DNA of 64,000 nt from Rhizobium glycinendophyticum (GTDB lineage: Bacteria > Pseudomonadota > Alphaproteobacteria > Rhizobiales > Rhizobiaceae), in assembly GCF_006443685.1 (NCBI RefSeq), contig NZ_VFYP01000006.1, forward strand, positions 1 through 64,000, given 5' to 3'. Positions 1 through 64,000 of the stretch are shown one piece after another (position 1 is the stretch's first letter; the number at the start of each line of letters is the position of its first letter). The notes beneath the pieces are model-generated. The model did not search any database, had not been told where the DNA came from, and was given only the letters and a program-made list of their open reading frames with translations. The position numbers and the translations under genes were made by a program.

Positions 1-27
1 AGCGGACCGCATGCGGTCCGCTTTTTC
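1..27 (+). terminator. Rho-independent terminator at the left edge
   Basis: A perfect 22-base palindrome (bases 1-22, arms AGCGGACCGCA/TGCGGTCCGCT) is followed directly by five T residues. It probably ends a gene lying to the left of the window. The ATG at base 11 sits in the centre of this hairpin, which argues against its use as a start codon for the next gene. Confidence 0.8.
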
Positions 28-43
28 GTTTCAGGGGGATTCG

Positions 44-862
44 TTGCATCTACTGTATCTCGACGAGTCTGGTCACTCGCATGATCCAAGCTCCGACTTC
101 TTTGTCCTTGCAGGCTTTAGCATATTCGAGCGCCAAACGCATTGGCTGGAAGCCCAGATAGATCCTGTAGCGGCGCGCTTCAGCTCAACCAATCCTCGAG
201 AAATCGAGTTCCATGGAAACCCAATGCGCTCGGGCAACGGTACCTGGAAAGGTGTGCCTCCCAACGACAGAGTTCAAGCCGTCGTCGATATCTTGTCGCT
301 ACTGGCAGACAAGCAATTGCAGTTGAAGGTCTATGCCTGCGTCATCGAAAAGAAGCTCTTCTCTCCGAACGACATTCTGGCTCGGAGCTTCGAAGAGGTG
401 GCTTCGTGTTTTGATGACTATCTGAAGACGCTTTATAAGAAAAAGAACCCCCAGCGCGGCTTGGTCATCCTCGACAAGAGCAACTATGAGGAGAAAATCC
501 AAACCCTCTCTCATGTGTTTAAGCACGTGGGGCATGCCAATGGCCAACTTCGCAACTTTGCTGAAGTCCCACTTTTTCTGGATTCGAGGGCATCGCGCCT
601 GATTCAGATGGCGGATTTGATCGCCTACTGGATTTTCCGTCACTTCCAGTCAGGCGACCAGCGTGGCTACGACCTCATAAGGCCTTACTTTGCCCGGTAT
701 GGCATCGGGCCAGTCTCAGGTCTGCGCTGTCACGTCTCGCCGGAGACAGAGGCGCGTCTCGCTTCGCTTCCAGTTCCAGCTCACCCTTTTCCGAAGGCAA
801 CCCCGAAAACTATTGCCGCCGCATCCCAAGTCTCTACGCCTGAGGATCAAAGCGGTTTTTGA
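44..862 (+). CDS. DUF3800 domain protein
   Basis: A protein of about 272 residues opening MHLLYLDESG, the usual N-terminus of DUF3800 proteins; the Asp-Glu-Ser motif at residues 7-9 is the family hallmark, and a second conserved block (FLDSRASRLIQMADLIAYW) lies near residue 190. DUF3800 is a putative nuclease-like family of unproven function, common near mobile and defence genes. The start chosen is TTG at 44, preceded by AGGGGG about 5 bases upstream; the longer reading from ATG at 11 starts inside a terminator hairpin. It stands alone, convergent with dnaE2. Family assignment is firm, function is not. Confidence 0.8.
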   Translation: MHLLYLDESGHSHDPSSDFFVLAGFSIFERQTHWLEAQIDPVAARFSSTNPREIEFHGNPMRSGNGTWKGVPPNDRVQAVVDILSLLADKQLQLKVYACVIEKKLFSPNDILARSFEEVASCFDDYLKTLYKKKNPQRGLVILDKSNYEEKIQTLSHVFKHVGHANGQLRNFAEVPLFLDSRASRLIQMADLIAYWIFRHFQSGDQRGYDLIRPYFARYGIGPVSGLRCHVSPETEARLASLPVPAHPFPKATPKTIAAASQVSTPEDQSGF

Positions 863-902
863 GGTGCATGCGCTCCCTCGACACACCCGGTTTGAAGATA
901 TT

Positions 903-3900
903 TCAGTGAAAATTCCGGCTCTTCACCTTCAGCGTATCGATATGAAGGTCGGGCACGAACATGTCGCGCGGAACGACCGGCTTTAGCCGATCGCGCGATT
1001 CCGGCCCGCCACCTCCATGCGCGAACTCATCGCCTCTCCCGGCCGGCAGCCTGAACTCCGTATCCCGATCGGCAAGGCCAACCAGATCGCCTGAGAGATC
1101 GAAGAGTTGCTGGGCGACGAGATGGACGACCTCCCCTTCCCGCTGGATCCGCCCGTTGATCGCCATCATCGACGATCCCAGCACGATGCGCCTACGCTTC
1201 TCGAACAGAGTGGGCCAGACAACGACGTTGGCCGGTCCAGTCTCGTCCTCGATGGTGATAAACATGACACCCTTGGCCGATCCCGGCTTCTGCCGCACCA
1301 GCACGAGTCCAGCGGTGTAAACCCATCGGCCATCGCGGGCGTTCATCGCCTCGGCACAGGTGATGATGTTTCGCTCCGAGAGATCCTTGCGGAGGAAGGC
1401 AACGGGATGCTGGCGCAGCGTCAGCCCAACATGACTGTAATCCTCTATAACGTTGTGTCCGTCAGTCATTTGCCGAAGCGCGACCTCCGGCTCCTGCTGT
1501 TCCGCAATGGCTGCCATCTCGCGCTCAGCCGCGGCTGCAAACAGGGGCAAGGGCTCGTCGCGCAGCGCCTTGATAGCCCAGAGCGCATCGCGTCGTTCGA
1601 GTTTGAGCGATGGCAGGAAGGCATCGGCCTCTGCCAGCTGGACAAGCGCTTCCGTCGGAACACTCGACCGGCGCCACATATCATCGACTGAGGCGAACGC
1701 ATTGTCCATGCGCGCTGCAACGATCCGTGCTGCGTCCGCGACAGCCAGCCCTTTAACCTGCCGGAAACCCAACCGAACAGCATGTCGATCAGTGCTGCCG
1801 ATCCTTTCCAGCGTGCAGTCCCATCGCGAGCGGTTGACGCAGACCGGCCGCACCTCGACGCCATGCTTGATCGCGTCCCCGACGATCTGGGCCGGAGCAT
1901 AAAAACCCATTGGCTGGCTGTTGAGAAGGGCTGCGCAAAACACATCCGGATAATGGCACTTGATGTAGTTCGACGCGTAGGCAATCAACGCAAATGAGGC
2001 CGCATGACTTTCCGGAAAGCCGTAGGAGCCGAAACCTTCCAGCTGCGAAAAGGTCTTTTCGGCAAACTCGGGCGAATATCCGTTCTTTACCATGCCGGAC
2101 ACCAGCTTGTCCTTAAACCGCGAGACGCCGCCAGTGAACTTGAAGGTTGCCATCGACTTGCGCAGCTGGTCCGCCTCGCCGCCGGTAAAGCCGGCGCAGA
2201 CCATCGCAACGCGCATGGCGCTCTCCTGAAACAGTGGCACGCCCAGCGTCTTGCCGAGCACCGCCTCCAACTCGGGTGTCGGATACTCGACCGGCTCCTT
2301 GCCTTCGCGACGGCGGAGATAGGGATGCACCATGTCACCCTGGATTGGGCCCGGCCGCACGATCGCCACCTGCACGACGAGATCATAGAAGGTGCGCGGC
2401 TTTAACCGTGGCAGCATCGCCATCTGCGCACGGCTTTCGATCTGAAAGGTGCCGAGCGTGTCAGCCTTGCGGATCATCGCATAGGTCGCGGCATCCTCTT
2501 GGCTGATCTTCGAGAGATCAATATCTTCCCCCTTGTACTCTCGAATGAGATCAAAGGCCTTGGCCATGCAGGTGAGCATCCCGAGCGCCAAGACATCCAC
2601 CTTCATGAATTTCAGAGCCTCGACATCGTCCTTGTCCCATTCGATGATCTGCCGATCTTTCATCGTCGCCGGCTCGATCGGCACGAGGTCGTCCAGCCGG
2701 TCATGGGTGAGGACAAAACCGCCGGGGTGCTGCCCCAGATGCCGAGGCGCACCCATCAGCTGCTGCGCGAGTTTCAGGGTGAGCGTTAAGCGCCGGTCGT
2801 CGGGGTTGAGATTGAGTTCCCTGATGTTTCGGTCGGGAACCTCTTCCGACCAGGACCACATGCCTGACGATAGTGCCTTGATGACATCTTCAGGTAAGCC
2901 GAGTGCCTTGCCGACATCGCGGATTGCGCCCTTGGCCCGGTAACGGGTGACGGTTGCGCAGAGGGCCGCCTTGTCCTTGGTGTAGGTCTTGTAGATCCAC
3001 TGGATGACCTCCTCGCGCCGTTCATGCTCGAAGTCGACATCAATATCCGGCGGCTCGTCGCGTTCCTGGCTGACGAAACGCTCGAAGAGAAGGTCATTGG
3101 TTGAGGGGTCGATCGATGTGATGCCGAGAATATAGCAGACAGCGCTATTGGCGGCGGACCCCCTGCCCTGGCAGAGAATGCCCTGGCTTCTGGCAAAACG
3201 TACGATCGAAAACACCGTCAGGAAGTAAGGCGCGTATTTCATCGTGCGGATGAGATCGAGCTCGTGCCGGACGGTCTTCAAAACATCCGGTGGCAGGCCT
3301 TCCGGATACCGGTCGGGTGCACATTCCCAGACATAATGCTCCAGCGAGGCCTGGGCATCCTTGCCCGGCACGATGGCTTCCTCCGGGTATTGGTAGGTCA
3401 GCTCCTCAAGCGAGAATTTGCAGCGACGCACGATTTCCAGGGTTCGCGCCAGTGCTTGCGCGTAGCGCGGAAACAGGCGTTCCATTTCCTCCGGTGGCTT
3501 GAGGTAGCGGTCGGCGTGACGTTCGCGCTCGAAGCCGACATCGTCGATCGTGGTGTTGTGCCGGATACAGGTGACGATGTCCTGCAATTGCCGGCGGCCC
3601 GGCTCATGAAACAGCACGTCATTGGTGACGACGGTTTTGACTTCGAACCGTGCCGCCATGTTGGAAATCTCATGCAGCCGCAACTGGTCGTTCGGTCGCC
3701 GACGCAGACAGAGCGAAACGTAGGCGCGATCGCCAAACAACTCAGCCATCTTGCGCAGCTGTGCGGCACAGTTAGCATCCGGCAGATCAGGCACCAGAAT
3801 GCCGATCATGCTCTCGGAGTAAGCGACGATATCGTCCCAGTGCAGGATGCAGTTGTTCTTGCCGCCACGCGATTTGCCAAGCGTGATCAACCGCGTCAGA

Positions 3901-4160
3901 CGCGAATAGGCGGCTCGATCCATCGGATAGACCAGCACGGACATTCCTTCCGCGAGATCGAGCCGGCAGCCGACGACCAGGCGCAGACCGGTTGCGCGGG
4001 ATGCTTCCAGCGCCCGGACGATCCCGGCCAGCGAATTGCAATCGACGACGCCGAGTGCATCGATACCGAGCTGTTTCGCCGTCTCGAACAATTCCTGGGC
4101 AGAGGAGGCGCCGCGCAAGAAGGAAAAGTGGGTCGTGACCTGAAGCTCGGCATAGCTCAT
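903..4160 (-). CDS. dnaE2: Error-prone DNA polymerase DnaE2 (ImuC)
   Basis: A 1085-residue C-family polymerase, the normal length for DnaE2. The N-terminal PHP domain begins [19 protein letters not shown], the polymerase active site [12 protein letters not shown] is present, and a C-terminal OB-fold region ([19 protein letters not shown]) follows. It performs error-prone synthesis across damaged DNA with ImuA and ImuB. Its ATG overlaps the imuB stop by four bases (ATGA), so the two are translationally coupled. It is the last gene of a LexA-controlled imuA-imuB-dnaE2 cassette typical of rhizobial plasmids. The PHP metal site looks altered (VVDCNSLAG where a TDHN-type motif is usual), as expected for DnaE2 lacking proofreading. 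Confidence 0.96.
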
Positions 4161-5671
4161 GCGAAAATCCCGTGGCAGAACCAGCGATGGGATCCGGTCT
4201 CAGGATCAACACCATCGCCTGAGCGAAACACCCACAGGCGTTCACCGGATTCGTCCTCAATAACAAAGTAATCGCGGACAGCTTCCATCTCCGCGTCGCG
4301 CTGCCACCACTCCCCGAAGATGCGTTCCGGGCCATCGGCGCGTTTGACCTTACGGCGCTTGCCGCGCCAGACGATGGAAACTGGTGGGCGGTCCGGCATC
4401 AGCGCGATCGCCTCGATCAGCTCGGGCCGCGGCAACAGCCGGACCGGCCGGCGCCAATGGCTGACCCAGGCAATAGCGATCGGTTCAGCAACGGGACTGA
4501 TCCGCTTCACGGAGCGTTCCGGCACATCGGAGGCGACCGGTGCGACGCGATACACCCGCTGGCCCCGATTTCCATAGATATCGATGAGGGGCGTCACATC
4601 GGTGATGTCATCCTCGACCAAAGCAGAGACTTTCTGCGCCTCTTCCAATGGCTCGGCCAGAACGGCTACAAGGATGAGCTTCTCGATCCCGAAACCCGGC
4701 TCGATCTTTTCGGTCCGGTCCCTAAACAGTTTCGTCAGCCAGGCGACATCGCGGGCGGGTTTGGCGGTGCCTGCGCGAATGGCCTGCCTGGTACCGTCGA
4801 CCTTCTCGACGATCAGGTCGGCACGGCGCACCCCAAGGCCGCGCTTCTGAAGCTCATCGACCAGCTGGACGACGAGGCGGCCGACATATTTGTTGATCGT
4901 TTCGGGAGCGCCAATCGGTTCAGCGAAGGCTTTCGAGACTTCGACCAGCTCAGGCGTCCGGATCGGCTCGATAGGCTCGGCGATACGGCAGAGCATCTGG
5001 TCGAGACGGCGGCCGACCTCTGGACCGAAGCGGAGGGTCAGCGGCGCTCGCGGGGTGTTGGCAAGCTCCCCGATCGTCTGGAAGCCGAGGATGCGGAGAT
5101 CGCTAACGATCTTTGTCGGCAGACGCAGGAGCGAGATTGGCAGCTTCTCAACGGCACGGACCGTGTCGCCGGGTGGAACGACAACTGTCTCGCGATTGAT
5201 GGCGCGGGCGCAGGCATGGGCGGCACCCCAGCTGTCGGCGACCGCCACACGGGCAGTCAGCTTCCTGCCCAGAAACTGGTTGGCGATCTTTGTCACCATG
5301 GCGAGCTCGCCACCCTGCAGGTGATCCGCACCTTCAGTATCCATCACGATGCCGTCGATCCCGTCGACGGCCACGATCGGCGAATACACGGTCAGTGCCC
5401 AGAGGGTGATCCGCTCCAGTGCCGCGGCGTCGAGCGCGGGGTCGGCCTCGACCATCATTAAGTCGCGGAAGATGGCCTGTGCTTTCGCGGCCGGCATCCC
5501 TGCTCTCACGCCCGCTTTGCGAGCGGCCGCATCGGCGGCAGAGACCCATCGCTTCGACCCGGACTTGGCGATCACAGCGATGGCCTGCTCAGGCGGAATG
5601 GAGGGATCTGCGCGCCGTATTCGATCGGTCGGCAGATCCGGAAGATAAATGGATACGACCCTTGTCATCAC
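4157..5671 (-). CDS. imuB: ImuB, Y-family polymerase-like mutasome subunit
   Basis: A 504-residue protein related to DinB/UmuC polymerases. It opens [21 protein letters not shown], where active Y-family enzymes carry DMDxF, so the catalytic carboxylates are missing, as is known for ImuB. ImuB acts as an adaptor that brings DnaE2 to the beta clamp. It sits between imuA and dnaE2: its start overlaps the imuA 3' end by about 83 bases and its stop overlaps dnaE2 by four. The ATG at 5671 or the next codon at 5668 may be used; the conserved MTRVVS opening supports either. Confidence 0.94.
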
Positions 5672-6341
5672 ACGCTCTCACGAGAAACTCAGCACACTCA
5701 CCCGCTTTCACGCGCATCAATTCCAGAAACCATTGAGGCCTGCCCACCCCCGGAACTGGCAGCTCCTCGGACGGCATCACACTCACCCGCCATCTGGTGG
5801 TTGACGCCGTCGGCTGGCCAAAATCATTCGCCTCCGTCTGCCTTCGCCATCGGCGGACAGCAAGCGCCATGGTCCCGGTTCGCTCGGCCGCCAGCTGCAG
5901 GCGTCGGGAACTGACCATCGGCAGGCGGACAAGTTCGCCGACGACCGCCCCGAGACCGCCAAACGACAGGCCCTCCTCCATATTGGCCAGCACATCTTCT
6001 TCCCGGTCGGACTCGACGAAAATCACGCGATCGGGGTGAAGACCGACCTGGGCAAGCGCCGGAAAAAACAGATCCGGTCTCGTCAGACACCAGATGACGG
6101 GCCCTTTGGTTCGCGCGGCTATTCCGGCAACGAAGAGCGCGGCGGCCGCGCCATCGACGGTACCCGAACCTCCGCCCGCGAACTCATGCAGCGCCCCGAA
6201 GGCAAGCCCGCCGCCCGGCAGGACCGCATCGAGCTCAGCCAGCCCGAATGGAAGACAGCCGGCACGTCTGGCCTGTGCACCCTCCAGCGACGCGATGCGC
6301 TCGCGCAAATCACAGATTACCTTCTGGCGGGCAGCAGTCAT
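5589..6341 (-). CDS. imuA: ImuA, RecA/SulA-like mutasome protein
   Basis: A 250-residue protein with the ImuA pattern: an N-terminal helix, then LPFGLAELDAVLPGGGLAFGALHE, a RecA-like core without a canonical Walker A lysine. ImuA is required with ImuB and DnaE2 for damage-induced mutagenesis. It is the first gene of the cassette and starts about 60 bases downstream of a perfect LexA operator. The C-terminal 28 residues are encoded by DNA that also encodes the start of imuB in another frame. Confidence 0.92.
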   Translation of the reverse strand: MTAARQKVICDLRERIASLEGAQARRAGCLPFGLAELDAVLPGGGLAFGALHEFAGGGSGTVDGAAAALFVAGIAARTKGPVIWCLTRPDLFFPALAQVGLHPDRVIFVESDREEDVLANMEEGLSFGGLGAVVGELVRLPMVSSRRLQLAAERTGTMALAVRRWRRQTEANDFGQPTASTTRWRVSVMPSEELPVPGVGRPQWFLELMRVKAGECAEFLVRACDDKGRIHLSSGSADRSNTARRSLHSA

Positions 6342-6402
6342 CGTTCACGGCTCCCTTCAAGGTCGCGTTGGCGGGATCGACATCATGTCGGGCGGGCAAT
6401 AT

Positions 6403-6417
6403 GTTCACTATCTGTTC
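6403..6417 (-). promoter_or_regulatory. LexA operator (SOS box) of imuA-imuB-dnaE2
   Basis: The plus strand reads GTTC-ACTATCT-GTTC, an exact match to the alphaproteobacterial direct-repeat SOS box GTTC-N7-GTTC. It lies 62 bases upstream of the imuA start, so the cassette is very probably repressed by LexA and induced by DNA damage. Confidence 0.88.
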
Positions 6418-6623
6418 TTATGCGCATGAAGAGTCAAGACGCATTGAGCCTAGGAATATTCGCCTAGCATTAGCGATCTTGAAGATTCCGAGCGGAATCA
6501 ATCGCGTAAGGCCGAAAAGAATTTTTAGCGCAGTTTACGGGCGATCAGGCCTTGTCGGTGGATAGCGCGGACAGACGTCAAGTCGTCTTAATGTTCTTAA
6601 GCTTTTTGTGCTGCACTTCAGGC

Positions 6624-7691
6624 ATGACAAAGCCTCCCAGGTCAACGCCACCCAGATCGAAGCCGCTTCTTCGTGACAGCGAAGCCCCGATCCGTTCGAA
6701 GCCGCGCAGGAAACGCAATCCGGCGCAGCCACAGCTGCTTTTCGATCCGATGCCCGATCGGGTCGAGCCGGCGCTGGCTGAGCTGAAGGCGCATCCGCCA
6801 AAAGGCGACCAGTGGAGCTGGGAGCTGAAATGGGACGGGTATCGCCTGGCGGTCCATATCGAGCCGCAAGGCGTGCGCATCCTCACACGCGGTGGCCATG
6901 ACTGGACGCATCGCTTTCCTGAAATCGCAGAGGCTGGCCGTGCACTCGGGCCGGCGACCATGATCATCGATGGCGAAGCTGTTGTCCTTGACGCAGAAGG
7001 CCGGCCAGATTTCGGGCTGCTGCAGCAATCGCTTGGCGCTTCCGGCAAGACGGCTGGCAATCGGGCCTCGGACGCTATCCTCTATGCCTTCGATCTCATG
7101 TACCTTGATGGGCATGATCTGCGCGGGGTCGAATACCGCTCCCGCCGGCATCTTCTTGAGGACACGCTGAACGGACATGACGGCGCCATTCGTCTTTCAG
7201 AGACGCTCGATGTGGATCCCACTGTCCTGCTCGAGAATGTCTGCCGCCTCGGCCTCGAAGGCATCGTCGGCAAGCATCTCGATCAGCCCTATCGCTCCGG
7301 CCGCACCGGCGACTGGGTGAAGGTCAAATGCGTGCAGAGCGAAGCCTTCATGATCGTCGGCTATGAGCCATCGACGGCATCGCCGGGTGGGTTTGGCTCA
7401 CTGGTGCTTGCTGCCTACGGCGGCCACGATCTCGTCCATGTCGGGAACATCGGCACGGGCTTTAGGCAAGCCGAGATGACCAGACTGCGCAAGATGCTGG
7501 ATAGGCTGCGCTGGAAGCGCAAACAGCCGCCGGTGCCCTATCCCGGGAAAGCCGACATTGTCTGGGTGGAGCCGACGCTGATCGCCGAGATCGAGTTTCG
7601 GGCCTGGACCGGGGATGGCAAACTGCGGCATGCTTCCTACAAAGGCTTGCGGGAACGGCAGGACAACGCGGACGTTTACAAGCTCGACTAG
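6624..7691 (+). CDS. ATP-dependent DNA ligase, LigD ligase-domain type
   Basis: About 355 residues with an adenylation domain: the nucleophile lysine lies in KWDGYR (K69), followed by IIDGEAV, YAFDLMYLDG, EGIVGKHLD and DWVKVKC, the ordered ligase motifs. A C-terminal OB fold follows (FMIVGYEPS to EFRAWTGDGKLRHASYKGL). The polymerase and phosphoesterase domains of full LigD are absent and no Ku gene is in the window, so this is a stand-alone NHEJ-type ligase. The ATG at 6624 is preferred because upstream residues are non-conserved; ATG at 6591 is possible. It shares the SOS/repair neighbourhood with imuABC, an SRAP protein and dinB. Confidence 0.9.
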   Translation: MTKPPRSTPPRSKPLLRDSEAPIRSKPRRKRNPAQPQLLFDPMPDRVEPALAELKAHPPKGDQWSWELKWDGYRLAVHIEPQGVRILTRGGHDWTHRFPEIAEAGRALGPATMIIDGEAVVLDAEGRPDFGLLQQSLGASGKTAGNRASDAILYAFDLMYLDGHDLRGVEYRSRRHLLEDTLNGHDGAIRLSETLDVDPTVLLENVCRLGLEGIVGKHLDQPYRSGRTGDWVKVKCVQSEAFMIVGYEPSTASPGGFGSLVLAAYGGHDLVHVGNIGTGFRQAEMTRLRKMLDRLRWKRKQPPVPYPGKADIVWVEPTLIAEIEFRAWTGDGKLRHASYKGLRERQDNADVYKLD

Positions 7692-7751
7692 CAAGCGGAC
7701 GGAACACGTCGGGAGAAACTGCATCCGGTCGCAACGGAGGGGATTGCTGCC

Positions 7752-8525
7752 ATGTGTAACCTTTATCGCATGGAAGACAAGGACTGGGTCGCGAAATGGG
7801 CCCAGGATGCCGAGAGCCTGATCAACCTGATGCCGGCCTACCAGATGAACCCCGACCAGATGGGGCCCATCGTCCGCAACACGGCCGACGGAAAGAAGCA
7901 ACTCGTGCACGCGCGCTGGGGCCTGCCCTCACCGTTCTTCGTACAGAAGAAGGCTGCGGAAGGTCGGGCAGAGAAACTGAAGGCCAAAGGTCAGACCGTC
8001 GATATGGATGAGCTCATCCGCATGGAACCAGACCGGGGCGTAACCAATGTCCGCAAACTCAACCTGCCCCACTGGACGCGCTGGTTCGGCGTCGAGCATC
8101 GATGCCTGGTTCCCGTGACGAGTTTTGCCGAGCCGGATCCTTCAAGCCAGGAACCCGGCGGCAAGGTTCCGAATGCCTGGTTTGCCCGCGACGAGGCGAA
8201 ATCACTGATGTTCTTCGCCGGCATCCATGTGCCGCAGTGGAAAAGCGTCCGAAAAGTCCGGGACGGCCTCACGACGGACAACCTCTATGGCTTTCTGACC
8301 ACGGATCCCAACGATCTCGTTAGGCCGATCCATGAGAAGGCCATGCCTGTCCTGCTGCAGACGAAGGAAGAAACCGACGTCTGGATGTGGGCGCCATGGG
8401 AAGAAGCGAAGCACCTCGCCCGACCGCTACCGAACGATGCTTTGATCATTCTGGCGCGTGAGCCTTATGGGTCATCGATCGTATCGAAGTCTGGCGAACT
8501 CGTTGAGCAGCCTACCCTTCTGTAG
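7752..8525 (+). CDS. SOS response-associated peptidase (SRAP, YedK/HMCES-like)
   Basis: A 257-residue SRAP protein. It begins MCNLYR; Cys2 becomes the N-terminal residue after Met removal and forms the thiazolidine crosslink to abasic sites in single-stranded [15 protein letters not shown] supplies the conserved glutamate and [13 protein letters not shown] the conserved histidine. A GGAGGGG ribosome site precedes the ATG. The gene follows the ligase and precedes dinB, consistent with a role in lesion tolerance. Compared with short family members it carries an insertion of about 40 residues around residues 65-105. Confidence 0.92.
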
Positions 8526-8592
8526 GCGGACCAGGCGTCGGCGAGTTTTGGACCCTAACGGAATGGTTTGCGATCGGTGAGAATGGCGATAT

Positions 8593-8607
8593 GTTCACCT
8601 TCCGTTC
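8593..8607 (+). promoter_or_regulatory. LexA operator (SOS box) of dinB
   Basis: GTTC-ACCTTCC-GTTC exactly matches the alphaproteobacterial SOS box GTTC-N7-GTTC and ends 36 bases before the dinB start. This makes dinB a second LexA target in the same cluster. Confidence 0.87.
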
Positions 8608-8643
8608 TGAGAACCAACCTTTCGCTTTGCTGCCAGAAGGACG

Positions 8644-9744
8644 ATGATAAATACCTTTTCCGAGACCATCCGCAAAATCATCCATGTGGACATGGATGCC
8701 TTCTACGCCTCGGTCGAGCAGCGCGATAATCCGGAGCTGCGCGGTAAACCGCTGGCCGTCGGCGGTGCTGCCGCCCGAGGTGTGGTGGCGGCCGCCAGCT
8801 ATGAGGCTCGCAAGTTCGGGGTTCATTCCGCCATGCCGTCGGTCACGGCCGCTCGCAAGTGCCCGGATCTGATTTCCGTAAAGCCGCGCCTCGAAGTCTA
8901 CCGGGCTGTCTCGCAGCAGATCCGGGAGATCTTTGCCGAATATACGCCGTTGATAGAACCCTTGTCGCTCGACGAGGCATATCTCGACGTCACCGAAAGT
9001 CTCAAAGGCATGCCGGTCGCCACCGAGATCGCGCTGGAAATACGTGAAAGGATCAAGTCAGTTACCGGCCTAAATGCCTCTGCCGGTATCTCCTACAACA
9101 AGTTTCTGGCCAAAATGGCGTCCGACCTCAACAAGCCCAACGGCCAGGCGGTCATCACGCCGAAGAACGGGCCAGCGTTCGTCGAGCAGCTGGCGGTCAA
9201 GAAATTCCATGGCGTCGGCCCGGCCACGGCCGAGAAGATGCACCGGCTTGGCATTGAGACCGGCGCAGATCTGAAGGCAAAGTCCTTGCAGTTTCTCATC
9301 GAGCATTTCGGGAAATCGGGTCCATACTTCTATGGCATTGCCCGAGGCCTCGATGAGCGGCAGGTCAAGCCGGACCGAGTGCGGAAGTCGGTCGGCGCCG
9401 AGGATACGTTCAACGAGGATATCAACGATCTTGATCTCGCGACGAGCGAGCTGAGGCCTCTGGCGGACAAGGTCTGGAGTTATTGCGAAGCCAAGGCGTT
9501 GAGCGGCAAGACCGTCACCGTCAAAATCAAATACTCCGACTTCACGCAGGCGACGCGCAGCAGGACCATCGGCCTGCCCTTTGCCAACGGCAATCAGATT
9601 TTCGAGGTAGCAACCGGGCTGCTGGCGACGGTTTATCCATTCAAGCGGCCGGTGCGCCTGCTGGGCGTAACGCTATCGTCGCTCACCCAGGATCGTCACG
9701 GAGATAACGATCAGGATCAGTCGCAGCTGGATTTCGGGATGTAA
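8644..9744 (+). CDS. dinB: DNA polymerase IV (DinB)
   Basis: A 366-residue Y-family translesion polymerase. HVDMDAFYASVEQRDNP supplies the first catalytic aspartate and steric-gate region, and LSLDEAYLDVT the second acidic motif. Helix-hairpin-helix residues (FHGVGPATAEKMHRLGI) and a little-finger domain ending in QSQLDFGM follow; the final QLDFGM resembles a beta-clamp-binding motif. The upstream AGAAGG and the LexA box support the ATG at 8644. Unlike imuB, the catalytic residues are intact. Confidence 0.95.
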   Translation: MINTFSETIRKIIHVDMDAFYASVEQRDNPELRGKPLAVGGAAARGVVAAASYEARKFGVHSAMPSVTAARKCPDLISVKPRLEVYRAVSQQIREIFAEYTPLIEPLSLDEAYLDVTESLKGMPVATEIALEIRERIKSVTGLNASAGISYNKFLAKMASDLNKPNGQAVITPKNGPAFVEQLAVKKFHGVGPATAEKMHRLGIETGADLKAKSLQFLIEHFGKSGPYFYGIARGLDERQVKPDRVRKSVGAEDTFNEDINDLDLATSELRPLADKVWSYCEAKALSGKTVTVKIKYSDFTQATRSRTIGLPFANGNQIFEVATGLLATVYPFKRPVRLLGVTLSSLTQDRHGDNDQDQSQLDFGM

Positions 9745-9749
9745 GCAGA

Positions 9750-9790
9750 AACCAAAAAAGCCTGCCGCGGGAGGAGGTGCAGCAGGCTTT
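9750..9790 (-). terminator. Terminator of the sRNA locus
   Basis: A nine-base stem AAAGCCTGC/GCAGGCTTT, with CCTCCTCCC in its loop, runs into TTTTTTGG on the minus strand. It ends the sRNA transcript and lies just behind the convergent dinB gene. Confidence 0.8.
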
Positions 9791-9912
9791 CGAAAGAGTT
9801 GAACAACGGCTGGGAGGAGGAGGGCCGCTGTTCCGTCAGGCAACCCTTGGGAGGAGGAGTGGGTTACCTGAGTGACGAAGCTTTGCGGGAGGAGGTGCAT
9901 CGCTTCGTTGGG
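9750..9912 (-). ncRNA. Tandem CCUCCUCCC-loop sRNAs (cuckoo/CcsR/alpha-r14 type)
   Basis: On the minus strand this stretch folds into four successive hairpins: stems at 9875-9881/9902-9908, 9837-9846/9861-9870, 9801-9810/9824-9833 and 9757-9765/9782-9790. Each loop contains CCTCCTCCC, complementary to Shine-Dalgarno sequence. The last stem is followed by six U residues, a Rho-independent terminator. Alphaproteobacteria encode stress-induced Hfq-associated sRNAs with two such hairpins each, often in tandem; four hairpins fit two tandem copies or one precursor processed into two. A TATAAG at 9917-9922 (minus strand) could be a -10 box, but I see no good -35. The plus strand shows only repeated GGGAGGAGG with no genes behind it. 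Confidence 0.8.
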
Positions 9913-10014
9913 ATTTCTTATACAAGTATTCTGCCAGCCGCGTTAGGGGCTTCACCGCAGTTCAGCTATGCCCTGAATGCACCCCTGGTAGAAAGCTCGC
10001 CCAATTTTTCGCCA

Positions 10015-11013
10015 TTAGGCGCGAAAGCGGTCAAAGGCGGTCAGGTACTTGGTGGGCGGGTCCGCTTCCGGGTGGCGGTAGATCTCTCGTCGGAGGTAGT
10101 CGATTTCATCAGCCAAAGCGGCCTCATCCACTTCAATCCACCAGGATTTCGGGCGCCCCTCGCTGCCATCCGACCAACGATAGCCCCGCGCTTTCAGGTG
10201 ATCTTTGAGGTCGTAAGGGCTGTTCTCGGCAAAAATGCGCACCCGCGATCGCTGGCTTGCCCTGTAGAGTTCAGCAAACGGGGACGGGTAATGCCCGTCA
10301 ACGTTGCGATCCAGGACTTCAAGCAAGGCAAAACAGTCGTCCACGGCACGATGGCCGTCATGGAAATAGCCGCCCTGACCAACGAGGTAGCCGAGCTTTG
10401 TTCCTTCGAATCCTCTGGCCGACCAATCGATCTCTGCATTCGAACACGCCCAAGCCTTGTTGCAGAACACACGGGAAAATGCTTCGCAGAAGGGTCTGTC
10501 GAAGCCGGCATTGTGGGCGATGATCAGGTCTGCTGGCGCGACAAGGGTCTCGACGGCCTCGATGTCGATCTTCTGGCCGGCGACCATGTCATCGGTGATC
10601 CCGGTCAGCTTGACGATTTCAGGGGGGATTGGTTTGCCGGGCTGCTGCAGACCGCCATAAATTCCCGTCACGTCTCCGATCGAACCTTGGTCGTCAAAGG
10701 TGAAGGCGATCAAGCCGATCTCGATGATCTCCTCCTTGCGATGATTAAGACCAGTGGTTTCGGTATCGAGAATAATTCCTTTGTGCGGGAATTCCGGGCG
10801 TAGGCTACGGACAACGGGACGGGACTCGAGCTTTCGCAAGATCCGGTAGCGACCAGTTGCCGCCAGATGATCGACCATCTCCTGCTCGGACAAGGCGACA
10901 TTTGCCGTGCGCGCGGCCGACATTTTCACCGGAGACTTGGCCGGAGCCGCCGGCGGTCCGTCCGAAAACATATCGAACTGGGCAAGGTGCGCTGCACGAT
11001 CATTCTGCGTCAT
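10015..11013 (-). CDS. DEDDh 3'-5' exonuclease (DNA Pol III epsilon-like)
   Basis: A 332-residue protein with an exonuclease domain: ExoI motif ILDTETTGL (D83, E85), ExoII around IIAHNAGFDRPF, and ExoIII GHRAVDDCFALLEVL. It therefore belongs to the DnaQ/epsilon exonuclease family with a DEDDh active site. The first 70 residues (Pro/Ala-rich) and the C-terminal 110 residues (YDLKDHLKARGYRWSDG, resembling a short DNA-binding module) are extra to the catalytic core. It probably trims DNA ends in repair. It is the first gene upstream of the sRNA locus on the same strand; co-transcription cannot be judged. Confidence 0.9.
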   Translation of the reverse strand: MTQNDRAAHLAQFDMFSDGPPAAPAKSPVKMSAARTANVALSEQEMVDHLAATGRYRILRKLESRPVVRSLRPEFPHKGIILDTETTGLNHRKEEIIEIGLIAFTFDDQGSIGDVTGIYGGLQQPGKPIPPEIVKLTGITDDMVAGQKIDIEAVETLVAPADLIIAHNAGFDRPFCEAFSRVFCNKAWACSNAEIDWSARGFEGTKLGYLVGQGGYFHDGHRAVDDCFALLEVLDRNVDGHYPSPFAELYRASQRSRVRIFAENSPYDLKDHLKARGYRWSDGSEGRPKSWWIEVDEAALADEIDYLRREIYRHPEADPPTKYLTAFDRFRA

Positions 11014-11148
11014 GGAACAGGATTAGCACGTTGCTCTCCTGCGGTCATGAACCGGGGATGTCAGGTCTAGGCACGGTCCACAGTCTTCGACGGCGATTGA
11101 CCGATAGTGGCATCGTCGATCCATCCGCTCGAACACCGCTATCGGGCA

Positions 11149-11997
11149 TCAATGCACGCCGATTGCCCGGATGTCGTTCGGGAGCGTAATCTTGATGACC
11201 TTGTCGAAAATCTCCGACTTGCGGAACTGCCTGTCGGTCACTGCCAAGCCGGGCGTATTCTGAGGAGAATTTTGCAACAGGCCAAGCCAAGTCAAAGGCC
11301 GTATGAAATTATACGCAATGAAGAAGCTTGCCTCGTGTCGCGGTCCGAGTGGTCCCCTGCCCGGAAAGAGCTCGACCGGCAGGGCCCATTCGGTAAATGT
11401 ACCGAGCGTCACCCATTCGCCCATTCGGTTTGAAACGACGCCGAGCATATGCCGCAAATCCCAGAACAAGGCCGCGCCCGCCGGCGACAGACTTTCCTGC
11501 AGTGGGGCGGCCAAGATCCATTCAATGAGAAATGCCTGAAGCGCACCATGATCGCCGAGAATAGACCTGCCGGCTTTCGTCAGAACAGCTTTGCCCTTGT
11601 AATGGCGGATGAGACGCAAGTCCTGCAACCCATGATGCAGGATAGATAATGGCGGGAAGTCCGGTTCGTTGAGAACCTTGTTTACCGAATAGAGTACTTC
11701 GGGTTCGAAACCAGGCCAGTAGAATTCCTGTGCCGCCCATTCAACGCATTTGCGATGGAATGCTCCCAAAGACTGGGTCAAAGGGATTCCGCCGGACTGC
11801 TCCGCGTAGCGAAGGAGTTTCATGCCGTTAATGGCGAGCGGGCTGTCCGCCAGCTCCTGTTCCGAAAGATCGGATGAAATGAAGATCAACGGCGAAAGTG
11901 TCGACTGTCTGAACATGCTTGCATGATGACCAAATTCATCGACGCCGTCATCGTGAAATATCTTCTCCGTCGGTGCGGATCTGGGCTCTTGATGCAA
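11149..11997 (-). CDS. Conserved hypothetical protein
   Basis: I do not recognise the family. The reading frame gives up to 282 residues from a TTG at 11997; an internal ATG at 11916 (MFRQSTLSPLIFISSD) is an equally likely start and neither has a clear ribosome site. The protein has alternating hydrophobic and charged stretches, tryptophan-rich motifs (VEWAAQEFYWPGFEP, GLLQNSPQNTPGLAVTD) and a segment resembling a winged-helix (RLIRHYKGKAVLTKAGRSIL). No membrane segment or signal peptide is evident. It lies alone between the exonuclease and a LysR gene. Confidence 0.55.
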   Translation of the reverse strand: MHQEPRSAPTEKIFHDDGVDEFGHHASMFRQSTLSPLIFISSDLSEQELADSPLAINGMKLLRYAEQSGGIPLTQSLGAFHRKCVEWAAQEFYWPGFEPEVLYSVNKVLNEPDFPPLSILHHGLQDLRLIRHYKGKAVLTKAGRSILGDHGALQAFLIEWILAAPLQESLSPAGAALFWDLRHMLGVVSNRMGEWVTLGTFTEWALPVELFPGRGPLGPRHEASFFIAYNFIRPLTWLGLLQNSPQNTPGLAVTDRQFRKSEIFDKVIKITLPNDIRAIGVH

Positions 11998-12026
11998 ATC
12001 GGACCAGCGACCATGCTTTCGCTCCG

Positions 12027-12953
12027 CTAAGTGATTGAACGCCTTGTGTCATGGCGCGCGAAGGAATCAAATCGATGAGTTTCGGAAAGCAGCCAGTCTG
12101 CAAAAGCCTGTATTGGAGCGTCACTCAACCGGATGGGCTCCGGGAGGATCAGGCTGAACGTCTTGGAAATGGCTTGGCTTTCGGGCCAAGGAGCGATTAG
12201 ACGCCCTTCCGCCAACTCCGTCTCGACATATAGCCGCGGCACCAGCGCAACGCCAAGTCCCGCCAGTGCGGCCTCGATCAGCATAATATGGAGGTCGTAG
12301 TATGGACCGATCGCAGGATTGGTGAGCGTGATCCCTGTCTCCTGCGCATAACGTTGCCACGCATCCGAGTTCTGGCGACGATGCAGACGTGGCAGATGGT
12401 CGAGCGACACCACGTCTGCGCCTTTGTCGAGAAGTGCCGGATGACAGACAGGCATCAGCGTCTCGTGCAGCAACCGGTGCGTCCTCATTCCGGTCCATGC
12501 GGGATGCTCGTAATGGATGGCGGCGTCGAAACCGCTTCCGGCGAGCACGAATGGTTCCATTCGTTCGGCAAGATGCACGATGATGTTAGGGTGGCGCTCC
12601 TGAAATCGTCCAAGGCGGGGAATGAGCCATCGCGTGGCGAAAGTCGGGATCGTCGCGATATCGATGCTGGCGCCATCGCTGGGCTGTCCCATCAGATACT
12701 GGCTGTCACGCTCCAGCCGATCAAGAGACTCGCGAACCTGGGCGGCATACCGCTCCCCGCTTGGCAGAAGCCTGACGCGATTGCCGACGCGCTCGAACAG
12801 CGTCACGCCGAGAAAAGCCTCTAGCCGGCCGATCTGGCGACTGATCGCTCCTTCGGTCAGTGCCAGCTCGTCCGCTGCGCGCGCGAAGCTGCCATGACGC
12901 GCCGATGCCTCGAACGCCATGAGAGCGGTATTGCTGGGAATTTTACGGCGCAT
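12027..12953 (-). CDS. LysR-family regulator (GcvA-like)
   Basis: About 308 residues from the MRRKIPSNTALMAFEASAR start; an upstream ATG at 13028 would add 25 non-conserved residues. The N-terminal helix-turn-helix (SFARAADELALTEGAISRQIGRLEAFLGVTLFER) is typical of the GcvA/AmpR branch, followed by a periplasmic-binding-like effector domain (SIDIATIPTFATRWLIPRLGRF). It is divergent from the 13105 gene set and likely regulates it. Confidence 0.9.
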   Translation of the reverse strand: MRRKIPSNTALMAFEASARHGSFARAADELALTEGAISRQIGRLEAFLGVTLFERVGNRVRLLPSGERYAAQVRESLDRLERDSQYLMGQPSDGASIDIATIPTFATRWLIPRLGRFQERHPNIIVHLAERMEPFVLAGSGFDAAIHYEHPAWTGMRTHRLLHETLMPVCHPALLDKGADVVSLDHLPRLHRRQNSDAWQRYAQETGITLTNPAIGPYYDLHIMLIEAALAGLGVALVPRLYVETELAEGRLIAPWPESQAISKTFSLILPEPIRLSDAPIQAFADWLLSETHRFDSFARHDTRRSIT

Positions 12954-13104
12954 CCGCGGTCTCCGCAGGTTTGATCGACTCCAGCTTGACATTAGATCAT
13001 TGAAGGGTGACGCAATATCGATATTCAATGGATTTCTCGCCTCTTACAATGATAAAATATCAATGACTAACGGAGGCGCTGTGCGGCCGGCCGGAGGCGA
13101 TAAG

Positions 13105-13650
13105 ATGATCTATACAGTTGAATGCAGCTTTGCTGACCCGCACAGCGAGGCGGAGTGGAACGCGTTTTACAGCCTGGACAAGCTGCCGGCCCTGATTTCT
13201 GTGAGCGGCTTTCACACCTCACAGCGTTTCAAGGCGTTGAGCGGCGGCTGTCCCGTCTACCTCGCTCTCCATTCGATCGAGGGCCTCGATATTCTGACCG
13301 GCGAGGAATATCGCCAGAAGGGCGGCGGCAACTTCGCCCGTTGGCAGCAACACATCACCGATTGGCACCGAAACCTGTACGAGGGCGTCGAGCGCGCCCC
13401 GGCCGTCGGCGAAACCGAATATCTGGTGCTGAGCACAACAGGGCCTCAGCCGCTGCGCGAATTGGGCCTGAAGCCGTCTGCGATGCGCGCGGTCGCCATG
13501 GAGAAGTTCCCGGAACATCGCTGGCTCGCGAAAGCAGGTCGCGACGTGATCGGAGATATCGGACATCTGCCGGACGATGTTCACGTCTATGCGCCGATGA
13601 CGCCGCAATTGACGAACGGCGATGACGTCGCCTCCGCCAGCGCGCGGTGA
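13105..13650 (+). CDS. EthD-like ferredoxin-fold protein
   Basis: About 181 residues from ATG 13105, which has GGAGG eight bases upstream. The reading frame is open further upstream, but that part lacks a ribosome site and overlaps the divergent LysR gene. The sequence MIYTVECSFADPHSEAEWN, LDKLPALISVSGFHTSQRF and YLALHSIEG resembles dimeric alpha-beta barrel proteins of the EthD/DUF4286 type, whose functions are mostly unknown. It begins a three-gene run with a tautomerase and a metallo-beta-lactamase-fold enzyme, suggesting a small catabolic operon under the divergent LysR regulator. Confidence 0.75.
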   Translation: MIYTVECSFADPHSEAEWNAFYSLDKLPALISVSGFHTSQRFKALSGGCPVYLALHSIEGLDILTGEEYRQKGGGNFARWQQHITDWHRNLYEGVERAPAVGETEYLVLSTTGPQPLRELGLKPSAMRAVAMEKFPEHRWLAKAGRDVIGDIGHLPDDVHVYAPMTPQLTNGDDVASASAR

Positions 13651-13656
13651 ACGCCG

Positions 13657-13983
13657 ATGCCCAATGTCACCCTCTACATCTCGCAAGACAGGATACCGCC
13701 GGAGGAGACGCTTGTGGCGCTCACGGAGCGATGCACAGCGCTCTGCACCGGCATCCTTCGGGCGGCCTTGGAGAATGTGCATGTCATTTTTGTCACCGTT
13801 CGGCATGGCCGGGGGCATCCGGCCTTTGTCGAGATCCAGTATCGCCTCGAACCTTTCCGGACAGCGGCCGTGATGAACCAGTTCATGATGGAATTGGACG
13901 ACGTCATTCAGAGCAGCACCGATTTGACCGCGCGCATTCGCTGCTTCGGCTACGAAGCGTCCAGCATCCACGCACGCAACTGA
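13657..13983 (+). CDS. Tautomerase-family protein
   Basis: A 108-residue protein starting MPNVTLYIS. Pro2 would become the N-terminal catalytic base after Met removal, as in 4-oxalocrotonate tautomerases. The beta-alpha-beta pattern repeats once, and the length is near that of doubled tautomerases. It lies seven bases after the EthD-like gene and about 20 bases before the metallohydrolase, so an operon is likely. The substrate is unknown. Confidence 0.75.
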   Translation: MPNVTLYISQDRIPPEETLVALTERCTALCTGILRAALENVHVIFVTVRHGRGHPAFVEIQYRLEPFRTAAVMNQFMMELDDVIQSSTDLTARIRCFGYEASSIHARN

Positions 13984-14003
13984 ACTCACGCCAGAGAAGA
14001 ACC

Positions 14004-14867
14004 ATGACGATGACCGATTTTCCCAGCCAGACGGTTGGCGACCTGACCCTCACAGCCATCAGTGACGGCTATCTCCACGCCAGTTTCGGCCTCCTCTCGA
14101 ATATCGATGCTGACGATGCCTCTCAAATGCAGGAGAATGCGGGGATACGTGATCACACTGCTATCCACATTAACTGCTATCTGGTGCGCGGAGGTGGTCG
14201 CACAGTCCTGATCGATGCCGGCGCGGGCGGTTTCAAACAATGGGGCGGCCGGCTGAAGGACAACCTCGCCCAGGTGGGCATCCAGCCTGCCGCCGTTGAC
14301 GCCATCCTGTTGACGCACGCCCATCCCGACCATGTCGGCGGCCTGATCGACTCCTCCGGCGCAGCCGCATTCCCGAATGCCGAGCTCATCGTGTCTCAAC
14401 AGGAAGTCGCGTTCTGGCAGGATGACGGTAATCTGAGCCGCGCGCCCGAGCGTGCCCATGGCAACTTCATCTTCGCCCGTCAGGCGTTTGCCGCTTATCG
14501 TGGCAGGTTGCGCATGTTCGAGACCGTAGACGTGCTTCCCGGCATGACGGCAGTTCCGCTCCCTGGTCATACGGCAGGACATACCGGCTACCGCCTTGAG
14601 TCCGGTGGCCAGAACCTGTTGGTCTGGGGCGACATAGTCCATTTCCCCCAGATCCAGATCTCACGGCCGGATGTGTCGATCGCGTTCGATCAGGATACAC
14701 ATCTCGCCGCAGAGACGCGATCGAGATTGCTGGATATGGTCAGTTCGGAACGGCTTCTGATCGCCGGGATGCATCTTGGTGAGCTCGGTTTCGCGCGCAT
14801 CGAGCGAACGGGGGGAAATTACCACATCGCCTATGAGGAACGAGCACGGTATTCTCCCCATGCGTGA
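14004..14867 (+). CDS. MBL-fold metallohydrolase
   Basis: A protein of about 287 residues with the metallo-beta-lactamase motif LLTHAHPDHVGG (H105, H107, D109, H110), a further metal histidine in LPGHTAGHTG and an aspartate in LVWGDIVHFPQ. These residues bind two metal ions and hydrolyse ester, thioester or lactone bonds in the family. ATG 14004 follows AGAGAAGA; longer readings from 13647 overlap the tautomerase gene out of frame and were rejected. It ends the putative operon with the EthD-like protein and tautomerase. Confidence 0.88.
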   Translation: MTMTDFPSQTVGDLTLTAISDGYLHASFGLLSNIDADDASQMQENAGIRDHTAIHINCYLVRGGGRTVLIDAGAGGFKQWGGRLKDNLAQVGIQPAAVDAILLTHAHPDHVGGLIDSSGAAAFPNAELIVSQQEVAFWQDDGNLSRAPERAHGNFIFARQAFAAYRGRLRMFETVDVLPGMTAVPLPGHTAGHTGYRLESGGQNLLVWGDIVHFPQIQISRPDVSIAFDQDTHLAAETRSRLLDMVSSERLLIAGMHLGELGFARIERTGGNYHIAYEERARYSPHA

Positions 14868-14978
14868 CAGAAGGTGTTCACGCTCTTTGGGTATTTGGGA
14901 ACGTGAGACCAACTTTTTGCCTAAGTCCTCCAGATCGCCCAGAAACCAGCACGACGATCCCTGATTTGATTCATACAC

Positions 14979-15420
14979 GAAGTCCTTCAGCGCTCTGCTT
15001 CGGCATTCGCCGTTTTGACGACCTGCGCCAATCGAGCGGTGTCACCAACGCCACCCTGTCGGACCGGCTGAAACTGCTGGAGGAAAACGGGTTCGTCGAG
15101 CGACGGCAGTATCAGACACGGCCCGATCGGTTCGAATATCAGCCGACCGGAAGATGTCGCCATCTCGGCCTCCTCATGCAGGCAATGGTGCAGATCGGCG
15201 ACCAGTGGAACCTGTCCAACCTCGAAGGACCGCCCCTCGACTTCATCGACAGGCGAACGGGCCAAGGCGTCAAATTGATTACCGTCAATCGGGAAACGAG
15301 CGAGCCAGTCGAGAGGGATCATCTCGGCGTGCGGCCAGGCCGCAGCGCAGACGCATTAATGACCTGGCGGCTCTCACGGGGATCCGAAAGCGCAGAGACC
15401 TCTGCAGTCCGTTCCGGCCA
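14979..15420 (+). pseudogene. HxlR-type regulator with missing N-terminus
   Basis: The reading FGIRRFDDLRQSSGVTNATL, SDRLKLLEENGFVERRQYQ and RPDRFEYQPTGRCRHLGLL is the second half of an HxlR winged-helix domain, continuing into the family's C-terminal extension (QWNLSNLEGPPLDFIDRRT). The N-terminal helix with the redox cysteine and the ALDLIGDRWT-type motif cannot be found in frame; upstream sequence is unrelated. The open frame continues to 15544 without conservation. I read it as a decayed or truncated gene. Confidence 0.6.
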
Positions 15421-15434
15421 AAGTAGGGCGCGGA

Positions 15435-15995
15435 CTATCCAGCAGTCCGGGATGACCATTCCTCCACCAGAAGCCCGTAAATCAGAGAATCCCGAACGCC
15501 GATATGCGTCTGCCATTCGGCCCGCAGGCGCCCCTCCAGCGTGAAGCCGAGCCTCGTCAACAGCGCGATCGACGGCTGGTTGTCCGGATCGGTATCGGCG
15601 AAAATGCGCCGTTGTCCCTCGGCGAATAATTGGTCGATCAGCATGGCGACAGCTTCGCGCGCATACCCATGCCCCTGTGCTTCGCGCGCAAGCAGATAGC
15701 CGATCTCGGAAACACCTTCGCGTTTCTTTCCTGCCGCCACAAAGCCAACGGCAAGCTCTTCATCTGCCCGTACAATCGCCCATGAGCGCCAGTTCGATTG
15801 ATCGTCGTTGGCGAAATACTCCCTCAGATCCTTGACACGCTCAAAGGGTGCGCGAGACCACCACCGCATCATCTCTGGATCGGCCATCGTCAAAAACAAG
15901 GCGTCAGCGTCGGACGGACGGCGTGGGCGCAGTGTCAGGCGATGCGGCTTTGACGTGTCGCCGATCAAAGTCAGTGCTGCTTCTGGGAATACCAT
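15435..15995 (-). CDS. GNAT-family N-acetyltransferase (RimJ/RimL-like)
   Basis: A 186-residue acetyltransferase. TLRPRRPSDADALFLTMADPEMMRWW is the N-terminal strand-helix; EIGYLLAREAQGHGYAREAV contains the acetyl-CoA pyrophosphate loop (Q/R-x-x-G-x-G/A); LLTRLGFTLEGRLR is the C-terminal motif. Such proteins acetylate N-termini, antibiotics or small molecules. The ATG follows AAAGGAAT. Substrate not predictable. Confidence 0.88.
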   Translation of the reverse strand: MVFPEAALTLIGDTSKPHRLTLRPRRPSDADALFLTMADPEMMRWWSRAPFERVKDLREYFANDDQSNWRSWAIVRADEELAVGFVAAGKKREGVSEIGYLLAREAQGHGYAREAVAMLIDQLFAEGQRRIFADTDPDNQPSIALLTRLGFTLEGRLRAEWQTHIGVRDSLIYGLLVEEWSSRTAG

Positions 15996-16330
15996 TCTGA
16001 ATTCCTTTCCGAATGCGTATGCGGTGCAAGACGGCTAGACTCGATCAGGCTTGGCAGCTCACGCTCGAACAGGGTCGCAAGCGTCCGGATTCGAGATGGG
16101 ATCGGTCGGGTCGCCGAATAAAGACTATGAAGGTCAAAGCCGGTCAACTCGAAGTCCGGCAGAATGCGCCTGAGGCGCTCGGCGGCGAGGTCATCGGAGC
16201 AAACGGGTCCCTGGAAGACACCAATTGCCCCGCCGTCGAGCAGTATAGCGTACAAAGGCCGCCAGTTGCTCATGGTCATGACGATGTCGACCGGCACCGA
16301 CGTCAGTCGGGCATCGTCGGCAAAGGCGGT
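15975..16330 (-). pseudogene. Fragment of a LysR-type regulator (C-terminal half)
   Basis: The minus-strand reading VDIVMTMSNWRPLYAILLDG, GAIGVFQGPVCSDDLAAERL and RRILPDFELTGFDLHSLY then IPSRIRTLATLFERELPSLI matches the end of a LysR substrate-binding domain (the family pattern of Leu-x-x-Val/Ile-Leu-Pro-Asp followed by a Tyr/Pro-Ser motif). There is no helix-turn-helix upstream: the next sequence is another complete LysR gene. It is a remnant. Confidence 0.6.
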
Positions 16331-16392
16331 GCGTTGCCCCAATAATGTGCTCCTGAATTGCAATGAATGTCGGTCGCGATGACGACTTCTGT

Positions 16393-17259
16393 TCAGCGAA
16401 AGTGAGCGCATATGTGATCAGCGAAGGCGCGCACCCTTGGCACCATGTCCGCTCGATTTGGGAACGTTAGATTGAGCCGCGTCGGACGGAGTCCGGCGTG
16501 CGGGAGGAGCGGTTCGGCGTTGCCGCTCATAACGGCATCCTGGCACAAGCCCTGCGGCAATAGAGCGACACCAAAGCCGTTCAACATCAGATCCCGGGCC
16601 AAGGCATGGCTATCGACCTCGATCGCACCGGCAGGCAGGGAAACACCACCAAGCACATGCTTTTCCAGATATCCGCGCAAGACTGGTTGCGGGGAGATGA
16701 AATCCTCCACCTCGCTGATATTTTCCGGCCGCCCCTTTCGCTCCAGCCACGATGTGCTCGCATAGAAAGCCCATTCGATGTCGAGCAACCGTCGTTCGAT
16801 TGCAGTCTGGGTAGGATTCACGCCGACTCTGACCCCAATGTCGATGTTGTCCTCGACAAGATCCATCACGGCATTTGTCGACATGATCTGGAAGCGGACT
16901 GCGGTGTGAGCCTGCGTGAAGCTGGTGATTGCGCTCGCCAGCAACGCGGTGGGGAAATCCGCCGGGACGGTCAGCCTGATCAGACCGCCCAATACGCCAT
17001 CTCCCGCTTGCAGGTCATCAAGCGCCCGGACGAGAACATCTACCGGATCCGACGCCTTGTCATAGAGGCGCTGTCCCTCGTCCGTCAGGGCAAAGGAACG
17101 GGTCGAGCGCTTGAGCAACCGAACCCCTAACGTTTCTTCGAGCACCCTGACCTGAAGGCTCACCGTCGAACGCGGCGTGCCCGTGCGCCGGGCCGCTGCG
17201 GTAAACCCGCCCGCACGAACCACTTCGACAAAGGTCTGGATCGGATCAAGCTTCATCAT
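16393..17259 (-). CDS. LysR-family transcriptional regulator
   Basis: About 288 residues from MMKLDPIQTFVEVVRAGGF. The helix-turn-helix (FTAAARRTGTPRSTVSLQVRVLEETLGVRLLKRS) and effector-binding domain (LIRLTVPADFPTALLASAI) are complete. It is divergent from the cupin gene at 17355 with about 95 bases between them, so it probably controls that gene. Longer starts (to 17340) lack conservation. Confidence 0.9.
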   Translation of the reverse strand: MMKLDPIQTFVEVVRAGGFTAAARRTGTPRSTVSLQVRVLEETLGVRLLKRSTRSFALTDEGQRLYDKASDPVDVLVRALDDLQAGDGVLGGLIRLTVPADFPTALLASAITSFTQAHTAVRFQIMSTNAVMDLVEDNIDIGVRVGVNPTQTAIERRLLDIEWAFYASTSWLERKGRPENISEVEDFISPQPVLRGYLEKHVLGGVSLPAGAIEVDSHALARDLMLNGFGVALLPQGLCQDAVMSGNAEPLLPHAGLRPTRLNLTFPNRADMVPRVRAFADHICAHFR

Positions 17260-17354
17260 TGTCCAGAATACTAGATGATGATGGCAGAACTTGCCAGATA
17301 ATCGTGCTTGCTCTGATGGGATACCGTGGGTCCGGATCATAAGGAGACCACATC

Positions 17355-17816
17355 ATGGACATCACCCCTCATCCCGCTTCGCCTGCAAGCGGCGTACTCT
17401 CCTCTCACGCAACCGCACGCTTCTCGGGTATCGATGCCGAAATCCTGCTCGGTGGTGAAGCTGCTCCCATGACCGTCATGGCGATGACGGTCCAACCGGA
17501 TCAGGGCGCACCGGCGCACATTTCGTTTGAGGAGGATAAGGTCTTCTGCATCAGCGAAGGGCGGTTGCTGTTCCTGATCGGCGTGCAGAAGATTGAGGTA
17601 AAGGCGGGAGATCGGCTCTTCGTTGCGAAGGGCGTCACCCATGGCTTTTCCGCGATGGGAGGTGTGGCGCGCGTGATGTTGGTATCGACACCCGCACGCC
17701 ATGACCGCTTTTTCCAGGCCATGGATGCTCTGCCGGTTCCGCATGACCTCAACGACGTCCAGTCCGTCTGCGAAACATTTGGCCAGGCCATTGTTGGCCC
17801 GGTTGTGTCCTCGTAA
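17355..17816 (+). CDS. Cupin-domain protein
   Basis: A 153-residue single cupin. The first motif region lies around HISFEEDKVFCISEGRLLFLI and the second around DRLFVAKGVTHGFSAMGGVAR, with candidate metal ligands H, E and H. AAGGAG precedes the ATG. Cupins of this size are often metal-dependent isomerases, dioxygenases or sensors. It is paired divergently with a LysR gene. Confidence 0.85.
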   Translation: MDITPHPASPASGVLSSHATARFSGIDAEILLGGEAAPMTVMAMTVQPDQGAPAHISFEEDKVFCISEGRLLFLIGVQKIEVKAGDRLFVAKGVTHGFSAMGGVARVMLVSTPARHDRFFQAMDALPVPHDLNDVQSVCETFGQAIVGPVVSS

Positions 17817-17879
17817 AGTCTACTGGCACAGGGAATGGAAGGGCGGCGACCGGCGTCACCCTTTGGCCCTGCTCCATGG

Positions 17880-18788
17880 TCAGGTTCCTTCAGCTGACGA
17901 TTGGCCTGCCATCACGTTGCAGATCGCGTCGATGGTCCGTTCTTCAACGTCTCGTGGCAAATCATGACCCATGCCCTCGATGGGCAGGTAGACCGCGTTC
18001 GGTATGGAGCGCGCCGTGTCCTGACCGCAGGCGGGCAGGATCAATGGATCATCGACGCCGTGGATGACAAGTGTCGGGACCGTGATGTTTGCAAGGCGTG
18101 CGCGCCGGTCTCCAGCGACCGCCATGGCAGCGATCTGCCGCGCAGTGCCTCCCGGATCGTAGCTACGCCTTACTTCATCAAGGAGAGTGGCGCGATGGGC
18201 CTCTTCATCGAAGGGATAACCCGTCCCGGCGATTCTGCGCGCGAACGCGAGGCGCACCGCGAGAAAGCCTTCCGGATCGATCATAGGATCAGGCGCAGGT
18301 CGCATCATCATCGCCATGACATCGGGTGCCGCCTGCGGCAGGACCGGATTGCCGGTGCTCGACATGATCGACGTCAGCGAAAGGACCCGATCCGCATGTT
18401 CGCTCGCGAGAACCTGCGCGATCATTCCCCCCATTGAGCGGCCGACGACATGGGCCTTGGCAATCCCGAGCGCATCAAGCAGGCCGATCGCATCCGCTGC
18501 CATGTCGTCAAGCGTATACGGCACATCAGGTCTGCGCCCGGCCATCAGGGCAGTTGCGAGCGCGCCGAAATCCGGCGCGGGCGAAGCGCTGAAATGCGTC
18601 GAGTGGCCCGCATCGCGGTTGTCGAAACGGATCACGCGATAGCCTCGTGCAGCCAGCCCCGTACAGAAAGGCTCGGACCAGCGGATCATCTGCGTTCCAA
18701 GCCCCGAAATCAGCAGTACCGATTCCGCATCGGCATGGCCGAAACTGTCCCACGCGAGCTCGATGCCATTGGCCTTTGCAATATTCAT
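17880..18788 (-). CDS. Alpha/beta hydrolase
   Basis: A 302-residue alpha/beta hydrolase. The nucleophile elbow is VVGRSMGGM (S118), the acid probably the aspartate in VIHGVDDPLI, and the base the histidine in GMGHDLPRDV. The HG-type oxyanion loop is altered to ISGLGTQM. It resembles haloalkane dehalogenase/esterase-type hydrolases and cannot be assigned a substrate. Its ATG overlaps the stop of the upstream DUF1330-like gene (ATGA), giving a coupled pair. Confidence 0.88.
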   Translation of the reverse strand: MNIAKANGIELAWDSFGHADAESVLLISGLGTQMIRWSEPFCTGLAARGYRVIRFDNRDAGHSTHFSASPAPDFGALATALMAGRRPDVPYTLDDMAADAIGLLDALGIAKAHVVGRSMGGMIAQVLASEHADRVLSLTSIMSSTGNPVLPQAAPDVMAMMMRPAPDPMIDPEGFLAVRLAFARRIAGTGYPFDEEAHRATLLDEVRRSYDPGGTARQIAAMAVAGDRRARLANITVPTLVIHGVDDPLILPACGQDTARSIPNAVYLPIEGMGHDLPRDVEERTIDAICNVMAGQSSAEGT

Positions 18789-19240
18789 GGCCTCGCTCCT
18801 GCGACGGGTAGCGCCATTTCGGACAATGGCAGAAGTCGAGAATCCATCACCGCCGCTGTGCGGTGACCAAGTCCAGCGAGATAGCCCTTATGGCTGGCGA
18901 AGGAGAGGAAGGACGCAGCACTGGCCTGCCTGATCATCATCGTCAGATCCCAATGTTCATCGGCCGGGCCGATCAGGAAGGGACCGCCATGGCCGAGAAA
19001 GAGGAGATCGCCGCCGGTTTCTCGTAAGAAGGGCAGTGTGTGCTCAACATAGAGATTGAAGGCCTCAGCACCGCTGATCGGCCTGGCAGGTGCCAGCTCA
19101 GGGTGGCCCGAATAATCGGCGACACCCCTGAAGCGCAGCAGGTTGAGCATCACGACGGGACCGGCAAGGTTGCGCTGTACGAACCTGCGGCCAGCCTCCT
19201 GTGTCGGTTCGAGGTAGGAAATGGAGTCGGCTCTGGTCAT
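18785..19240 (-). CDS. DUF1330-like alpha-beta barrel protein
   Basis: About 151 residues from ATG 19240. The stretch LAGPVVMLNLLRFRGVADYS followed by AFNLYVEHTLPFLRETGGDL and LFLGHGGPFLIGP is typical of DUF1330/dimeric alpha-beta barrel proteins (strand ending in N-L-L-R/K-F). The frame is open to 19498, but that part overlaps the upstream gene and is not conserved. It is coupled to the hydrolase downstream. Function unknown. Confidence 0.78.
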   Translation of the reverse strand: MTRADSISYLEPTQEAGRRFVQRNLAGPVVMLNLLRFRGVADYSGHPELAPARPISGAEAFNLYVEHTLPFLRETGGDLLFLGHGGPFLIGPADEHWDLTMMIRQASAASFLSFASHKGYLAGLGHRTAAVMDSRLLPLSEMALPVAGARP

Positions 19241-19262
19241 CGGTGTTCCGTTGAATGGCGGG

Positions 19263-19904
19263 TTAAGCGCTTTGGTTCTCCCCAGCGCCGAAGGCGAGAC
19301 GCAGCGCATAGGTGCGGATGTCTTCAGGCCAAGTAGCGATCTGTTGTTCCAATGATGTCCGATCGTCGGCGAAGAGGGCCCGGGTCGCTTCTTCGTATCC
19401 GGGCAGATCTCCCGCGATCGCCTGCATGAATTGATACGCAGCCTCTTGCGCCGCCTGCCTCTGCTGGCGGGGGCTCGCTGTTTTACGCGCTTCGTCAACG
19501 AGACGCCTCAGTGTCGCAGACGCGCCGCCGGGCTGGTTCGTCAGCCAGTCCCACTGCCGGGGCAGCAAGGTCACCTCTCGGGCGACGACACCGAGCTTCG
19601 GTCGGCCACGCGGCGCGAGGCTCCGAATTTCCTCCGACTCCGTCGGGCCCGGCGCGACCTCGGTTTTGGGGCGGTAGCGTCCTGGGTACGCCTTCGGAGG
19701 TTGCGATAACCTTTCAAGAACTTCTTCATCGCTTCCGCGCAAATCAAGGTCGATGGGACGTCCCGTCGTGTCATCGAAGACGAGGACTGCGCCAACCTCA
19801 TCTGGAGAGCGCTTTACCGCCAAAGCAACCTCGGATAACGGCGCGCTCAGCAGGAATCTTTCCCCGGCAAACGCCGTACAGGTCTTTGTAGCGGGATCGA
19901 ACAT
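19263..19904 (-). CDS. DUF2239-family protein
   Basis: A 213-residue protein matching the DUF2239 pattern: TCTAFAGERFLLSAPLSEVA near the N-terminus, VLVFDDTTGRPIDLDLRGS, then GRPKLGVVAREVTLLPRQWD. The last segment resembles a short DNA-contacting motif. The family is of unknown function and common in proteobacteria. It heads a possible operon with the DUF1330-like protein and hydrolase. A long inverted repeat lies just upstream. Confidence 0.85.
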   Translation of the reverse strand: MFDPATKTCTAFAGERFLLSAPLSEVALAVKRSPDEVGAVLVFDDTTGRPIDLDLRGSDEEVLERLSQPPKAYPGRYRPKTEVAPGPTESEEIRSLAPRGRPKLGVVAREVTLLPRQWDWLTNQPGGASATLRRLVDEARKTASPRQQRQAAQEAAYQFMQAIAGDLPGYEEATRALFADDRTSLEQQIATWPEDIRTYALRLAFGAGENQSA

Positions 19905-20594
19905 TGCGCACTCCCTTTGATAGAGAAGCGATTAATACCCGGACAAAATTGACACGTCAATTATATCCGGGTAAAAATATGCCGCTGTTGCGCCCGCGCG
20001 GCGAATGGCGGCTCCGACGAGGCCATTAGTGTCAGCCTCCGGAGAAACTTGCGCGCAGTTCATATCAGAGGCAGCACTCGTAAATTTCTAAGGCATACAA
20101 TGACGTCGCTCACAAAATGGGTCCTCGAAGGAATAACCCTGGACGGGCGAGCGGTTGGTTTGCTCTTAAAAGGAGTCGAACACCGGTATACTTTCATTCC
20201 GAATGCGTGCCGGCAGATAGACGGGGCAGATCAAGCACCTGGTTCATTGGTAATGTCCGCAAAGGGGCCGTGAGGGGACTGTCCGCTATTGCGGAGCCGA
20301 CTGGCGATAGCGGACATCCAGGCATGAGGCGATACGGTCCGAGTTCAGCCCAAACCGGTCATTGTGGGCTGGGATCCGACAGACTGTTGCCTTCGTTCCG
20401 CACGTAGAGCCTTCGTTGAAAAAGTCTGACAGCAGACATCGCTCACTTTGAAGTCTACTTTTCTCAATGCACCCATTTCAATTGATTGGGAGTGGCGCAA
20501 AACCTCCGCCGCTGAGTGTCGAGAAGGCGCAAAGACAACTAACTTCAATGCGTCTTCAGGCGCTCTTAGCCGGTCCTATGTGATTGAATGCAAG
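19905..20594. other. Non-coding stretch with inverted repeats
   Basis: No convincing gene is seen here; a 74-codon plus-strand frame at 20049-20273 lacks a ribosome site and any recognisable pattern. The stretch holds a palindromic element next to the DUF2239 promoter (19936-19973) and a second hairpin with ten-base perfect arms, TGTCCGCTAT/ATAGCGGACA (20280-20289 and 20307-20316). A TTGAAAAAGTC sequence near 20414 resembles the ends of the element at 23726. Confidence 0.5.
19936..19973. promoter_or_regulatory. Inverted repeat, candidate operator of DUF2239 gene
   Basis: TACCCGGA and TCCGGGTA (eight-base arms) enclose a second palindrome AATTGAC-AC-GTCAATT. The element lies 32-69 bases upstream of the DUF2239 start, where a repressor such as a TetR- or MarR-type protein could bind. 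The cognate regulator is not identified. Confidence 0.5.
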
Positions 20595-20984
20595 CTAGGT
20601 GAGCCAGATATAGAGCCACAATGCGACGGTGAAGGACGCGGAGACAAGAAAAGTGAGGGAGGCTGAGCGACGGGAGGCGGATCGCTCAAATCCCTTTGCC
20701 GTATCCATGAAGAGGTGGCGCATGCCAGAGGCCATGTGCTGGAACAGTGTCCATGTCAGGCCGATCAAGATGAACTGTCCCACCCAGCTTCCCGCGAACC
20801 CGCAGAAGGTTTCGTATGCTTCGGGTCCCGTCGCAAGCGATGTCAGGTACCACGTCAACATCACCGTGCCCGCGAAGTAGAGACCCACTCCCGTTATTCG
20901 ATGGGTGATGGAGGCAATGGCCCAAATCTGCCAACGCCATACTGTTAGATGTGGTGAAACGGGTCTGGGGCGACGGGCTGACAT
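20595..20984 (-). CDS. sdhC: Orphan succinate dehydrogenase cytochrome b556 subunit
   Basis: A 129-residue SdhC homologue with three membrane segments. RPVSPHLTVWRWQIWAIAS and ITHRITGVGLYFAGT carry the conserved quinone-site Ser/His-Arg region, and HMASGMRHLFMD contains the heme-ligand histidine region. SdhC normally sits with sdhD, sdhA and sdhB; none is present here, so this is an orphan copy. It is divergent from a TetR gene with an AT-rich spacer. Confidence 0.88.
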   Translation of the reverse strand: MSARRPRPVSPHLTVWRWQIWAIASITHRITGVGLYFAGTVMLTWYLTSLATGPEAYETFCGFAGSWVGQFILIGLTWTLFQHMASGMRHLFMDTAKGFERSASRRSASLTFLVSASFTVALWLYIWLT

Positions 20985-21063
20985 GAGATTTTCTAACTCG
21001 ACTCTGGAGAATTCAAATACGTTTTGAATTCAAATACACTATGTATCTGAAAACGGCAATGCT
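20985..21063. promoter_or_regulatory. Divergent sdhC/TetR promoter region
   Basis: This AT-rich 79-base spacer holds repeated TTCAAATAC elements in direct and partly inverted order (TTCAAATACGTTTTGAATTC, then AAATACACTATGTATCTG). Such symmetry between a TetR gene and its neighbour is typical of an autoregulated operator. Confidence 0.45.
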
Positions 21064-21678
21064 ATGCCACTCTTTATGAAGCAGGCTAAGATCACAAAAC
21101 CACGCCTGACGCGGGTAGAGAGCCGAGCGCTGACGCGGCAAAAACTGCTCGACTGTGCCCAAAGCGTCTTTCTGCGGGAAGGATATTCCGGAGCGACAAT
21201 TGAGGAAATTTCCGAGGAGGCAGGCTACACGCGTGGCGCTTTCTATGCGCATTTCAAGTCAAAGGAAGATGTGCTTCTGGAAATCATCTCCTCGCAGGCC
21301 GATAAAGTCACGCCGATCCTGATCGAGCGCATCGAGGCGGCGTCATCTCCGTCGGCCATGGTGAAGTTCCTGTCGGAATGGGCGCAAGAGCGCAGTCAGA
21401 CCCAGAGCTTGTCTTTCATGATGCTGGAGGCGATGCAGCAGGCACAGCGCAGCGGCGCTCTGGATGAGCGATATGCGGCTCTCTTCAACAGGAACTGGCG
21501 TAGCGTTGGTGAAGCAATGCGACCGTTTTTTCCCGACCAGCGGCTACCCTGCACAGCCGAGGAACTCGTGGCGATTATTGTTGCGCTGTCCTACAATCCT
21601 GTTGTCAGCGGTGCGAGCGGACACAAGGCAGGCAGATTGGTTGAATTGGTTCTGGCAGCATTTTTGAAGGACGCCTGA
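21064..21678 (+). CDS. TetR-family regulator
   Basis: A 204-residue TetR/AcrR regulator. The helix-turn-helix is TRQKLLDCAQSVFLREGYSG followed by ATIEEISEEAGYTRGAFYAH and FKSKEDVLLEI; the C-terminal domain resembles AcrR_4-type ligand domains. The start could also be the ATG four codons further in. It is divergent from the orphan sdhC and may control it and itself. Confidence 0.9.
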   Translation: MPLFMKQAKITKPRLTRVESRALTRQKLLDCAQSVFLREGYSGATIEEISEEAGYTRGAFYAHFKSKEDVLLEIISSQADKVTPILIERIEAASSPSAMVKFLSEWAQERSQTQSLSFMMLEAMQQAQRSGALDERYAALFNRNWRSVGEAMRPFFPDQRLPCTAEELVAIIVALSYNPVVSGASGHKAGRLVELVLAAFLKDA

Positions 21679-21768
21679 CCGGTTAGTTCAGCCCCGTTGG
21701 CTTCCCGTGGTGAAAGCCTGCGCATTTGAATTCCGTAGGTGCTGTAGAACAAGATTGCGTGTGCGCTA

Positions 21769-22662
21769 TCAAGTCCGAAACCATTCGGACATGAAGTCGA
21801 CGAAGCTGCGGGTGGTTGAGGGAACGAGGGAACGGCTTGGAAGGATTGCGTTCAACGGCAGCGATCGCGCAGACCAGATCGGCAAAATCCGCTGCAATCG
21901 TCCTTCGCGAAGGTCATCCTCTACCATAAAGGAAGGCGCCAGTAGAGGCCCGCGGCCTCGCCGCGCAAGGTCGAGTAGAAAGGCGATATCCGAAGCGCTC
22001 ACCCTGCCGCTGAGGCGAATGCTAACTTGTTGGCCGTCAGCGTTTGCTAATGTTATCTGGTTCGGACGGGCCGTTTGCGTGTAGATCAGAACGTCGTGAC
22101 CTTCTAGGTCCTCTGGCTTCGAAAGCCCTGGTATGCTGGCGAGATACTCGGGTGACGCAACAAGCAAAAGTGCAAACTCTGCCAGCCGCCGTGCCGTTAG
22201 AGCACTATCTGGGAGCGTTCCGAGGCGAAGGGCCACATCAATGCCTTCTCCAATTACATCTGCGACGCGTTCCGTCAGGTCGAGTGAAAGCGACACACCG
22301 GGATACGTGTCCAAGTAGCGATCAAGCGCGGGTAAGAGAACAGCATTGGCGAATGCGAGCGGGGCGGTGAGACGTAGCAGTCCCGTTGGCTTGATCTGCA
22401 ATGTCGCAGCTTCGGCCTCGGTGCTAGCAATCTCGTCTAAAATTGTTGCGCATCGGCTCAGATAAGCTTGCCCAGCCGGAGTAAGGGCAAGCTTTCGAGT
22501 TGAGCGGTTCAGCAGTCGCACACCAAGGCGATCTTCAAGTGATTTAAGGTGCCGGCTTGCCATTTCGGCTGACATCCCCTGCCTACGGGCAGCCGCAGCG
22601 AGGCTTCCCTGCTCAGCCGCCTCACGGAAAATCGTCATACTGGTCAGCTTGTCCAATGCCAT
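21769..22662 (-). CDS. LysR-family transcriptional regulator
   Basis: A 297-residue LysR protein. The DNA-binding segment is SLAAAARRQGMSAEMASRHL followed by KSLEDRLGVRLLNRSTRKLAL; the effector domain begins GLLRLTAPLAFANAVLLPAL. It belongs to the DsdC/CrgA-like branch. It is divergent from the alpha/beta hydrolase at 22762 with a 100-base shared promoter and is its likely regulator. Confidence 0.9.
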   Translation of the reverse strand: MALDKLTSMTIFREAAEQGSLAAAARRQGMSAEMASRHLKSLEDRLGVRLLNRSTRKLALTPAGQAYLSRCATILDEIASTEAEAATLQIKPTGLLRLTAPLAFANAVLLPALDRYLDTYPGVSLSLDLTERVADVIGEGIDVALRLGTLPDSALTARRLAEFALLLVASPEYLASIPGLSKPEDLEGHDVLIYTQTARPNQITLANADGQQVSIRLSGRVSASDIAFLLDLARRGRGPLLAPSFMVEDDLREGRLQRILPIWSARSLPLNAILPSRSLVPSTTRSFVDFMSEWFRT

Positions 22663-22761
22663 TATCCACTCCGGTGCAGGAATGTTTCAATTCTTAACAT
22701 GATTATCACATTAGCGTTCATGCCGTACAACGTGAGCGTCAACTTTGAAACGGAGGTAAGC

Positions 22762-23553
22762 ATGTCCAGGTTCATTACCACCAGCAACGCGAGGATCCAC
22801 GTCATTGACGAAGGACATGGAGATATCGTTTTCGTATTTCTTCATTATTGGGGTGGCAGCGCCCGCACCTGGCACCACGTTGTCAATGGTCTTCGCGACA
22901 AGGCCCGATGCATTCGGATCGACCTCCGCGGATGGGGCAGATCCGTGGCGCAAGATGAACGCTATGATCTTGATACCATGGCCGAAGACGTGTCCGAGGT
23001 TATCTCGGCCCTTGGGCTGAAGCGGGTGGTCCTTGTCGGCCATTCCATGGGAGGCAAGATCGCGCAGATCTTGGCTTCAAAGCAGGGTCTGGACCCCGAA
23101 GCTCTCATACTCGTTGCCCCATCTCCGCCAACCGGCATGCCCGTGCCACGAGATATCCGCGAGCAGATGCTCACATCTTACCAGTCTCCAGAGGGGGTCG
23201 CCCAAGCCCTCAGGATTCTTGCTAATAAATCGCTCTCTTCCGAAGACCGCGCAATAGTGTTTGAGGATACGCTTGCAGGTGCTGACGGCGCAAAACGCGA
23301 ATGGACTGAAAGCGGGATGGTCGATGCGCTGAAGGCGGACGTGTCCACCATAATTGCACCGGTCCAAATCCTGGTGGGTGACGAAGACAAGGTTGAGCGA
23401 GTAGAAGCTTTGCGCAGCATCTACTCCAGCATTTTGCCGGAGGCGCACATCGAAGTGTTAGCCGACACGGGTCATCTCTCGCCTTTGGAAAACCCCAGGG
23501 CGATAATTGTTGCTTGCGAGCGCGAACTTGCAAGGTTGGCCACGGCTGCCTGA
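22762..23553 (+). CDS. Alpha/beta hydrolase
   Basis: About 263 residues from ATG 22762, which has CGGAGG six bases upstream; an earlier ATG (22699) lacks this. The nucleophile elbow is LVGHSMGGK (S95), the acid the aspartate of LVGDEDKVE, and the histidine that of DTGHLSPLENP. The order and spacing match peroxidase/esterase-type hydrolases. Expression probably depends on the divergent LysR gene. Confidence 0.9.
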   Translation: MSRFITTSNARIHVIDEGHGDIVFVFLHYWGGSARTWHHVVNGLRDKARCIRIDLRGWGRSVAQDERYDLDTMAEDVSEVISALGLKRVVLVGHSMGGKIAQILASKQGLDPEALILVAPSPPTGMPVPRDIREQMLTSYQSPEGVAQALRILANKSLSSEDRAIVFEDTLAGADGAKREWTESGMVDALKADVSTIIAPVQILVGDEDKVERVEALRSIYSSILPEAHIEVLADTGHLSPLENPRAIIVACERELARLATAA

Positions 23554-24372
23554 CAACCGCGTTGGTTGGTCCGAAGGCCTTGTGAAGCTCAGGGCTCCTA
23601 CGGTAGGTAGTGCCGAGATGCAGGGGCGACTATCAGGTCGATAGCCGCTCTTGCACATGCGGATCGCAGCTATCGGCACAATTTCAGCCTTCCAACTCAG
23701 AGCAACTCATGTCTCCTTTTGGCGGATACTGTTGAAAAAGTCCGCCGACAAGCCACTCATCTCTGTGACTATGCGGAATGAGTTTTCTGGCTACCTCAAG
23801 TTACGGAAATGGATTTACGACATACTGCTCACAGAGCCATTCTTAAGTAAATCCATTTCATCTGAAGTGCACGAAAAGCTGCCCTCAGGAGCTTTTCAAC
23901 AATATCGGCGCACTGGCGACGTAACCCCTCGGAAGCCACGACCGCTTTCAGGCGATGGCCAGGATGGCCTCAACGGCAGAAACGAAGGCGCAAGGCGGTC
24001 GTTACACACGAGCCGCATATGGCTCAAGGAAATACCATTTAGGCGTCTTCCCCTTGAAAGGATTCGAACCAGTGGCAGGCCAGCAAAAAACTTAAGCGTC
24101 TGAAGCTCCGCGATTTTCGACTCCCGGCTCTGTCCTCCGTGATCGCTAGAGCTAGCTGATCCGCAACTGCTAAGCAGACGGAACATCGCTTTCCGTTCAC
24201 CGGTCCGTACGAAAGCTTCCACCTGCATTCCCGAAAGCAGGGTGAGGCTTCCAAGCTTTGGCTAGTCAGGAGCGCGATCAGAAACGCTGACCGAAGACTT
24301 GGCCTCGCCACTCTGCGGATGGCGGACGAGATACGTTGAGCCGCATCCTACCCGAGAGTTAGGGTGTCACAG
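23554..24372. other. Gene-poor stretch with mobile-element debris
   Basis: None of the short frames here has a ribosome site together with a recognisable pattern. The region contains a small element bounded by inverted repeats (23726-23907). A stretch around 23980-24070 also resembles sequence near 32259-32350 (shared GAAACGAAGGCGCAA and CTTGAAxGGATxxGAACC at matching spacing), suggesting two degenerate copies of a short repeat. Confidence 0.45.
23726..23907. repeat. MITE-like element with terminal inverted repeats
   Basis: The left end ATACTGTTGAAAAAGTCC and the reverse complement of the right end, ATATTGTTGAAAAGCTCC, match over most of 18 bases. The 180-base interior has no gene. The size and ends suggest a miniature element or insertion-sequence remnant; no clear target duplication is visible. 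Confidence 0.45.
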
Positions 24373-24906
24373 CTAGCAATAGTCGTCGATGGAATCTTCA
24401 CCTTCCCAAGGCAATCCCTGCGCCAAGGTGAATTGCTTTTCAGCTCCATCGCGCTCGAAGAACGTCCCTTTACTCTCGTGAACGAAGTACCCATCTTCAA
24501 ACGTGATACTCACTAGCGACCAGCGTTTGATCGAACCTTCGCCAAAGTCGCCGAGGATCAAGATGCTATTGCCGTCAGGGTGCAAGGTGACATCGTCTAT
24601 CATCGTTTCGCCGTACGGGCCGTCCACCGCGACGTCTCCGATATAGAGCGCTTCAAAATAGGTTCTGATCGGCGCCGCAATCGATGTCGGCGGGCACACG
24701 GGGAAAAAGGCGGGAACCTTCCAGTTTCGCTGTAGTGCACCCGGCGTGTGAGAGACGACGAGCGGCCGGGTGTCGACAGAATCCATGCAATATCCTTTCA
24801 AACATGCCTCGAAATCGTCAATGCTTCGCCGTGAAAAGTAAAGCCCGAGATCCGGCACATTTTGCGCACTAATCAGGTTTTGCTTCTTGAAGGCCACACC
24901 ATACAC
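24373..24906 (-). CDS. Hypothetical protein
   Basis: A 177-residue reading from a GTG at 24906. I do not recognise it. The second half (EALYIGDVAVDGPYGETMID, DVTLHPDGNSILILGDFGEG, SIKRWSLVSITFEDGYFVHE) looks like beta-strands of a compact soluble protein, and the C-terminus is acidic. There is no signal peptide or membrane segment. It lies alone at the left edge of the defence island. Confidence 0.5.
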   Translation of the reverse strand: MYGVAFKKQNLISAQNVPDLGLYFSRRSIDDFEACLKGYCMDSVDTRPLVVSHTPGALQRNWKVPAFFPVCPPTSIAAPIRTYFEALYIGDVAVDGPYGETMIDDVTLHPDGNSILILGDFGEGSIKRWSLVSITFEDGYFVHESKGTFFERDGAEKQFTLAQGLPWEGEDSIDDYC

Positions 24907-25179
24907 TGCTTGCCGGGACGATGGCCGAGTGAGGCGTAGGCAGTGCGATGTACCGCTGACTTAGATGCCTTGTGATGTTGGCTGCTATTGTGTGCCGTGC
25001 ACCGTCACGTTGCGCATCGCCAAAAGGTCCAGGTTATCGGCGACGGATATGAGCGCGCGACAACCTTCTGCTGGATATCGTGGTTCATCTGCCGAGTCTG
25101 GGGCGCTTTTACGACCTAAACGCTGAGACACTGCACTAAGGGTAGTGGTGTAAACGCTGGAACCGAAATAAGCAGTGTT
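24907..25179. other. Intergenic spacer, nothing recognised
   Basis: This 273-base spacer lies between two minus-strand genes. I see no gene, terminator or repeat in it. Confidence 0.4.
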
Positions 25180-26517
25180 CTAAGCCTTCCCCAAAAACCG
25201 CTGCAGCCTTTGACGCAGCATCGGCAAGGTCAGGGGATCGTCAAATCTTATTTCGACCAAGTGCACGCCGTTCTCCGCACACAACTGCTTTTTGAGTGCG
25301 TCACGCTCAAAGTTGCGTTGTAGAGCTGCGTCACCGCCAAATGCTTTGACAGCTTTGTAGTGCTGCTCGCCCTGATGCTCCATGGCAAGGTTGAGGGCTG
25401 GAATGTAGACATCGAGCCGTTGGCGTTTCAGCCATGGCGGTGATGCCTCACGAAAAATGACCTGCTCAGGAAACAGCTTCTTGACAAGACCGTGCATTTC
25501 CGCCTCCCTCACCCACCGGCTAAGGCCAAGAGTCTGCTGCACTTCCGAACGGGCCGTAGCCTTGTCCATTCCATGTGCCAACCTCATCTGGGTAATGTAG
25601 GCGGCAACGAACTCCTGAACGGAATCTCCGTAAAGGTCAGCCGCTGCCTCAGGCCCTGCCCTATTGGCAACGCAGAGGTGACAAACCCCATCCTGATACT
25701 CAGCTTTCGCCAGCAGGCGAGCCATGAGGTTCCATAATGTACCTCCGCTGGTGCCATTGTTTTTTATCTTTTCGTGGGAGGGGCGCGCGCATGCGCAGAA
25801 GTGCCGCTTCCCTTTCACGACATGGTCAAAGGACACGAGCTCAAAGCCTTCTATATCCATTTCAAACCCAGCAGGGCGCGGCCCTGGTCGGGGATTTGCT
25901 ATAAAAGGTTGTTCCAGCGGCGGCATTTTTTCCACCGCCCCTATGGTCCTCGCAAATATGTTAGGAGGCACAAGCAGATGATTGAGCCGCAGGATGTGGT
26001 TGGTCTGGGTCTTCAGTTTTTTTGACCAGAGCCTGTGTGTTATCAGGCCCGCAGGGCCATAGTTGATGGGCCGAAGTTCCAGCCCCATCCCTTCGACCTC
26101 GACACTTTCGACCGCAGCCTCTGCGGCGGTGGCAAACTTCAATTCCACATACCAAGTCTCATAGCCGCCTCGCGCCAGTTCAGCCAGCGAGGCGCAGCGG
26201 TTTTTGTAATACATAGAGTGAAGCTTCACCGATGGCGGCTTGTGAAGCCTCACAGGCTCGGCGTCACAGATGTTTTGGACGAGGGTTTGCGTCAGCAATT
26301 CCTCTACAGCATCGACCGGACGGATACCGACCGTCGAGGCCTTTAGGGCAAGTGCTTCAGCGAACAGATGCTCCGACAAGCCGAGGGCAATTCTGGTGTC
26401 CATTTTTAGTGAGCACCAACGATCGCTTTGTGGACGAAGTTTGCCACGCTGACGTACATCAGCACGCCATAACTTGCGGATGATCGGCGCCTGGTGGACC
26501 GGCTCGTCATTTAGCAC
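25180..26517 (-). CDS. Zn-ribbon and PD-(D/E)XK-like nuclease candidate
   Basis: A 445-residue protein, likely started by GTG 26517, which overlaps the stop of the upstream HNH gene (GTGCTAAATGA). A central cysteine-rich part (HFCACARPSHE then CHLCVANRAG) looks metal-binding. The C-terminus (WLKRQRLDVYIPALNLAMEH, QGEQHYKAV, VHLVEIRFDD) fits a VSR/PD-(D/E)XK endonuclease-like fold: the D of RLDVY, the E of MEHQGEQH and the Gln/His that follow would form the metal site. A start at ATG 26403 is possible. Its coupling to an HNH gene beside a Gabija-like pair suggests phage defence; this is inference. Confidence 0.65.
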   Translation of the reverse strand: MLNDEPVHQAPIIRKLWRADVRQRGKLRPQSDRWCSLKMDTRIALGLSEHLFAEALALKASTVGIRPVDAVEELLTQTLVQNICDAEPVRLHKPPSVKLHSMYYKNRCASLAELARGGYETWYVELKFATAAEAAVESVEVEGMGLELRPINYGPAGLITHRLWSKKLKTQTNHILRLNHLLVPPNIFARTIGAVEKMPPLEQPFIANPRPGPRPAGFEMDIEGFELVSFDHVVKGKRHFCACARPSHEKIKNNGTSGGTLWNLMARLLAKAEYQDGVCHLCVANRAGPEAAADLYGDSVQEFVAAYITQMRLAHGMDKATARSEVQQTLGLSRWVREAEMHGLVKKLFPEQVIFREASPPWLKRQRLDVYIPALNLAMEHQGEQHYKAVKAFGGDAALQRNFERDALKKQLCAENGVHLVEIRFDDPLTLPMLRQRLQRFLGKA

Positions 26518-27640
26518 CGTCTATTCTACGGAGGCGATGCATCAAATGAGGCGCCATTTCTTCAAAAACGGTGCCTGCAATCTTTCGAAGATGTTCTTGG
26601 GTAAGAATCTCGCCTTCCTCAGCGCCACAGCTAGCGAACGCCTTTTCGACGGCACGTTCCAGCACTCTGTCCTGTTCACGCTTATGAGACTCAGCCACGG
26701 CAGGGCCAACGACAGCGTCAAACGCCGTCTTCATGCCTTCAGGAGAAATCTTCTGATAGTCGTAGATTTGGTCAATATCCGCCTTGGAAAAGGTGAGAGA
26801 TACTGAAACCGGCAACTCTTGGCCGCTTCTCGGATCGAAACAGTAGACTGAACTTTTAGGTTCTCCTGAATAGCCATCCCCTAGGCAAGCAACGACCCTC
26901 TGAGCACCAAAATATTCGACATAGGCAAGGACTAAGCCGTCAGCGGGATCAGCTTTGACGGCAAGGCAATTCATTGGAACTCCTGCGACTCGACCAGTTA
27001 CGAGTTCAGTTTCATTGTAGTATCCAAAGCAAGGCTCTCCGTTCGGATCGCGGAGATAGTCGATGGCGAATTGACAGTTGTCAGGGGGAATCTCCAAAGA
27101 CGCAGCTAACGCTGCACAGCTCTTCACAATCGAACGTCCTGAAACCGCACCACCAAACTGAATCTTATGATGAAATACGCCTTCGGGATAAGTTTCGACC
27201 ACCTTCAACTGAGATATCAAATCGTCTTCATCAATTTGCGGGTAATTTTTCTTCAGGCCTTTAATCATTCCCTTGGCCTCATCTATAGAGCGAGCTCTTA
27301 TCTCTAATAGCCTTTGCCCTGATGGGAGCGGGGTCTCTTTAAACTCGGGGTGTGTATGCAATAAGGGTTCGCCAGGCCGGATCGTTAGTTTTTCGCCTGC
27401 TGTCGTCTCAACACGAAGCGGCGGAACAGTTCCCCTCTCCCGCTGGACGTTAAAAAGCGTTGAGAGCGGTTGGAGTTGCCTTGCGAGTTCCGCGTCCCAT
27501 GTCTGTCCGGCATCGGAATTGCAGCTCACGCAAATAAAGCCGCTGACTTTTTTGCGACCACCTATGGAATTCGGGATCAGGTGCTCCCTGGTATCGTTAG
27601 CAGCATCAATCGTTGCTGAGCAAATCCAACAGTTCGACAT
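26507..27640 (-). CDS. HNH-type endonuclease domain protein
   Basis: A 377-residue protein. The N-terminus CWICSATIDAANDTREHLIP, NSIGGRKKVSGFICVSC and NSDAG reads as an HNH nuclease: CxxC knuckle, EH(L)IP, Asn, and a second CxxC. The remaining 300 residues (an alpha/beta region with QFGGAVSGRSIVKSCAALA) resemble nothing I know. GGGGGAG stands before the ATG. It is translationally coupled to the nuclease candidate downstream, forming a two-gene unit divergent from the OLD/UvrD pair. Confidence 0.75.
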   Translation of the reverse strand: MSNCWICSATIDAANDTREHLIPNSIGGRKKVSGFICVSCNSDAGQTWDAELARQLQPLSTLFNVQRERGTVPPLRVETTAGEKLTIRPGEPLLHTHPEFKETPLPSGQRLLEIRARSIDEAKGMIKGLKKNYPQIDEDDLISQLKVVETYPEGVFHHKIQFGGAVSGRSIVKSCAALAASLEIPPDNCQFAIDYLRDPNGEPCFGYYNETELVTGRVAGVPMNCLAVKADPADGLVLAYVEYFGAQRVVACLGDGYSGEPKSSVYCFDPRSGQELPVSVSLTFSKADIDQIYDYQKISPEGMKTAFDAVVGPAVAESHKREQDRVLERAVEKAFASCGAEEGEILTQEHLRKIAGTVFEEMAPHLMHRLRRIDGAK

Positions 27641-28027
27641 CTGATCTAGCTCCCCCGTGTATCATCGCCAGAACACTATTCCACGTTGATCGCCGAGCCG
27701 CAAACACACAGTGAGTAGCAAGAAGTACGTTGCACAAATCATGACTGGTACAACACACCTAGGAACACTCGGCGCCTTGTATCCGGAACGCCCGGCCGGA
27801 GGCAGTCGGTCCTGCCTCTCCCTGCGGGTCGCTATACTGAGGCTCCTACGGCTACCTCTTTAACCGGTCCTTGGCGTGTCGAGAATTCCCGCTTTACCCT
27901 GTCTTCAAGAGACTTTGATCAGCATGTGGAAAGTCATGGTTTTGAATGGTGGCGATTGAGTGACATTGCTACCGAAGCGGGAAGGCAAGTGTTATGCTAT
28001 CCCCATGCCGGGACTCGGCGGGCTCGA
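27641..28027. other. Divergent intergenic region
   Basis: This 387-base stretch separates the HNH gene (minus) from the OLD gene (plus) and should hold both promoters. The 27926-28027 part is an open frame continuous with the OLD gene but without similarity to the family. No operator or repeat stands out. Confidence 0.4.
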
Positions 28028-30304
28028 ATGGGGGTGGGTGTGCGGATTTCGAAAATACAGGTCACCAATTTCCGTTTGCTTCACAAAGTGACGCTGCAAT
28101 TGGAGCCTACTACTACAGTCATCGTCGGCCGCAATAATTGCGGGAAGACCTCGCTCTCTGACGTCATCCGAAAGTTCCTAGAAGACAAGTCGGGATTTGA
28201 AATAGAAGACTTTTCCAGTGCTTGTTACGACCAGTTCTGCGCGGCACTTCGCGCATACAACAAGGGTGCGCCCGAACCAGAGATCCGCGCGCTCATCCCG
28301 TACCTCGAGCTGCGGATTCACGTCTTCTATGATCCAGGCATGCCCGCGTTTGGGGCTTTAGAAGAATTTGTGATAGACACCGACGATGCCTGCACGGAAG
28401 CGGTTGTGGTGTGTCGCCGCGCGCTAGGGGACGGGTCGATCAAAGCGCTCTTCGAAGGCCATGAGGGGCTGACGCTCGAAGGTGCGGACGAGAGTGTGTC
28501 GGAGGCGGATCGCCTAGTGTGGTTTCGAACGCTCGCCGAGCGAGTGCCGGAGCTGTTCGTCACTCAAATGTGGGCCGAAGACCCCAACGACGCTGCAAAC
28601 ACGCGAGAAGTCTCGCCGAAGGCTGTGAACGGCCTGCTATCACTTGGTTTCATTAATGCTCAGCGGGCAGTTGATGGCACAGGAGGGCGCGAGACGGATG
28701 TCCTCGCAAAGGTCTTGGAAGGCCTCTTCGCGAGCGCTTCGATTGCGACTGCTGACGGAGAGCAGCGCGACATCGCCGAAAGCCTGAAAAAGGCGGTCGA
28801 CCAGATCCAGAGCGACATTGATAGCGATTTCAAGAAGCAGCTCAGGAAGCTGATGCCAACCATTGCTGACTTCGGTTATCCGGGGCTCGACAGCGCTCCG
28901 CTCCTGCCTGAAACGAAGCTTGATGTCGGCAAGCTGCTCTCGAACTTCACCCGGGTTCAGTACGAAGGCTATTCCGGCGTGCAGCTCCCCGAGGCATACA
29001 ATGGCCTAGGCTTCCGCAATCTCCTCTACATCCTTCTCCGCATCGTCGGCTTCTATCGGAAGTACCGCGCCGAGCCGCAGGCGCCCGGCCTGCAGCTCAT
29101 CGTCATCGAAGAACCCGAGGCGCATCTGCACCCGCAAATGCAGGAGGTTTTTATTCGGCAATTGCCCGCGATTGTAGCCAAACTCTGCAAGGGCGAGGCG
29201 GACGAAGAACCAAAGCCATGGCCGGTACAGTTCATCGTCTCAACTCACTCGCCACACATCGCGAATGAGGCGAGCTTCGATACGATCCGCTACTTCGCCG
29301 TGACATCGAAGGGGCAGCCCATTGGCGTGAGGTGCACGGATGTGCGCGATCTTAGCACCGGCATAAAAGATCTGGGGGAGCCAGCCCAGAAATTCCTGCA
29401 CCAATACCTTACGCTGACGCGCTGCGATCTGTTCTTTGCGGATAAGGCGATCCTGATCGAAGGTACGACAGAGCGGCTCATGCTGCCCCGGATCATCCGC
29501 GCGCTGGACGCTGCGGACGAGGAGTTGAAGCTAACCAGCCAATACATTACGATCATGGAAGTCGGCGGCGCGTACGCGCATCTTTTCAAGCCGCTGCTCG
29601 AGTTCATCGGGCTGCGAAGCCTGATCGTGACTGACATCGATGCCGTAGAAAAAAAGCCAAGCGGCAAGTGGGAGGCCTGCCCCGTCCACGTCGGTAAGAC
29701 CACGAGCAACAGCTGCATCAAGCACTGGTTCGGTTCGGGTGGCGACGATGACGATGTGGGCGAGGAGGAGGAAGGAGCTGGCGACGTGTTGGTCCTCGTG
29801 CCGGCCGAGGGGGTGGACGAGACGGCAGCCGTGTCGGAGCAGCAAACTGGAACAGCGCCGACGAGCGCCCCGGACAGCACCCCCAAGGCGAAGAAGGCTC
29901 CTCTGGACCTTGCAGTCGTTCGCGTAGCAACGGATGCTGACAAGATTCGTGGAGCGGTTCGGTTGGCCTACCAAGTGCCGGAAGTCGAAGGCGGTCCCTG
30001 CGGTCGAACGTTCGAAGACGCCTTCATCCTCGCCAATCCGACGCTCTTCAATCTGGCGACCGGCACGCCTGACGTGATGGCCACGGCAGCGGAAACTGAG
30101 GCGAAGAAGCATAAGAAGTCCAAGTTCGCGCTCAGGTATGCCATCGATGTAACGAGCTGGACGACGCCGAAATATATCGCTGACGGGCTGCGCTGGCTCG
30201 CGGTCAATACGGTTGCGGAGGTAGATCCTGGCGTCGTGACGGCTGCGATGGCGCATGTCGAAGCTGCGGCCGCCAACGAAGGCGGCAGTGGAGCAGGTGC
30301 ATGA
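28028..30304 (+). CDS. OLD-family ATP-dependent endonuclease (GajA-like)
   Basis: About 758 residues from ATG 28028 (GTG 28040 is also plausible). The N-terminal ABC-type ATPase has RISKIQVTNFRLLHKV, Walker A VGRNNCGKTSL, and Walker B VIEEPEAHLHPQMQEVF followed by FIVSTHSPHIANEA. The C-terminal TOPRIM nuclease has ILIEGTTERLMLP (Glu) and IVTDIDAVEKKP (DxD). This is the class 2 OLD architecture. Between the TOPRIM strands lies an acidic, Pro/Ala-rich insert of about 60 residues (29735-29900) that looks disordered. The stop overlaps the helicase start (ATGA). With a UvrD-like partner this matches Gabija-type anti-phage systems, though it is longer than typical GajA. Confidence 0.85.
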   Translation: MGVGVRISKIQVTNFRLLHKVTLQLEPTTTVIVGRNNCGKTSLSDVIRKFLEDKSGFEIEDFSSACYDQFCAALRAYNKGAPEPEIRALIPYLELRIHVFYDPGMPAFGALEEFVIDTDDACTEAVVVCRRALGDGSIKALFEGHEGLTLEGADESVSEADRLVWFRTLAERVPELFVTQMWAEDPNDAANTREVSPKAVNGLLSLGFINAQRAVDGTGGRETDVLAKVLEGLFASASIATADGEQRDIAESLKKAVDQIQSDIDSDFKKQLRKLMPTIADFGYPGLDSAPLLPETKLDVGKLLSNFTRVQYEGYSGVQLPEAYNGLGFRNLLYILLRIVGFYRKYRAEPQAPGLQLIVIEEPEAHLHPQMQEVFIRQLPAIVAKLCKGEADEEPKPWPVQFIVSTHSPHIANEASFDTIRYFAVTSKGQPIGVRCTDVRDLSTGIKDLGEPAQKFLHQYLTLTRCDLFFADKAILIEGTTERLMLPRIIRALDAADEELKLTSQYITIMEVGGAYAHLFKPLLEFIGLRSLIVTDIDAVEKKPSGKWEACPVHVGKTTSNSCIKHWFGSGGDDDDVGEEEEGAGDVLVLVPAEGVDETAAVSEQQTGTAPTSAPDSTPKAKKAPLDLAVVRVATDADKIRGAVRLAYQVPEVEGGPCGRTFEDAFILANPTLFNLATGTPDVMATAAETEAKKHKKSKFALRYAIDVTSWTTPKYIADGLRWLAVNTVAEVDPGVVTAAMAHVEAAAANEGGSGAGA

Positions 30305-32085
30305 GCGAGGAGCTGCAACTCAATCCTGCCGAGGCCGCCGCTGCGGAAGCGTGGAGCAAGCTGCAATCGCACCTGAAAGACGGCTCCAGCTTCGTTTTCG
30401 AAGCCGGCGCAGGCGCAGGCAAAACCTACTCGTTGATTGCGGCCCTGCGTCATATTCTCGCCGACCGCGCACGGGAGTTAATCAGGCGTCATCAGCAGGT
30501 AGCCTGCATCACATACACGAACGTCGCGCGGGACATGATCATTGCCCAGACTGATGGTCATCCTGCGATCTACTGCGAGACAACCCACGCCTTTGCTTGG
30601 TTTCTCATTAGTGGATTTCAGAAGCGGCTCATTGAACTGGTGCCGACCCTAGCAGGCTGGCAGGGGCGCACGGATGAGCTCGCGAATGCTGCCGACGACA
30701 CCGCGCCATCGAATCCTGACGCGCCGCCTACGTCGGGGATTAATGCGGTTGGATATGCTCTCGGCCGGCGGTCCATCGAGGGTCGCACGGCCAAACTGCA
30801 CCACGATGATATATTCCCGCTCTTCATCGAGCTGATGAACTCGACGAAGTTTCGGAACGCACTGACGAGCCGTTTCCCGATCATCCTCGTTGACGAATAT
30901 CAGGACACGAATGAGGAGGTAGTTGCGGCTTTCAAAAAGCACTTCCTCGGGAAGCCAGGCGCACCGCAGTTCGGGTTCTTTGGCGATCACTGGCAGAAGA
31001 TTTACGGCGATGGCTGCGGTTCAATCCAACACGCGTCGCTGAAGCGTGTAGACAAAAAGGCGAACTTCCGCAGTGCAAAGCCGATCGTCGACTGTTTGAA
31101 CAAGATCAGGCCGGATCTGAAGCAAGCGCCTCGCGATCCAGACTCGACAGCAGTAGTCAGGCTGTTTCACACCAATGCTTGGATCGGGACGCGACGGACA
31201 GGCGCCCATTGGGGCGGCGACTTGCCGGAGCCAAAGGCGGCTGCCGCATTCCAAGCGACGAAAGAGGCGCTGATCGCGGAGGGGTGGGATTTTAAATCAG
31301 ACACCAAGGTCCTGATGCTCACGCACCGGGCGCTCGCAAACGAGTTAGGCTACGCATCGATGCGCGACGTGTTCCGTTTCAACGATTCCTTCGCTCGCAA
31401 GGGCAACGACGTGATCAAGTACTTCCACGAACACCTTGAGCCGGCGGCGAAGGCGTTCCTCGGAAAGCGCTTCGGGGCGATGTTTCATTATATCGACACC
31501 CAGCGCCCCGTGATGAAAGGTCCGGCTGACAAAGCGCGCTGGTCAACGGTGATGAGCCGCCTTTGCGAGCTTCGAGAGGCAGGGACAGTCGGCGACGTTA
31601 TCGTTCACCTTCAAAACTCTGGCCTGCCGCTTCTCGGCGAGGCAGTGAGCCGGATAGAAAACGACCTGGCGATGGCAAAGCAGGGTCAGGAGCCTTTGAG
31701 CGATCGCCTTCAAGAACTCGATAAGCTCCACGCAGTCCGGTATAGGGAGATCATCGCACTCTGCGAATATCTCGACGGGCACTCGCCCTTCGAGACCAAG
31801 CACGGCGTCAAGGGAGACCAGTTTGAGAACGTGCTGGTCGTGTTCGGCCGGGGCTGGTCGGATTACGACTTTAACGCCTTCCTAGAGATGGTGGGTGATC
31901 CGCACCGCATTGCACAGGAGCGTGATCGCTACGAGCGCTACCGGAACCTCTTCTACGTCGCGGTATCAAGGCCCAAGCGTCGGCTTGCCCTGCTGTTCAC
32001 CCAGCGCCTAACGCCGAGCGCCATGACGACGCTAACGAACTGGTTTCATGGTCATCCGATCCAGGATCTCGGTAGCACGCTCTGA
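30301..32085 (+). CDS. UvrD-family helicase (GajB-like)
   Basis: A 594-residue SF1 helicase. Walker A is AGAGAGKTYSLIAAL, Walker B ILVDEYQDTNEE, motif III FGDHWQKIYG, motif IV NFRSAKPIV, motif V KHGVKGDQFENVLVVFG and motif VI NLFYVAVSRPKRRL. All motifs seem intact. It overlaps the OLD-nuclease stop by four bases, so the two are co-translated. In Gabija, the helicase partner works with the OLD nuclease against phage DNA; the role here is inferred from that pairing. Confidence 0.87.
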   Translation: MSEELQLNPAEAAAAEAWSKLQSHLKDGSSFVFEAGAGAGKTYSLIAALRHILADRARELIRRHQQVACITYTNVARDMIIAQTDGHPAIYCETTHAFAWFLISGFQKRLIELVPTLAGWQGRTDELANAADDTAPSNPDAPPTSGINAVGYALGRRSIEGRTAKLHHDDIFPLFIELMNSTKFRNALTSRFPIILVDEYQDTNEEVVAAFKKHFLGKPGAPQFGFFGDHWQKIYGDGCGSIQHASLKRVDKKANFRSAKPIVDCLNKIRPDLKQAPRDPDSTAVVRLFHTNAWIGTRRTGAHWGGDLPEPKAAAAFQATKEALIAEGWDFKSDTKVLMLTHRALANELGYASMRDVFRFNDSFARKGNDVIKYFHEHLEPAAKAFLGKRFGAMFHYIDTQRPVMKGPADKARWSTVMSRLCELREAGTVGDVIVHLQNSGLPLLGEAVSRIENDLAMAKQGQEPLSDRLQELDKLHAVRYREIIALCEYLDGHSPFETKHGVKGDQFENVLVVFGRGWSDYDFNAFLEMVGDPHRIAQERDRYERYRNLFYVAVSRPKRRLALLFTQRLTPSAMTTLTNWFHGHPIQDLGSTL

Positions 32086-32477
32086 TGGGGTAGGTTGGTA
32101 CGACGGGGAAATGCGAGGTCATCGATGATGTCACCCCTTCGCGCAAGCCACGCACGCGACCTATCGCAGGAGGTCAATGGCCCGCTGCATATCAGCCTTT
32201 TTGAGTGATTGTTGGCAACGACTGCTTTTGTGCAGTCGCAACGCGAACTCGATGTCCGAAACGAAGGCGCAAAGCTGCCGTCGCCCGGGAAGGCATCTCG
32301 CGCCGTGCCGCCGTTCGGCCAACCCACTTCGCCTTGAAGGGATATGAACCTGCGACCCACTTGCTCGAACGGCTAAAATCTATCGTATCGTCAACAATTT
32401 GGCCTTCAGCATCTCGCAGAAAAGCAGCCAACACAATGCTACACCCGCAGCGTTTACACAGAGCAGATTGTAGGCTG
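32086..32477. other. Spacer between helicase and HD gene
   Basis: A minus-strand frame at 32192-32497 (about 101 codons, with a CKRCGC cysteine cluster) overlaps the HD gene 3' end by 20 bases and could be a small downstream gene, but it has no clear ribosome site. Part of the stretch (32259-32350) resembles 23980-24070. No terminator is obvious. Confidence 0.35.
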
Positions 32478-33086
32478 TCAAGAAGCAGCCATTTCAAACT
32501 CAGAAGGTGCCAGCTCCCAGAAGCGGTTCAGAAAATCCTTCGCAGCGATATACGGATCCTTTGGTTCAATGAGGAAGTCAAAGGGCACCGTTCTGTCGGA
32601 ATCCCCCCAAGGCCGTCCATCCCAATTCAATAGTTGCTCTCGCTCACTCGCCCAAAGCCGAACATCGTATGGTTTGATCGCATCGATGTCTTCGGCCGCC
32701 ACACGAAAGCGTCGTTCGATTGCAGCGGCACAGGACTTTTCGATTATTTTGTAACACGGTAGCATCGACTTAAGGGGCGAGGTCAAGTCTCCGCAAACGA
32801 CTTCTCCACTTTCGTGCATCAAAGCCGCGTAAGCCAGATCGGCCGGGACCAGCCTACTCAAGATTTCACAGTGCTGAGCCACAGAATAGAACACTCGCTG
32901 CCCTGTGCGTTTGTTCACACACTGGCCCGAAAAGCGGCCGGTGAATGCTAGGCCGTACGCGTAGTCCTCGATTGTCAGGCCATCCGCTTCGGGATGTGCG
33001 TAATCGAAATAGCTGCCGGATCCGAGCAGCATGGTCGGACCTGCCTCCCGCCGAATTGTGACCGAGGTCGTCGTATCGTCATTCAC
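32478..33086 (-). CDS. HD-superfamily phosphohydrolase (YfbR/DatZ-like)
   Basis: About 202 residues from GTG 33086, which has GGAGGAATTC at a normal distance; ATG 33116 lies upstream of that ribosome site and is less likely. The core reads FTGRFSGQCVNKRTGQRVFY, SVAQHCEILSRLVPADLAYA and ALMHESGEVVCGDLTSPLK. These match phage and bacterial HD nucleotidases acting on dNMP/dNTP, with the HD dyad replaced by His-Glu (H91-E92) and E95 and D100 kept. It is divergent from a PurZ-like gene with 96 bases between, the same pair of activities (HD dATPase plus PurZ) that aminoadenine phages use. Substrate is inference. Confidence 0.8.
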   Translation of the reverse strand: MNDDTTTSVTIRREAGPTMLLGSGSYFDYAHPEADGLTIEDYAYGLAFTGRFSGQCVNKRTGQRVFYSVAQHCEILSRLVPADLAYAALMHESGEVVCGDLTSPLKSMLPCYKIIEKSCAAAIERRFRVAAEDIDAIKPYDVRLWASEREQLLNWDGRPWGDSDRTVPFDFLIEPKDPYIAAKDFLNRFWELAPSEFEMAAS

Positions 33087-33182
33087 TTTTTGAATTCCTC
33101 CGCTACCGCATTGCACGAGCTTCGCCTTTCGAAGCTAAGGCAAGTGTTGTAGTGTTCGAACAAATCAGGAGAGGTCATTAGC

Positions 33183-34223
33183 ATGCCTGTGTCAGTTGTT
33201 GTAGGCGGCCAATTTGGTTCCGAGGGGAAAGGCAAAGTTGCCCAATTCATTGTTCGCAGCCAATCCGCTGCGGCAGTTGTTCGCGTCGGTGGCCCCAATT
33301 CCGGCCATACAGCAATGGACTGCGCGGGTCATTTGGTTACGCTTCGCCAACTACCCGCTGCGGCGATCTCGACTGAAGCTATGATCTTTCTACCGGCCGG
33401 AAGTCTCATCGACACAGCGCTCTTGCTGAAGGAGATCCAACTTCTGGGTGTCTCACCGCGTAGGTTGCGGATTGATGCCAACGCCTCACTTGTCACAGAA
33501 CAACACAAACAGGTCGAGCGCGACGAGGCGCTGGTTGAGACCATTGGCTCTACAGCTTCTGGCACAGGCGCCTCCTTACGTGAGCGCCTGTCGCGTGCCA
33601 AATTTCATCGATTGGCAAGGCATGAGCCGGAACTACAGGCATACATCGAGGAAAACACTGCGGCTTCCCTCCGTAATCTTTTAGCAGCGGGAGAACGGGT
33701 GGTTTTGGAGGGAACGCAAGGGTTCGGGCTTTCCTTGTGGCGGACACGTGACTTCCCGTTCGCAACCAGCCGGGATACGAGCGCGGCCGCATTCGTTTCC
33801 GAGGCAGGCTTAGCGCCACACGACGTGGATGACGTAGTGATGACACTGCGGAGTTTTCCTATTCGCGTCGGAGGTAACTCCGGCCCTCTACCCAACGAGA
33901 TTGATTGGCCAATTCTTGCAAAGGAGGCGGAGCTTGATCCGGATTATCGCGAGTTGACCTCGGCAACGCATCGAGTGAGACGGATAGCCCGATTTGATGA
34001 GCAAGTTGTCAAGGACGCGATTATCAGCAACCGACCGCATCGCATTTTTATGAACCATATGGACTATGTTGATCCAAGATGGCGCAGCGCTGGTACGAGT
34101 GAACGCTCGACACGTTTCGTCGAGGATATTGAGCGACGCATTGGTCAATCGATTGATTACCTGGGATACGGGCCTGATGTGACCAAAAGAAGTGACCACG
34201 TTCGACTTAAGCGAAGCGCCTAA
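33183..34223 (+). CDS. PurZ-like adenylosuccinate synthetase homologue
   Basis: A 346-residue member of the PurA superfamily, shorter than PurA (about 430). The P-loop-like start is VVVGGQFGSEGKGK: the PurA catalytic Asp13 is Ser13 here, the substitution that marks PurZ, the phage enzyme that joins aspartate to dGMP on the way to 2-aminoadenine. His42 (GGPNSGHT) is kept, and STASGTGAS, LEGTQGFGLSL and FPIRVGGNSGPLP align with PurA/PurZ motifs. AGGAGAGG precedes the ATG. The stop overlaps the next ATG by one base (TAATG). No phage structural genes are nearby. PurZ identity is well supported by Ser13 but needs a tree. Confidence 0.82.
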   Translation: MPVSVVVGGQFGSEGKGKVAQFIVRSQSAAAVVRVGGPNSGHTAMDCAGHLVTLRQLPAAAISTEAMIFLPAGSLIDTALLLKEIQLLGVSPRRLRIDANASLVTEQHKQVERDEALVETIGSTASGTGASLRERLSRAKFHRLARHEPELQAYIEENTAASLRNLLAAGERVVLEGTQGFGLSLWRTRDFPFATSRDTSAAAFVSEAGLAPHDVDDVVMTLRSFPIRVGGNSGPLPNEIDWPILAKEAELDPDYRELTSATHRVRRIARFDEQVVKDAIISNRPHRIFMNHMDYVDPRWRSAGTSERSTRFVEDIERRIGQSIDYLGYGPDVTKRSDHVRLKRSA

Positions 34224-35245
34224 TGGAAGTTTCTCTTAAAGAATTTCATCGAGAGGTTCGCGCACTCGAGTTGTTGGTCGCGGGCGGAGGTGCTGAACTA
34301 CCGGAGCGAGTTGAGTCGCTGAAGACGTTCGATCCTTATCCAGATATTCCTCCGGCCTTGCTCAATGCCGGGCACTTGGCGACTTACGGCATCGTCGCGG
34401 GTATGATCCAGCCGTTCGATGCTACACGCTTAGAAAAGCCGGCGACCTATCTGGTTGCCGCGAAGGGCCCATGTAGATATAGAGATGAGCAGGGCAATAT
34501 TGAACGCTTTGTGCTGTCGAATGATCCAAATGATCGAGACAAGGAGGTTGAAGAAGTTCGAGACCATGTTCGAATTGCGCCGAACTCTGTTTGTTTCGTT
34601 ACCCTCGAACCAGAGTTTCATATGCCGGCTTACATCGGCGCCCGGTTTAATTTGATGATTCGCGATGTCTATCGCGGCCTCCTTGTCGGTACAGGGCCCT
34701 TGGTAGATCCCGGTTTTTCGGGCAGGCTCTCAATCCCGATACACAACTTCACGACCCGCGAATACTTCATCCGCGCGGGTGAGGGTCTAGTGTATTTTGA
34801 GTTTACGAAGCTCAGTTGGCTGAACGATCCGCTGCAGGCGCCACCCGCTTGGTTGCCTCCGAAGATCGACAACCAACCTCCTTTTCCAGGATCGAAAAAT
34901 CGACGGAAGAGCATTGATCACTACCTCGATGAAGCGACTGGGGGCGGCCCCCCCCAAAACGCAATTGGAGATGAGATCGCCAAGCTAAGGAAGTACGCCG
35001 ACGACGCAAAGCGCCTTCTTCGGATCTACTCTGTAGCAGGTGTCGCCGCTGCAGTGAGTCTTCTCTATTCAGGCTGGTCACTTTATAGCGCGGCGCAGCA
35101 GTTTGTGCAGTCTGCTCAAACGGAGATGCGGGAGCGAGCCGAAAGTGCTGATGATGCAATCATAGAACTGCGCAACAATCTAGCTGACGCGCAAAAACGC
35201 ATAGCACAGCTGGAGAACGTTCCTCAGCCAGCGCCGAGAAGATAG
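34223..35245 (+). CDS. dCTP deaminase/dUTPase-fold protein with membrane anchor
   Basis: A 340-residue protein. Residues 120-200 form a dCTP deaminase/dUTPase-like trimeric barrel: PAYIGARFNLMIRDVYRGLL, GTGPLVDPGFSGRLSIPI, HNFTTREYFIRAGEGLVYFE. DPGFSG (162-167) is kept, but the R-S-S triad is RFN and the catalytic glutamate of LELFN-type dCTP deaminases is Ile (IPIHN), so catalysis as deaminase looks lost. A membrane segment (269-291) and a coiled coil (about 296-332) follow. It is coupled to the PurZ-like gene. I infer a nucleotide-sensing, membrane-tethered component. Confidence 0.72.
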   Translation: MEVSLKEFHREVRALELLVAGGGAELPERVESLKTFDPYPDIPPALLNAGHLATYGIVAGMIQPFDATRLEKPATYLVAAKGPCRYRDEQGNIERFVLSNDPNDRDKEVEEVRDHVRIAPNSVCFVTLEPEFHMPAYIGARFNLMIRDVYRGLLVGTGPLVDPGFSGRLSIPIHNFTTREYFIRAGEGLVYFEFTKLSWLNDPLQAPPAWLPPKIDNQPPFPGSKNRRKSIDHYLDEATGGGPPQNAIGDEIAKLRKYADDAKRLLRIYSVAGVAAAVSLLYSGWSLYSAAQQFVQSAQTEMRERAESADDAIIELRNNLADAQKRIAQLENVPQPAPRR

Positions 35246-35261
35246 CAGTTTGTGGAACGGC

Positions 35262-35561
35262 TTATGGGGCCTTCGGTACCGAGACTTGCGCGGCATCATT
35301 CCGAGCGCTTCTCATTTGTTGAGAAGCGAAAACAGTGACGAGCAGAAAGCTTCCGAATCCAATGAAATAAACTGCGAAAAGGCCGAGCGCAGCACGTCCG
35401 AGCATCGACTGCCAAGTGATGCGTGGAGAGGAAAGACCGGTCATGGAGCGTGTAGGGCACACAAGTCTCCAGCCAAACCATAGGCATAGGCCAGCAAACG
35501 TTACGACGAGGAGCCGCTCCAGTGAATCGACGAGTTCGGCGAGGCTATGGTGGTCCAGCAT
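35262..35561 (-). CDS. Small membrane protein
   Basis: A 99-residue protein with GAGGG before the ATG. Two hydrophobic stretches (LLVVTFAGLCLWFGWRLV and AALGLFAVYFIGFGSFLLVT) suggest two membrane helices. It converges on the PurZ operon from the right. Not recognised as a family; it may belong to the PurZ module or be an independent small gene. Confidence 0.5.
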   Translation of the reverse strand: MLDHHSLAELVDSLERLLVVTFAGLCLWFGWRLVCPTRSMTGLSSPRITWQSMLGRAALGLFAVYFIGFGSFLLVTVFASQQMRSARNDAAQVSVPKAP

Positions 35562-35913
35562 GCAAATCCCTCGTCAAGATACGGGGGCACGATGGCTCCG
35601 CATACTTGCAAACTTTTCGCATAAAAGTGCGTGAGAGCTCTTAAACGTTGCAAAGATTAATTTCAACGCGGCGATAGCGCTGGCCAGCAGTTTCTGTTGG
35701 CACAGTAAACGGGTGCTATCACAAGTCTATGCCCTAAGATTCTTCGCGTCGGTACACCGTAGATCCACAAAGAGCCACCTGAGAAATCCAGTTCGACACA
35801 ATCGCCGAGCGAGAGGAATCAGATTACTCTCGGAAAATCCAGCATCCGATTCGCTTTATTTTAATCGGATGGGGTTCCGCTTTTCTCTGCGCCGAACGAT
35901 GAGTGAATGTTGA
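35562..35913. other. Intergenic region before the sigma-like gene
   Basis: This 352-base, relatively AT-rich stretch separates the small membrane protein from the sigma-like gene and probably holds the promoter of the latter. A 66-codon plus frame ends exactly before the sigma-like ATG but lacks a ribosome site and pattern. No terminator or repeat stands out. Confidence 0.4.
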
Positions 35914-36672
35914 ATGACAAGCGACGGCTACCAAGACGATCCTGATCTACAACCATTAACCTTGGCGCAAGACGATGGAACACTGCTGTACAGGCCAACC
36001 GAGTTGGTCGACGAGCTCAGGGAGCTACTACAAAAACCTCGCGGAGGGCTTGCCAAAGCGAAGGCGAATATTTCGAGCGCCGCTCTGGTCCACATAATGC
36101 GGAACTTGCGACCTAACCGCGAAGAATCTTGGTATTTCGAACTTTGGAACGAGCTTGTGAGCCGAGCGAAGGGCCTCGCGTTCAGACGGGCCTCGGGTTT
36201 GTCGAAGCAACAGGCTAGCGACGTAGCGCAGGAAGTATGCGATTGGCTCCATGAGCTTGTCTTTTCTGGTACCAATAATGCCGATGTTCTTGAGGCCTTT
36301 TTCGGAACGTCTGTGTTCCGGAAGAGCGTCGATGAGATCAGAAAGCTGAAGCGCCGGGAAAGTGTTGAACGTAACGAAACGGACTTCGAAGTGGGAGAGC
36401 GGTCAGCGCGGGATTGGATCGATAACGCTGGATACAGAAACGCCGGGCATTCCATGCCGCGTGCCGAAGCCGCAGCGCGAGTGGCTGCCGTGATGGCACG
36501 GTTGACCGAGCGGGAGCAAGCCGCTGTGAATGCGGTCTACGTGGAAGGCCTTCAGCAGAAATCGAACGATCCGAACGAGATGACCGCCGCCAAGAAACTC
36601 AACGTGAGCTCCCGTAGGATAGGTGAGCTCCTGGCAAACGCCCGGAAAAGAGCCTCGGGAGACGAGGAATAG
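35914..36672 (+). CDS. Sigma-70-like factor
   Basis: A 252-residue protein with a sigma-2-like region (ELWNELVSRAKGLAFRRASG, LSKQQASDVAQEVCDWLHEL) and a sigma-4-like helix-turn-helix (RLTEREQAAVNAVYVEGLQ, MTAAKKLNVSSRRIGELLAN). The layout resembles ECF/SigJ-like factors but the first 75 residues are unlike either. No Shine-Dalgarno is obvious before the ATG at 35914. It heads a three-gene unit with an unknown protein and an ImmA/IrrE-helicase fusion, so it may direct their transcription. Confidence 0.7.
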   Translation: MTSDGYQDDPDLQPLTLAQDDGTLLYRPTELVDELRELLQKPRGGLAKAKANISSAALVHIMRNLRPNREESWYFELWNELVSRAKGLAFRRASGLSKQQASDVAQEVCDWLHELVFSGTNNADVLEAFFGTSVFRKSVDEIRKLKRRESVERNETDFEVGERSARDWIDNAGYRNAGHSMPRAEAAARVAAVMARLTEREQAAVNAVYVEGLQQKSNDPNEMTAAKKLNVSSRRIGELLANARKRASGDEE

Positions 36673-36674
36673 AT

Positions 36675-37241
36675 ATGAGTGACGAATCCCAACAACTGGA
36701 AGACATCCTGATCGCACTGATGGACAAGGAGGATTTGGTTGACGACGACGTCGTGGCCATGATCGAGCTCCATCCGAAGCACCGGGACGACATACTGCAG
36801 TTCTACGAAGACTGGCTTACGGCGGACGACGGCCGTGATGGCCCGCGCCACGACAGTGGTTACGTGCCCGACATATCTCATTTGTGGACGCTAACGGGCG
36901 CGGGCCGAATTGAGAATCCATTTGAGCATCTGTCTCCCGCGGACCTCAAGGGAATTGTGAGCCGTTGCGGACTCTCTCTTTCGCTGATGACCGCATTAGA
37001 GGAGCGGGCAATCCGAGCATCAACGATACCTCTCCTGTTGGTTCGCCAGCTTGCTAAGGAGGCCAAGTCTACCGTCAGGGAAATACTGCAGTTCCTCGAC
37101 CAAGACCAAACGACGCTCGCTTCGGATTTCCGTTCGGACCACGCCCCGGTCAAGCGGGACAAGATCAGCTTCTTGGAGGCTATCGAATCGTCGTCGCTGT
37201 CAGAAACCGCTAAACACCATTGGCGGAACGTTTCGGAATGA
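36675..37241 (+). CDS. Hypothetical acidic helical protein
   Basis: A 188-residue protein with GAGGAA nine bases before the ATG, two bases after the sigma-like stop. The N-terminus is strongly acidic (LMDKEDLVDDDVVAMIEL) and mostly helical; the C-terminal half is basic-acidic mixed helices (AKEAKSTVREILQFLDQ). No known family. Its position between a sigma-like factor and an ImmA/IrrE peptidase invites a role as an anti-sigma-like or antitoxin-like partner, cleaved by the peptidase; this is only a hypothesis. Confidence 0.7.
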   Translation: MSDESQQLEDILIALMDKEDLVDDDVVAMIELHPKHRDDILQFYEDWLTADDGRDGPRHDSGYVPDISHLWTLTGAGRIENPFEHLSPADLKGIVSRCGLSLSLMTALEERAIRASTIPLLLVRQLAKEAKSTVREILQFLDQDQTTLASDFRSDHAPVKRDKISFLEAIESSSLSETAKHHWRNVSE

Positions 37242-37245
37242 CGTC

Positions 37246-40200
37246 ATGGAGAATATCAATTCCGTCCGACGCGCCGCGAACCAATTAAGACGCAAGGTCG
37301 ACCCGGGGCTCAAACAGCTCGCTGCAGGCGAGGTCATACGGCTCGCGCTTGACGATCAAAGTTTGGCGGTTGAGAAGGTAGGACCAAATGACACGAACCT
37401 CATGGGCGGTATCGGCGTCCTGAAGCGTCGCTATCTGGCGATATATGTGGCAAACGATCTCGACCAAAGTTTCGAGGCCGAGGTCATCGCCCACGAGATC
37501 GCGCATTTCGTTATACATCTCGAGGCCGAGATCAAAATTGAGCGCAGCTACAGCGCGCCAGGCGCCGGCGACCCTTTGCAACGTGTCGAAGCCTATAGCA
37601 AAAAGGAACGGCGCGAAGCCCAGGCAAACGCCTTCGCCCGCGAGTTCCTTCTACCCCGTGCGCTCGCGAGACGGCTTTTTCACGAGGGGAAACGCGCCAG
37701 GGATATCGCCACGAGCCTCGGGATAAGACTGGAAACGGTCTATCAACAGCTGGCCGATTCCCTGCTGCTGCCGGAGGCCGCCGAGAAACCACCGAAAGCG
37801 CCACGACCTCCGGAACCGCTTGACCCCTCCCAGGAGGAGGCAGCCCATCACCTTGGATCGCCTTTCCTCCTCGAGGCCGGACCCGGAACCGGGAAAACCA
37901 AAACCATGGTCGAGCGCATCGTATGGCTGCTTGCACACGAACACGCTAAGGCCGATGACATACTGGCGCTGACATTTTCCAACAAAGCGGCGGAGGAGCT
38001 TGCCGAGCGGGTCGAGCATGCGGTCGGGGCAAGCGCGGTCAATATCTGGAGTGGAACATTTCATTCATTCGGGCTTGAACTCCTGCGCAAACACCACATC
38101 CGATTCAACCTTCCGCCCGATCCTAAACTGGTCGACACGAGCGAGGCGATTAACCTGCTGGAAGAGACACTTCCGGCCCTGCCGATCGTCCACATGCAGA
38201 ACCTGTTCGACCCTGCATCGGCGCTGAGAGACATCCTGCGCTCGATTTCAAGGGCGAAGGATGAACTGATTGGGCCGGACGAATACGAAGTCCTGGCCGA
38301 AAACATGATGCGCGAGGCGGACCGCGCCGATGCCGATGCCGTCAAGGCGGCTGCCAAGTGTTGCGAAGTCGCCCTTGTTTACAAGCACTACCAGGCGATA
38401 CTCGATTCGATGCGGGCGGTTGACTACGGTGATCTCATCCGACTTCCCGCCGTCAGGATGAGGACCGACGATGATTTCCGTCGTGAGCTTGCGGACAGGT
38501 ACAAGTGGATTCATGTCGACGAATACCAGGATATCAACCGCGCAAGTGCCATGATGGTGAAGGGCATCGTCGGTGACGGAAACCGCCTCTGGGTCGTCGG
38601 AGACGCCAGGCAGTCGATCTACAGGTTTCGTGGGGCGTCGAGCCGTAACATGGCGCGCTTCCGCAGGGACTATCCCAGCGGCGAACTGGGGCAGTTGAAG
38701 GTAAACTACCGATCCACCAATCCGATCCTCTCCCAGTTTAAAGCTTTCGGAAATAGGATGATCGTGTCTTCCTACTCCCTCCCGCTCGACATAAGCGCCA
38801 AGAGAACCGAGTTAGGCGGAACGCCGGAAGTTTTCGTCGGAACCGACCCCCAGGACGAGATCGATGTGCTCGCCGGAAATATACGCGAACTTGAAAAGGC
38901 GGGCGTTTCCCTGAGAAGTCAGGCAATAATTGCGCGTACCAACGGCATACTGGCCGAGATGGCAGCGGAACTCGAGGCTCGAGGCGTGCCCGTGCTATAC
39001 TTGGGTCCGCTTTTCGAGCGACCCGAAGTGCGAGACATGCTGTCACTGCTGTCGCTGATCGTCCAGGATGGCTCTACGTTGTTCAGGGTGGGTACCTTCC
39101 CCGAGTACGGCATCGCGCCGCTTGAGCTGTCGCGCGTAATCGAGGAAGCCAAGTCTCGTCAGGTTTCGGTTAAGGCGCTCTTGGACCAGATATCAACGCT
39201 TGCTTGTGTAACCCCCGACACCATCCGCCGCCTTGCTCTCCTGGCAAGCCACCTGGACGGGTTCGGACACGGCACGACGCCTTGGCTTGCCTTGATGGAA
39301 TACCTGTTTGATCGAAGCGACTACGTCAGAACGGTGCTAGCGGGCCAAAATCCGTCTGACGATCTTCGCCGCGTCGCGGTCCGCCAGCTGATCGAGGCCC
39401 TCAGGACCATGCCGCTTGTAGGCGGTAAGCTGCCAATCGTCCGCGGCCTCGAACGTGTCAGGCATCTCGTGCTGCTGTCGGACGATCGGGAACTGCGGCG
39501 TCTGCCGGACGAAATGAATGACGTGGATGGCGTCCAGTTGATGACGATCCACGCCAGCAAAGGTCTGGAATTCGAGGCCGTGCACCTGCCCCGGCTTAAA
39601 CGAGGGTCTGTCCCCGCACCCAACCGTGCCGACGCATGTCCGCCACCTGTCGGTATGGTAACGGAGAACCCTGAAACGAACGCTCACGATGCCGAGGAGG
39701 AGTGCTTGTTTTTCGTGGCGATGTCGCGCGCGAAGTCACATCTCAAGCTCTATCGCCCAGCTAGGTCGGGAGGCAAAACTTCAAATGCCTCGATATTTGT
39801 AGAGGGACTATCGATCCAGAGCGGAAGGCAGGTCGCGCCGGTAGCCCGTCTCTTCCCGGCTCCGACGCAGGAACCGATCAACGATTTCGGCTTTCCCGAG
39901 GGATTGAGTGCCGCAGACATCGAGTCTTTCGACCAGTGCGGAAGGCGATTCTTTTATGACAAGGTCGCCAAGCTCGGCGGCTCGGCCGAGAGGTCCGCCT
40001 ATTTGCAGGCTCATGGATGTATTCTCGCGGTCGTCGCAGCGGCCCGCTCCGCCGAAATTCCATTGACGATCAACGCTATGCGCGGGGTCTTCGAGACCGC
40101 TTGGAATTCGACGAAACTTGTCGGTCATCCTTTCGAGAAACAGTATCGAGCCCTTGTCGACAGGATGATGGGCAATCTTCTTCCGGTTCTTGCCTCCGTC

Positions 40201-40593
40201 TCGAAGGCGACGCCGTTTGGGCTCGAGTTGGCCAACCGTCAGATAGCCATCGCTCCGGATTTCGTAAAGGGAGACGCGGGCTCGCGCGAGTTCCTGACAG
40301 TCCGGTCAGGTAAGCGTTCCATGACGGAGCAAGATAAGATCGCACACACGCTCCTGCTCGAAGCGGCGCGCGTCAATTTCGGCCACAGCTTCTCCTTCGA
40401 GACCTTCCACGTGATGGACGGCAACGCAGGACAGATCGAACAGACAGCGGCCAAGCGTGCGAACCGTATTGCGACGGCGCAAGACGCGATCCGGTCCATC
40501 GAAGACGGTCTTTTCCCGGCCAAGAGAAGTGACTTTCTGTGCCCCCGCTGCAGGCACTTCTTCATCTGTCCAGCCCCTCAGGCAAGTTCTTAA
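37246..40593 (+). CDS. ImmA/IrrE peptidase-UvrD helicase-Fe-S fusion
   Basis: About 1115 residues from ATG 37246 (MENINSVRRAAN); a longer frame to 37051 lies inside the upstream gene. Order: ImmA/IrrE zinc peptidase (HEIAHFVIHLE near residue 83); UvrD/Rep helicase with Walker A AGPGTGKTKT, Walker B HVDEYQDINRA, YRSTNPI, LMTIHASKGLEFEAVHL and CLFFVAMSRAKSHL; and a C-terminal domain with cysteines in FDQCGRRFFY and CPRCRHFFIC, the pattern of an AddB/Cas4-type Fe-S nuclease domain whose D-E-K active residues I cannot find. The peptidase-helicase combination is unusual. It starts four bases after the preceding stop. Confidence 0.82.
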   Translation: MENINSVRRAANQLRRKVDPGLKQLAAGEVIRLALDDQSLAVEKVGPNDTNLMGGIGVLKRRYLAIYVANDLDQSFEAEVIAHEIAHFVIHLEAEIKIERSYSAPGAGDPLQRVEAYSKKERREAQANAFAREFLLPRALARRLFHEGKRARDIATSLGIRLETVYQQLADSLLLPEAAEKPPKAPRPPEPLDPSQEEAAHHLGSPFLLEAGPGTGKTKTMVERIVWLLAHEHAKADDILALTFSNKAAEELAERVEHAVGASAVNIWSGTFHSFGLELLRKHHIRFNLPPDPKLVDTSEAINLLEETLPALPIVHMQNLFDPASALRDILRSISRAKDELIGPDEYEVLAENMMREADRADADAVKAAAKCCEVALVYKHYQAILDSMRAVDYGDLIRLPAVRMRTDDDFRRELADRYKWIHVDEYQDINRASAMMVKGIVGDGNRLWVVGDARQSIYRFRGASSRNMARFRRDYPSGELGQLKVNYRSTNPILSQFKAFGNRMIVSSYSLPLDISAKRTELGGTPEVFVGTDPQDEIDVLAGNIRELEKAGVSLRSQAIIARTNGILAEMAAELEARGVPVLYLGPLFERPEVRDMLSLLSLIVQDGSTLFRVGTFPEYGIAPLELSRVIEEAKSRQVSVKALLDQISTLACVTPDTIRRLALLASHLDGFGHGTTPWLALMEYLFDRSDYVRTVLAGQNPSDDLRRVAVRQLIEALRTMPLVGGKLPIVRGLERVRHLVLLSDDRELRRLPDEMNDVDGVQLMTIHASKGLEFEAVHLPRLKRGSVPAPNRADACPPPVGMVTENPETNAHDAEEECLFFVAMSRAKSHLKLYRPARSGGKTSNASIFVEGLSIQSGRQVAPVARLFPAPTQEPINDFGFPEGLSAADIESFDQCGRRFFYDKVAKLGGSAERSAYLQAHGCILAVVAAARSAEIPLTINAMRGVFETAWNSTKLVGHPFEKQYRALVDRMMGNLLPVLASVSKATPFGLELANRQIAIAPDFVKGDAGSREFLTVRSGKRSMTEQDKIAHTLLLEAARVNFGHSFSFETFHVMDGNAGQIEQTAAKRANRIATAQDAIRSIEDGLFPAKRSDFLCPRCRHFFICPAPQASS

Positions 40594-40691
40594 AAAAAGT
40601 TTACGACAGGGGTTCCTCTTTTCGTAGGGCCCTTCGATTGACCCTGTGAGACCGACGCAATCAGGCCAAGGTCCACAGGAAACAACGAACT

Positions 40692-41435
40692 ATGTCTCTT
40701 ATCGAAAACCCCGACATCGACGATGTCGCACTCGCCGTGCAGGAAGATCGCCCCCTGCGCCCCGGTCGCTACCGCGTTTCGCTCGCCGTCGACAGCGTCG
40801 ATTTCCACCCGCTTATCCTCGATGATCCGGTTCCCCTCGGTCGCCAGATCCTCAAGAAGGCCGGCATCAACGACATCGATGGTCACTCACTGTTTGTGAT
40901 AACCACCGAAGGCGACTTCGAAGACGTCCGGGCGGATGAGGAGGTCGATCTGCGCGATCGGGCCGCCTTCCGCTTCATCGCTTTCAGCACCGATCCGCTC
41001 TACCGCGTCAAGCTCAACGAGGCGCGCATCGTCTGGGGCCGTTCTCTCATCCCTGAAGCGGTGCTCCGTGCGCTCGCCGGCATCAACGACGATGAAGCGG
41101 TCTTCCTGGAAGTGCGTGGCGGCAAGGACAAGCTGATCGAACGGGGCACCGACGTGGATCTCGCCGCAGACGGAGTTGAGAAATTCATCACGGCGCCCAA
41201 CAAGGTCACCTACACTTTCTTCGTCAACGGCAAGCTCTATGAGACCGATAAGAAGAAGCTTACCGGCGCGCAGATCAAGTCGATGGTGCCCGACTGGGAT
41301 CCGCAGCATGACCTTTCTTTGGAGGGTGAGGGCGACGATCCGGACCGCATCATTGCCGATGACGAGGTAGTTAGCCTCGTCCCGAAGCATGGTGTCCGCC
41401 GCTTCTCGTCAGTCCCTAAGGCGAACTTCGGCTGA
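40692..41435 (+). CDS. Multi-ubiquitin-like protein (three beta-grasp domains)
   Basis: A 247-residue protein of the bacterial multiubiquitin family. Three beta-grasp repeats are visible: about 20-90 (RYRVSLAVDSVDFHPLILDD), 95-165 (LYRVKLNEARIVWG) and 170-240 (TYTFFVNGKLYETDKKKL). The chain ends KANFG, so the C-terminal glycine is exposed for adenylation without processing. AGGAAA precedes the ATG. The stop overlaps the E2 start (TGATG). With the next three genes it forms a ubiquitin-like conjugation operon. Confidence 0.87.
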   Translation: MSLIENPDIDDVALAVQEDRPLRPGRYRVSLAVDSVDFHPLILDDPVPLGRQILKKAGINDIDGHSLFVITTEGDFEDVRADEEVDLRDRAAFRFIAFSTDPLYRVKLNEARIVWGRSLIPEAVLRALAGINDDEAVFLEVRGGKDKLIERGTDVDLAADGVEKFITAPNKVTYTFFVNGKLYETDKKKLTGAQIKSMVPDWDPQHDLSLEGEGDDPDRIIADDEVVSLVPKHGVRRFSSVPKANFG

Positions 41436-41818
41436 TGCCCGGCGTTCTCGACATGCAGCTGGACCAGCTGCGGGAGCGGTTCGGCGACGTTCAGACCCGG
41501 CAGCTGCCGAGCGGCACCACGCTCGTCACGGTGCCTGGCGTCCGCCTGCCGGAGGGGTGGTCGAAGTCGTCGACCACCATCCGCTTCATCGTCCCGCCCG
41601 GATATCCCTTTGCGCAGCTCGACTGCTTCTGGGCGGATTCTGATCTTCTTCTCGCGCATGGAGGCCCGCCGCAGAACTCCGCGCCAACTCCCGTACCGGA
41701 GACCGTCGAGCCAGCACTGTGGTTCTCGTGGCATCTCACAGGACCGTGGAACCCTAATCGCGACACGCTGTCGACTTGGATGAACGTAATTATTGATCGT
41801 ATGAGGCAGGTCCAATGA
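41435..41818 (+). CDS. E2-like protein (prokaryotic E2 family E type)
   Basis: A 127-residue protein. The pattern PEGWSKSSTTIRFIVPPGYP followed by FWADSD, HGGPP and WFSWHLTGPWNPNRDTL matches bacterial E2 family E proteins. Cys64 (QLDCFW) is the only cysteine; whether it acts like the E2 catalytic cysteine cannot be told from sequence. It overlaps both neighbours (TGATG at its start, ATGA at its end), as part of the coupled operon. Confidence 0.82.
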   Translation: MPGVLDMQLDQLRERFGDVQTRQLPSGTTLVTVPGVRLPEGWSKSSTTIRFIVPPGYPFAQLDCFWADSDLLLAHGGPPQNSAPTPVPETVEPALWFSWHLTGPWNPNRDTLSTWMNVIIDRMRQVQ

Positions 41819-43161
41819 GCCGTGTTCGCTTTCCTTCGCCTCTCTATTCCAACCTGGCGTCGACGTTGCTCAACGCCAATGGTCTGGAAAGCTGCGCAAT
41901 CGCATATGCCCATCATGATGCACGTAGCGACACGTGGGTTGTCGCCGACGCCAGCATCGTGCCGGAAGACGCATATGAGCACCGCACCTGCGTATCTGCT
42001 GTCCTGAAATCGTCTTTCCTCATCGACGTTGCAAATCGCAGCCGGGTCACCGGCATGGCCGTTATCTCGATCCATACGCATCCCGCCAGCTCTGACCATC
42101 CGCATTTCTCGCCCATCGACGATGCGGGCGAGACCGAACTGAATTCGTATTTTGTTCGGCGAGCGGCACCAATGCCACATGTCTCGTTGGTGATCGGGCC
42201 ACATGGATGCCGCGCCCGCCCCCTCGGAAAGGAAGATGAGATCGACGTATGGGAAGTGGGGGATAGGCTCTTGCTCCATTCGCCCATGCAGGACGTCTCC
42301 GATCAGGAACGCGACGATCGGCAGGTCAGGGCATTCGGAGCCCCAGGGCAACGGCTGCTGCGCCGCCTCCACTTCGGAGTGGTCGGAGCGGGTGGGACCG
42401 GATCGCTCGAGTGCCAGCAACTCGCCCATCTCGGGGCGACTCAGGTCACGGTGATCGATCCCGACCTGGTCGAGGAGACCAACCTGAACCGTCTCGTCGG
42501 CTCCGTTCCCTCGGACGTTGGCCAGCCGAAGGTCGAGGTCGCGGCCAGGATGATCCGCGCGATTAACCTTGATGCCACGGTGACCCCGCTTCAGGCTGAC
42601 ATAGTCGATGAGGAGGTAGCGAAGCTCATCAGTACCTTCGATTTCGTCCTTTTGTGCACCGACTCTCACGCAAGCCGGGCGGTCGTCAATCAAGCCGCCT
42701 ATCAGTATCTGGTGCCGGTTATCGATATGGGGGTGAGCATCACTGCGTCGAACGGAGCCGTCAGCCACATCACTGGACGCGTGCAGATGCTCGCCCCTGG
42801 CCTTCCCTGCCTGACTTGCTCAGGCGCGCTCGACAGCGAGGCAATCCGGCGCGAAATGCTGTCACCAGAACAACGCGCGGCGGACCCATATGTCCAAGGC
42901 ATCCACGAACCCCAACCCGCGGTGCTGTCCATCAACTCGACCGTAAGCTCACTTGCAATCACCATGTTGCTTGGAGCTGTCACACCGGTTCCGATCAAGC
43001 CTCGATATCAGGTTTATGATGGAAATCGGGGCCGAGTAAAGGAGATGGCAGTCGCCGTGCAGCCGAACTGTGTGGTTTGCTCACCTATGGGCGCGCTTGC
43101 CAAGGGCCCAACCTGGCATTTGCCGGTCCGGCCAAAACGCCAAGATGGGAGCGACAAATGA
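41815..43161 (+). CDS. JAB deubiquitinase-E1 (ThiF) fusion
   Basis: A 448-residue fusion. The N-terminal JAB/MPN domain has E25 and the JAMM motif HTHPASSDHPHFSPIDD (H87, H89, S99, D102), intact for a zinc isopeptidase. The C-terminal ThiF/E1 domain has GAGGTGS (191-197), VIDPDLVEETNLNR and CxxC pairs (C332/C335 and near 423/426), probably zinc ligands and a thioester cysteine. It could both activate the ubiquitin-like protein and remove it. It overlaps the E2 and DUF6527 genes by four bases each. Confidence 0.87.
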   Translation: MSRVRFPSPLYSNLASTLLNANGLESCAIAYAHHDARSDTWVVADASIVPEDAYEHRTCVSAVLKSSFLIDVANRSRVTGMAVISIHTHPASSDHPHFSPIDDAGETELNSYFVRRAAPMPHVSLVIGPHGCRARPLGKEDEIDVWEVGDRLLLHSPMQDVSDQERDDRQVRAFGAPGQRLLRRLHFGVVGAGGTGSLECQQLAHLGATQVTVIDPDLVEETNLNRLVGSVPSDVGQPKVEVAARMIRAINLDATVTPLQADIVDEEVAKLISTFDFVLLCTDSHASRAVVNQAAYQYLVPVIDMGVSITASNGAVSHITGRVQMLAPGLPCLTCSGALDSEAIRREMLSPEQRAADPYVQGIHEPQPAVLSINSTVSSLAITMLLGAVTPVPIKPRYQVYDGNRGRVKEMAVAVQPNCVVCSPMGALAKGPTWHLPVRPKRQDGSDK

Positions 43162-43679
43162 CAGACCCAGCACGAATGGTTAGGATGGTCGGCAATGCAG
43201 AGTACAGAGATCAGGCTGAAGCAGCACTTCTCGCTCCAGGTGACACATCCATGGTATTTCGCGTGCGGCCCCGATCGATCGTGATGGCGTGCCCTGACGG
43301 GTGCGGCGAGACTCTGGTAATCAATCTCGACAATCGCGCCGACAAGGCATGGCGCTTTGACATGCGCGGCGAAGGACTTACGCTTTTTCCGTCAGTTTGG
43401 CGTGAAGGAGGATGCGAAAGCCACTTTATCGTTTGGCGCGGGCACATTCTGTGGTGTGATCGGTTTGAAGAAGGAAACAGTGAACCGGTCTACAATCCCG
43501 AAATCGAGGATGCTGTTATGAGCGCGTTGCATGAAATCCAACCGCGTAGCGCCGTAGAACTTGCGGAGGCTATTGATGAACTCGTATGGGACGTCAATCG
43601 CGCAGCAGGTAGGCTTGTAGGTCAGGGTCTTGCACGCTCATGGAAGACCAAAGGAGGATGGGTCTTCGTGCGAGCATAA
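43158..43679 (+). CDS. DUF6527-type zinc-binding protein
   Basis: About 173 residues from ATG 43158, which overlaps the E1 stop (ATGA); upstream extension to 43077 is inside that gene. CPDGCGETLVINL and REGGCESHFIVWRGHILWC give a CxxxC and C/H metal site, the pattern of DUF6527 proteins that travel with bacterial ubiquitin-like operons. The C-terminal part (SAVELAEAIDELVWDVNRAAG) resembles a winged-helix. Its biochemical role is unknown to me. Confidence 0.75.
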   Translation: MTDPARMVRMVGNAEYRDQAEAALLAPGDTSMVFRVRPRSIVMACPDGCGETLVINLDNRADKAWRFDMRGEGLTLFPSVWREGGCESHFIVWRGHILWCDRFEEGNSEPVYNPEIEDAVMSALHEIQPRSAVELAEAIDELVWDVNRAAGRLVGQGLARSWKTKGGWVFVRA

Positions 43680-43756
43680 TGAGGTTTCCTACTACTCTAA
43701 CTTGGGAAGGCGGTTGGAAGAAAGTAAGCGCCATCCGTTTCGCGATCTGTTTCGGT

Positions 43757-44857
43757 TTATAATATCCCCCACGCCCGAAACCTCCCCCTCCCCGTCATCT
43801 CGCGCAGGCCGAGCTCCTGAACGATGCGTCGCGCCGCCTGCGGCGTGACGTCGAGCGTGTTTGCCACCATGCCGGCCGAGATCAGCGGCTTCGCCATGAC
43901 GAGCTCAACCAGCTCCGGCAGTTTTGAAGACGTTCGTCTCCCCGCCAATTTGCGTTCCATCATCTGCCGCGCCAAAGCCAGGCGGTCGTGCTCCTTCAGC
44001 CCGATCTCGGCGACCGCCAAAAATCCCTGGGCAATGGCCAGCAGCCGGGTTTCCCGATCGTGATGGCGACGCCGATCGACGGCAATGGTTTTGAGACCGA
44101 GATTGATGGCGGCGAGATGCGCGCCCGTGGTGATGCCGACCTGGCGCAGGATGGAGGCGGTAAACAGCCGGCCGAGCCAGGGCGCATGCTGCAGCACAGC
44201 AATCTCATTCCAGGCGTCGAGGGCGACGATCGCTCGCAGCACCGCCGGCAGATCCTCAGTCTGCCGCAGCACGCCGCGCCATTCGTCGAGGCGGGCATCC
44301 TCGTCCCAGTCGAGATCGTAAACCAGCGGATCGGCCAGAGCCCGGCCGGGCCTCCTGGCTTGTGCAATCGCTGCTTCCGAACGAGCAAGGATCGCATCAA
44401 TGGCCGCATAGTCGACGCAGGGAAGAGTGTCGCCGGCGTCGGCACTCTCCCCCTCTCCTTCCGGATCGATCATATCGGTGGGCCGGGCGCGATGCGCCGC
44501 CGCCTCGTCCGCGCCAACCGATCCGATTTCCGAAGTCTGCCTCAGGCTACGGACGCCGTCGGCAGACAGCGCCCAACCGGGCGGATGGGCGGCGATGCGC
44601 TTGCGGGTTCGCATGACATCGCGGGCGATGGTTAGTTCGTGGGTCGGGGTGCGGATGTCTTTGGTGGCGTCGTGCAGCACGAGGTCTTCGAGATGGACGA
44701 GTTCGCCGTCGATCCACAGTGAGGCACAGGCGTCGGCGAAATTTTGCCGCTCAAGGAAGCCCGCGCCGACCGGCGAACGGGCGATGCGCTCGTCCAGACG
44801 CGTGAGAGCGGTCCCGGTGTGGCTTTTACTTTGAGGTTTCAAACTGGAAATCGTCAT
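43757..44857 (-). CDS. RHE_PE00001-family (DUF1612/HTH) protein
   Basis: A 366-residue protein typical of rhizobial plasmids. The N-terminus ([20 protein letters not shown]) and [20 protein letters not shown] are the family signature; the C-terminus is a helix-turn-helix ([20 protein letters not shown]). Its function is unknown; copies often sit near plasmid maintenance and integrase genes. It converges with the ubiquitin-like operon and is divergent from the transposition genes. Confidence 0.85.
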
Positions 44858-44911
44858 TAGGCTGTTAGAGTTAGGCGTTATTGGTAGGAACGATTATCGC
44901 TAACGATTTCG

Positions 44912-46576
44912 ATGAGGCCAGATGTGCCAAATCCATTTCAATATTGCCGATCGACACCTGCCCGTGAATCTACTGAAGCCGATTGGGCGGCTGCGCGCAG
45001 GCTCGCGGACCAACTGGATCGCATCCTGGAAGGATACGGTTCGCGCAAATCGGCCATTGACCGCGCTGCTGCGGAATTGAGGCTGTCGTCCCGACAAATA
45101 TACAATCTCTTGGCCCGATATCGAACCGACAGAACGGTGACCGCGCTCCTGCCGCGCACATCCGGCCCCCGGCGAAAGCGGATCTCGGCGGACGTCGAAG
45201 CTATCGTTGCGAGAACTTTGCAGGAGCAGTGGCTCACCCTCGAAGCGCCGCCATTGGCTCCGGTCGTCGCCGAAATCCGCGCGCGCTGCGAGGAGGCAGG
45301 CCTGTCCCAGCCATCGTATGTCACTGTCGCGCGCAGGATCCCTGAATTGTTTTCAGCCGAAACGATCGCGAGGAAGCGCTCGGCCAATCCGAAACATTTG
45401 TTGCGGCTGAAGCCACGGCCTGGATACATCCATGCAACAAACCCATTAGATGTCTGCCAGATCGACCACACGCCGACGGATGTAAATTTCGTCGAGGTCA
45501 TCGATGGGGCCGGGGTTTTCGTCGGGCGGGCGTATCTGACACTGGTGACCGACGTTGCCACCCGTGCCATCCTGGGCTTTTGCCTATCGCTGGAAAAACC
45601 CTCGGTGCTGTCGGTGGCGCTTTGCCTTGCGCAGGCGATTTGCCCCAAGGATGGCTGGCTCGCATCGCGCGATATTCGCCATGACTGGCCAATGTATGGA
45701 AGGCCCCGGCTGCTTGTGGCCGACTCGGCGATGGAGTTCAAGGGGCATGCTTTTCAGCGAGGCTGCGACGAATACGGGATCCGCATTCGATATCGGGATC
45801 GCGCTCGGGTTCACCACGGCGGCGTCGTGGAACGGCTTCTAGGAAAGCTGAACGGTGTGTTGGCAACATTACCGGGCACCACGAAACGTTCCGTGGCAGC
45901 TCGTGACGAATATCCTGCCGAACACCGTGCCCGCCTCTCATTTTCCGAATTGGAGCGGTGCGTGGTCCTGGCGATCCTGGATCATAATCGCCATCAAAAT
46001 CCGAAAACGCTGAACATTCCCGTCAAGGAGTGGGAGCAGCGTGCGTCAGGCCACCCTCATATCATCGACGACCAGCACCATGTGCTGCTCTCCTTCTTGC
46101 CGGCCGGTCAAAGGCAATTGTCGCCTCAAGGGATCAGTCTGTTCGCGCTGCACTACTATTCGAGTTGGATTGGCAGGCTGGTGCCGGAACGAGATCGGCT
46201 CAGTAAGCTCGAAGTGCGATACGATCCCCGCAATATAAGCCAGATCTTTGTTCGCGACCCCGAAACACAAGTGTTTCGGGCAGTGGAGCGGCGAGATGGC
46301 GTGGTCGCCAGTATCACACTGTGGGAGCATCGGGCCGAAAGGGCACGGAGGCGCGACTTGAGCGGCCGATCCAGCGTCGAGATCGTCTCGCTGCGCCGGG
46401 AAATGACCACGATTGCAAACACCGCCGGGCTTTCAAAGCGCCGGCTGCGCAATGCGGCGCGGGGCATTTATGCCGCGCCCGCGGAAAAACGAATGGCTGA
46501 AACATCGGAATCAGTTCCGATACAAACGATCCAGCAAGAGCGGCCAAAGGCCCGACTACAGGTCGAAGACTGGTAG
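44912..46576 (+). CDS. DDE transposase (TniA/TnsB-like)
   Basis: A 554-residue transposase. N-terminal helix-turn-helix (AAAELRLSSRQIYNLLARYR), then an RNase H-type catalytic core with DVCQIDHTPTD (first D), LLVADSAMEFKG (second D) and GGVVERLLGKL (E), and a C-terminal beta-barrel/tail. The catalytic triad is intact. It lies 55 bases from the RHE_PE00001 gene and is followed by tniB. The C-terminal tail should contact the TniB ATPase. Confidence 0.9.
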   Translation: MRPDVPNPFQYCRSTPARESTEADWAAARRLADQLDRILEGYGSRKSAIDRAAAELRLSSRQIYNLLARYRTDRTVTALLPRTSGPRRKRISADVEAIVARTLQEQWLTLEAPPLAPVVAEIRARCEEAGLSQPSYVTVARRIPELFSAETIARKRSANPKHLLRLKPRPGYIHATNPLDVCQIDHTPTDVNFVEVIDGAGVFVGRAYLTLVTDVATRAILGFCLSLEKPSVLSVALCLAQAICPKDGWLASRDIRHDWPMYGRPRLLVADSAMEFKGHAFQRGCDEYGIRIRYRDRARVHHGGVVERLLGKLNGVLATLPGTTKRSVAARDEYPAEHRARLSFSELERCVVLAILDHNRHQNPKTLNIPVKEWEQRASGHPHIIDDQHHVLLSFLPAGQRQLSPQGISLFALHYYSSWIGRLVPERDRLSKLEVRYDPRNISQIFVRDPETQVFRAVERRDGVVASITLWEHRAERARRRDLSGRSSVEIVSLRREMTTIANTAGLSKRRLRNAARGIYAAPAEKRMAETSESVPIQTIQQERPKARLQVEDW

Positions 46577-46582
46577 TCGGCT

Positions 46583-47461
46583 ATGGAAGATCACCTCTTC
46601 GAACATGTTCGCCCCTTTCTCGACCGCACCATTGAGGAGCGGATCGCGTATATCCGAGCTCCGAGGTGGATCGGGCATCAAGCTGCGATCGAAAGCCATC
46701 AGCGGCTATCGGATTTGTTGTCACGCCCTCCTTCACTGCGCACGCAAGGGCTGATGATTGTCGGGCCTTACGCCAATGGCAAGACGATGATCGTCGAACG
46801 ATTTGCCGTGGATTGCCTGAAGGCCTCCGCAGACCAGAAGGTCTGGATCGTCCAGACCCGGGAAGGTGCAGGACTTGGCCATTTTTACGCCAGCATTCTC
46901 CACGCGCTCAACGCGCCGGGCGGCGATGTGTGGACTGTCGGACGCAAAGCGGAGCAGCTCGACCATCTCCTTGCGGCGCTCAGGCCGAAGGTCCTAATCT
47001 TTGACGAATTCCACAACGCGCTTAGGGGCCGGCCGCGTGACGTTGAAGCAGTCTTCGCATTTCTGCGTCGCATTGGTCGGCAATACGATATCTCGCCGGT
47101 TCTGGTCGGAGAGGTCACGGTTTACGACTACATATGTGCAACCAGCGAGATGGCGAGTCGGTTCGAACTCTTTCCGATTCCGCGCTGGTCGTACGATGAG
47201 GCCTACCTGTCATTGTTGGACAGTCTCGAGGCCGCCTTGCCCCTCGCACGCAGCTCGGATCTGTCGGCGGAGCGAAAGGCCCGACACATTCTTGGTCTTT
47301 CCGAGGGGCTGATCGGAGAGATCGTCGCGATCCTGACCAAGGCCGCGATTGCAGCAATCCAGGAGGGAGACGAACGTATCACCAGATCCTCCATCGATAA
47401 CCTGCGGTACATTCCGCTGTCCAAAAGACGGCATGGGCCCATTCGTGAGGCGCTTCTTTGA
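46583..47461 (+). CDS. TniB/TnsC-like transposition ATPase
   Basis: A 292-residue AAA+ ATPase. Walker A is VGPYANGKTMIV and Walker B VLIFDEFHNAL, with a DEFHN signature usual in TniB. It forms filaments on target DNA and links target selection by TniQ to the transposase. It starts six bases after the transposase stop; its stop overlaps the TTG start of tniQ. Confidence 0.9.
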   Translation: MEDHLFEHVRPFLDRTIEERIAYIRAPRWIGHQAAIESHQRLSDLLSRPPSLRTQGLMIVGPYANGKTMIVERFAVDCLKASADQKVWIVQTREGAGLGHFYASILHALNAPGGDVWTVGRKAEQLDHLLAALRPKVLIFDEFHNALRGRPRDVEAVFAFLRRIGRQYDISPVLVGEVTVYDYICATSEMASRFELFPIPRWSYDEAYLSLLDSLEAALPLARSSDLSAERKARHILGLSEGLIGEIVAILTKAAIAAIQEGDERITRSSIDNLRYIPLSKRRHGPIREALL

Positions 47462-48318
47462 GCCTGCTTGGGCCGTCACTGATGGTGGTCATTCCGCAGG
47501 AGCGCTACCGGGACGTTGTGTATGAACGGTGGCCGGTTAAAGTAGAACCACACGCCGACGAACTCCTGTCGAGCTGGTTACATCGGATCGCTTCTGCCAA
47601 TGGCGTAGCACCGCGAGATTTTGCGCGCGTTCTTGGACTGCGCCACAGAATGTGGTCTGCCAGGTTCGATTTAAAACTTCAGGACGATGTCTTGGACCAG
47701 CTCTCGGAGGGATCTGGAATTCCGAGAGACCGATTGTCGTCAATGGCCTTGCAGCCATGTGATTACAGACACATGCCGCTACCACTGGTCATCAAAGCCC
47801 GTCGTGCTGCTTCGACGTGGCTGCAATTCTGTCCTGCGTGCCTCGATTCTGATCAGCCCCCATATTTTCGGAGGGGATGGCGACACTCGACTAGAATCTC
47901 CTGCTTTATCCACAGGTGCGGATTACGCGACCGTTGCCCATCGTGCCACCGCGGAATTACTGCCTTCGCTCAGCCACGGCTTGTCGGCCAGCATGTCTGC
48001 ACCTCTTGCGCTTATGACCTGCGGCGGGCATCCAAGGTGCCGGTGACCATTGAAGCGCAATACTTTGAACAGATAATCAATCGTTCTATCGGTACAGTGG
48101 CGAACATCCTGGCGACGAACAATCCGCCGAAATGGCCTTGGCGACAAGATTTGATCGCAGTTCTACCGACTATGTCGGTTTCCAGCCGGATACGCTTGTT
48201 CGAGCGCTTCATCCCCGACGACGCCTATCTGGATGAGGGCTTCGTCCTTCCCATTCGGCGGTCGAAGCGGATTATGAAAGATAAAATTGAACCAGCCCGT
48301 CAAGCTGCAGCTCGCTGA
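47458..48318 (+). CDS. TniQ-family target-selection protein
   Basis: A 286-residue TniQ protein. It may start at TTG 47458, overlapping the tniB stop, or at ATG 47482. DELLSSWLHRIASANGV is the family opening; a zinc-binding segment follows with FCPACL, IHRCGLRDRCPSCH and CTSCAYDLR. TniQ proteins choose the insertion site in Tn5053/Tn7-like elements and in CRISPR-associated transposons; no Cas genes are present here. Confidence 0.85.
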   Translation: MSLLGPSLMVVIPQERYRDVVYERWPVKVEPHADELLSSWLHRIASANGVAPRDFARVLGLRHRMWSARFDLKLQDDVLDQLSEGSGIPRDRLSSMALQPCDYRHMPLPLVIKARRAASTWLQFCPACLDSDQPPYFRRGWRHSTRISCFIHRCGLRDRCPSCHRGITAFAQPRLVGQHVCTSCAYDLRRASKVPVTIEAQYFEQIINRSIGTVANILATNNPPKWPWRQDLIAVLPTMSVSSRIRLFERFIPDDAYLDEGFVLPIRRSKRIMKDKIEPARQAAAR

Positions 48319-48432
48319 TCGTCGTGGCGGCATTCGCCTCTTCGGAGGCTGGCGCCTATTCTCAGAAATTTTGCGGAGAACAGGCGTGCAATCTCCGCAC
48401 AGGTTCTGTGCCAGCCTCCCCATCCCACCATA

Positions 48433-49404
48433 TCAGGATAAGGCGTCGCGCTCTCCGACAAGCTCTTCTATCGTTTTGTCCAGCTTACTCTTCTGAAACC
48501 CGTCCAGATCGAGACCTTCAACGACGCTATAATCACCGTCCTCGCACATCACAGGTACGCCACACACCAGACCCTCCGGTATGCCATACTGTCCCTGCGA
48601 TATAACAGCCATCGATGTCCAGCGCCCATCCGTGCCATGCATCCAATCACGCATCTGATCGATCGCTGCATTGGCGGCGGATGCCGCGGACGACGCGCCG
48701 CGCGCCTCTATGATGGCGGTGCCACGCCTTGCGATCTCAGGGATCAGCACCTCCTTGTACCAATGGTCGTCGGCGATGGTCTCGGATAAGGGCCTTCCGG
48801 CAGCCGTTGCATAGGTCCAGTCGGCAAACATGGTCGGCGAGTGATTGCCCCACACAACGAGCTTGTCGATGTCGCCGACGCCACAGGCGGCCTTGCGCGC
48901 CAGTTGGGTCAACGCCCTGTTGTGATCAAGCCGGATCATCGAGCTGACCTGCCTTGGGTTAAAGTCCGGAGCATTGGCGATCAGGATGGAAGCGTTGGTG
49001 TTGGCAGGGTTGCCAACCACCAAAATTTTGGCCCGGCGTCCGGCGACTTCGTTGATCGCCCTGCCCTGCACCTTGAAGATCTCTGCATTCGCAGCAAGCA
49101 GGTCCCGCCGTTCCATACCCTTTGATCGCGGTCTGGAGCCGACGAGGAACGCCGCATCGACACCTTCGAACGCCTGGCGGGGATCATCCGTCATGACGAT
49201 GTTGTGCAGCAGCGGAAAGGCGCAGTCTTCCAGTTCCATGACGACGCCGCGTACGGCGTCCTGGGCTTGAGGCAGATCGAGAAGTCGAAGTTCGATCGGC
49301 TGCGACTTGCCATAAAGGTCACCATTCGCCAGCCGAAACAGCAGGGAATAGCAGATCTGGCCGGCAGCACCGGTCACAGCGATCTTTTTGGGAGTGGATT
49401 GCAT
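48433..49404 (-). CDS. mdh: Malate dehydrogenase
   Basis: A 323-residue NAD-dependent malate dehydrogenase of the cytosolic-type branch: dinucleotide site [16 protein letters not shown], substrate arginines around [14 protein letters not shown] and [10 protein letters not shown], and catalytic histidine in [11 protein letters not shown]. Rhizobial housekeeping malate dehydrogenase normally belongs to the LDH-like branch, so this looks like an accessory, transferred copy. It lies downstream of a solute-binding gene on the same strand. Confidence 0.85.
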
Positions 49405-49434
49405 GGTCGTTATCTTTCCTGAGACGGTATAGGG

Positions 49435-50196
49435 TTATTTCGAGGGCGTGGTCCAGCCGGCCTTGGCAAAGATCGCCTTGGCCTCAGGGCCCTGAAGGAA
49501 TTGCGAAAACGCTTTGGCGTCGGCATTCTTGCCTCCGCGCTCAGTCAGCACGATCCCGGTGTCTCGATAGATGCGATAGTCCGGTTCGACCTCGACGACA
49601 TCTGCGAGTTTTGGATTGGCGACCTGCCAGATGTTCCAAATGATCCACGCGTCGTAAGACTTGTCCTCGGTCCAGGCTTTTTTGGCTTCGGCACTGTTGG
49701 CGGCAAACGTCTTGATATTGGCGCGAAGAGCTTTCACCTTTTCAATGTCGCCGGTTCGTCCGGCCATGTCTTCCCAAAGACCGTTCTGCCCGGCACCATT
49801 GACGACAAGCACTTTGTGGCCGGGCTTGAACAGATCGGCGAGGCCGGTGATCTTCTCCGGGTTCCCCGGACGCACCAGGATAGCGGATGGGCGCAGGTAG
49901 AGCGGCACGACATCGGCGTCCTTGATCTGGCCGTCCATCGCCTTCACGAAATCCGACATCATCGTCTCGGAGCCGCTGAAGATCAGGTCGGCATTGTCTT
50001 TAGCCTTGCCGATCCATTGCGGCGTCGGGCCGGCGGTAACGATAACCTTGTTGTCGGAGCTTTTCTCGAAGGCGGCTGCCGCCTCCTTCATGGCAGGGAG
50101 TGGTCCACCGGGACCATAGACGTGGATATCGGCGGCAAGCGTTGGTGCTGTCGTGGCGACAAGAATCGCCGCGCCGGTGATGATGGATTTCAGCAT
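49435..50196 (-). CDS. Periplasmic solute-binding protein (AcfC/ModA-like)
   Basis: A 253-residue protein. The signal peptide MLKSIITGAAILVATTAPTL ends at AADI; the mature part starts DIHVYGPGGPLPAMKEAAAA, the opening of AcfC/extracellular solute-binding proteins of the molybdate/thiosulphate type. No ABC permease or ATPase gene is adjacent, so its transport partner is unknown. It is divergent from the LysR gene at 50323, its probable regulator. Confidence 0.85.
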   Translation of the reverse strand: MLKSIITGAAILVATTAPTLAADIHVYGPGGPLPAMKEAAAAFEKSSDNKVIVTAGPTPQWIGKAKDNADLIFSGSETMMSDFVKAMDGQIKDADVVPLYLRPSAILVRPGNPEKITGLADLFKPGHKVLVVNGAGQNGLWEDMAGRTGDIEKVKALRANIKTFAANSAEAKKAWTEDKSYDAWIIWNIWQVANPKLADVVEVEPDYRIYRDTGIVLTERGGKNADAKAFSQFLQGPEAKAIFAKAGWTTPSK

Positions 50197-50322
50197 GGTA
50201 TTTCCTCCGTGTCTGGTAGGAGAAAACTAGCGCCATTCTGCATCAGTTCCATCGCATAATTTTGCTACGAACATTCGGAAAAATCGATTATAACTCGGAG
50301 CAGATTCAAGGTTGCTATCTTC

Positions 50323-51201
50323 ATGACCCTCGACCAGTTGCGCATCTTCGCCGAAGTCGCCCGCCAACAGCACATCACCAAGGCTGCCAAAGCGATGAAC
50401 ATGACGCAGTCGGCCGTCAGTGCTGCGGTCATCGCGCTTGAGGAACGGCACGGCGTGGCTTTGTTCGACCGGATCGGTCGTTCTATCGTCCTAAACCAAA
50501 CCGGAACGATCTTTCTCGAGCATGCACTTCAGGTCTTGGCTGAAGCGAAAGCCGCCGAGTCTGCGCTAAGCGACCTTGCCGGACTTTTGCGCGGGGAATT
50601 GTCTGTTATGGCGAGCCAGACTGTTGGCGCCTATTGGCTGCCTTCCAGGCTTGCGACTTTCCACGCACGCTATCCTGGTCTCGGTCTCGACGTCAGGATC
50701 GGCAATACCGAGGCGGTAGGCGACGCGGTTGAGGCAGGGCGGGTTGAGCTCGGCGTTGTAGAGGGCGCGGTCGACAGACCGGCCTTGTCGTCGCGCATGA
50801 TCGCCACGGATGAGATGATCCTCGTCGTGTCGCCAACTCATCCATGGGCCAAAGGCAAAAAGCTCGGAAAGGCCGATTTTGAAGACGCGACATGGGTTCT
50901 TCGCGAGCCCGGATCGGGAACACGGCTCGCCTTCGAGACGATGATGACGAAAGAGAAATTGAAGCTGCAGGCGTTGAACGTTGCAATTGTCCTGCCCGGA
51001 AACGAGGCCGTGCTCGGCGCAGTCGAGGCCGGCATGGGGGCAACACTGACATCGCGAAGTGCTGCCCAGACCGAACTCAACAGCGGCCTGCTGGTCGAGG
51101 CCAATGCTTCTCCGCTTCCGCGGCCATTCTTCCTGCTCCGGCATAAGGAGCGGTATCGCTCCAAGGCGGCCGATGCGTTCGAAGCCCTGTTGTCGGAATA
51201 G
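50323..51201 (+). CDS. LysR-family transcriptional regulator (CysB/ModE-like branch)
   Basis: A 292-residue LysR regulator with a classical N-terminus MTLDQLRIFAEVARQQHITK and AKAMNMTQSAVSAAVIALEE. The effector domain (GELSVMASQTVGAYWLPSRL) follows. It is divergent from the solute-binding protein with a 126-base spacer. Six bases downstream a UDG-like gene starts, so the two may be co-transcribed. Confidence 0.9.
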   Translation: MTLDQLRIFAEVARQQHITKAAKAMNMTQSAVSAAVIALEERHGVALFDRIGRSIVLNQTGTIFLEHALQVLAEAKAAESALSDLAGLLRGELSVMASQTVGAYWLPSRLATFHARYPGLGLDVRIGNTEAVGDAVEAGRVELGVVEGAVDRPALSSRMIATDEMILVVSPTHPWAKGKKLGKADFEDATWVLREPGSGTRLAFETMMTKEKLKLQALNVAIVLPGNEAVLGAVEAGMGATLTSRSAAQTELNSGLLVEANASPLPRPFFLLRHKERYRSKAADAFEALLSE

Positions 51202-51206
51202 ACACG

Positions 51207-51833
51207 ATGACCTATCGCGGACCTGATACGCTCTGGCACGAGCATCGACGCGAGAAGCGGTTGGCCGCGCTTGACAGCGCGCATATGCAGCCATTGAACG
51301 CCTTCCGGGAGCACCTTCAGCTCAACTCCGACCGGGATATGCCGAACTTCGATCCATACGATGGCGGTATCAGCGCAAGACTGCTGATCCTTTTGGAGAC
51401 GCCTGGACCAAGTCCGGTCGAACGCGGCCGGCGTTTCGTTTCGATCGATAACCCGACCGGCACGGCGAAGAACCTGCGCACGGCGCTGACTGGCGCAGGG
51501 ATATCGCGCCGAGACATCGTTCTGTGGAATACAGTCCCGTGGGTCCGCGCAACCCGAGGCTCGATCGTGGCCAGCGAGCGGCGCGAGGGCATCATGGGAC
51601 TTGCAGGCCTTCTGCCGCTGCTGCCGAACCTACGTGTCGCCATCCTGGCGGGCGCGGTGGCGAGCGGTGCTGAAGGGGTACTGGTGGATGCCGGCATCGA
51701 GGTGATACTCTGCCCCCATCCGAGCCCGACGCTGATCAATACCTCGCCGACGCTGCGCGACCGCCTTCACGCGGCTTTCGAAGCTGCCGCCGCAAAACTC
51801 GATCAATCGAAAACGGCGATCGAAATATCCTGA
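51207..51833 (+). CDS. Uracil-DNA glycosylase-superfamily protein
   Basis: A 208-residue protein of the UDG superfamily: ARLLILLETPGPSPVERGRR carries the first motif region, VLWNTVPWVRA the second, and ILCPHPSPTLINT the C-terminal HPS-type motif. The catalytic Asp/Asn of classical UDG is replaced, so its substrate (DNA glycosylase or other) is uncertain. It directly follows the LysR gene. Confidence 0.78.
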   Translation: MTYRGPDTLWHEHRREKRLAALDSAHMQPLNAFREHLQLNSDRDMPNFDPYDGGISARLLILLETPGPSPVERGRRFVSIDNPTGTAKNLRTALTGAGISRRDIVLWNTVPWVRATRGSIVASERREGIMGLAGLLPLLPNLRVAILAGAVASGAEGVLVDAGIEVILCPHPSPTLINTSPTLRDRLHAAFEAAAAKLDQSKTAIEIS

Positions 51834-51896
51834 ACTATGCGTTGGAACTGATCGATGTACCCTCGTATTTTCTCCTCAACGATCAGGAGAAATTCG

Positions 51897-53039
51897 ATGC
51901 ACAAGGTTGTTGCCTTCAAGAGGCCGGTCACGCCAGCCCCGGACGTTCCTATGCAGGGCTACGTCATACGAAATTTTACGCCAAATTGGTTCGCGACCAC
52001 GATGGGCACCGGCATCCTTTCGGTCGCTCTCGCACAGTTTCCTGGGCATCCGTGGCTTTTCGCGATGGGTCAGGCGCTTTGGCTCTTCAATATCCTGCTA
52101 TTTGCCACCTGCACAACGCTCTACACGGCACGCTGGCTGCTCTATTTTCATGAGGCAAGCCGCGTCTTCTCGCATTCTGTCGTGTCGATGTTTTTTGGCT
52201 GCATCCCGATGGGACTGGCCACGATTATAAATGGCTTCCTGATCTACGGCATCCCGCATATCGGCGACACGGCGGTGGCAATCGCAACGACGCTCTGGTG
52301 GATCGACGTCACACTGTCGCTGGCCTGCGGTCTTGCAATCCCGTTCATGATGTTTACGCGCCAATCCCACTCGATTGACCAAATGACAGCGGTCTGGCTG
52401 CTGCCGATCGTGGCGAGCGAGGTGGCGGCCGTCAGCGGTGGCCTGCTTTTGCCCCACATCGCCGACGCTCAAACGCAGTTGACGGTGCTGATGACCAGCC
52501 TGGTCCTATGGGCCTGCTCGGTTCCGCTGGCCATGAGCGTGCTCGTGATCCTTTTCCTGCGCATGGCGGTCCACAAGCTTCCGCATGTCAACATGGCCGC
52601 CTCGAGCTGGCTGGCTCTCGGCCCGATCGGAACCGGTGCCCTTGGTCTTCTCGTCATGAGCCAGACCGGACCCGCCGTGTTGTCGGCGAATGGATTGGCG
52701 AGCGTTGCTCCGGCCTTCGGTGGTGCCAGCTTCCTCGGCGCGATCCTCCTGTGGGGCTACGGCATCTGGTGGCTGGCGACTGCTGTCCTGATCACCCTGC
52801 GCTACCTTCGCGAGGGCCTGCCATTCAATATCGGCTGGTGGGGCTATACCTTCCCGCTTGGCGTGTTTGCCGTCGCCACACTTCGTCTCTCAACGATGGT
52901 GCCGATGTCGTCTATCGCGATCTTTGGCGCGGTTCTTGTTACTGCACTTGTCTGCATGTGGCTGCTGGTCGCGGCCAAGACGATCAAGGGCACTCTTGAC
53001 CGCTCGCTCTTCGTCTCGCCCTGCCTCAAGGCCGACTGA
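51897..53039 (+). CDS. TDT-family transporter (TehA/SLAC1-like)
   Basis: About 380 residues from ATG 51897 (AGGAGA upstream). Ten hydrophobic segments are visible. NFTPNWFATTMGTGILSVAL is the family signature of tellurite-resistance/dicarboxylate and SLAC1-like anion channels. A phenylalanine gate or sulfite/dicarboxylate substrate cannot be told. A strong terminator follows directly. Confidence 0.88.
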   Translation: MHKVVAFKRPVTPAPDVPMQGYVIRNFTPNWFATTMGTGILSVALAQFPGHPWLFAMGQALWLFNILLFATCTTLYTARWLLYFHEASRVFSHSVVSMFFGCIPMGLATIINGFLIYGIPHIGDTAVAIATTLWWIDVTLSLACGLAIPFMMFTRQSHSIDQMTAVWLLPIVASEVAAVSGGLLLPHIADAQTQLTVLMTSLVLWACSVPLAMSVLVILFLRMAVHKLPHVNMAASSWLALGPIGTGALGLLVMSQTGPAVLSANGLASVAPAFGGASFLGAILLWGYGIWWLATAVLITLRYLREGLPFNIGWWGYTFPLGVFAVATLRLSTMVPMSSIAIFGAVLVTALVCMWLLVAAKTIKGTLDRSLFVSPCLKAD

Positions 53040-53046
53040 TGATCGA

Positions 53047-53082
53047 AACACTCCGGCATTGCTCATGCCGGAGTGTTTTTTC
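53047..53082 (+). terminator. Rho-independent terminator after TDT transporter
   Basis: ACACTCCGGCAT-tgctc-ATGCCGGAGTGT forms a 12-base stem with a five-base loop, followed by a run of T. It sits between the transporter stop and the DsbA-like gene. Confidence 0.9.
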
Positions 53083-53104
53083 TCGTAACCGAACAGGAGA
53101 AGAC

Positions 53105-53725
53105 ATGACGTTTCGTATGATGGCCGTGATCGTCGGCATTGCTTTGGGATGCGTGACATCGGCCAAGGCCGAACCCGTGCAGGATTTGATGAACCCGGCC
53201 GTATTCCAAGACAGCTTCGTTGGCGAGAAGACCGCTCCAGTGACGCTTGTCGTCTATTCCTCCCCAACCTGCAGCCACTGCATCGACTTCCATGAACGAG
53301 ACCTGCCGAAACTGCATGATACATATGTCGCATCGGGTAAGTTGAAGATCGCTTACCGGCCCTTCGTGCGAAACTCGGTGGATGCCGTTATCTTCATGCT
53401 GGCGAATGCGCGGGGCCGAGACAAATTCGACGAGACGGTATCGTCCTTCATGACGAAATTCGATGAGATTGCCGGCGCCGCCAATGCCGAGGATGCATTG
53501 CGCGAGATCGCCGCTAGCATGGGCATCGACCGCGCGGGTTTCGATCGCGCTGTCGCCGATCAGGCCTATCTCGACAAGCTCAATGCTGCGACAACCGAAG
53601 CGAACAAAAAATTCGGAGTCGCCGGCACGCCATCGTTTTTCGTCAACGGCCACCAGGTTCGGATTGAAATGAGTTTCAACGAGGTCGCCAAAGCAGTCAT
53701 GAAAGCCACCGCCAGCCTGGAGTGA
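53105..53725 (+). CDS. DsbA-family thiol-disulfide oxidoreductase
   Basis: About 206 residues with a signal peptide (MTFRMMAVIVGIALGCVTSA, cleaved near AKA-EP). The thioredoxin-fold active site is SSPTCSHCIDFHE (CSHC), and the cis-Pro is in VAGTPSFFVNG. It should act in the periplasm, oxidising or isomerising disulfides. AGGAGAAGAC precedes ATG 53105. It is followed by metal-related periplasmic genes. Confidence 0.9.
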   Translation: MTFRMMAVIVGIALGCVTSAKAEPVQDLMNPAVFQDSFVGEKTAPVTLVVYSSPTCSHCIDFHERDLPKLHDTYVASGKLKIAYRPFVRNSVDAVIFMLANARGRDKFDETVSSFMTKFDEIAGAANAEDALREIAASMGIDRAGFDRAVADQAYLDKLNAATTEANKKFGVAGTPSFFVNGHQVRIEMSFNEVAKAVMKATASLE

Positions 53726-54145
53726 AACCAAAATCTGAGAGTGGCGGAATTCCCTGTGGGAAGTTTTCCTACGATCGACCAGGCTGGTTTTCCTCTGAAA
53801 AGACGGACGACTGGGCGCCGTCGTCGAACGGCTTAGAATGTGTGCTTTTTCGCCCTGTTCCAACCGACTGTTCATTCTCCATACCGTAATCCGCTGCGGG
53901 TATCGCCCTCAGACATCGTTCACAGGCAGATTGGATCCGCCGCGCGTGATCCTCTTGGCGGCATATGAGCAAGCAGTATTTCGGCACGCTTCGTGTCAAG
54001 ATACGCCTTCCATAATTCTTAGCGCAGACCGGCAAGTACCGCGCGTGCCAACCGCTCACGCCGACGTGAGAACAAATACGGATGAGCAATGGAATAAACG
54101 GCGACCCACAGCGTTCTTATCCACTCAAGCCAAAAGGATTTTGCC
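53726..54145. other. Intergenic stretch, nothing recognised
   Basis: The 420 bases between the DsbA-like gene and the DUF305 gene contain no frame with a supported start and no strong hairpin. It probably holds the promoter of the DUF305/propeller pair. Confidence 0.4.
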
Positions 54146-54547
54146 ATGCGCGTCTACAGTTTCATACTTGTTGCCAGTTTCGTCTTTGTGGGAAGTGCAT
54201 CTGCTGAGCAGTCCCACGACCACCATCCGGCGATGAGCATGGAAGATAGCGGCACTTCCACTGCGTTCTCCAAAAGCATGAAGGTCGCCATGGACAAAAT
54301 GCATGCCGGCATGATGGCGGTCCCCGAAACAGGCAATCCAGACCACGATTTTCTGGCGCAAATGATCCCGCATCACCAGGGCGCCATCGACATGGCCAAG
54401 GCTGTGTTGCTCACCACCAAAGATCCGCAGATCCGAAACCTCGCCCAGTCGATCATTACAGAGCAGGCTTACGAAATTCAGTTGATGAATTCGATGCTCA
54501 CACAACAGCGCGGCTCCGTCGCCGCCAACCCGGAGACTTCGAAATGA
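54146..54547 (+). CDS. DUF305/CopM-like periplasmic protein
   Basis: A 133-residue protein with a signal peptide (MRVYSFILVASFVFVGSASA). The DUF305 core is MKVAMDKMHAGMMAV, DHDFLAQMIPHHQGAIDMAK and AQSIITEQAYEIQLMNSML; the M/H-rich helices suggest copper or other metal binding, as in CopM. Its stop overlaps the next gene by four bases (ATGA), so the pair is coupled. Confidence 0.88.
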   Translation: MRVYSFILVASFVFVGSASAEQSHDHHPAMSMEDSGTSTAFSKSMKVAMDKMHAGMMAVPETGNPDHDFLAQMIPHHQGAIDMAKAVLLTTKDPQIRNLAQSIITEQAYEIQLMNSMLTQQRGSVAANPETSK

Positions 54548-55920
54548 CACGTTCCGCAGCCCTGCTGATCGCCCTGATGGCGAGCACGCCAGCCTTTGCC
54601 CTGCCCGAATCCAAGGACCGGGTCTATGCTGCTGACCAGAACAGCAACACCGTATCTGTCATCGATCCATCGACCAACACGCTTCTCGGCCTGATCAAGC
54701 TCGGCGACCCACGCCCGAATGTCTTGAGCCCGCTTTACAAGGGTGAGGTCAACGTCCACGGCCTTGGCTTCTCGCCGGATCACCGTACCATCGTCGCCGT
54801 CTCGACGGTGACCAATTCCGTGACCTTCATCGATACCGCGACAAACAAGATCAAAGGTGTCGCCTATATCGGCCGCAACCCGCACGAGGCCTTCTTCACG
54901 CCGGATGGCAAACACGTCTGGGCAACCGTGCGTGGCGAGGATTACCTTTCGGTCATTGATGCGAAGACATTCAAGGAGACCGATCGCATCAAGACCGAGA
55001 GCGGTCCCGGCATGACGATCTTTACGCCAGACGGCAAGCGCGCCTTTGTGGCCAACAGCTTCAATCCGGTCGTTCAGGTGTTCGATGTCGCGTCGAAAAA
55101 GCTGCTCGCATCCATTCCGGTGGTCTCCCCATTCTCACCGTTCATTCAGGTGACACCAGATGGAAAGGAAGCCTGGCTAACCCACAAGGATGTCGGCAAG
55201 GTGACGCGGATTGATACCAAGACATTGAAAGTCAAGGGCGTGATCGATAGCGGTCCGATCACCAACCATCTGGCGTTCGCCAAAACATCCGCCGGAACAT
55301 TGGCTTATGTGACCATCGGCGGCGAGAACGTCGTAAAAGTCTACACGCTGAACGACGAGGCCAAGCTGATAGCCACCATTCCCGTCGGTGCCTTGCCGCA
55401 CGGTGTCTGGGGTTCGGGCGACGGCAGCCGCGTCTTTGTTGGCCTCGAAAATGGCGACGCGGTGGACGTGATCGACACTCAGAAGAATGAGAAGATCGCC
55501 CATATCCCCTCAGGCCAGGCCCCACAAGCGCTGATCTACGTTCCGGATGCGGTCCCGACAGGCGATGGCCGCCAAAACCTTGAACCACGCAAGGACATGC
55601 CGGAGAACATCACACTTATGCTGAAGCCTGCCGCAGATGCGCAAGGCGGCGGAATGGTCGTCTCGCGCAATCTTGGCCTGATCGATATCGTAGATCTCAG
55701 CGTTTCGAAATTGAAGCCGGACACGGCTTATGCGCTGTTGTTCGAAGGTCAGCCGGAACCGATCGTGGCGTTCAAGACAGATGCCAAAGGTGCCGCGATG
55801 GCATCTGCCACCAGTCCGACCCGCTCCATCGTTAAACCGGGCGAAGCCTCCAAGACACCTAAGGTTATCCTCGTTGAGGGAACAGAACCGCTAGCAAATG
55901 CGGTCTTGCAGAGCAACTAA
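54544..55920 (+). CDS. Secreted YVTN/YncE-like beta-propeller
   Basis: A 458-residue protein with an N-terminal signal peptide (MTRSAALLIALMASTPAFAL). Repeats of about 40 residues (YAADQNSNTVSVIDPSTN, VTFIDTATNKI, VFVGLENGDAVDVIDTQKN) form a seven-bladed YVTN-type propeller, followed by a C-terminal beta-rich domain. Such proteins bind metals or cell-wall components in the periplasm. It is coupled to the DUF305 gene. Confidence 0.85.
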   Translation: MTRSAALLIALMASTPAFALPESKDRVYAADQNSNTVSVIDPSTNTLLGLIKLGDPRPNVLSPLYKGEVNVHGLGFSPDHRTIVAVSTVTNSVTFIDTATNKIKGVAYIGRNPHEAFFTPDGKHVWATVRGEDYLSVIDAKTFKETDRIKTESGPGMTIFTPDGKRAFVANSFNPVVQVFDVASKKLLASIPVVSPFSPFIQVTPDGKEAWLTHKDVGKVTRIDTKTLKVKGVIDSGPITNHLAFAKTSAGTLAYVTIGGENVVKVYTLNDEAKLIATIPVGALPHGVWGSGDGSRVFVGLENGDAVDVIDTQKNEKIAHIPSGQAPQALIYVPDAVPTGDGRQNLEPRKDMPENITLMLKPAADAQGGGMVVSRNLGLIDIVDLSVSKLKPDTAYALLFEGQPEPIVAFKTDAKGAAMASATSPTRSIVKPGEASKTPKVILVEGTEPLANAVLQSN

Positions 55921-55957
55921 CAGTTTGGCTACCTGTTACGGGCAACCCCAAAACAAG

Positions 55958-55994
55958 TTGACTGCGGCGTTCTTACAATGCCGCAGTCATTTTT
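55958..55994 (+). terminator. Rho-independent terminator after the propeller gene
   Basis: TGACTGCGGC-gttcttacaatg-CCGCAGTCA forms a stem followed by TTTTTG. It can end the plus-strand DUF305/propeller transcript and sits in front of the convergent anti-sigma gene. Confidence 0.75.
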
Positions 55995-56019
55995 GACACC
56001 GCACTGAGATTGACCGGAT

Positions 56020-56799
56020 TCAAATCATTCCTTGATAGATCGCAGTTGCGATCGGAAGGAGCTTTGCCCGATCGACCGAGGCGGATACCGCGAAATCGAA
56101 CCCCTGATCCACCCAGACAAAACTGGACACGCCGTTTTTCTCTTCAAACGTGAACGCTGTCTGCGCTGATTGGCCGGCGCGTAGATAAACGGCCAGCCTC
56201 TCGCCTTTGTCATCCTCGTACATGAGTTGTGCAGCCGCAGCGCCACCGCCCGGAAGGACGCGTCCGCCGAGCAGCTTATACCCGAATGCCGAAAGGTTCG
56301 GTGGCGTCAGTGCCCGGCCGGATCGCTTCGACAGCCATGTGACCAGATGTGCCTCGTCATCCGCTCCAACTTCGACCGGATGGGCTACTTCGACCACGAA
56401 GGTCCGATAGGCGTCAGATGCATTCGCGGCAAAACCCGCCTCGGACAATCGCGCTGCGTTGATTTGCACGCCTTCAGGCTTTAGCCACCAGCCACCGGCC
56501 AGGCCTATTCCCAGGAAGATGCAAGCGGTCATGGCGGAGCGATACCAGCCTTGTCTTCGCAAAGCTGCGTTGGACTGAAGGTTGGCGATGCGCAGCCGCG
56601 CTGGAATGGGCTCTGCGAATTTTTCAGACAGCCGCACACGCAAAGCTTCCCGGTCCGCAAGCTGTTGCGTGACCCTTGCGCTCACTTCAGGATGACCAGC
56701 AAGATAGGCGTCGACAAGCGCCTGACGGTCAGGCGGCAGCTTTCCGTCAATGTAAGCCTGAAGATCATCTTCGCCGATCGGCGAACCGGTGTTCATCAT
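56020..56799 (-). CDS. Anti-sigma factor (membrane-bound)
   Basis: A 259-residue protein: a cytoplasmic N-terminus with IGEDDLQAYIDGKLPPDRQA, the typical anti-sigma start, one membrane segment (SAMTACIFLGIGLAGGWWL) and a periplasmic domain. It probably binds the ECF sigma factor encoded just upstream, whose stop it overlaps by four bases. The zinc-binding HxxxCxxC motif is absent. Confidence 0.85.
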   Translation of the reverse strand: MMNTGSPIGEDDLQAYIDGKLPPDRQALVDAYLAGHPEVSARVTQQLADREALRVRLSEKFAEPIPARLRIANLQSNAALRRQGWYRSAMTACIFLGIGLAGGWWLKPEGVQINAARLSEAGFAANASDAYRTFVVEVAHPVEVGADDEAHLVTWLSKRSGRALTPPNLSAFGYKLLGGRVLPGGGAAAAQLMYEDDKGERLAVYLRAGQSAQTAFTFEEKNGVSSFVWVDQGFDFAVSASVDRAKLLPIATAIYQGMI

Positions 56800-57305
56800 T
56801 TTACCCTTCGCAAGGTCACGGGCGTCTTGTTGTCTAGGATAGATCGGAATTTCTGCCTGGCGCGCGACAGCCGCGACATCACGGTTCCTACCGGCACACC
56901 AATGACGGCAGCAGCCTGCTCATAGGACAGATCCTCGACGCCAACCAGAAGCAGAAGCGATTTTTGATCGTCGGAAAGCCTATCGAGCGCTTCGAGTATA
57001 TCGCGCACGGCAATGCCATGATCCTGATCGGCTGGCGATCCGGGGAGCATAACGGTATCGAGGTCGTGGTGTGGACCCCGGCGCTGGGATTGGCGTCCAG
57101 CCGAGATGTGCAGGTTTCGCATGATGGTAAACAGCCATGCCCGCAGGTCACCATCAGTCCGGCGCAGATACCAGCGCGATATCGCACGCTCAAGGCAATC
57201 CTGCACGAGATCGTCGGCGCGGTTGTGATCACGCAGAAGCGCGAAGGCATAGCGTCGCAATGCCGGTATTTCAGCCTCCAGTCGCATCGCCATTGTCGAC
57301 ATCAT
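56796..57305 (-). CDS. ECF sigma factor
   Basis: A 169-residue sigma-70 factor of the ECF group: sigma-2 ALLRDHNRADDLVQDCLERA followed by WLFTIMRNLHI, and sigma-4 LLVGVEDLSYEQAAAVIGVP followed by GTVMSRLSRARQK. It pairs with the anti-sigma factor downstream. The target promoters are not known. It may start at M1 or at the following M. Confidence 0.92.
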   Translation of the reverse strand: MMSTMAMRLEAEIPALRRYAFALLRDHNRADDLVQDCLERAISRWYLRRTDGDLRAWLFTIMRNLHISAGRQSQRRGPHHDLDTVMLPGSPADQDHGIAVRDILEALDRLSDDQKSLLLLVGVEDLSYEQAAAVIGVPVGTVMSRLSRARQKFRSILDNKTPVTLRRVK

Positions 57306-57359
57306 CAGCCCTTCGGATCGGTGGCCACACCGGCGAAGCCGGCATGGCCACCCGTCGCC

Positions 57360-57782
57360 TTACTTTGCAGGCGGGTTGACCTGCCAGATTTCGTCGACAA
57401 GTTTTCCGTCACGATAGGTCATGATGTAAAGAACGGGAACCTTGTTCTTGCCGGCAAAGACAACATTCGCGGCAACGGTCGCGCCCTTGGGATTGGCTGC
57501 CTCCCAGAGTTCACCGACTGTGGCGGTCTGTTCGCCCTGTGCCGTCGAGAATTTGGCCCAGACTTCCGCAATCGCCTTTTCCGACGCATAAGTGCCGTCG
57601 AGCGGACCACCAATCCAGGCAAGGGAAGGATCCTTGCCGTAGTCTTTGGTGATTGTCGCGACATCGCCCTTGGCAATCGCTTCGATACGGGTCTTGGCCA
57701 TGTCCATGGCAGGGCCAGCAAGGGCTGCACCGGTAGACATGAGAAAAGCGAGCGGCAGAGCCATCAGAACTGTTTTGCGCAT
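57360..57782 (-). CDS. Periplasmic SnoaL/NTF2-like protein
   Basis: About 140 residues from ATG 57782, which has AAGGAG about eight bases upstream. A signal peptide (MRKTVLMALPLAFLMSTGAA) ends at ALA-GPA. The mature domain (MAKTRIEAIAKGDVATITKD, VNPPAK at the end) fits the NTF2/SnoaL cone fold. It lies 54 bases upstream of the ECF sigma gene on the same strand and may be transcribed with it. Confidence 0.75.
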   Translation of the reverse strand: MRKTVLMALPLAFLMSTGAALAGPAMDMAKTRIEAIAKGDVATITKDYGKDPSLAWIGGPLDGTYASEKAIAEVWAKFSTAQGEQTATVGELWEAANPKGATVAANVVFAGKNKVPVLYIMTYRDGKLVDEIWQVNPPAK

Positions 57783-57958
57783 AGTGTGATCTCCTTGTTG
57801 AAATGACAGCAGAGAGACGCTGGCAATCACGCGTTATTCCACCCGGCAGCAAAATAATTTTTCACTCTTTCACTGCGCTCAAGGATATGGAACTCTTTTT
57901 TGCTTGTAGAACGGCTTCCTTGGGCGAAGTTCCACATGAAGATGCGTCGTATTTGGGC

Positions 57959-58765
57959 CTAATGGCTAAGAAAAGCGGGCAAACTTGTGTGGTCCATCAC
58001 TGTCTTCGTGGCCCCGCCAAAGACGGCCTCAAGAAATGCGCCATGACGGTAGGCGCCCATCAAAAGTGTATCGGCACCGCCCCTATTGGCCTTTTCCAGA
58101 AATTCGTCGGCGTTTTTCGCCACGGAGGTCTGCAGCCGCCCTGTCCCGCTGACATGCAGTGACTGAATGAACCCAACCGCCTCTGGGACTTCGTTCTCGT
58201 GTGCTGCGAGAATTACCAATGTATCAGCAGCGCGGAGCCAAGCTCTGGCCTTTTGAAGGCAAGAACGTATTTCGTCATCGTCCCTCCAGAAAATGGCAAT
58301 CGAGCGGCCGAAAGAAACCGCAGTTCCGTTAGTATCCGGCGTAAAAACCACCAGCCTATGATGATCGAAGAGCGCCGCATGCAGGGCGTCGCCGCCGTCC
58401 ATCGATTGCGGGCGGGCGATGGTCACCAGATCGGCCGATCCGAGATGATTGCGGACACCGTCTTCTTCTCCACCATCAGCTTCCACCCACTCGACCTTGG
58501 CGCCAGCCGGCGACGGTTCACGCCCTGCCGACCACTCCTCGAAGATCTTTCTGACCTCGTTCCGTCGCTGAGAGGCCGTGCCCTCATCGCGGATCCGCAT
58601 TTCCTGCATGTCGACTTCCTCTACACTGCCTCCGATCTTGGCGGGATCGACGCAAACATGGAGCGCCGTGATTGTTGATCCCGGTTCGACCGCTGATGCA
58701 GCGTCGGCGATCAGCAGGCTGGAAAGGGCTGTTTTAGGATGTGGGATGAGCGCAACAACGTGCAT
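57959..58765 (-). CDS. Universal stress protein (two UspA-like domains)
   Basis: A 268-residue UspA-superfamily protein. The N-terminal half starts MHVVALIPHPKTALSSLLIA; the C-terminal half ends GADTLLMGAYRHGAFLEAVF followed by GGATKTVMDHTSLPAFLSH, the G-x2-G-x9-G-(S/T) type ATP-loop region of Usp. It is the last gene of the fluoride-riboswitch operon on this strand. Confidence 0.82.
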   Translation of the reverse strand: MHVVALIPHPKTALSSLLIADAASAVEPGSTITALHVCVDPAKIGGSVEEVDMQEMRIRDEGTASQRRNEVRKIFEEWSAGREPSPAGAKVEWVEADGGEEDGVRNHLGSADLVTIARPQSMDGGDALHAALFDHHRLVVFTPDTNGTAVSFGRSIAIFWRDDDEIRSCLQKARAWLRAADTLVILAAHENEVPEAVGFIQSLHVSGTGRLQTSVAKNADEFLEKANRGGADTLLMGAYRHGAFLEAVFGGATKTVMDHTSLPAFLSH

Positions 58766-58780
58766 GGTGTTCCTCCTGAT

Positions 58781-58972
58781 TCAGATTTCCTGCGACGCAG
58801 CTTCTGCGTCCCGTTCGTCTCGTGTTCGAAATGAGCGATACCGCCATCGCCCATCCGTCGGCTCCCATCGCCTCCACACGACTTCCAGCCAGAATATACG
58901 ATCATCCTCTGGTAGAACTGCGTGCCACGCGTACCAGACCTGCCAGATGGGGAGACGGAGTGGGTTCGACAT
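58781..58972 (-). CDS. Small Trp/Arg-rich protein
   Basis: About 63 residues from ATG 58972 (MSNPLRLPIWQVWYAWHAVL); an earlier start at 59020 overlaps the EamA gene. It has seven tryptophans and a charged C-terminus (RTRDERDAEAASQEI). No family recognised. It lies 10 bases after the EamA stop and 15 bases before the universal stress gene, so it is probably part of the fluoride operon. Confidence 0.55.
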   Translation of the reverse strand: MSNPLRLPIWQVWYAWHAVLPEDDRIFWLEVVWRRWEPTDGRWRYRSFRTRDERDAEAASQEI

Positions 58973-58982
58973 CTGGTCTGCT

Positions 58983-59420
58983 CTAGGCGCGGTAAGCGAC
59001 GAGGACAGCGCCGCAGGCAATCAGGCAGACGCCAAGCCAATTGGGGAGCGACAGACGCTCCCCCAGAAAGAGTACGGCAAAGATTGCGACAAAGACGACA
59101 CTGAGCTTGTCGATCGGCGCAACGCGTGCGGCATCACCGAGTTTCAACGCCCGGAAATAGCAGATCCACGACGCGCCGGTTGCCAGGCCCGATAGAACAA
59201 GGAAACTCCAGCTACGGCCGGACACCGTACCCGGCGATTGCCAGTTTCCGGTGACATAGACCATCATCCCGGCGGCGGCCAGAATGACGATCGTGCGAAT
59301 GAAAGTCGCGAAATCGGAATTGACGTTTTCGACCCCGACTTTTGCGAAGATAGCCGTCATTGCCGCAAAGCCAGCCGACAATAGCGCCCAGAAGGGCCAG
59401 CCAAGAAGAATACTTTTCAT
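58983..59420 (-). CDS. EamA-family small transporter (single domain)
   Basis: A 145-residue protein with about five hydrophobic segments and a single EamA domain (WALLSAGFAAMTAIFAKVGV, GLATGASWICYFRALKLGDA). Single-domain EamA proteins may act as dimers. Its start overlaps the crcB stop by four bases (ATGA), so it is translationally coupled to the fluoride channel. Confidence 0.87.
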   Translation of the reverse strand: MKSILLGWPFWALLSAGFAAMTAIFAKVGVENVNSDFATFIRTIVILAAAGMMVYVTGNWQSPGTVSGRSWSFLVLSGLATGASWICYFRALKLGDAARVAPIDKLSVVFVAIFAVLFLGERLSLPNWLGVCLIACGAVLVAYRA

Positions 59421-59806
59421 GCCGTTTGACCTCCAACCATACCACGCACCAGCGCCATGCCAGCGAACACTGCAATGAATGCCAGGATGACAGAAGCGCT
59501 GGCGTAGAGGATGGCGGCGCTAGTCTCTCCCCTTTCCCAAAGCCCTACAGCATCCAGCGAAAACGTCGAGAAGGTCGTAAAACCGCCAAGAATGCCGGTT
59601 GTCAGAAACAACCGCAGTTCCTGCGGCAGCCCGGTTCGCATGACAAAAATCTCCGTCAGGATACCCATCAGCAATGACCCGATGATATTGATCGATAAGG
59701 TTGCCCATGGAAAACCAAGTCCGAGCAGATGGGCCACTATAAGGTTCACACCATGGCGGACGGCACCACCGACGCCTGCATCCAGAAATACGATGACAAA
59801 TCCCAT
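59417..59806 (-). CDS. crcB: Fluoride channel CrcB (Fluc)
   Basis: About 129 residues from ATG 59806 (TGAGGAAG upstream); the frame is open further but not conserved. The Fluc motifs are GGAVRHGVNL, FPWATLSINIIGSLLMG and TTGILGGFTTFSTFSLDA, the last lining the fluoride pore (Phe-box). It forms dimeric fluoride-selective channels. It starts 11 bases past the CLC stop in the riboswitch-controlled operon. Confidence 0.92.
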   Translation of the reverse strand: MGFVIVFLDAGVGGAVRHGVNLIVAHLLGLGFPWATLSINIIGSLLMGILTEIFVMRTGLPQELRLFLTTGILGGFTTFSTFSLDAVGLWERGETSAAILYASASVILAFIAVFAGMALVRGMVGGQTA

Positions 59807-59816
59807 GATCGCTTCC

Positions 59817-61634
59817 TCAGAACGTGCTGGATGACGACAAGCGACCCGACAGCGCGTCTTGCGCCGCAATCTCTTCACCCAGGACTTCCCACTGCTCGAT
59901 ATGCTTGTAGATGACCACCTTGCGGCATAGCAACTCACCGTGCGTCCGGCAGAAGGTCTCGAGATCCTGCTTCGGCGCGATCAGTTCGACGCACATGGTG
60001 AGATTGGGGTTCTGGATCTCCACACCTTCTGACTGCATCTTGCCGTGGTTGCTGTATCCGAACGTCGTGTGATGAGCGACCGCATTGATGATCCCTGCCG
60101 CTTTCGCCTGGATCACAAGTTCACGATAGAGCGGCTTGCTGCCGAACCAGCGCTTAGCCGCCTTCACTTTCTCCCCAGGGCGAAGATAGATGCGCACCAT
60201 GCCGAATTCGCGTGAGGAGACGGTGTGGGTCATGACGATAGGCCTTTCGGTCAGATTGGAGTGAATGGAGAGGGAATTTGCATGCGTTGCCACAGGCGCG
60301 GGCGTTCTGCCGCCCTTCGTGCGGATCGCGCGCACCGGAACACCGGTCGGCAGGTCCGAACCAGCCGATTTGACGACGCCGATACGCTGAGACAAATAGA
60401 TGCTCGAATGGCCGCTGAAGAGGTAAGCGAGAAAGCAGGCGGTGGCGATATAGACGCCATGGGTGGCCCCGAAGAGTTCAATCCCCATGACCATGCAGGC
60501 AAGTGGCGTGTTCGTTGCGCCAGCAAAGACGGCGACGAAGCCAAGTCCCGCCATCAAATCGACCGGGGCGCCGAGAAGCCCGCCGAGCGCACTGCCAAGC
60601 CCTGCACCGATGAAAAACAGCGGCGTCACCTCACCACCCTTGAAGCCGGCCGAGAGTGTGATGATCGTGAACAGTGCCTTCCACAACCAGCTCCAGTAAT
60701 CGACGTGATCAGGGCGGAAGAAGCCGAGAATGGTCGGGTCCGCCGGATCAGGCGACCAGACCCCCAAGCCGAGATAGGCTCGAGTTCCAAGAAGATAGGT
60801 CAGGCCGATCAGGACCAGCCCTGCGAGGACGGGCCTTAGCGGCGCGTACCTGATCACCTTTTTCAAGAGGGCCGACAGATCGTGGCTGGCCTCGGCAAAG
60901 AGATGGGCGACCAACCCGAATATCACCCCTGCCAGAGAGACTTTCGCCAGTAGCCAACCGTCGAGATTGAAGGCGCCGCCGATATCGAAATTGGACAGAT
61001 AGGCGATATGATACTGGATATGACCGATTCCCCAGGCATGACAGGTCCAGTCGGCCAAGATGGCCGCCATCAGAGCAGGCAGAAGGGCCTCATATTGCAT
61101 GCGCCCGATGGTCAGCACCTCCAGCGCAAAGATCGCGCCGGCGATCGGCGTTCCGAAGACTGCCCCAAACCCTGCCGCGATACCTGCCATCAGCAGGATG
61201 CGGATGTCGGCGGTTGATAGCTTGAACAGTTTGGCTAAGGCGCTGGCGATACTACCGCCCAGCTGAACCGCCGTTCCTTCGCGTCCGGCCGACCCTCCGA
61301 CAAGATGGGTGAGTACAGTCGAGACGAGGACGAAGGGCGCCATGCGTAGCGGCACGCCGCCACCTGGCTCATGGATCTGGTCGACGATAAGATTGTTGCC
61401 GGCCTCAGCCGTCCCGCCGAAGCGCCCGTAGGCCCAGACCATGGCAAAACCGGCGATCGGCATCAGAAAGATCAGCCAGGGATAGGCGAAGCGCAGTTCC
61501 GTGGCGCGATCGAGGCTCCAGAGGAAAAAGGCGACAAGGGACCCGACAATCATCGCCATCGGGACGGTGACCGCAACCCATTTGCCGATGCTCTGGATTT
61601 GCTGAAGGCGCAGGCTGGAAAACTGACGGATCAT
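59817..61634 (-). CDS. CLC-type transporter fused to DUF190 domain
   Basis: About 605 residues from ATG 61634 (TGGAG upstream); a GTG at 61661 is the alternative. The N-terminal 430 residues are a CLC channel/antiporter with [20 protein letters not shown] and [15 protein letters not shown]. The C-terminal 110 residues ([40 protein letters not shown]) are a DUF190 domain, which often neighbours crcB. With a fluoride riboswitch in front and crcB behind, fluoride/proton antiport is the likely role. Confidence 0.87.
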
Positions 61635-61732
61635 CACGCGAGCGCTCCAGAAAAAGCGCACGCCACAACGACGATCGAATTCGATAGTTGGTAATCTGAC
61701 ACAACTCTACCCCTCTGCCGGCTGCGGCAAGT

Positions 61733-61792
61733 TGAGTAGGAGTCATCAGCTTCATCCTGCGAAGCGGTTCGGCCACCATGGCCAGGCAGAAT
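61733..61792 (-). ncRNA. Fluoride riboswitch (crcB motif)
   Basis: The minus strand reads GAACCGCTTC followed by GAAGCTGATGACTCCTAC, matching the conserved 3' half of the crcB riboswitch (AACCGC then GCTGATGAxxCCTAC). The 5' part (GGCCATGGTGGCC) is a slightly shortened version of the usual GG-GATGG-CC-CC stem-loop. It sits about 100 bases upstream of the CLC-DUF190 start, in the expected place, and should switch the operon on when fluoride binds. Confidence 0.75.
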
Positions 61793-61881
61793 CCATTACC
61801 GGAAACTTGAGTAGATGAAGTCTGGTGCCGCGTCAACATGGCCGAAGCTGCAGCGGCAGCCGGAAAGGCGCGGATCAGATG

Positions 61882-61986
61882 CTAGCCGCTTGTCATGCGA
61901 CGCAGGACATCTGTCCGGAAATAAAAATGCTGTGCCAAAGCACCAACGGCGTGCGCAGCGATCGTCGCCCGCAGGATCGCCTTCAA
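61882..61986 (-). pseudogene. C-terminal remnant of a cytochrome b561
   Basis: The minus-strand reading AILRATIAAHAVGALAQHFY followed by FRTDVLRRMTSG and a stop matches the end of cytochrome b561 proteins (heme histidine, HHF-type motif, LRRM terminus). No upstream membrane segments or start are present, as this frame has no similarity beyond about 61986. A gene remnant between scpB and the riboswitch. Confidence 0.5.
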
Positions 61987-62026
61987 TACCTGTGAAGTGC
62001 GCAATGCGGTACCAAGCCGAAAGCTG

Positions 62027-62719
62027 TCAATCTTCCAACATGTCGTCCCCGATGGCCGGGTCAGTATCCACCGAGCCACCCTGCTTACTTAAGAGACCAG
62101 CGTCTTCCAGCGCCTCGATATTTGGCAGGTCCCGCAATGTCTCCATGCCAAAGGCCGAGAGGAAATATGGCGTCGTGACATAGGTATATGGGGCGCCCGG
62201 AGTGGGGCTCCGTGGGCCGGAGCCGATAAAACCTGCTCCACGCAAACCGCCGATCGTATCGCGGCTGACGTCCTTGCCAAATATCTTTGACAACTCACCG
62301 CGCGTGATTGGCTGGTAATATCCGACAGCCATCAGCACCATCGCCTCAAATTCAGACAACGCTGCCACACCGCCTCGCGGAGGCGCGGACGAAGCACGGA
62401 TCGTCTCGGCAAACCTTGGTCGGCTCCGGTGTTGCCACCCGCCTGCGACCGAGACCAGTTCATAAGGGCGATCTCGCAGCTCTCCGACCAGGTCGTCGAT
62501 CAGCAGGTCGATGCTGCAGTCTTTGCCGACCACCCGCGCCAGAGTCTCGCGGCTGACCGGCTCGGAGGACGCAAAGATGACCGCCTCGACCCGCATCATC
62601 CATTCCCGCCAGCGCATTTCCGACGGCAAGTCCAGGAGCTCGCGATCATACAGGATCTCCTGCTTGCGTTCCTCGGCTTTACGGCGGGGTTTGGCTGCGC
62701 GCGCTCCTGCCATTGTCAC
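62027..62719 (-). CDS. scpB: ScpB-like chromosome/plasmid segregation protein
   Basis: A 230-residue protein of the SMC-Scp subunit B family. Two winged-helix domains are visible: MRVEAVIFASSEPVSRETLA and ALSEFEAMVLMAVGYYQPIT followed by RGELSKIFGKDVSRDTIGGL. ScpB normally bridges SMC and ScpA; plasmid-borne copies without SMC/ScpA are frequent in rhizobia, beside DUF1403 genes. It overlaps the DUF1403 stop by four bases. Confidence 0.87.
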   Translation of the reverse strand: MTMAGARAAKPRRKAEERKQEILYDRELLDLPSEMRWREWMMRVEAVIFASSEPVSRETLARVVGKDCSIDLLIDDLVGELRDRPYELVSVAGGWQHRSRPRFAETIRASSAPPRGGVAALSEFEAMVLMAVGYYQPITRGELSKIFGKDVSRDTIGGLRGAGFIGSGPRSPTPGAPYTYVTTPYFLSAFGMETLRDLPNIEALEDAGLLSKQGGSVDTDPAIGDDMLED

Positions 62720-63681
62720 AATCCAAATATTCGGAAGGAGGACCGGCCCGAGAGCTCGCGTATCGCCTCAAAGCCTTCGAGCCGCTCGAACAGCCGGCTT
62801 GCCGCCCATCGTGACAGGCTGGCCCCGGCTGCCGAAGCGGATACAGCGTCTTCGTTCAACAGCCGACGGATGACCGGTTCAGCTCCTCTGGTCCTGACTT
62901 TGGCTGCGATGGCCAACAAACGGCTAGCGCGGCGATCGATCTCCGCAGCGGAACGAAGTGCCAGTTCGGCGCCATCGACAATCGCCATGCAGATCGCTTT
63001 CGAATAGGTTGACTCACCCGGCTTGACGCGACCCCGGCCACCGATGGTGCGGAAAGCTGGGCCAAAGCGCTCGGGTAGCACCAGGGGAACTGGTTGAGAC
63101 CAGTTCAGCTTCTGAGCCAGCACCATCTCGCCCAGACCAAGTGCTAACACTTCTGCGTCCGGGCGAGCCGTAGAAATCGCCATTATAAGGTCCGCCACCG
63201 CGAAAGGTGCCGAACGCCCGGACTGGATGGCAGAATCAACGAGATCAGGGACCGAGGCAAGATTGTCGTCCCACCGGATCGATAGAAGCGTGGCCAATTC
63301 CTTTATAAACGATGTGCCCGGCATGCCGATCCGGCGGGATAGCATTCGTGTGGCCAAAAACAGCTTCCCGGCAGGACCGGGATCACCGTCCGCGGGCGTC
63401 AACAAAACGGCGTCCCGCAGCGCGGGCTCTTCCTCGTTGCGACCGAGCATCCTGGCCGCGACGGCGGCTGACTTGAGAGCAAGACGATCACGCCAGCAGC
63501 CTATCCATGGTGTATTCGAACGGATCAAATCGTCGAGTGATTTCAGCGCGATACCTGCGGCGAAAGCAGCATCCCGCTCGTCAATGTCACGGCCACGCGC
63601 CAGCGCCCAGCTTGGGAGGTGGCCGGGCCATGTGGAGGTGGCAGAGGACGCAGATGTGATCGAATCCATGCGCAGCAGCAT
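62716..63681 (-). CDS. DUF1403-family protein
   Basis: A 321-residue DUF1403 protein, a rhizobial plasmid family of unknown function. The N-terminus (LPSWALARGRDIDERDAAFA) and ALKSLDDLIRSNTPWIGCWR are the family pattern. It is coupled to scpB and divergent from a probable integrase gene; the same order recurs on rhizobial plasmids. The ATG at 63681 or the internal one at residue 5 may be used. Confidence 0.87.
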   Translation of the reverse strand: MLLRMDSITSASSATSTWPGHLPSWALARGRDIDERDAAFAAGIALKSLDDLIRSNTPWIGCWRDRLALKSAAVAARMLGRNEEEPALRDAVLLTPADGDPGPAGKLFLATRMLSRRIGMPGTSFIKELATLLSIRWDDNLASVPDLVDSAIQSGRSAPFAVADLIMAISTARPDAEVLALGLGEMVLAQKLNWSQPVPLVLPERFGPAFRTIGGRGRVKPGESTYSKAICMAIVDGAELALRSAAEIDRRASRLLAIAAKVRTRGAEPVIRRLLNEDAVSASAAGASLSRWAASRLFERLEGFEAIRELSGRSSFRIFGL

Positions 63682-63689
63682 AAATCAGA

Positions 63690-63728
63690 TGTGCGGTTTT
63701 TGCTAGTTTTTTCCTAATAAACCGCACA
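63690..63728. repeat. Inverted repeat at the DUF1403 promoter
   Basis: TGTGCGGTTT (63690-63699) and AAACCGCACA (63719-63728) form ten-base perfect arms around an AT-rich 19-base spacer. It lies just upstream of DUF1403 and could be an operator or a recombinase site. Confidence 0.6.
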
Positions 63729-63743
63729 GCCTGTCGCGAAGAT

Positions 63744-63778
63744 AAAACGTCCGATAATGTTGCATTATCGGACGTTTT
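63744..63778. repeat. Long perfect palindrome before the integrase
   Basis: AAAACGTCCGATAATG (63744-63759) and CATTATCGGACGTTTT (63763-63778) form 16-base perfect arms around TTG. Read as two 11-base arms ACGTCCGATAA/TTATCGGACGT with a seven-base spacer, it has the geometry of a tyrosine-recombinase core site. It may also be an operator for the divergent genes. Confidence 0.65.
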
Positions 63779-63793
63779 GCTCATTATAGAGAA

Positions 63794-64000
63794 ATGGCCC
63801 AGATCATCGAGCAAAACAGCGAAAATCACGTCGAGGAAACCGCAGCGCCGTCTCTCAGCACGGCGGCAGAGCATGATGTTTCCGTGCCGCAGGTGTCGGG
63901 CGATAGGCCACTCCCCTCTCTCGCCGGCGACGATCATCCACCAGCCCATCTTGCAAGCCTCGCCGACCGGGCTCGGACCTATCTCGAGGCGGCGAGTTCC
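63794..64000 (+). CDS. Probable site-specific integrase (5' part, cut by window)
   Basis: The open frame from ATG 63794 (MAQIIEQNSENHVEETAAPS) runs to the window end as LASLADRARTYLEAASS. The final segment matches the start of the N-terminal SAM-like domain of tyrosine recombinases (LADRARxYLEAA...). The catalytic domain lies outside the window. Its position divergent to DUF1403, across palindromes, fits the usual rhizobial plasmid layout. Confidence 0.6.
   Translation, partial: MAQIIEQNSENHVEETAAPSLSTAAEHDVSVPQVSGDRPLPSLAGDDHPPAHLASLADRARTYLEAASS

Follow-up and report, generated by a model that had tools for sequence, protein, structure and literature searches.

A bacterial cassette of a PurZ-like synthetase and a membrane-anchored DCD-fold protein with a putative role in nucleotide-based defence

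The window analysed here, a stretch of 64,000 nucleotides from Rhizobium glycinendophyticum (contig NZ_VFYP01000006.1), carries a gene for a PurZ-like protein directly followed by one for a membrane protein with a degenerate DCD/dUTPase fold. These two genes, usually together with a gene for a nuclease/DUF429/kinase protein (NUC), form a conserved unit that is widespread but sporadic in bacteria. The reading we prefer, with a probability of roughly 45%, is that of a cellular cassette which makes a 2-aminoadenine-type deoxynucleotide from dGMP and in which the membrane DCD protein acts as dNTP sensor or effector, or as hydrolase, in a nucleotide-based defence or stress response. The phage survey PMC12884076 treats PurZ as an enzyme of phages, with four relatives from archaea branching basally. 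No description of a bacterial PurZ-DCD cassette was found in the open-licence literature, judged mostly from titles and the first lines of abstracts and with preprints outside its scope, which does not prove novelty. If the preferred reading is true, a cell-encoded PurZ cassette found across numerous phyla would point to a dedicated ability of bacteria to produce 2-aminoadenine nucleotides, the cassette would be a cellular source for the 2-aminoadenine pathway of phages, and the membrane-anchored DCD-fold protein would be a new kind of nucleotide receptor.

Layout, transfer and surroundings of the locus

The features of the locus are as follows:

32478..33086, minus strand: HD phosphohydrolase-fold protein; the open reading frame runs to 33116 (32478-33116), with the likely start near 33086
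33087..33182, no strand: stretch separating the divergently transcribed HD and purZ genes; candidate promoter region, from the gene positions
33183..34223, plus strand: PurZ-like succinoaminodeoxyadenylate synthetase homologue, 346 aa, with Ser13 (PHROG 1211, trees, signature residues)
34223..35245, plus strand: degenerate DCD/dUTPase-fold membrane protein, 340 aa (alignment, AlphaFold model/Foldseek, hydropathy)
35262..35561, minus strand: hydrophobic 99-aa open reading frame, the fourth of the transferable block; conserved on plasmids, of no known family
32500..35716, no strand: transferable unit, the block common to the window and Sinorhizobium medicae plasmids (88% identity, in one piece)

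The HD, Ser13 PurZ-like and degenerate DCD membrane proteins described in the initial annotation are thus all encoded where it had placed them, and the translational coupling it proposed for PurZ and DCD agrees with a one-base overlap, the stop of the first gene and the ATG of the second sharing one base (TAATG). Between the window and the Sinorhizobium plasmid copy the dN/dS ratios are 0.16 (HD), 0.07 (PurZ) and 0.06 (DCD); the three genes are therefore not chance reading frames and are under strong purifying selection. The 99-aa frame is kept on three plasmids with 82-83% identity and a dN/dS of 0.30, and had no match in Pfam.

When the window was compared with the 17 kb retrieved from pMl5, the block 32500..35716 was all that matched at the DNA level. 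The cassette was found on plasmids predicted to be conjugative, and among 60 genomes of the genus PurZ was found in one, that of the window. As claimed at the outset, the genes lie between other defence genes, with Gabija directly upstream and a multiubiquitin/ThiF-JAB set downstream. Gabija itself was rejected as a part of the module, since the plasmid block begins at 32500 and the block shared with Agrobacterium salinitolerans at 32333, both past the end of gajB at 32085.

In other genomes the surroundings are at most suggestive of defence. Around the cassettes 159 PADLOC families were matched (124 proteins, 16 loci) versus 36 in control regions (128 of 174 proteins, 12 of 16 regions), with 25 of the 159 and 25 of the 36 families listed. 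Because these neighbour scans give families and not their members, loci with restriction-modification or integrase genes were counted with profiles of our own: HsdM was found in 11, HsdS in 9, HsdR in 5 and an integrase in 13 of the 71 cassette loci, each being absent from the 16 controls, a comparison that is biased because the profiles were built from cassette loci, and in which the controls are few (224 kb versus 1.17 Mb). The HD, PurZ and DCD proteins of the window matched no PADLOC family at E 0.001.

Conserved partners and viral relatives

In 69 of the 71 genome loci found with a DCD profile a PurZ gene lies near the DCD gene, which makes the DCD protein a real partner of PurZ; in the family search, three of the six DCD matches were weak, and their 3.3-kb loci contained no PurZ. 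A NUC protein, usually composed of a nuclease, a DUF429-like part and a nucleotide kinase, is encoded upstream in 62/71 loci, the DUF429 label being weak (of five NUC proteins, a single one scores above the cut-off). A dNK-type kinase is present in 20/71 loci, and in 25/71 a protein, X2, with a weak match to RlmJ (E 4.7e-4, TM 0.50; the X2 model was built without the partial X2 of locus L061). The kinase part of all five NUC proteins scanned matches the PADLOC model of the defence dCTPase (1.9e-6 to 6.4e-13), and both dNK-type kinases scanned match VakA of PADLOC (3.8e-7 and 2.2e-4). Four viral loci (three distinct sequences) and two bacterial genomes encode a fusion of the NUC kinase domain with PurZ. 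In the genome of the window a search run without a positive control gave no NUC match.

The HD protein is a different case. It matches PHROG 318 (deoxyribonucleoside 5'-monophosphate phosphatase) with E 7.6e-56, and its close homologues are 202-203 aa long and start at or near the equivalent of 33086. A divergent HD gene lies near DCD/PurZ in only 2/71 loci besides the window, one of the two being nearly identical to it; the gene is a local variant of the cassette, and HD-PurZ was rejected as the core pairing. Of 50 HD homologues, 14 are on contigs that seem to hold PurZ or DCD matches as well; 12 of these contigs were paired by their identical lengths, and the other two are those of L004 and L006. 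The metal motif is H82, H101-E102, D151 (numbered from 33116), H-E replacing H-D (Glu in 40 and Asp in 7 of 47 aligned sequences). The similarity to five phage HD proteins encoded beside purZ is weak, with matches of 26-34 residues (at best 32% over 34, E 9e-4), and the protein does not show the kinship with DatZ that an HD metal motif together with close sequence similarity would indicate. Thus, of the pairing proposed in the initial annotation after the model of datZ-purZ, the divergent HD gene stands and its central role does not; likewise, the suggested three-gene order is kept across genomes for PurZ and DCD, and not for HD.

The nuclease, HD and kinase partners would also fit nucleotide house-cleaning or pool control in DNA repair, in which dNTPs are hydrolysed and salvaged after DNA damage with no role in defence; the phage dUTPase-like DutZ hydrolyses dATP and dGTP. 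We consider this unlikely, although it survives best among the alternatives: cleaning needs no PurZ step, leaves the membrane anchor unexplained and does not go well with a sporadic, plasmid-borne distribution.

Viral relatives bear on another alternative, a remnant or borrowed 2-aminoadenine phage set with a product that either is meant for phage DNA or plays no part in the cell. A PurZ profile found 176 relatives in viral contigs, of which 80 were kept (a scan with a single PurZ sequence gave none). In the second of the two trees described below, some viral PurZ (L142, L144, L146, L148) branch among the cellular ones, the phage records retrieved include PurZ with HD or dUTPase-fold neighbours, and on one viral contig (L163) PurZ lies some 5 kb from an HD relative (35% over 89 residues). 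The DCD membrane protein, however, was found in none of the viral material: its profile gave 49 pattern matches and no relative in viral contigs, tblastn gave no relative in phage records, and the fetched flanks of the 80 viral PurZ loci do not encode it. Strong purifying selection and the 13 phyla covered by the tree rows also speak against phage-derived cargo, which we regard as rather improbable, a little more so than house-cleaning.

The PurZ-like protein

In the motif GGQFGSEGKGK of the protein, residue 13 (codon 33219-33221) is Ser. The protein matches PHROG 1211 (aminoadenylosuccinate synthetase) with E 6.8e-66. It scores 224.3 bits against the curated PurZ model NF038379 and so misses the cut-off of 300, which is why we call it PurZ-like rather than PurZ. 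Residue 13 is Ser in 65, Gly in 4 and Asp in none of 69 family proteins (the PurZ of 68 of the 69 loci plus the window; that of L013, missed by the gene caller, was dropped) and Ser in 114, Gly in 6 and Asp in none of 120 homologues. The Gly13 variants might be inactive enzymes.

Two trees were built, the first with 63 rows and the second with 66. In both, the window protein and phage PurZ/PurZ0 form one clade with 100/100 support, and PurA, represented by bacterial sequences and a single archaeal one, lies outside. The first tree contained 42 of the 69 family proteins and the second 23; the second also included 24 of the 80 viral loci, and a bacterial fusion row (L141) whose motif was not clean was left out of it. 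Neither tree includes the four Ser/Gly sequences that PMC12884076 reports from archaea. The genomes belonging to 28 of the 71 loci were searched for PurA, and 27 of them encode it separately (26 full-length, one in two pieces; none in the remaining one); the PurA sequence was extracted for 22 of 26 loci, nine entering the first tree and six the second. The window genome, too, encodes a separate full PurA. The claim that this Ser13 protein is PurZ-like is supported by the trees and the signature residues, and an ordinary PurA was rejected on its placement in the trees.

In the PurZ-like alignment K16, H42, R266 and R267, active-site residues of PurA, are invariant. Also conserved are S123, T259, and V229 together with the insertion behind it, which extends to W242. 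Asp294, at the site of the phosphate-donor base, is shared with PurA and PurZ0 and differs from six phage PurZ. According to PMC8342488 the dGMP pocket of S-2L PurZ is lined or shaped by S23, S131, V241, an insertion to W250, and T273; S13, S123, V229, the insertion to W242 and T259 of the window protein correspond to these by our own reading, the S-2L sequence being outside the alignment.

The loss of the catalytic Asp of PurA, the Gly13 variants and the near-obligate pairing with DCD might also be taken to mean that the Ser/Gly13 protein synthesizes nothing and binds dGMP/GTP as a switch gating the membrane DCD protein. Against this stand the invariant active-site residues, the kinase fusions, which suggest a product, and the activity of the Ser-bearing S-2L phage PurZ (PMC8342488); we think it improbable, slightly more so than phage cargo. 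Least probable by far is a paralogue of PurA, a short adenylosuccinate synthetase for purine salvage, which would agree with the best PDB sequence match (the short archaeal PurA 2d7u/5k7x) and with a score against the adenylosuccinate synthetase model NF003295 (252 bits) above that of the PurZ model, but the score is under the NF003295 cut-off of 368, the trees leave this archaeal PurA outside, Asp13 is absent from both sets, the genomes already own a PurA and the distribution is sporadic.

The DCD protein, a possible mechanism and known systems

The DCD protein consists of a DCD/dUTPase-fold domain (about residues 1-200) and a C-terminal helix (about 247-331) with a predicted membrane segment and coiled coil. 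It matches Pfam PF22769 with E 0.0002, below the family cut-off, and the best Foldseek match of its AlphaFold model is 2qlp (E 6.6e-9); a viral-structure search with the model returned dUTPase and dCTP deaminase folds in general. The fold is as the initial annotation had it, and the membrane stretch of the window protein, which the annotation called a membrane helix, is borderline, with a hydropathy of 1.56 (at least 1.6 in 70 of the 75 DCD copies scored, window included).

The DPGF/DPGW motif of dCTP deaminases is retained. At the deaminase position, that of the catalytic Glu (E138) in a strand of E. coli Dcd, Pro172 is invariant in 33/33 DCD proteins, with no Glu there or beside it. In the alignment of the window protein with the host's own DCD the Glu position is ambiguous by one column; no Glu was found at residues 166 to 179. 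An active dCTP deaminase was therefore rejected. It should be noted that 9ln0, titled a dUTPase, has Met at the deaminase Glu position.

The preferred reading takes the three genes of the window as what would be the Rhizobiaceae version of the bacterial PurZ-DCD cassette, and starts from what the sequences show directly, namely gene content, conservation, phylogeny, signature residues and mobility, together with the predicted fold; for substrate, product, sensing, membrane action and defence we infer the following. PurZ would convert dGMP and aspartate to succino-2-aminodeoxyadenylate, from which PurB of the host would form dZMP, the 2-aminoadenine deoxynucleotide. In many members the NUC kinase domain or the dNK-type kinase would phosphorylate dZMP to the di- and triphosphate; the window version, which has the HD phosphohydrolase, would use host kinases. 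The DCD protein, having lost the deaminase glutamate and kept the conserved core and the DPGF aspartate, would bind and perhaps hydrolyse a deoxynucleotide at the membrane, acting as membrane-anchored sensor or effector. The trigger would be a change of the dNMP/dNTP pool during infection, the most likely role being nucleotide-based defence or stress response; a defence role is plausible. A more specific version, a bacterial 2-aminoadenine immune system in which dGMP rises upon infection or DNA breakdown and is converted by PurZ and its kinases to a dZ nucleotide, which a trimeric membrane DCD protein detects and answers by acting on the membrane, the 2-aminoadenine DNA metabolism of phages having been built from this cellular enzyme, is speculative, with odds well below even.

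Nucleotide-based defence systems include the defence dCTP deaminase and prokaryotic viperin with its kinase. The cassette resembles them in that its kinase parts score against the PADLOC dCTPase and VakA models, and differs in that PurZ and DCD have no PADLOC match and that its synthetic step is PurZ. With dCTP deaminases and bifunctional dCTP deaminase-dUTPases the DCD protein shares the fold and the DPGF/DPGW motif; unlike them, it lacks the deaminase Glu and has an additional membrane and coiled-coil tail. With phage PurZ/PurZ0 the window protein shares the clade, Ser13, and the residues and insertion of the dGMP pocket, whereas it is cell-encoded, is coupled to a membrane DCD protein, a partner that turned up beside none of the phage PurZ examined, keeps the Asp294 of PurA/PurZ0, in contrast to six phage PurZ, and scores below the NF038379 cut-off. 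According to PMC12884076 and PMC8342488, the nucleotide-pool partners of phage purZ are DutZ and DatZ, so that there, too, a dUTPase-superfamily or HD protein adjoins purZ. Unlike DutZ, the cassette protein belongs to the DCD branch of the superfamily, is membrane anchored and has no phage relative by tblastn; unlike DatZ, the HD protein of the window is an HE variant remote from the five phage HD proteins.

Gene content and PurZ kinship

The module lies within 3.2 kb of the window and consists of three genes, for an HD-fold protein, a PurZ-like protein and a predicted membrane protein with a degenerate dCTP-deaminase fold (DCD), with a one-base overlap between the PurZ stop and the DCD start:

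Genes of the module and the ORF that follows
32478–33086 or 33116, minus strand: HD-fold protein, divergent from the PurZ gene (PHROG 318, 7.6e-56)
33183–34223, plus strand: PurZ-like protein, 346 residues (PHROG 1211, 6.8e-66)
34223–35245, plus strand: DCD-fold protein, 340 residues (DCD family match, sub-threshold)
35262–35561, minus strand: hydrophobic ORF, 99 residues, next after the DCD gene

The same genome separately encodes a full-length PurA (adenylosuccinate synthetase), an ordinary DCD of its own and one more match to the same model. That the PurZ-like protein belongs with the phage succinoaminodeoxyadenylate synthetase PurZ and not with PurA, as the initial annotation had proposed, was borne out by trees of 63 and 66 rows: in both, cassette PurZ, phage PurZ and its relative PurZ0 form a single clade with full support, outside which stand bacterial PurA and one archaeal PurA. 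Because support inside the clade is low and several viral contigs sit among cellular sequences, the trees give no direction of transfer. Support is good both for the genes and for the kinship of the PurZ-like protein with PurZ; the biochemical product predicted for the PurZ-like enzyme is likely.

Residue 13 is serine in 65 of the 69 family proteins (glycine in 4) and in 114 of 120 homologues (glycine in 6). Among 82 viral and fusion sequences 81 have serine, and one has no clean motif. A 2026 phage survey gives serine in 147/147 phage sequences and serine or glycine in four archaeal ones (PMC12884076). Judged by the S-2L PurZ pocket residues named in PMC8342488, S13, S123, V229, the insertion to W242 and T259 appear to be kept in the window, and Asp294, at the donor-base site, is shared with PurA and PurZ0. 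An unannotated, unverified faecal phage contig (L115) carries an ordinary Asp-type PurA, grouped in the tree with bacterial PurA.

Neighbours and viral relatives of the PurZ-DCD pair

Searching a collection with one genome per species with a DCD profile from 33 proteins yielded 71 loci. The three-gene order suggested at first holds across genomes in part: PurZ-DCD is kept in 69 of the 71 (L019 and L041, the latter on a 3.5 kb contig, have no PurZ-like gene in the fetched flanks), but HD adjoins PurZ, besides the window, in 2 of the 71 only, L006 and the Agrobacterium salinitolerans locus L004. The family sequences that entered the first tree represent 13 named phyla.

Neighbour clustering placed NUC, a third cassette protein, upstream of PurZ in 62/71 loci, mostly with 450–920 residues (three have <450). 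All five NUC proteins searched for Pfam domains contain a P-loop kinase, three the RNase_H_2 exonuclease domain and three DUF429 (above cut-off in one); the NUC of L011 has neither RNase_H_2 nor the PHP and helix-hairpin-helix domains that replace the RNase H-type exonuclease in L045. NUC is longer in L045, L047 and L056 (913–917 residues), and L056 resembles L045 by eye. A dNK-type kinase is found in 20/71 loci, and X2, a further neighbour family with a weak RlmJ-like fold, in 25/71.

The PurZ profile detected 176 relatives on viral contigs, of which 80 loci were kept for study. A DCD protein was found in the flanks of 0/80, and an HD relative in one (L163), where it lies ~5 kb from PurZ on the opposite strand, has the usual H-D motif and matches the window HD protein at 35% over 89 residues. 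A kinase domain that matches the NUC profile in its kinase region is fused to PurZ in viral L167, L174, L175 and L186 (L167 and L175 have identical PurZ) and in bacterial L139 and L141. These fusions link kinase and PurZ in a single pathway, as would fit a kinase that phosphorylates what PurZ makes. Neither bacterial fusion has a DCD protein within the 4 kb fetched; that of L139 adjoins a DUF7002 gene and that of L141 is preceded by a second kinase. The two may represent a separate PurZ system.

A transferable block and its surroundings

Window 32500–35716, with the HD, PurZ and DCD genes and the 99-aa ORF, is one continuous 88% DNA match to the predicted conjugative Sinorhizobium medicae plasmid pMl5, of which the 17 kb fetched gave no other DNA match to the window. 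Comparing the window and plasmid copies gives dN/dS values of 0.16 (HD), 0.07 (PurZ), 0.06 (DCD) and 0.30 (99-aa ORF). In A. salinitolerans, 96.6% similarity starts at window 32333, past gajB. PurZ was found at E 1e-60 in 1/60 genus genomes, the window's own, and a DCD match in 6/394 family genomes, its own counted, three of the six being weak and without PurZ within their short loci. At E 1e-75 the PurZ profile matched 2/385 class and 3/398 phylum genomes, own counted in both; the others are one further cassette (L140) and two kinase-PurZ fusions.

Genes around the module
27926–32085: Gabija pair gajA (7.1e-263) and gajB (1.1e-231), upstream
37246–40593: one protein with M78 peptidase (IrrE-like), UvrD helicase and PD-(D/E)XK (at cut-off)
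40692–43161: multiubiquitin protein, 127-aa small protein and ThiF-type protein with JAB-like N-terminus, downstream
44912–48315: Mu-type transposase, then two ORFs

Gabija lies just upstream of the block, not in it, and its stretch was unmatched in the 8 kb fetched upstream of L004. A UvrD-type helicase is near the module in both the window and the Sinorhizobium plasmid (35% over 1061 residues), the plasmid relative lying outside the shared DNA block. The genes at 40692–43161 are a ubiquitin-like conjugation set, and the two ORFs after the transposase resemble its ATPase and TniQ partners.

PADLOC gave no match for the HD, PurZ or DCD protein; the NUC and dNK-type kinase parts resemble its dCTPase and VakA models, and control regions also give PADLOC matches. 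HsdM is near 11/71 and integrases near 13/71 loci as against 0/16 control regions, the controls being few and the profiles drawn from cassette loci. In favour of defence are the sporadic, plasmid-borne occurrence, the Gabija pair beside the module here, the resemblance of the kinase parts to PADLOC models and the HsdM and integrase neighbours; the small number of controls, the origin of the profiles, the PADLOC matches of the control regions and the negative PADLOC result for the three proteins count against it. The defence and sensor-effector roles are inferred.

The DCD protein and known systems

The AlphaFold model of the DCD protein (mean pLDDT 84.7) is closest to 2qlp, the dCTP deaminase-dUTPase of Mycobacterium tuberculosis (E 6.6e-9). 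Pro172, in the region of the deaminase glutamate, is invariant, and so is Asp162 of the DPGF motif (33 rows). Further on, a hydrophobic stretch has a mean hydropathy of at least 1.6 in 70/75 copies (1.56 in the window copy).

No paper describing such a PurZ-DCD cassette was found in a partial literature search. The novelty would lie in the gene set as a system and not in the PurZ enzyme, a cellular protein related to an enzyme already known from phages. For the DCD protein there is a possible parallel in phage DutZ, which hydrolyses dATP and dGTP and which shares with it the dUTPase superfamily.
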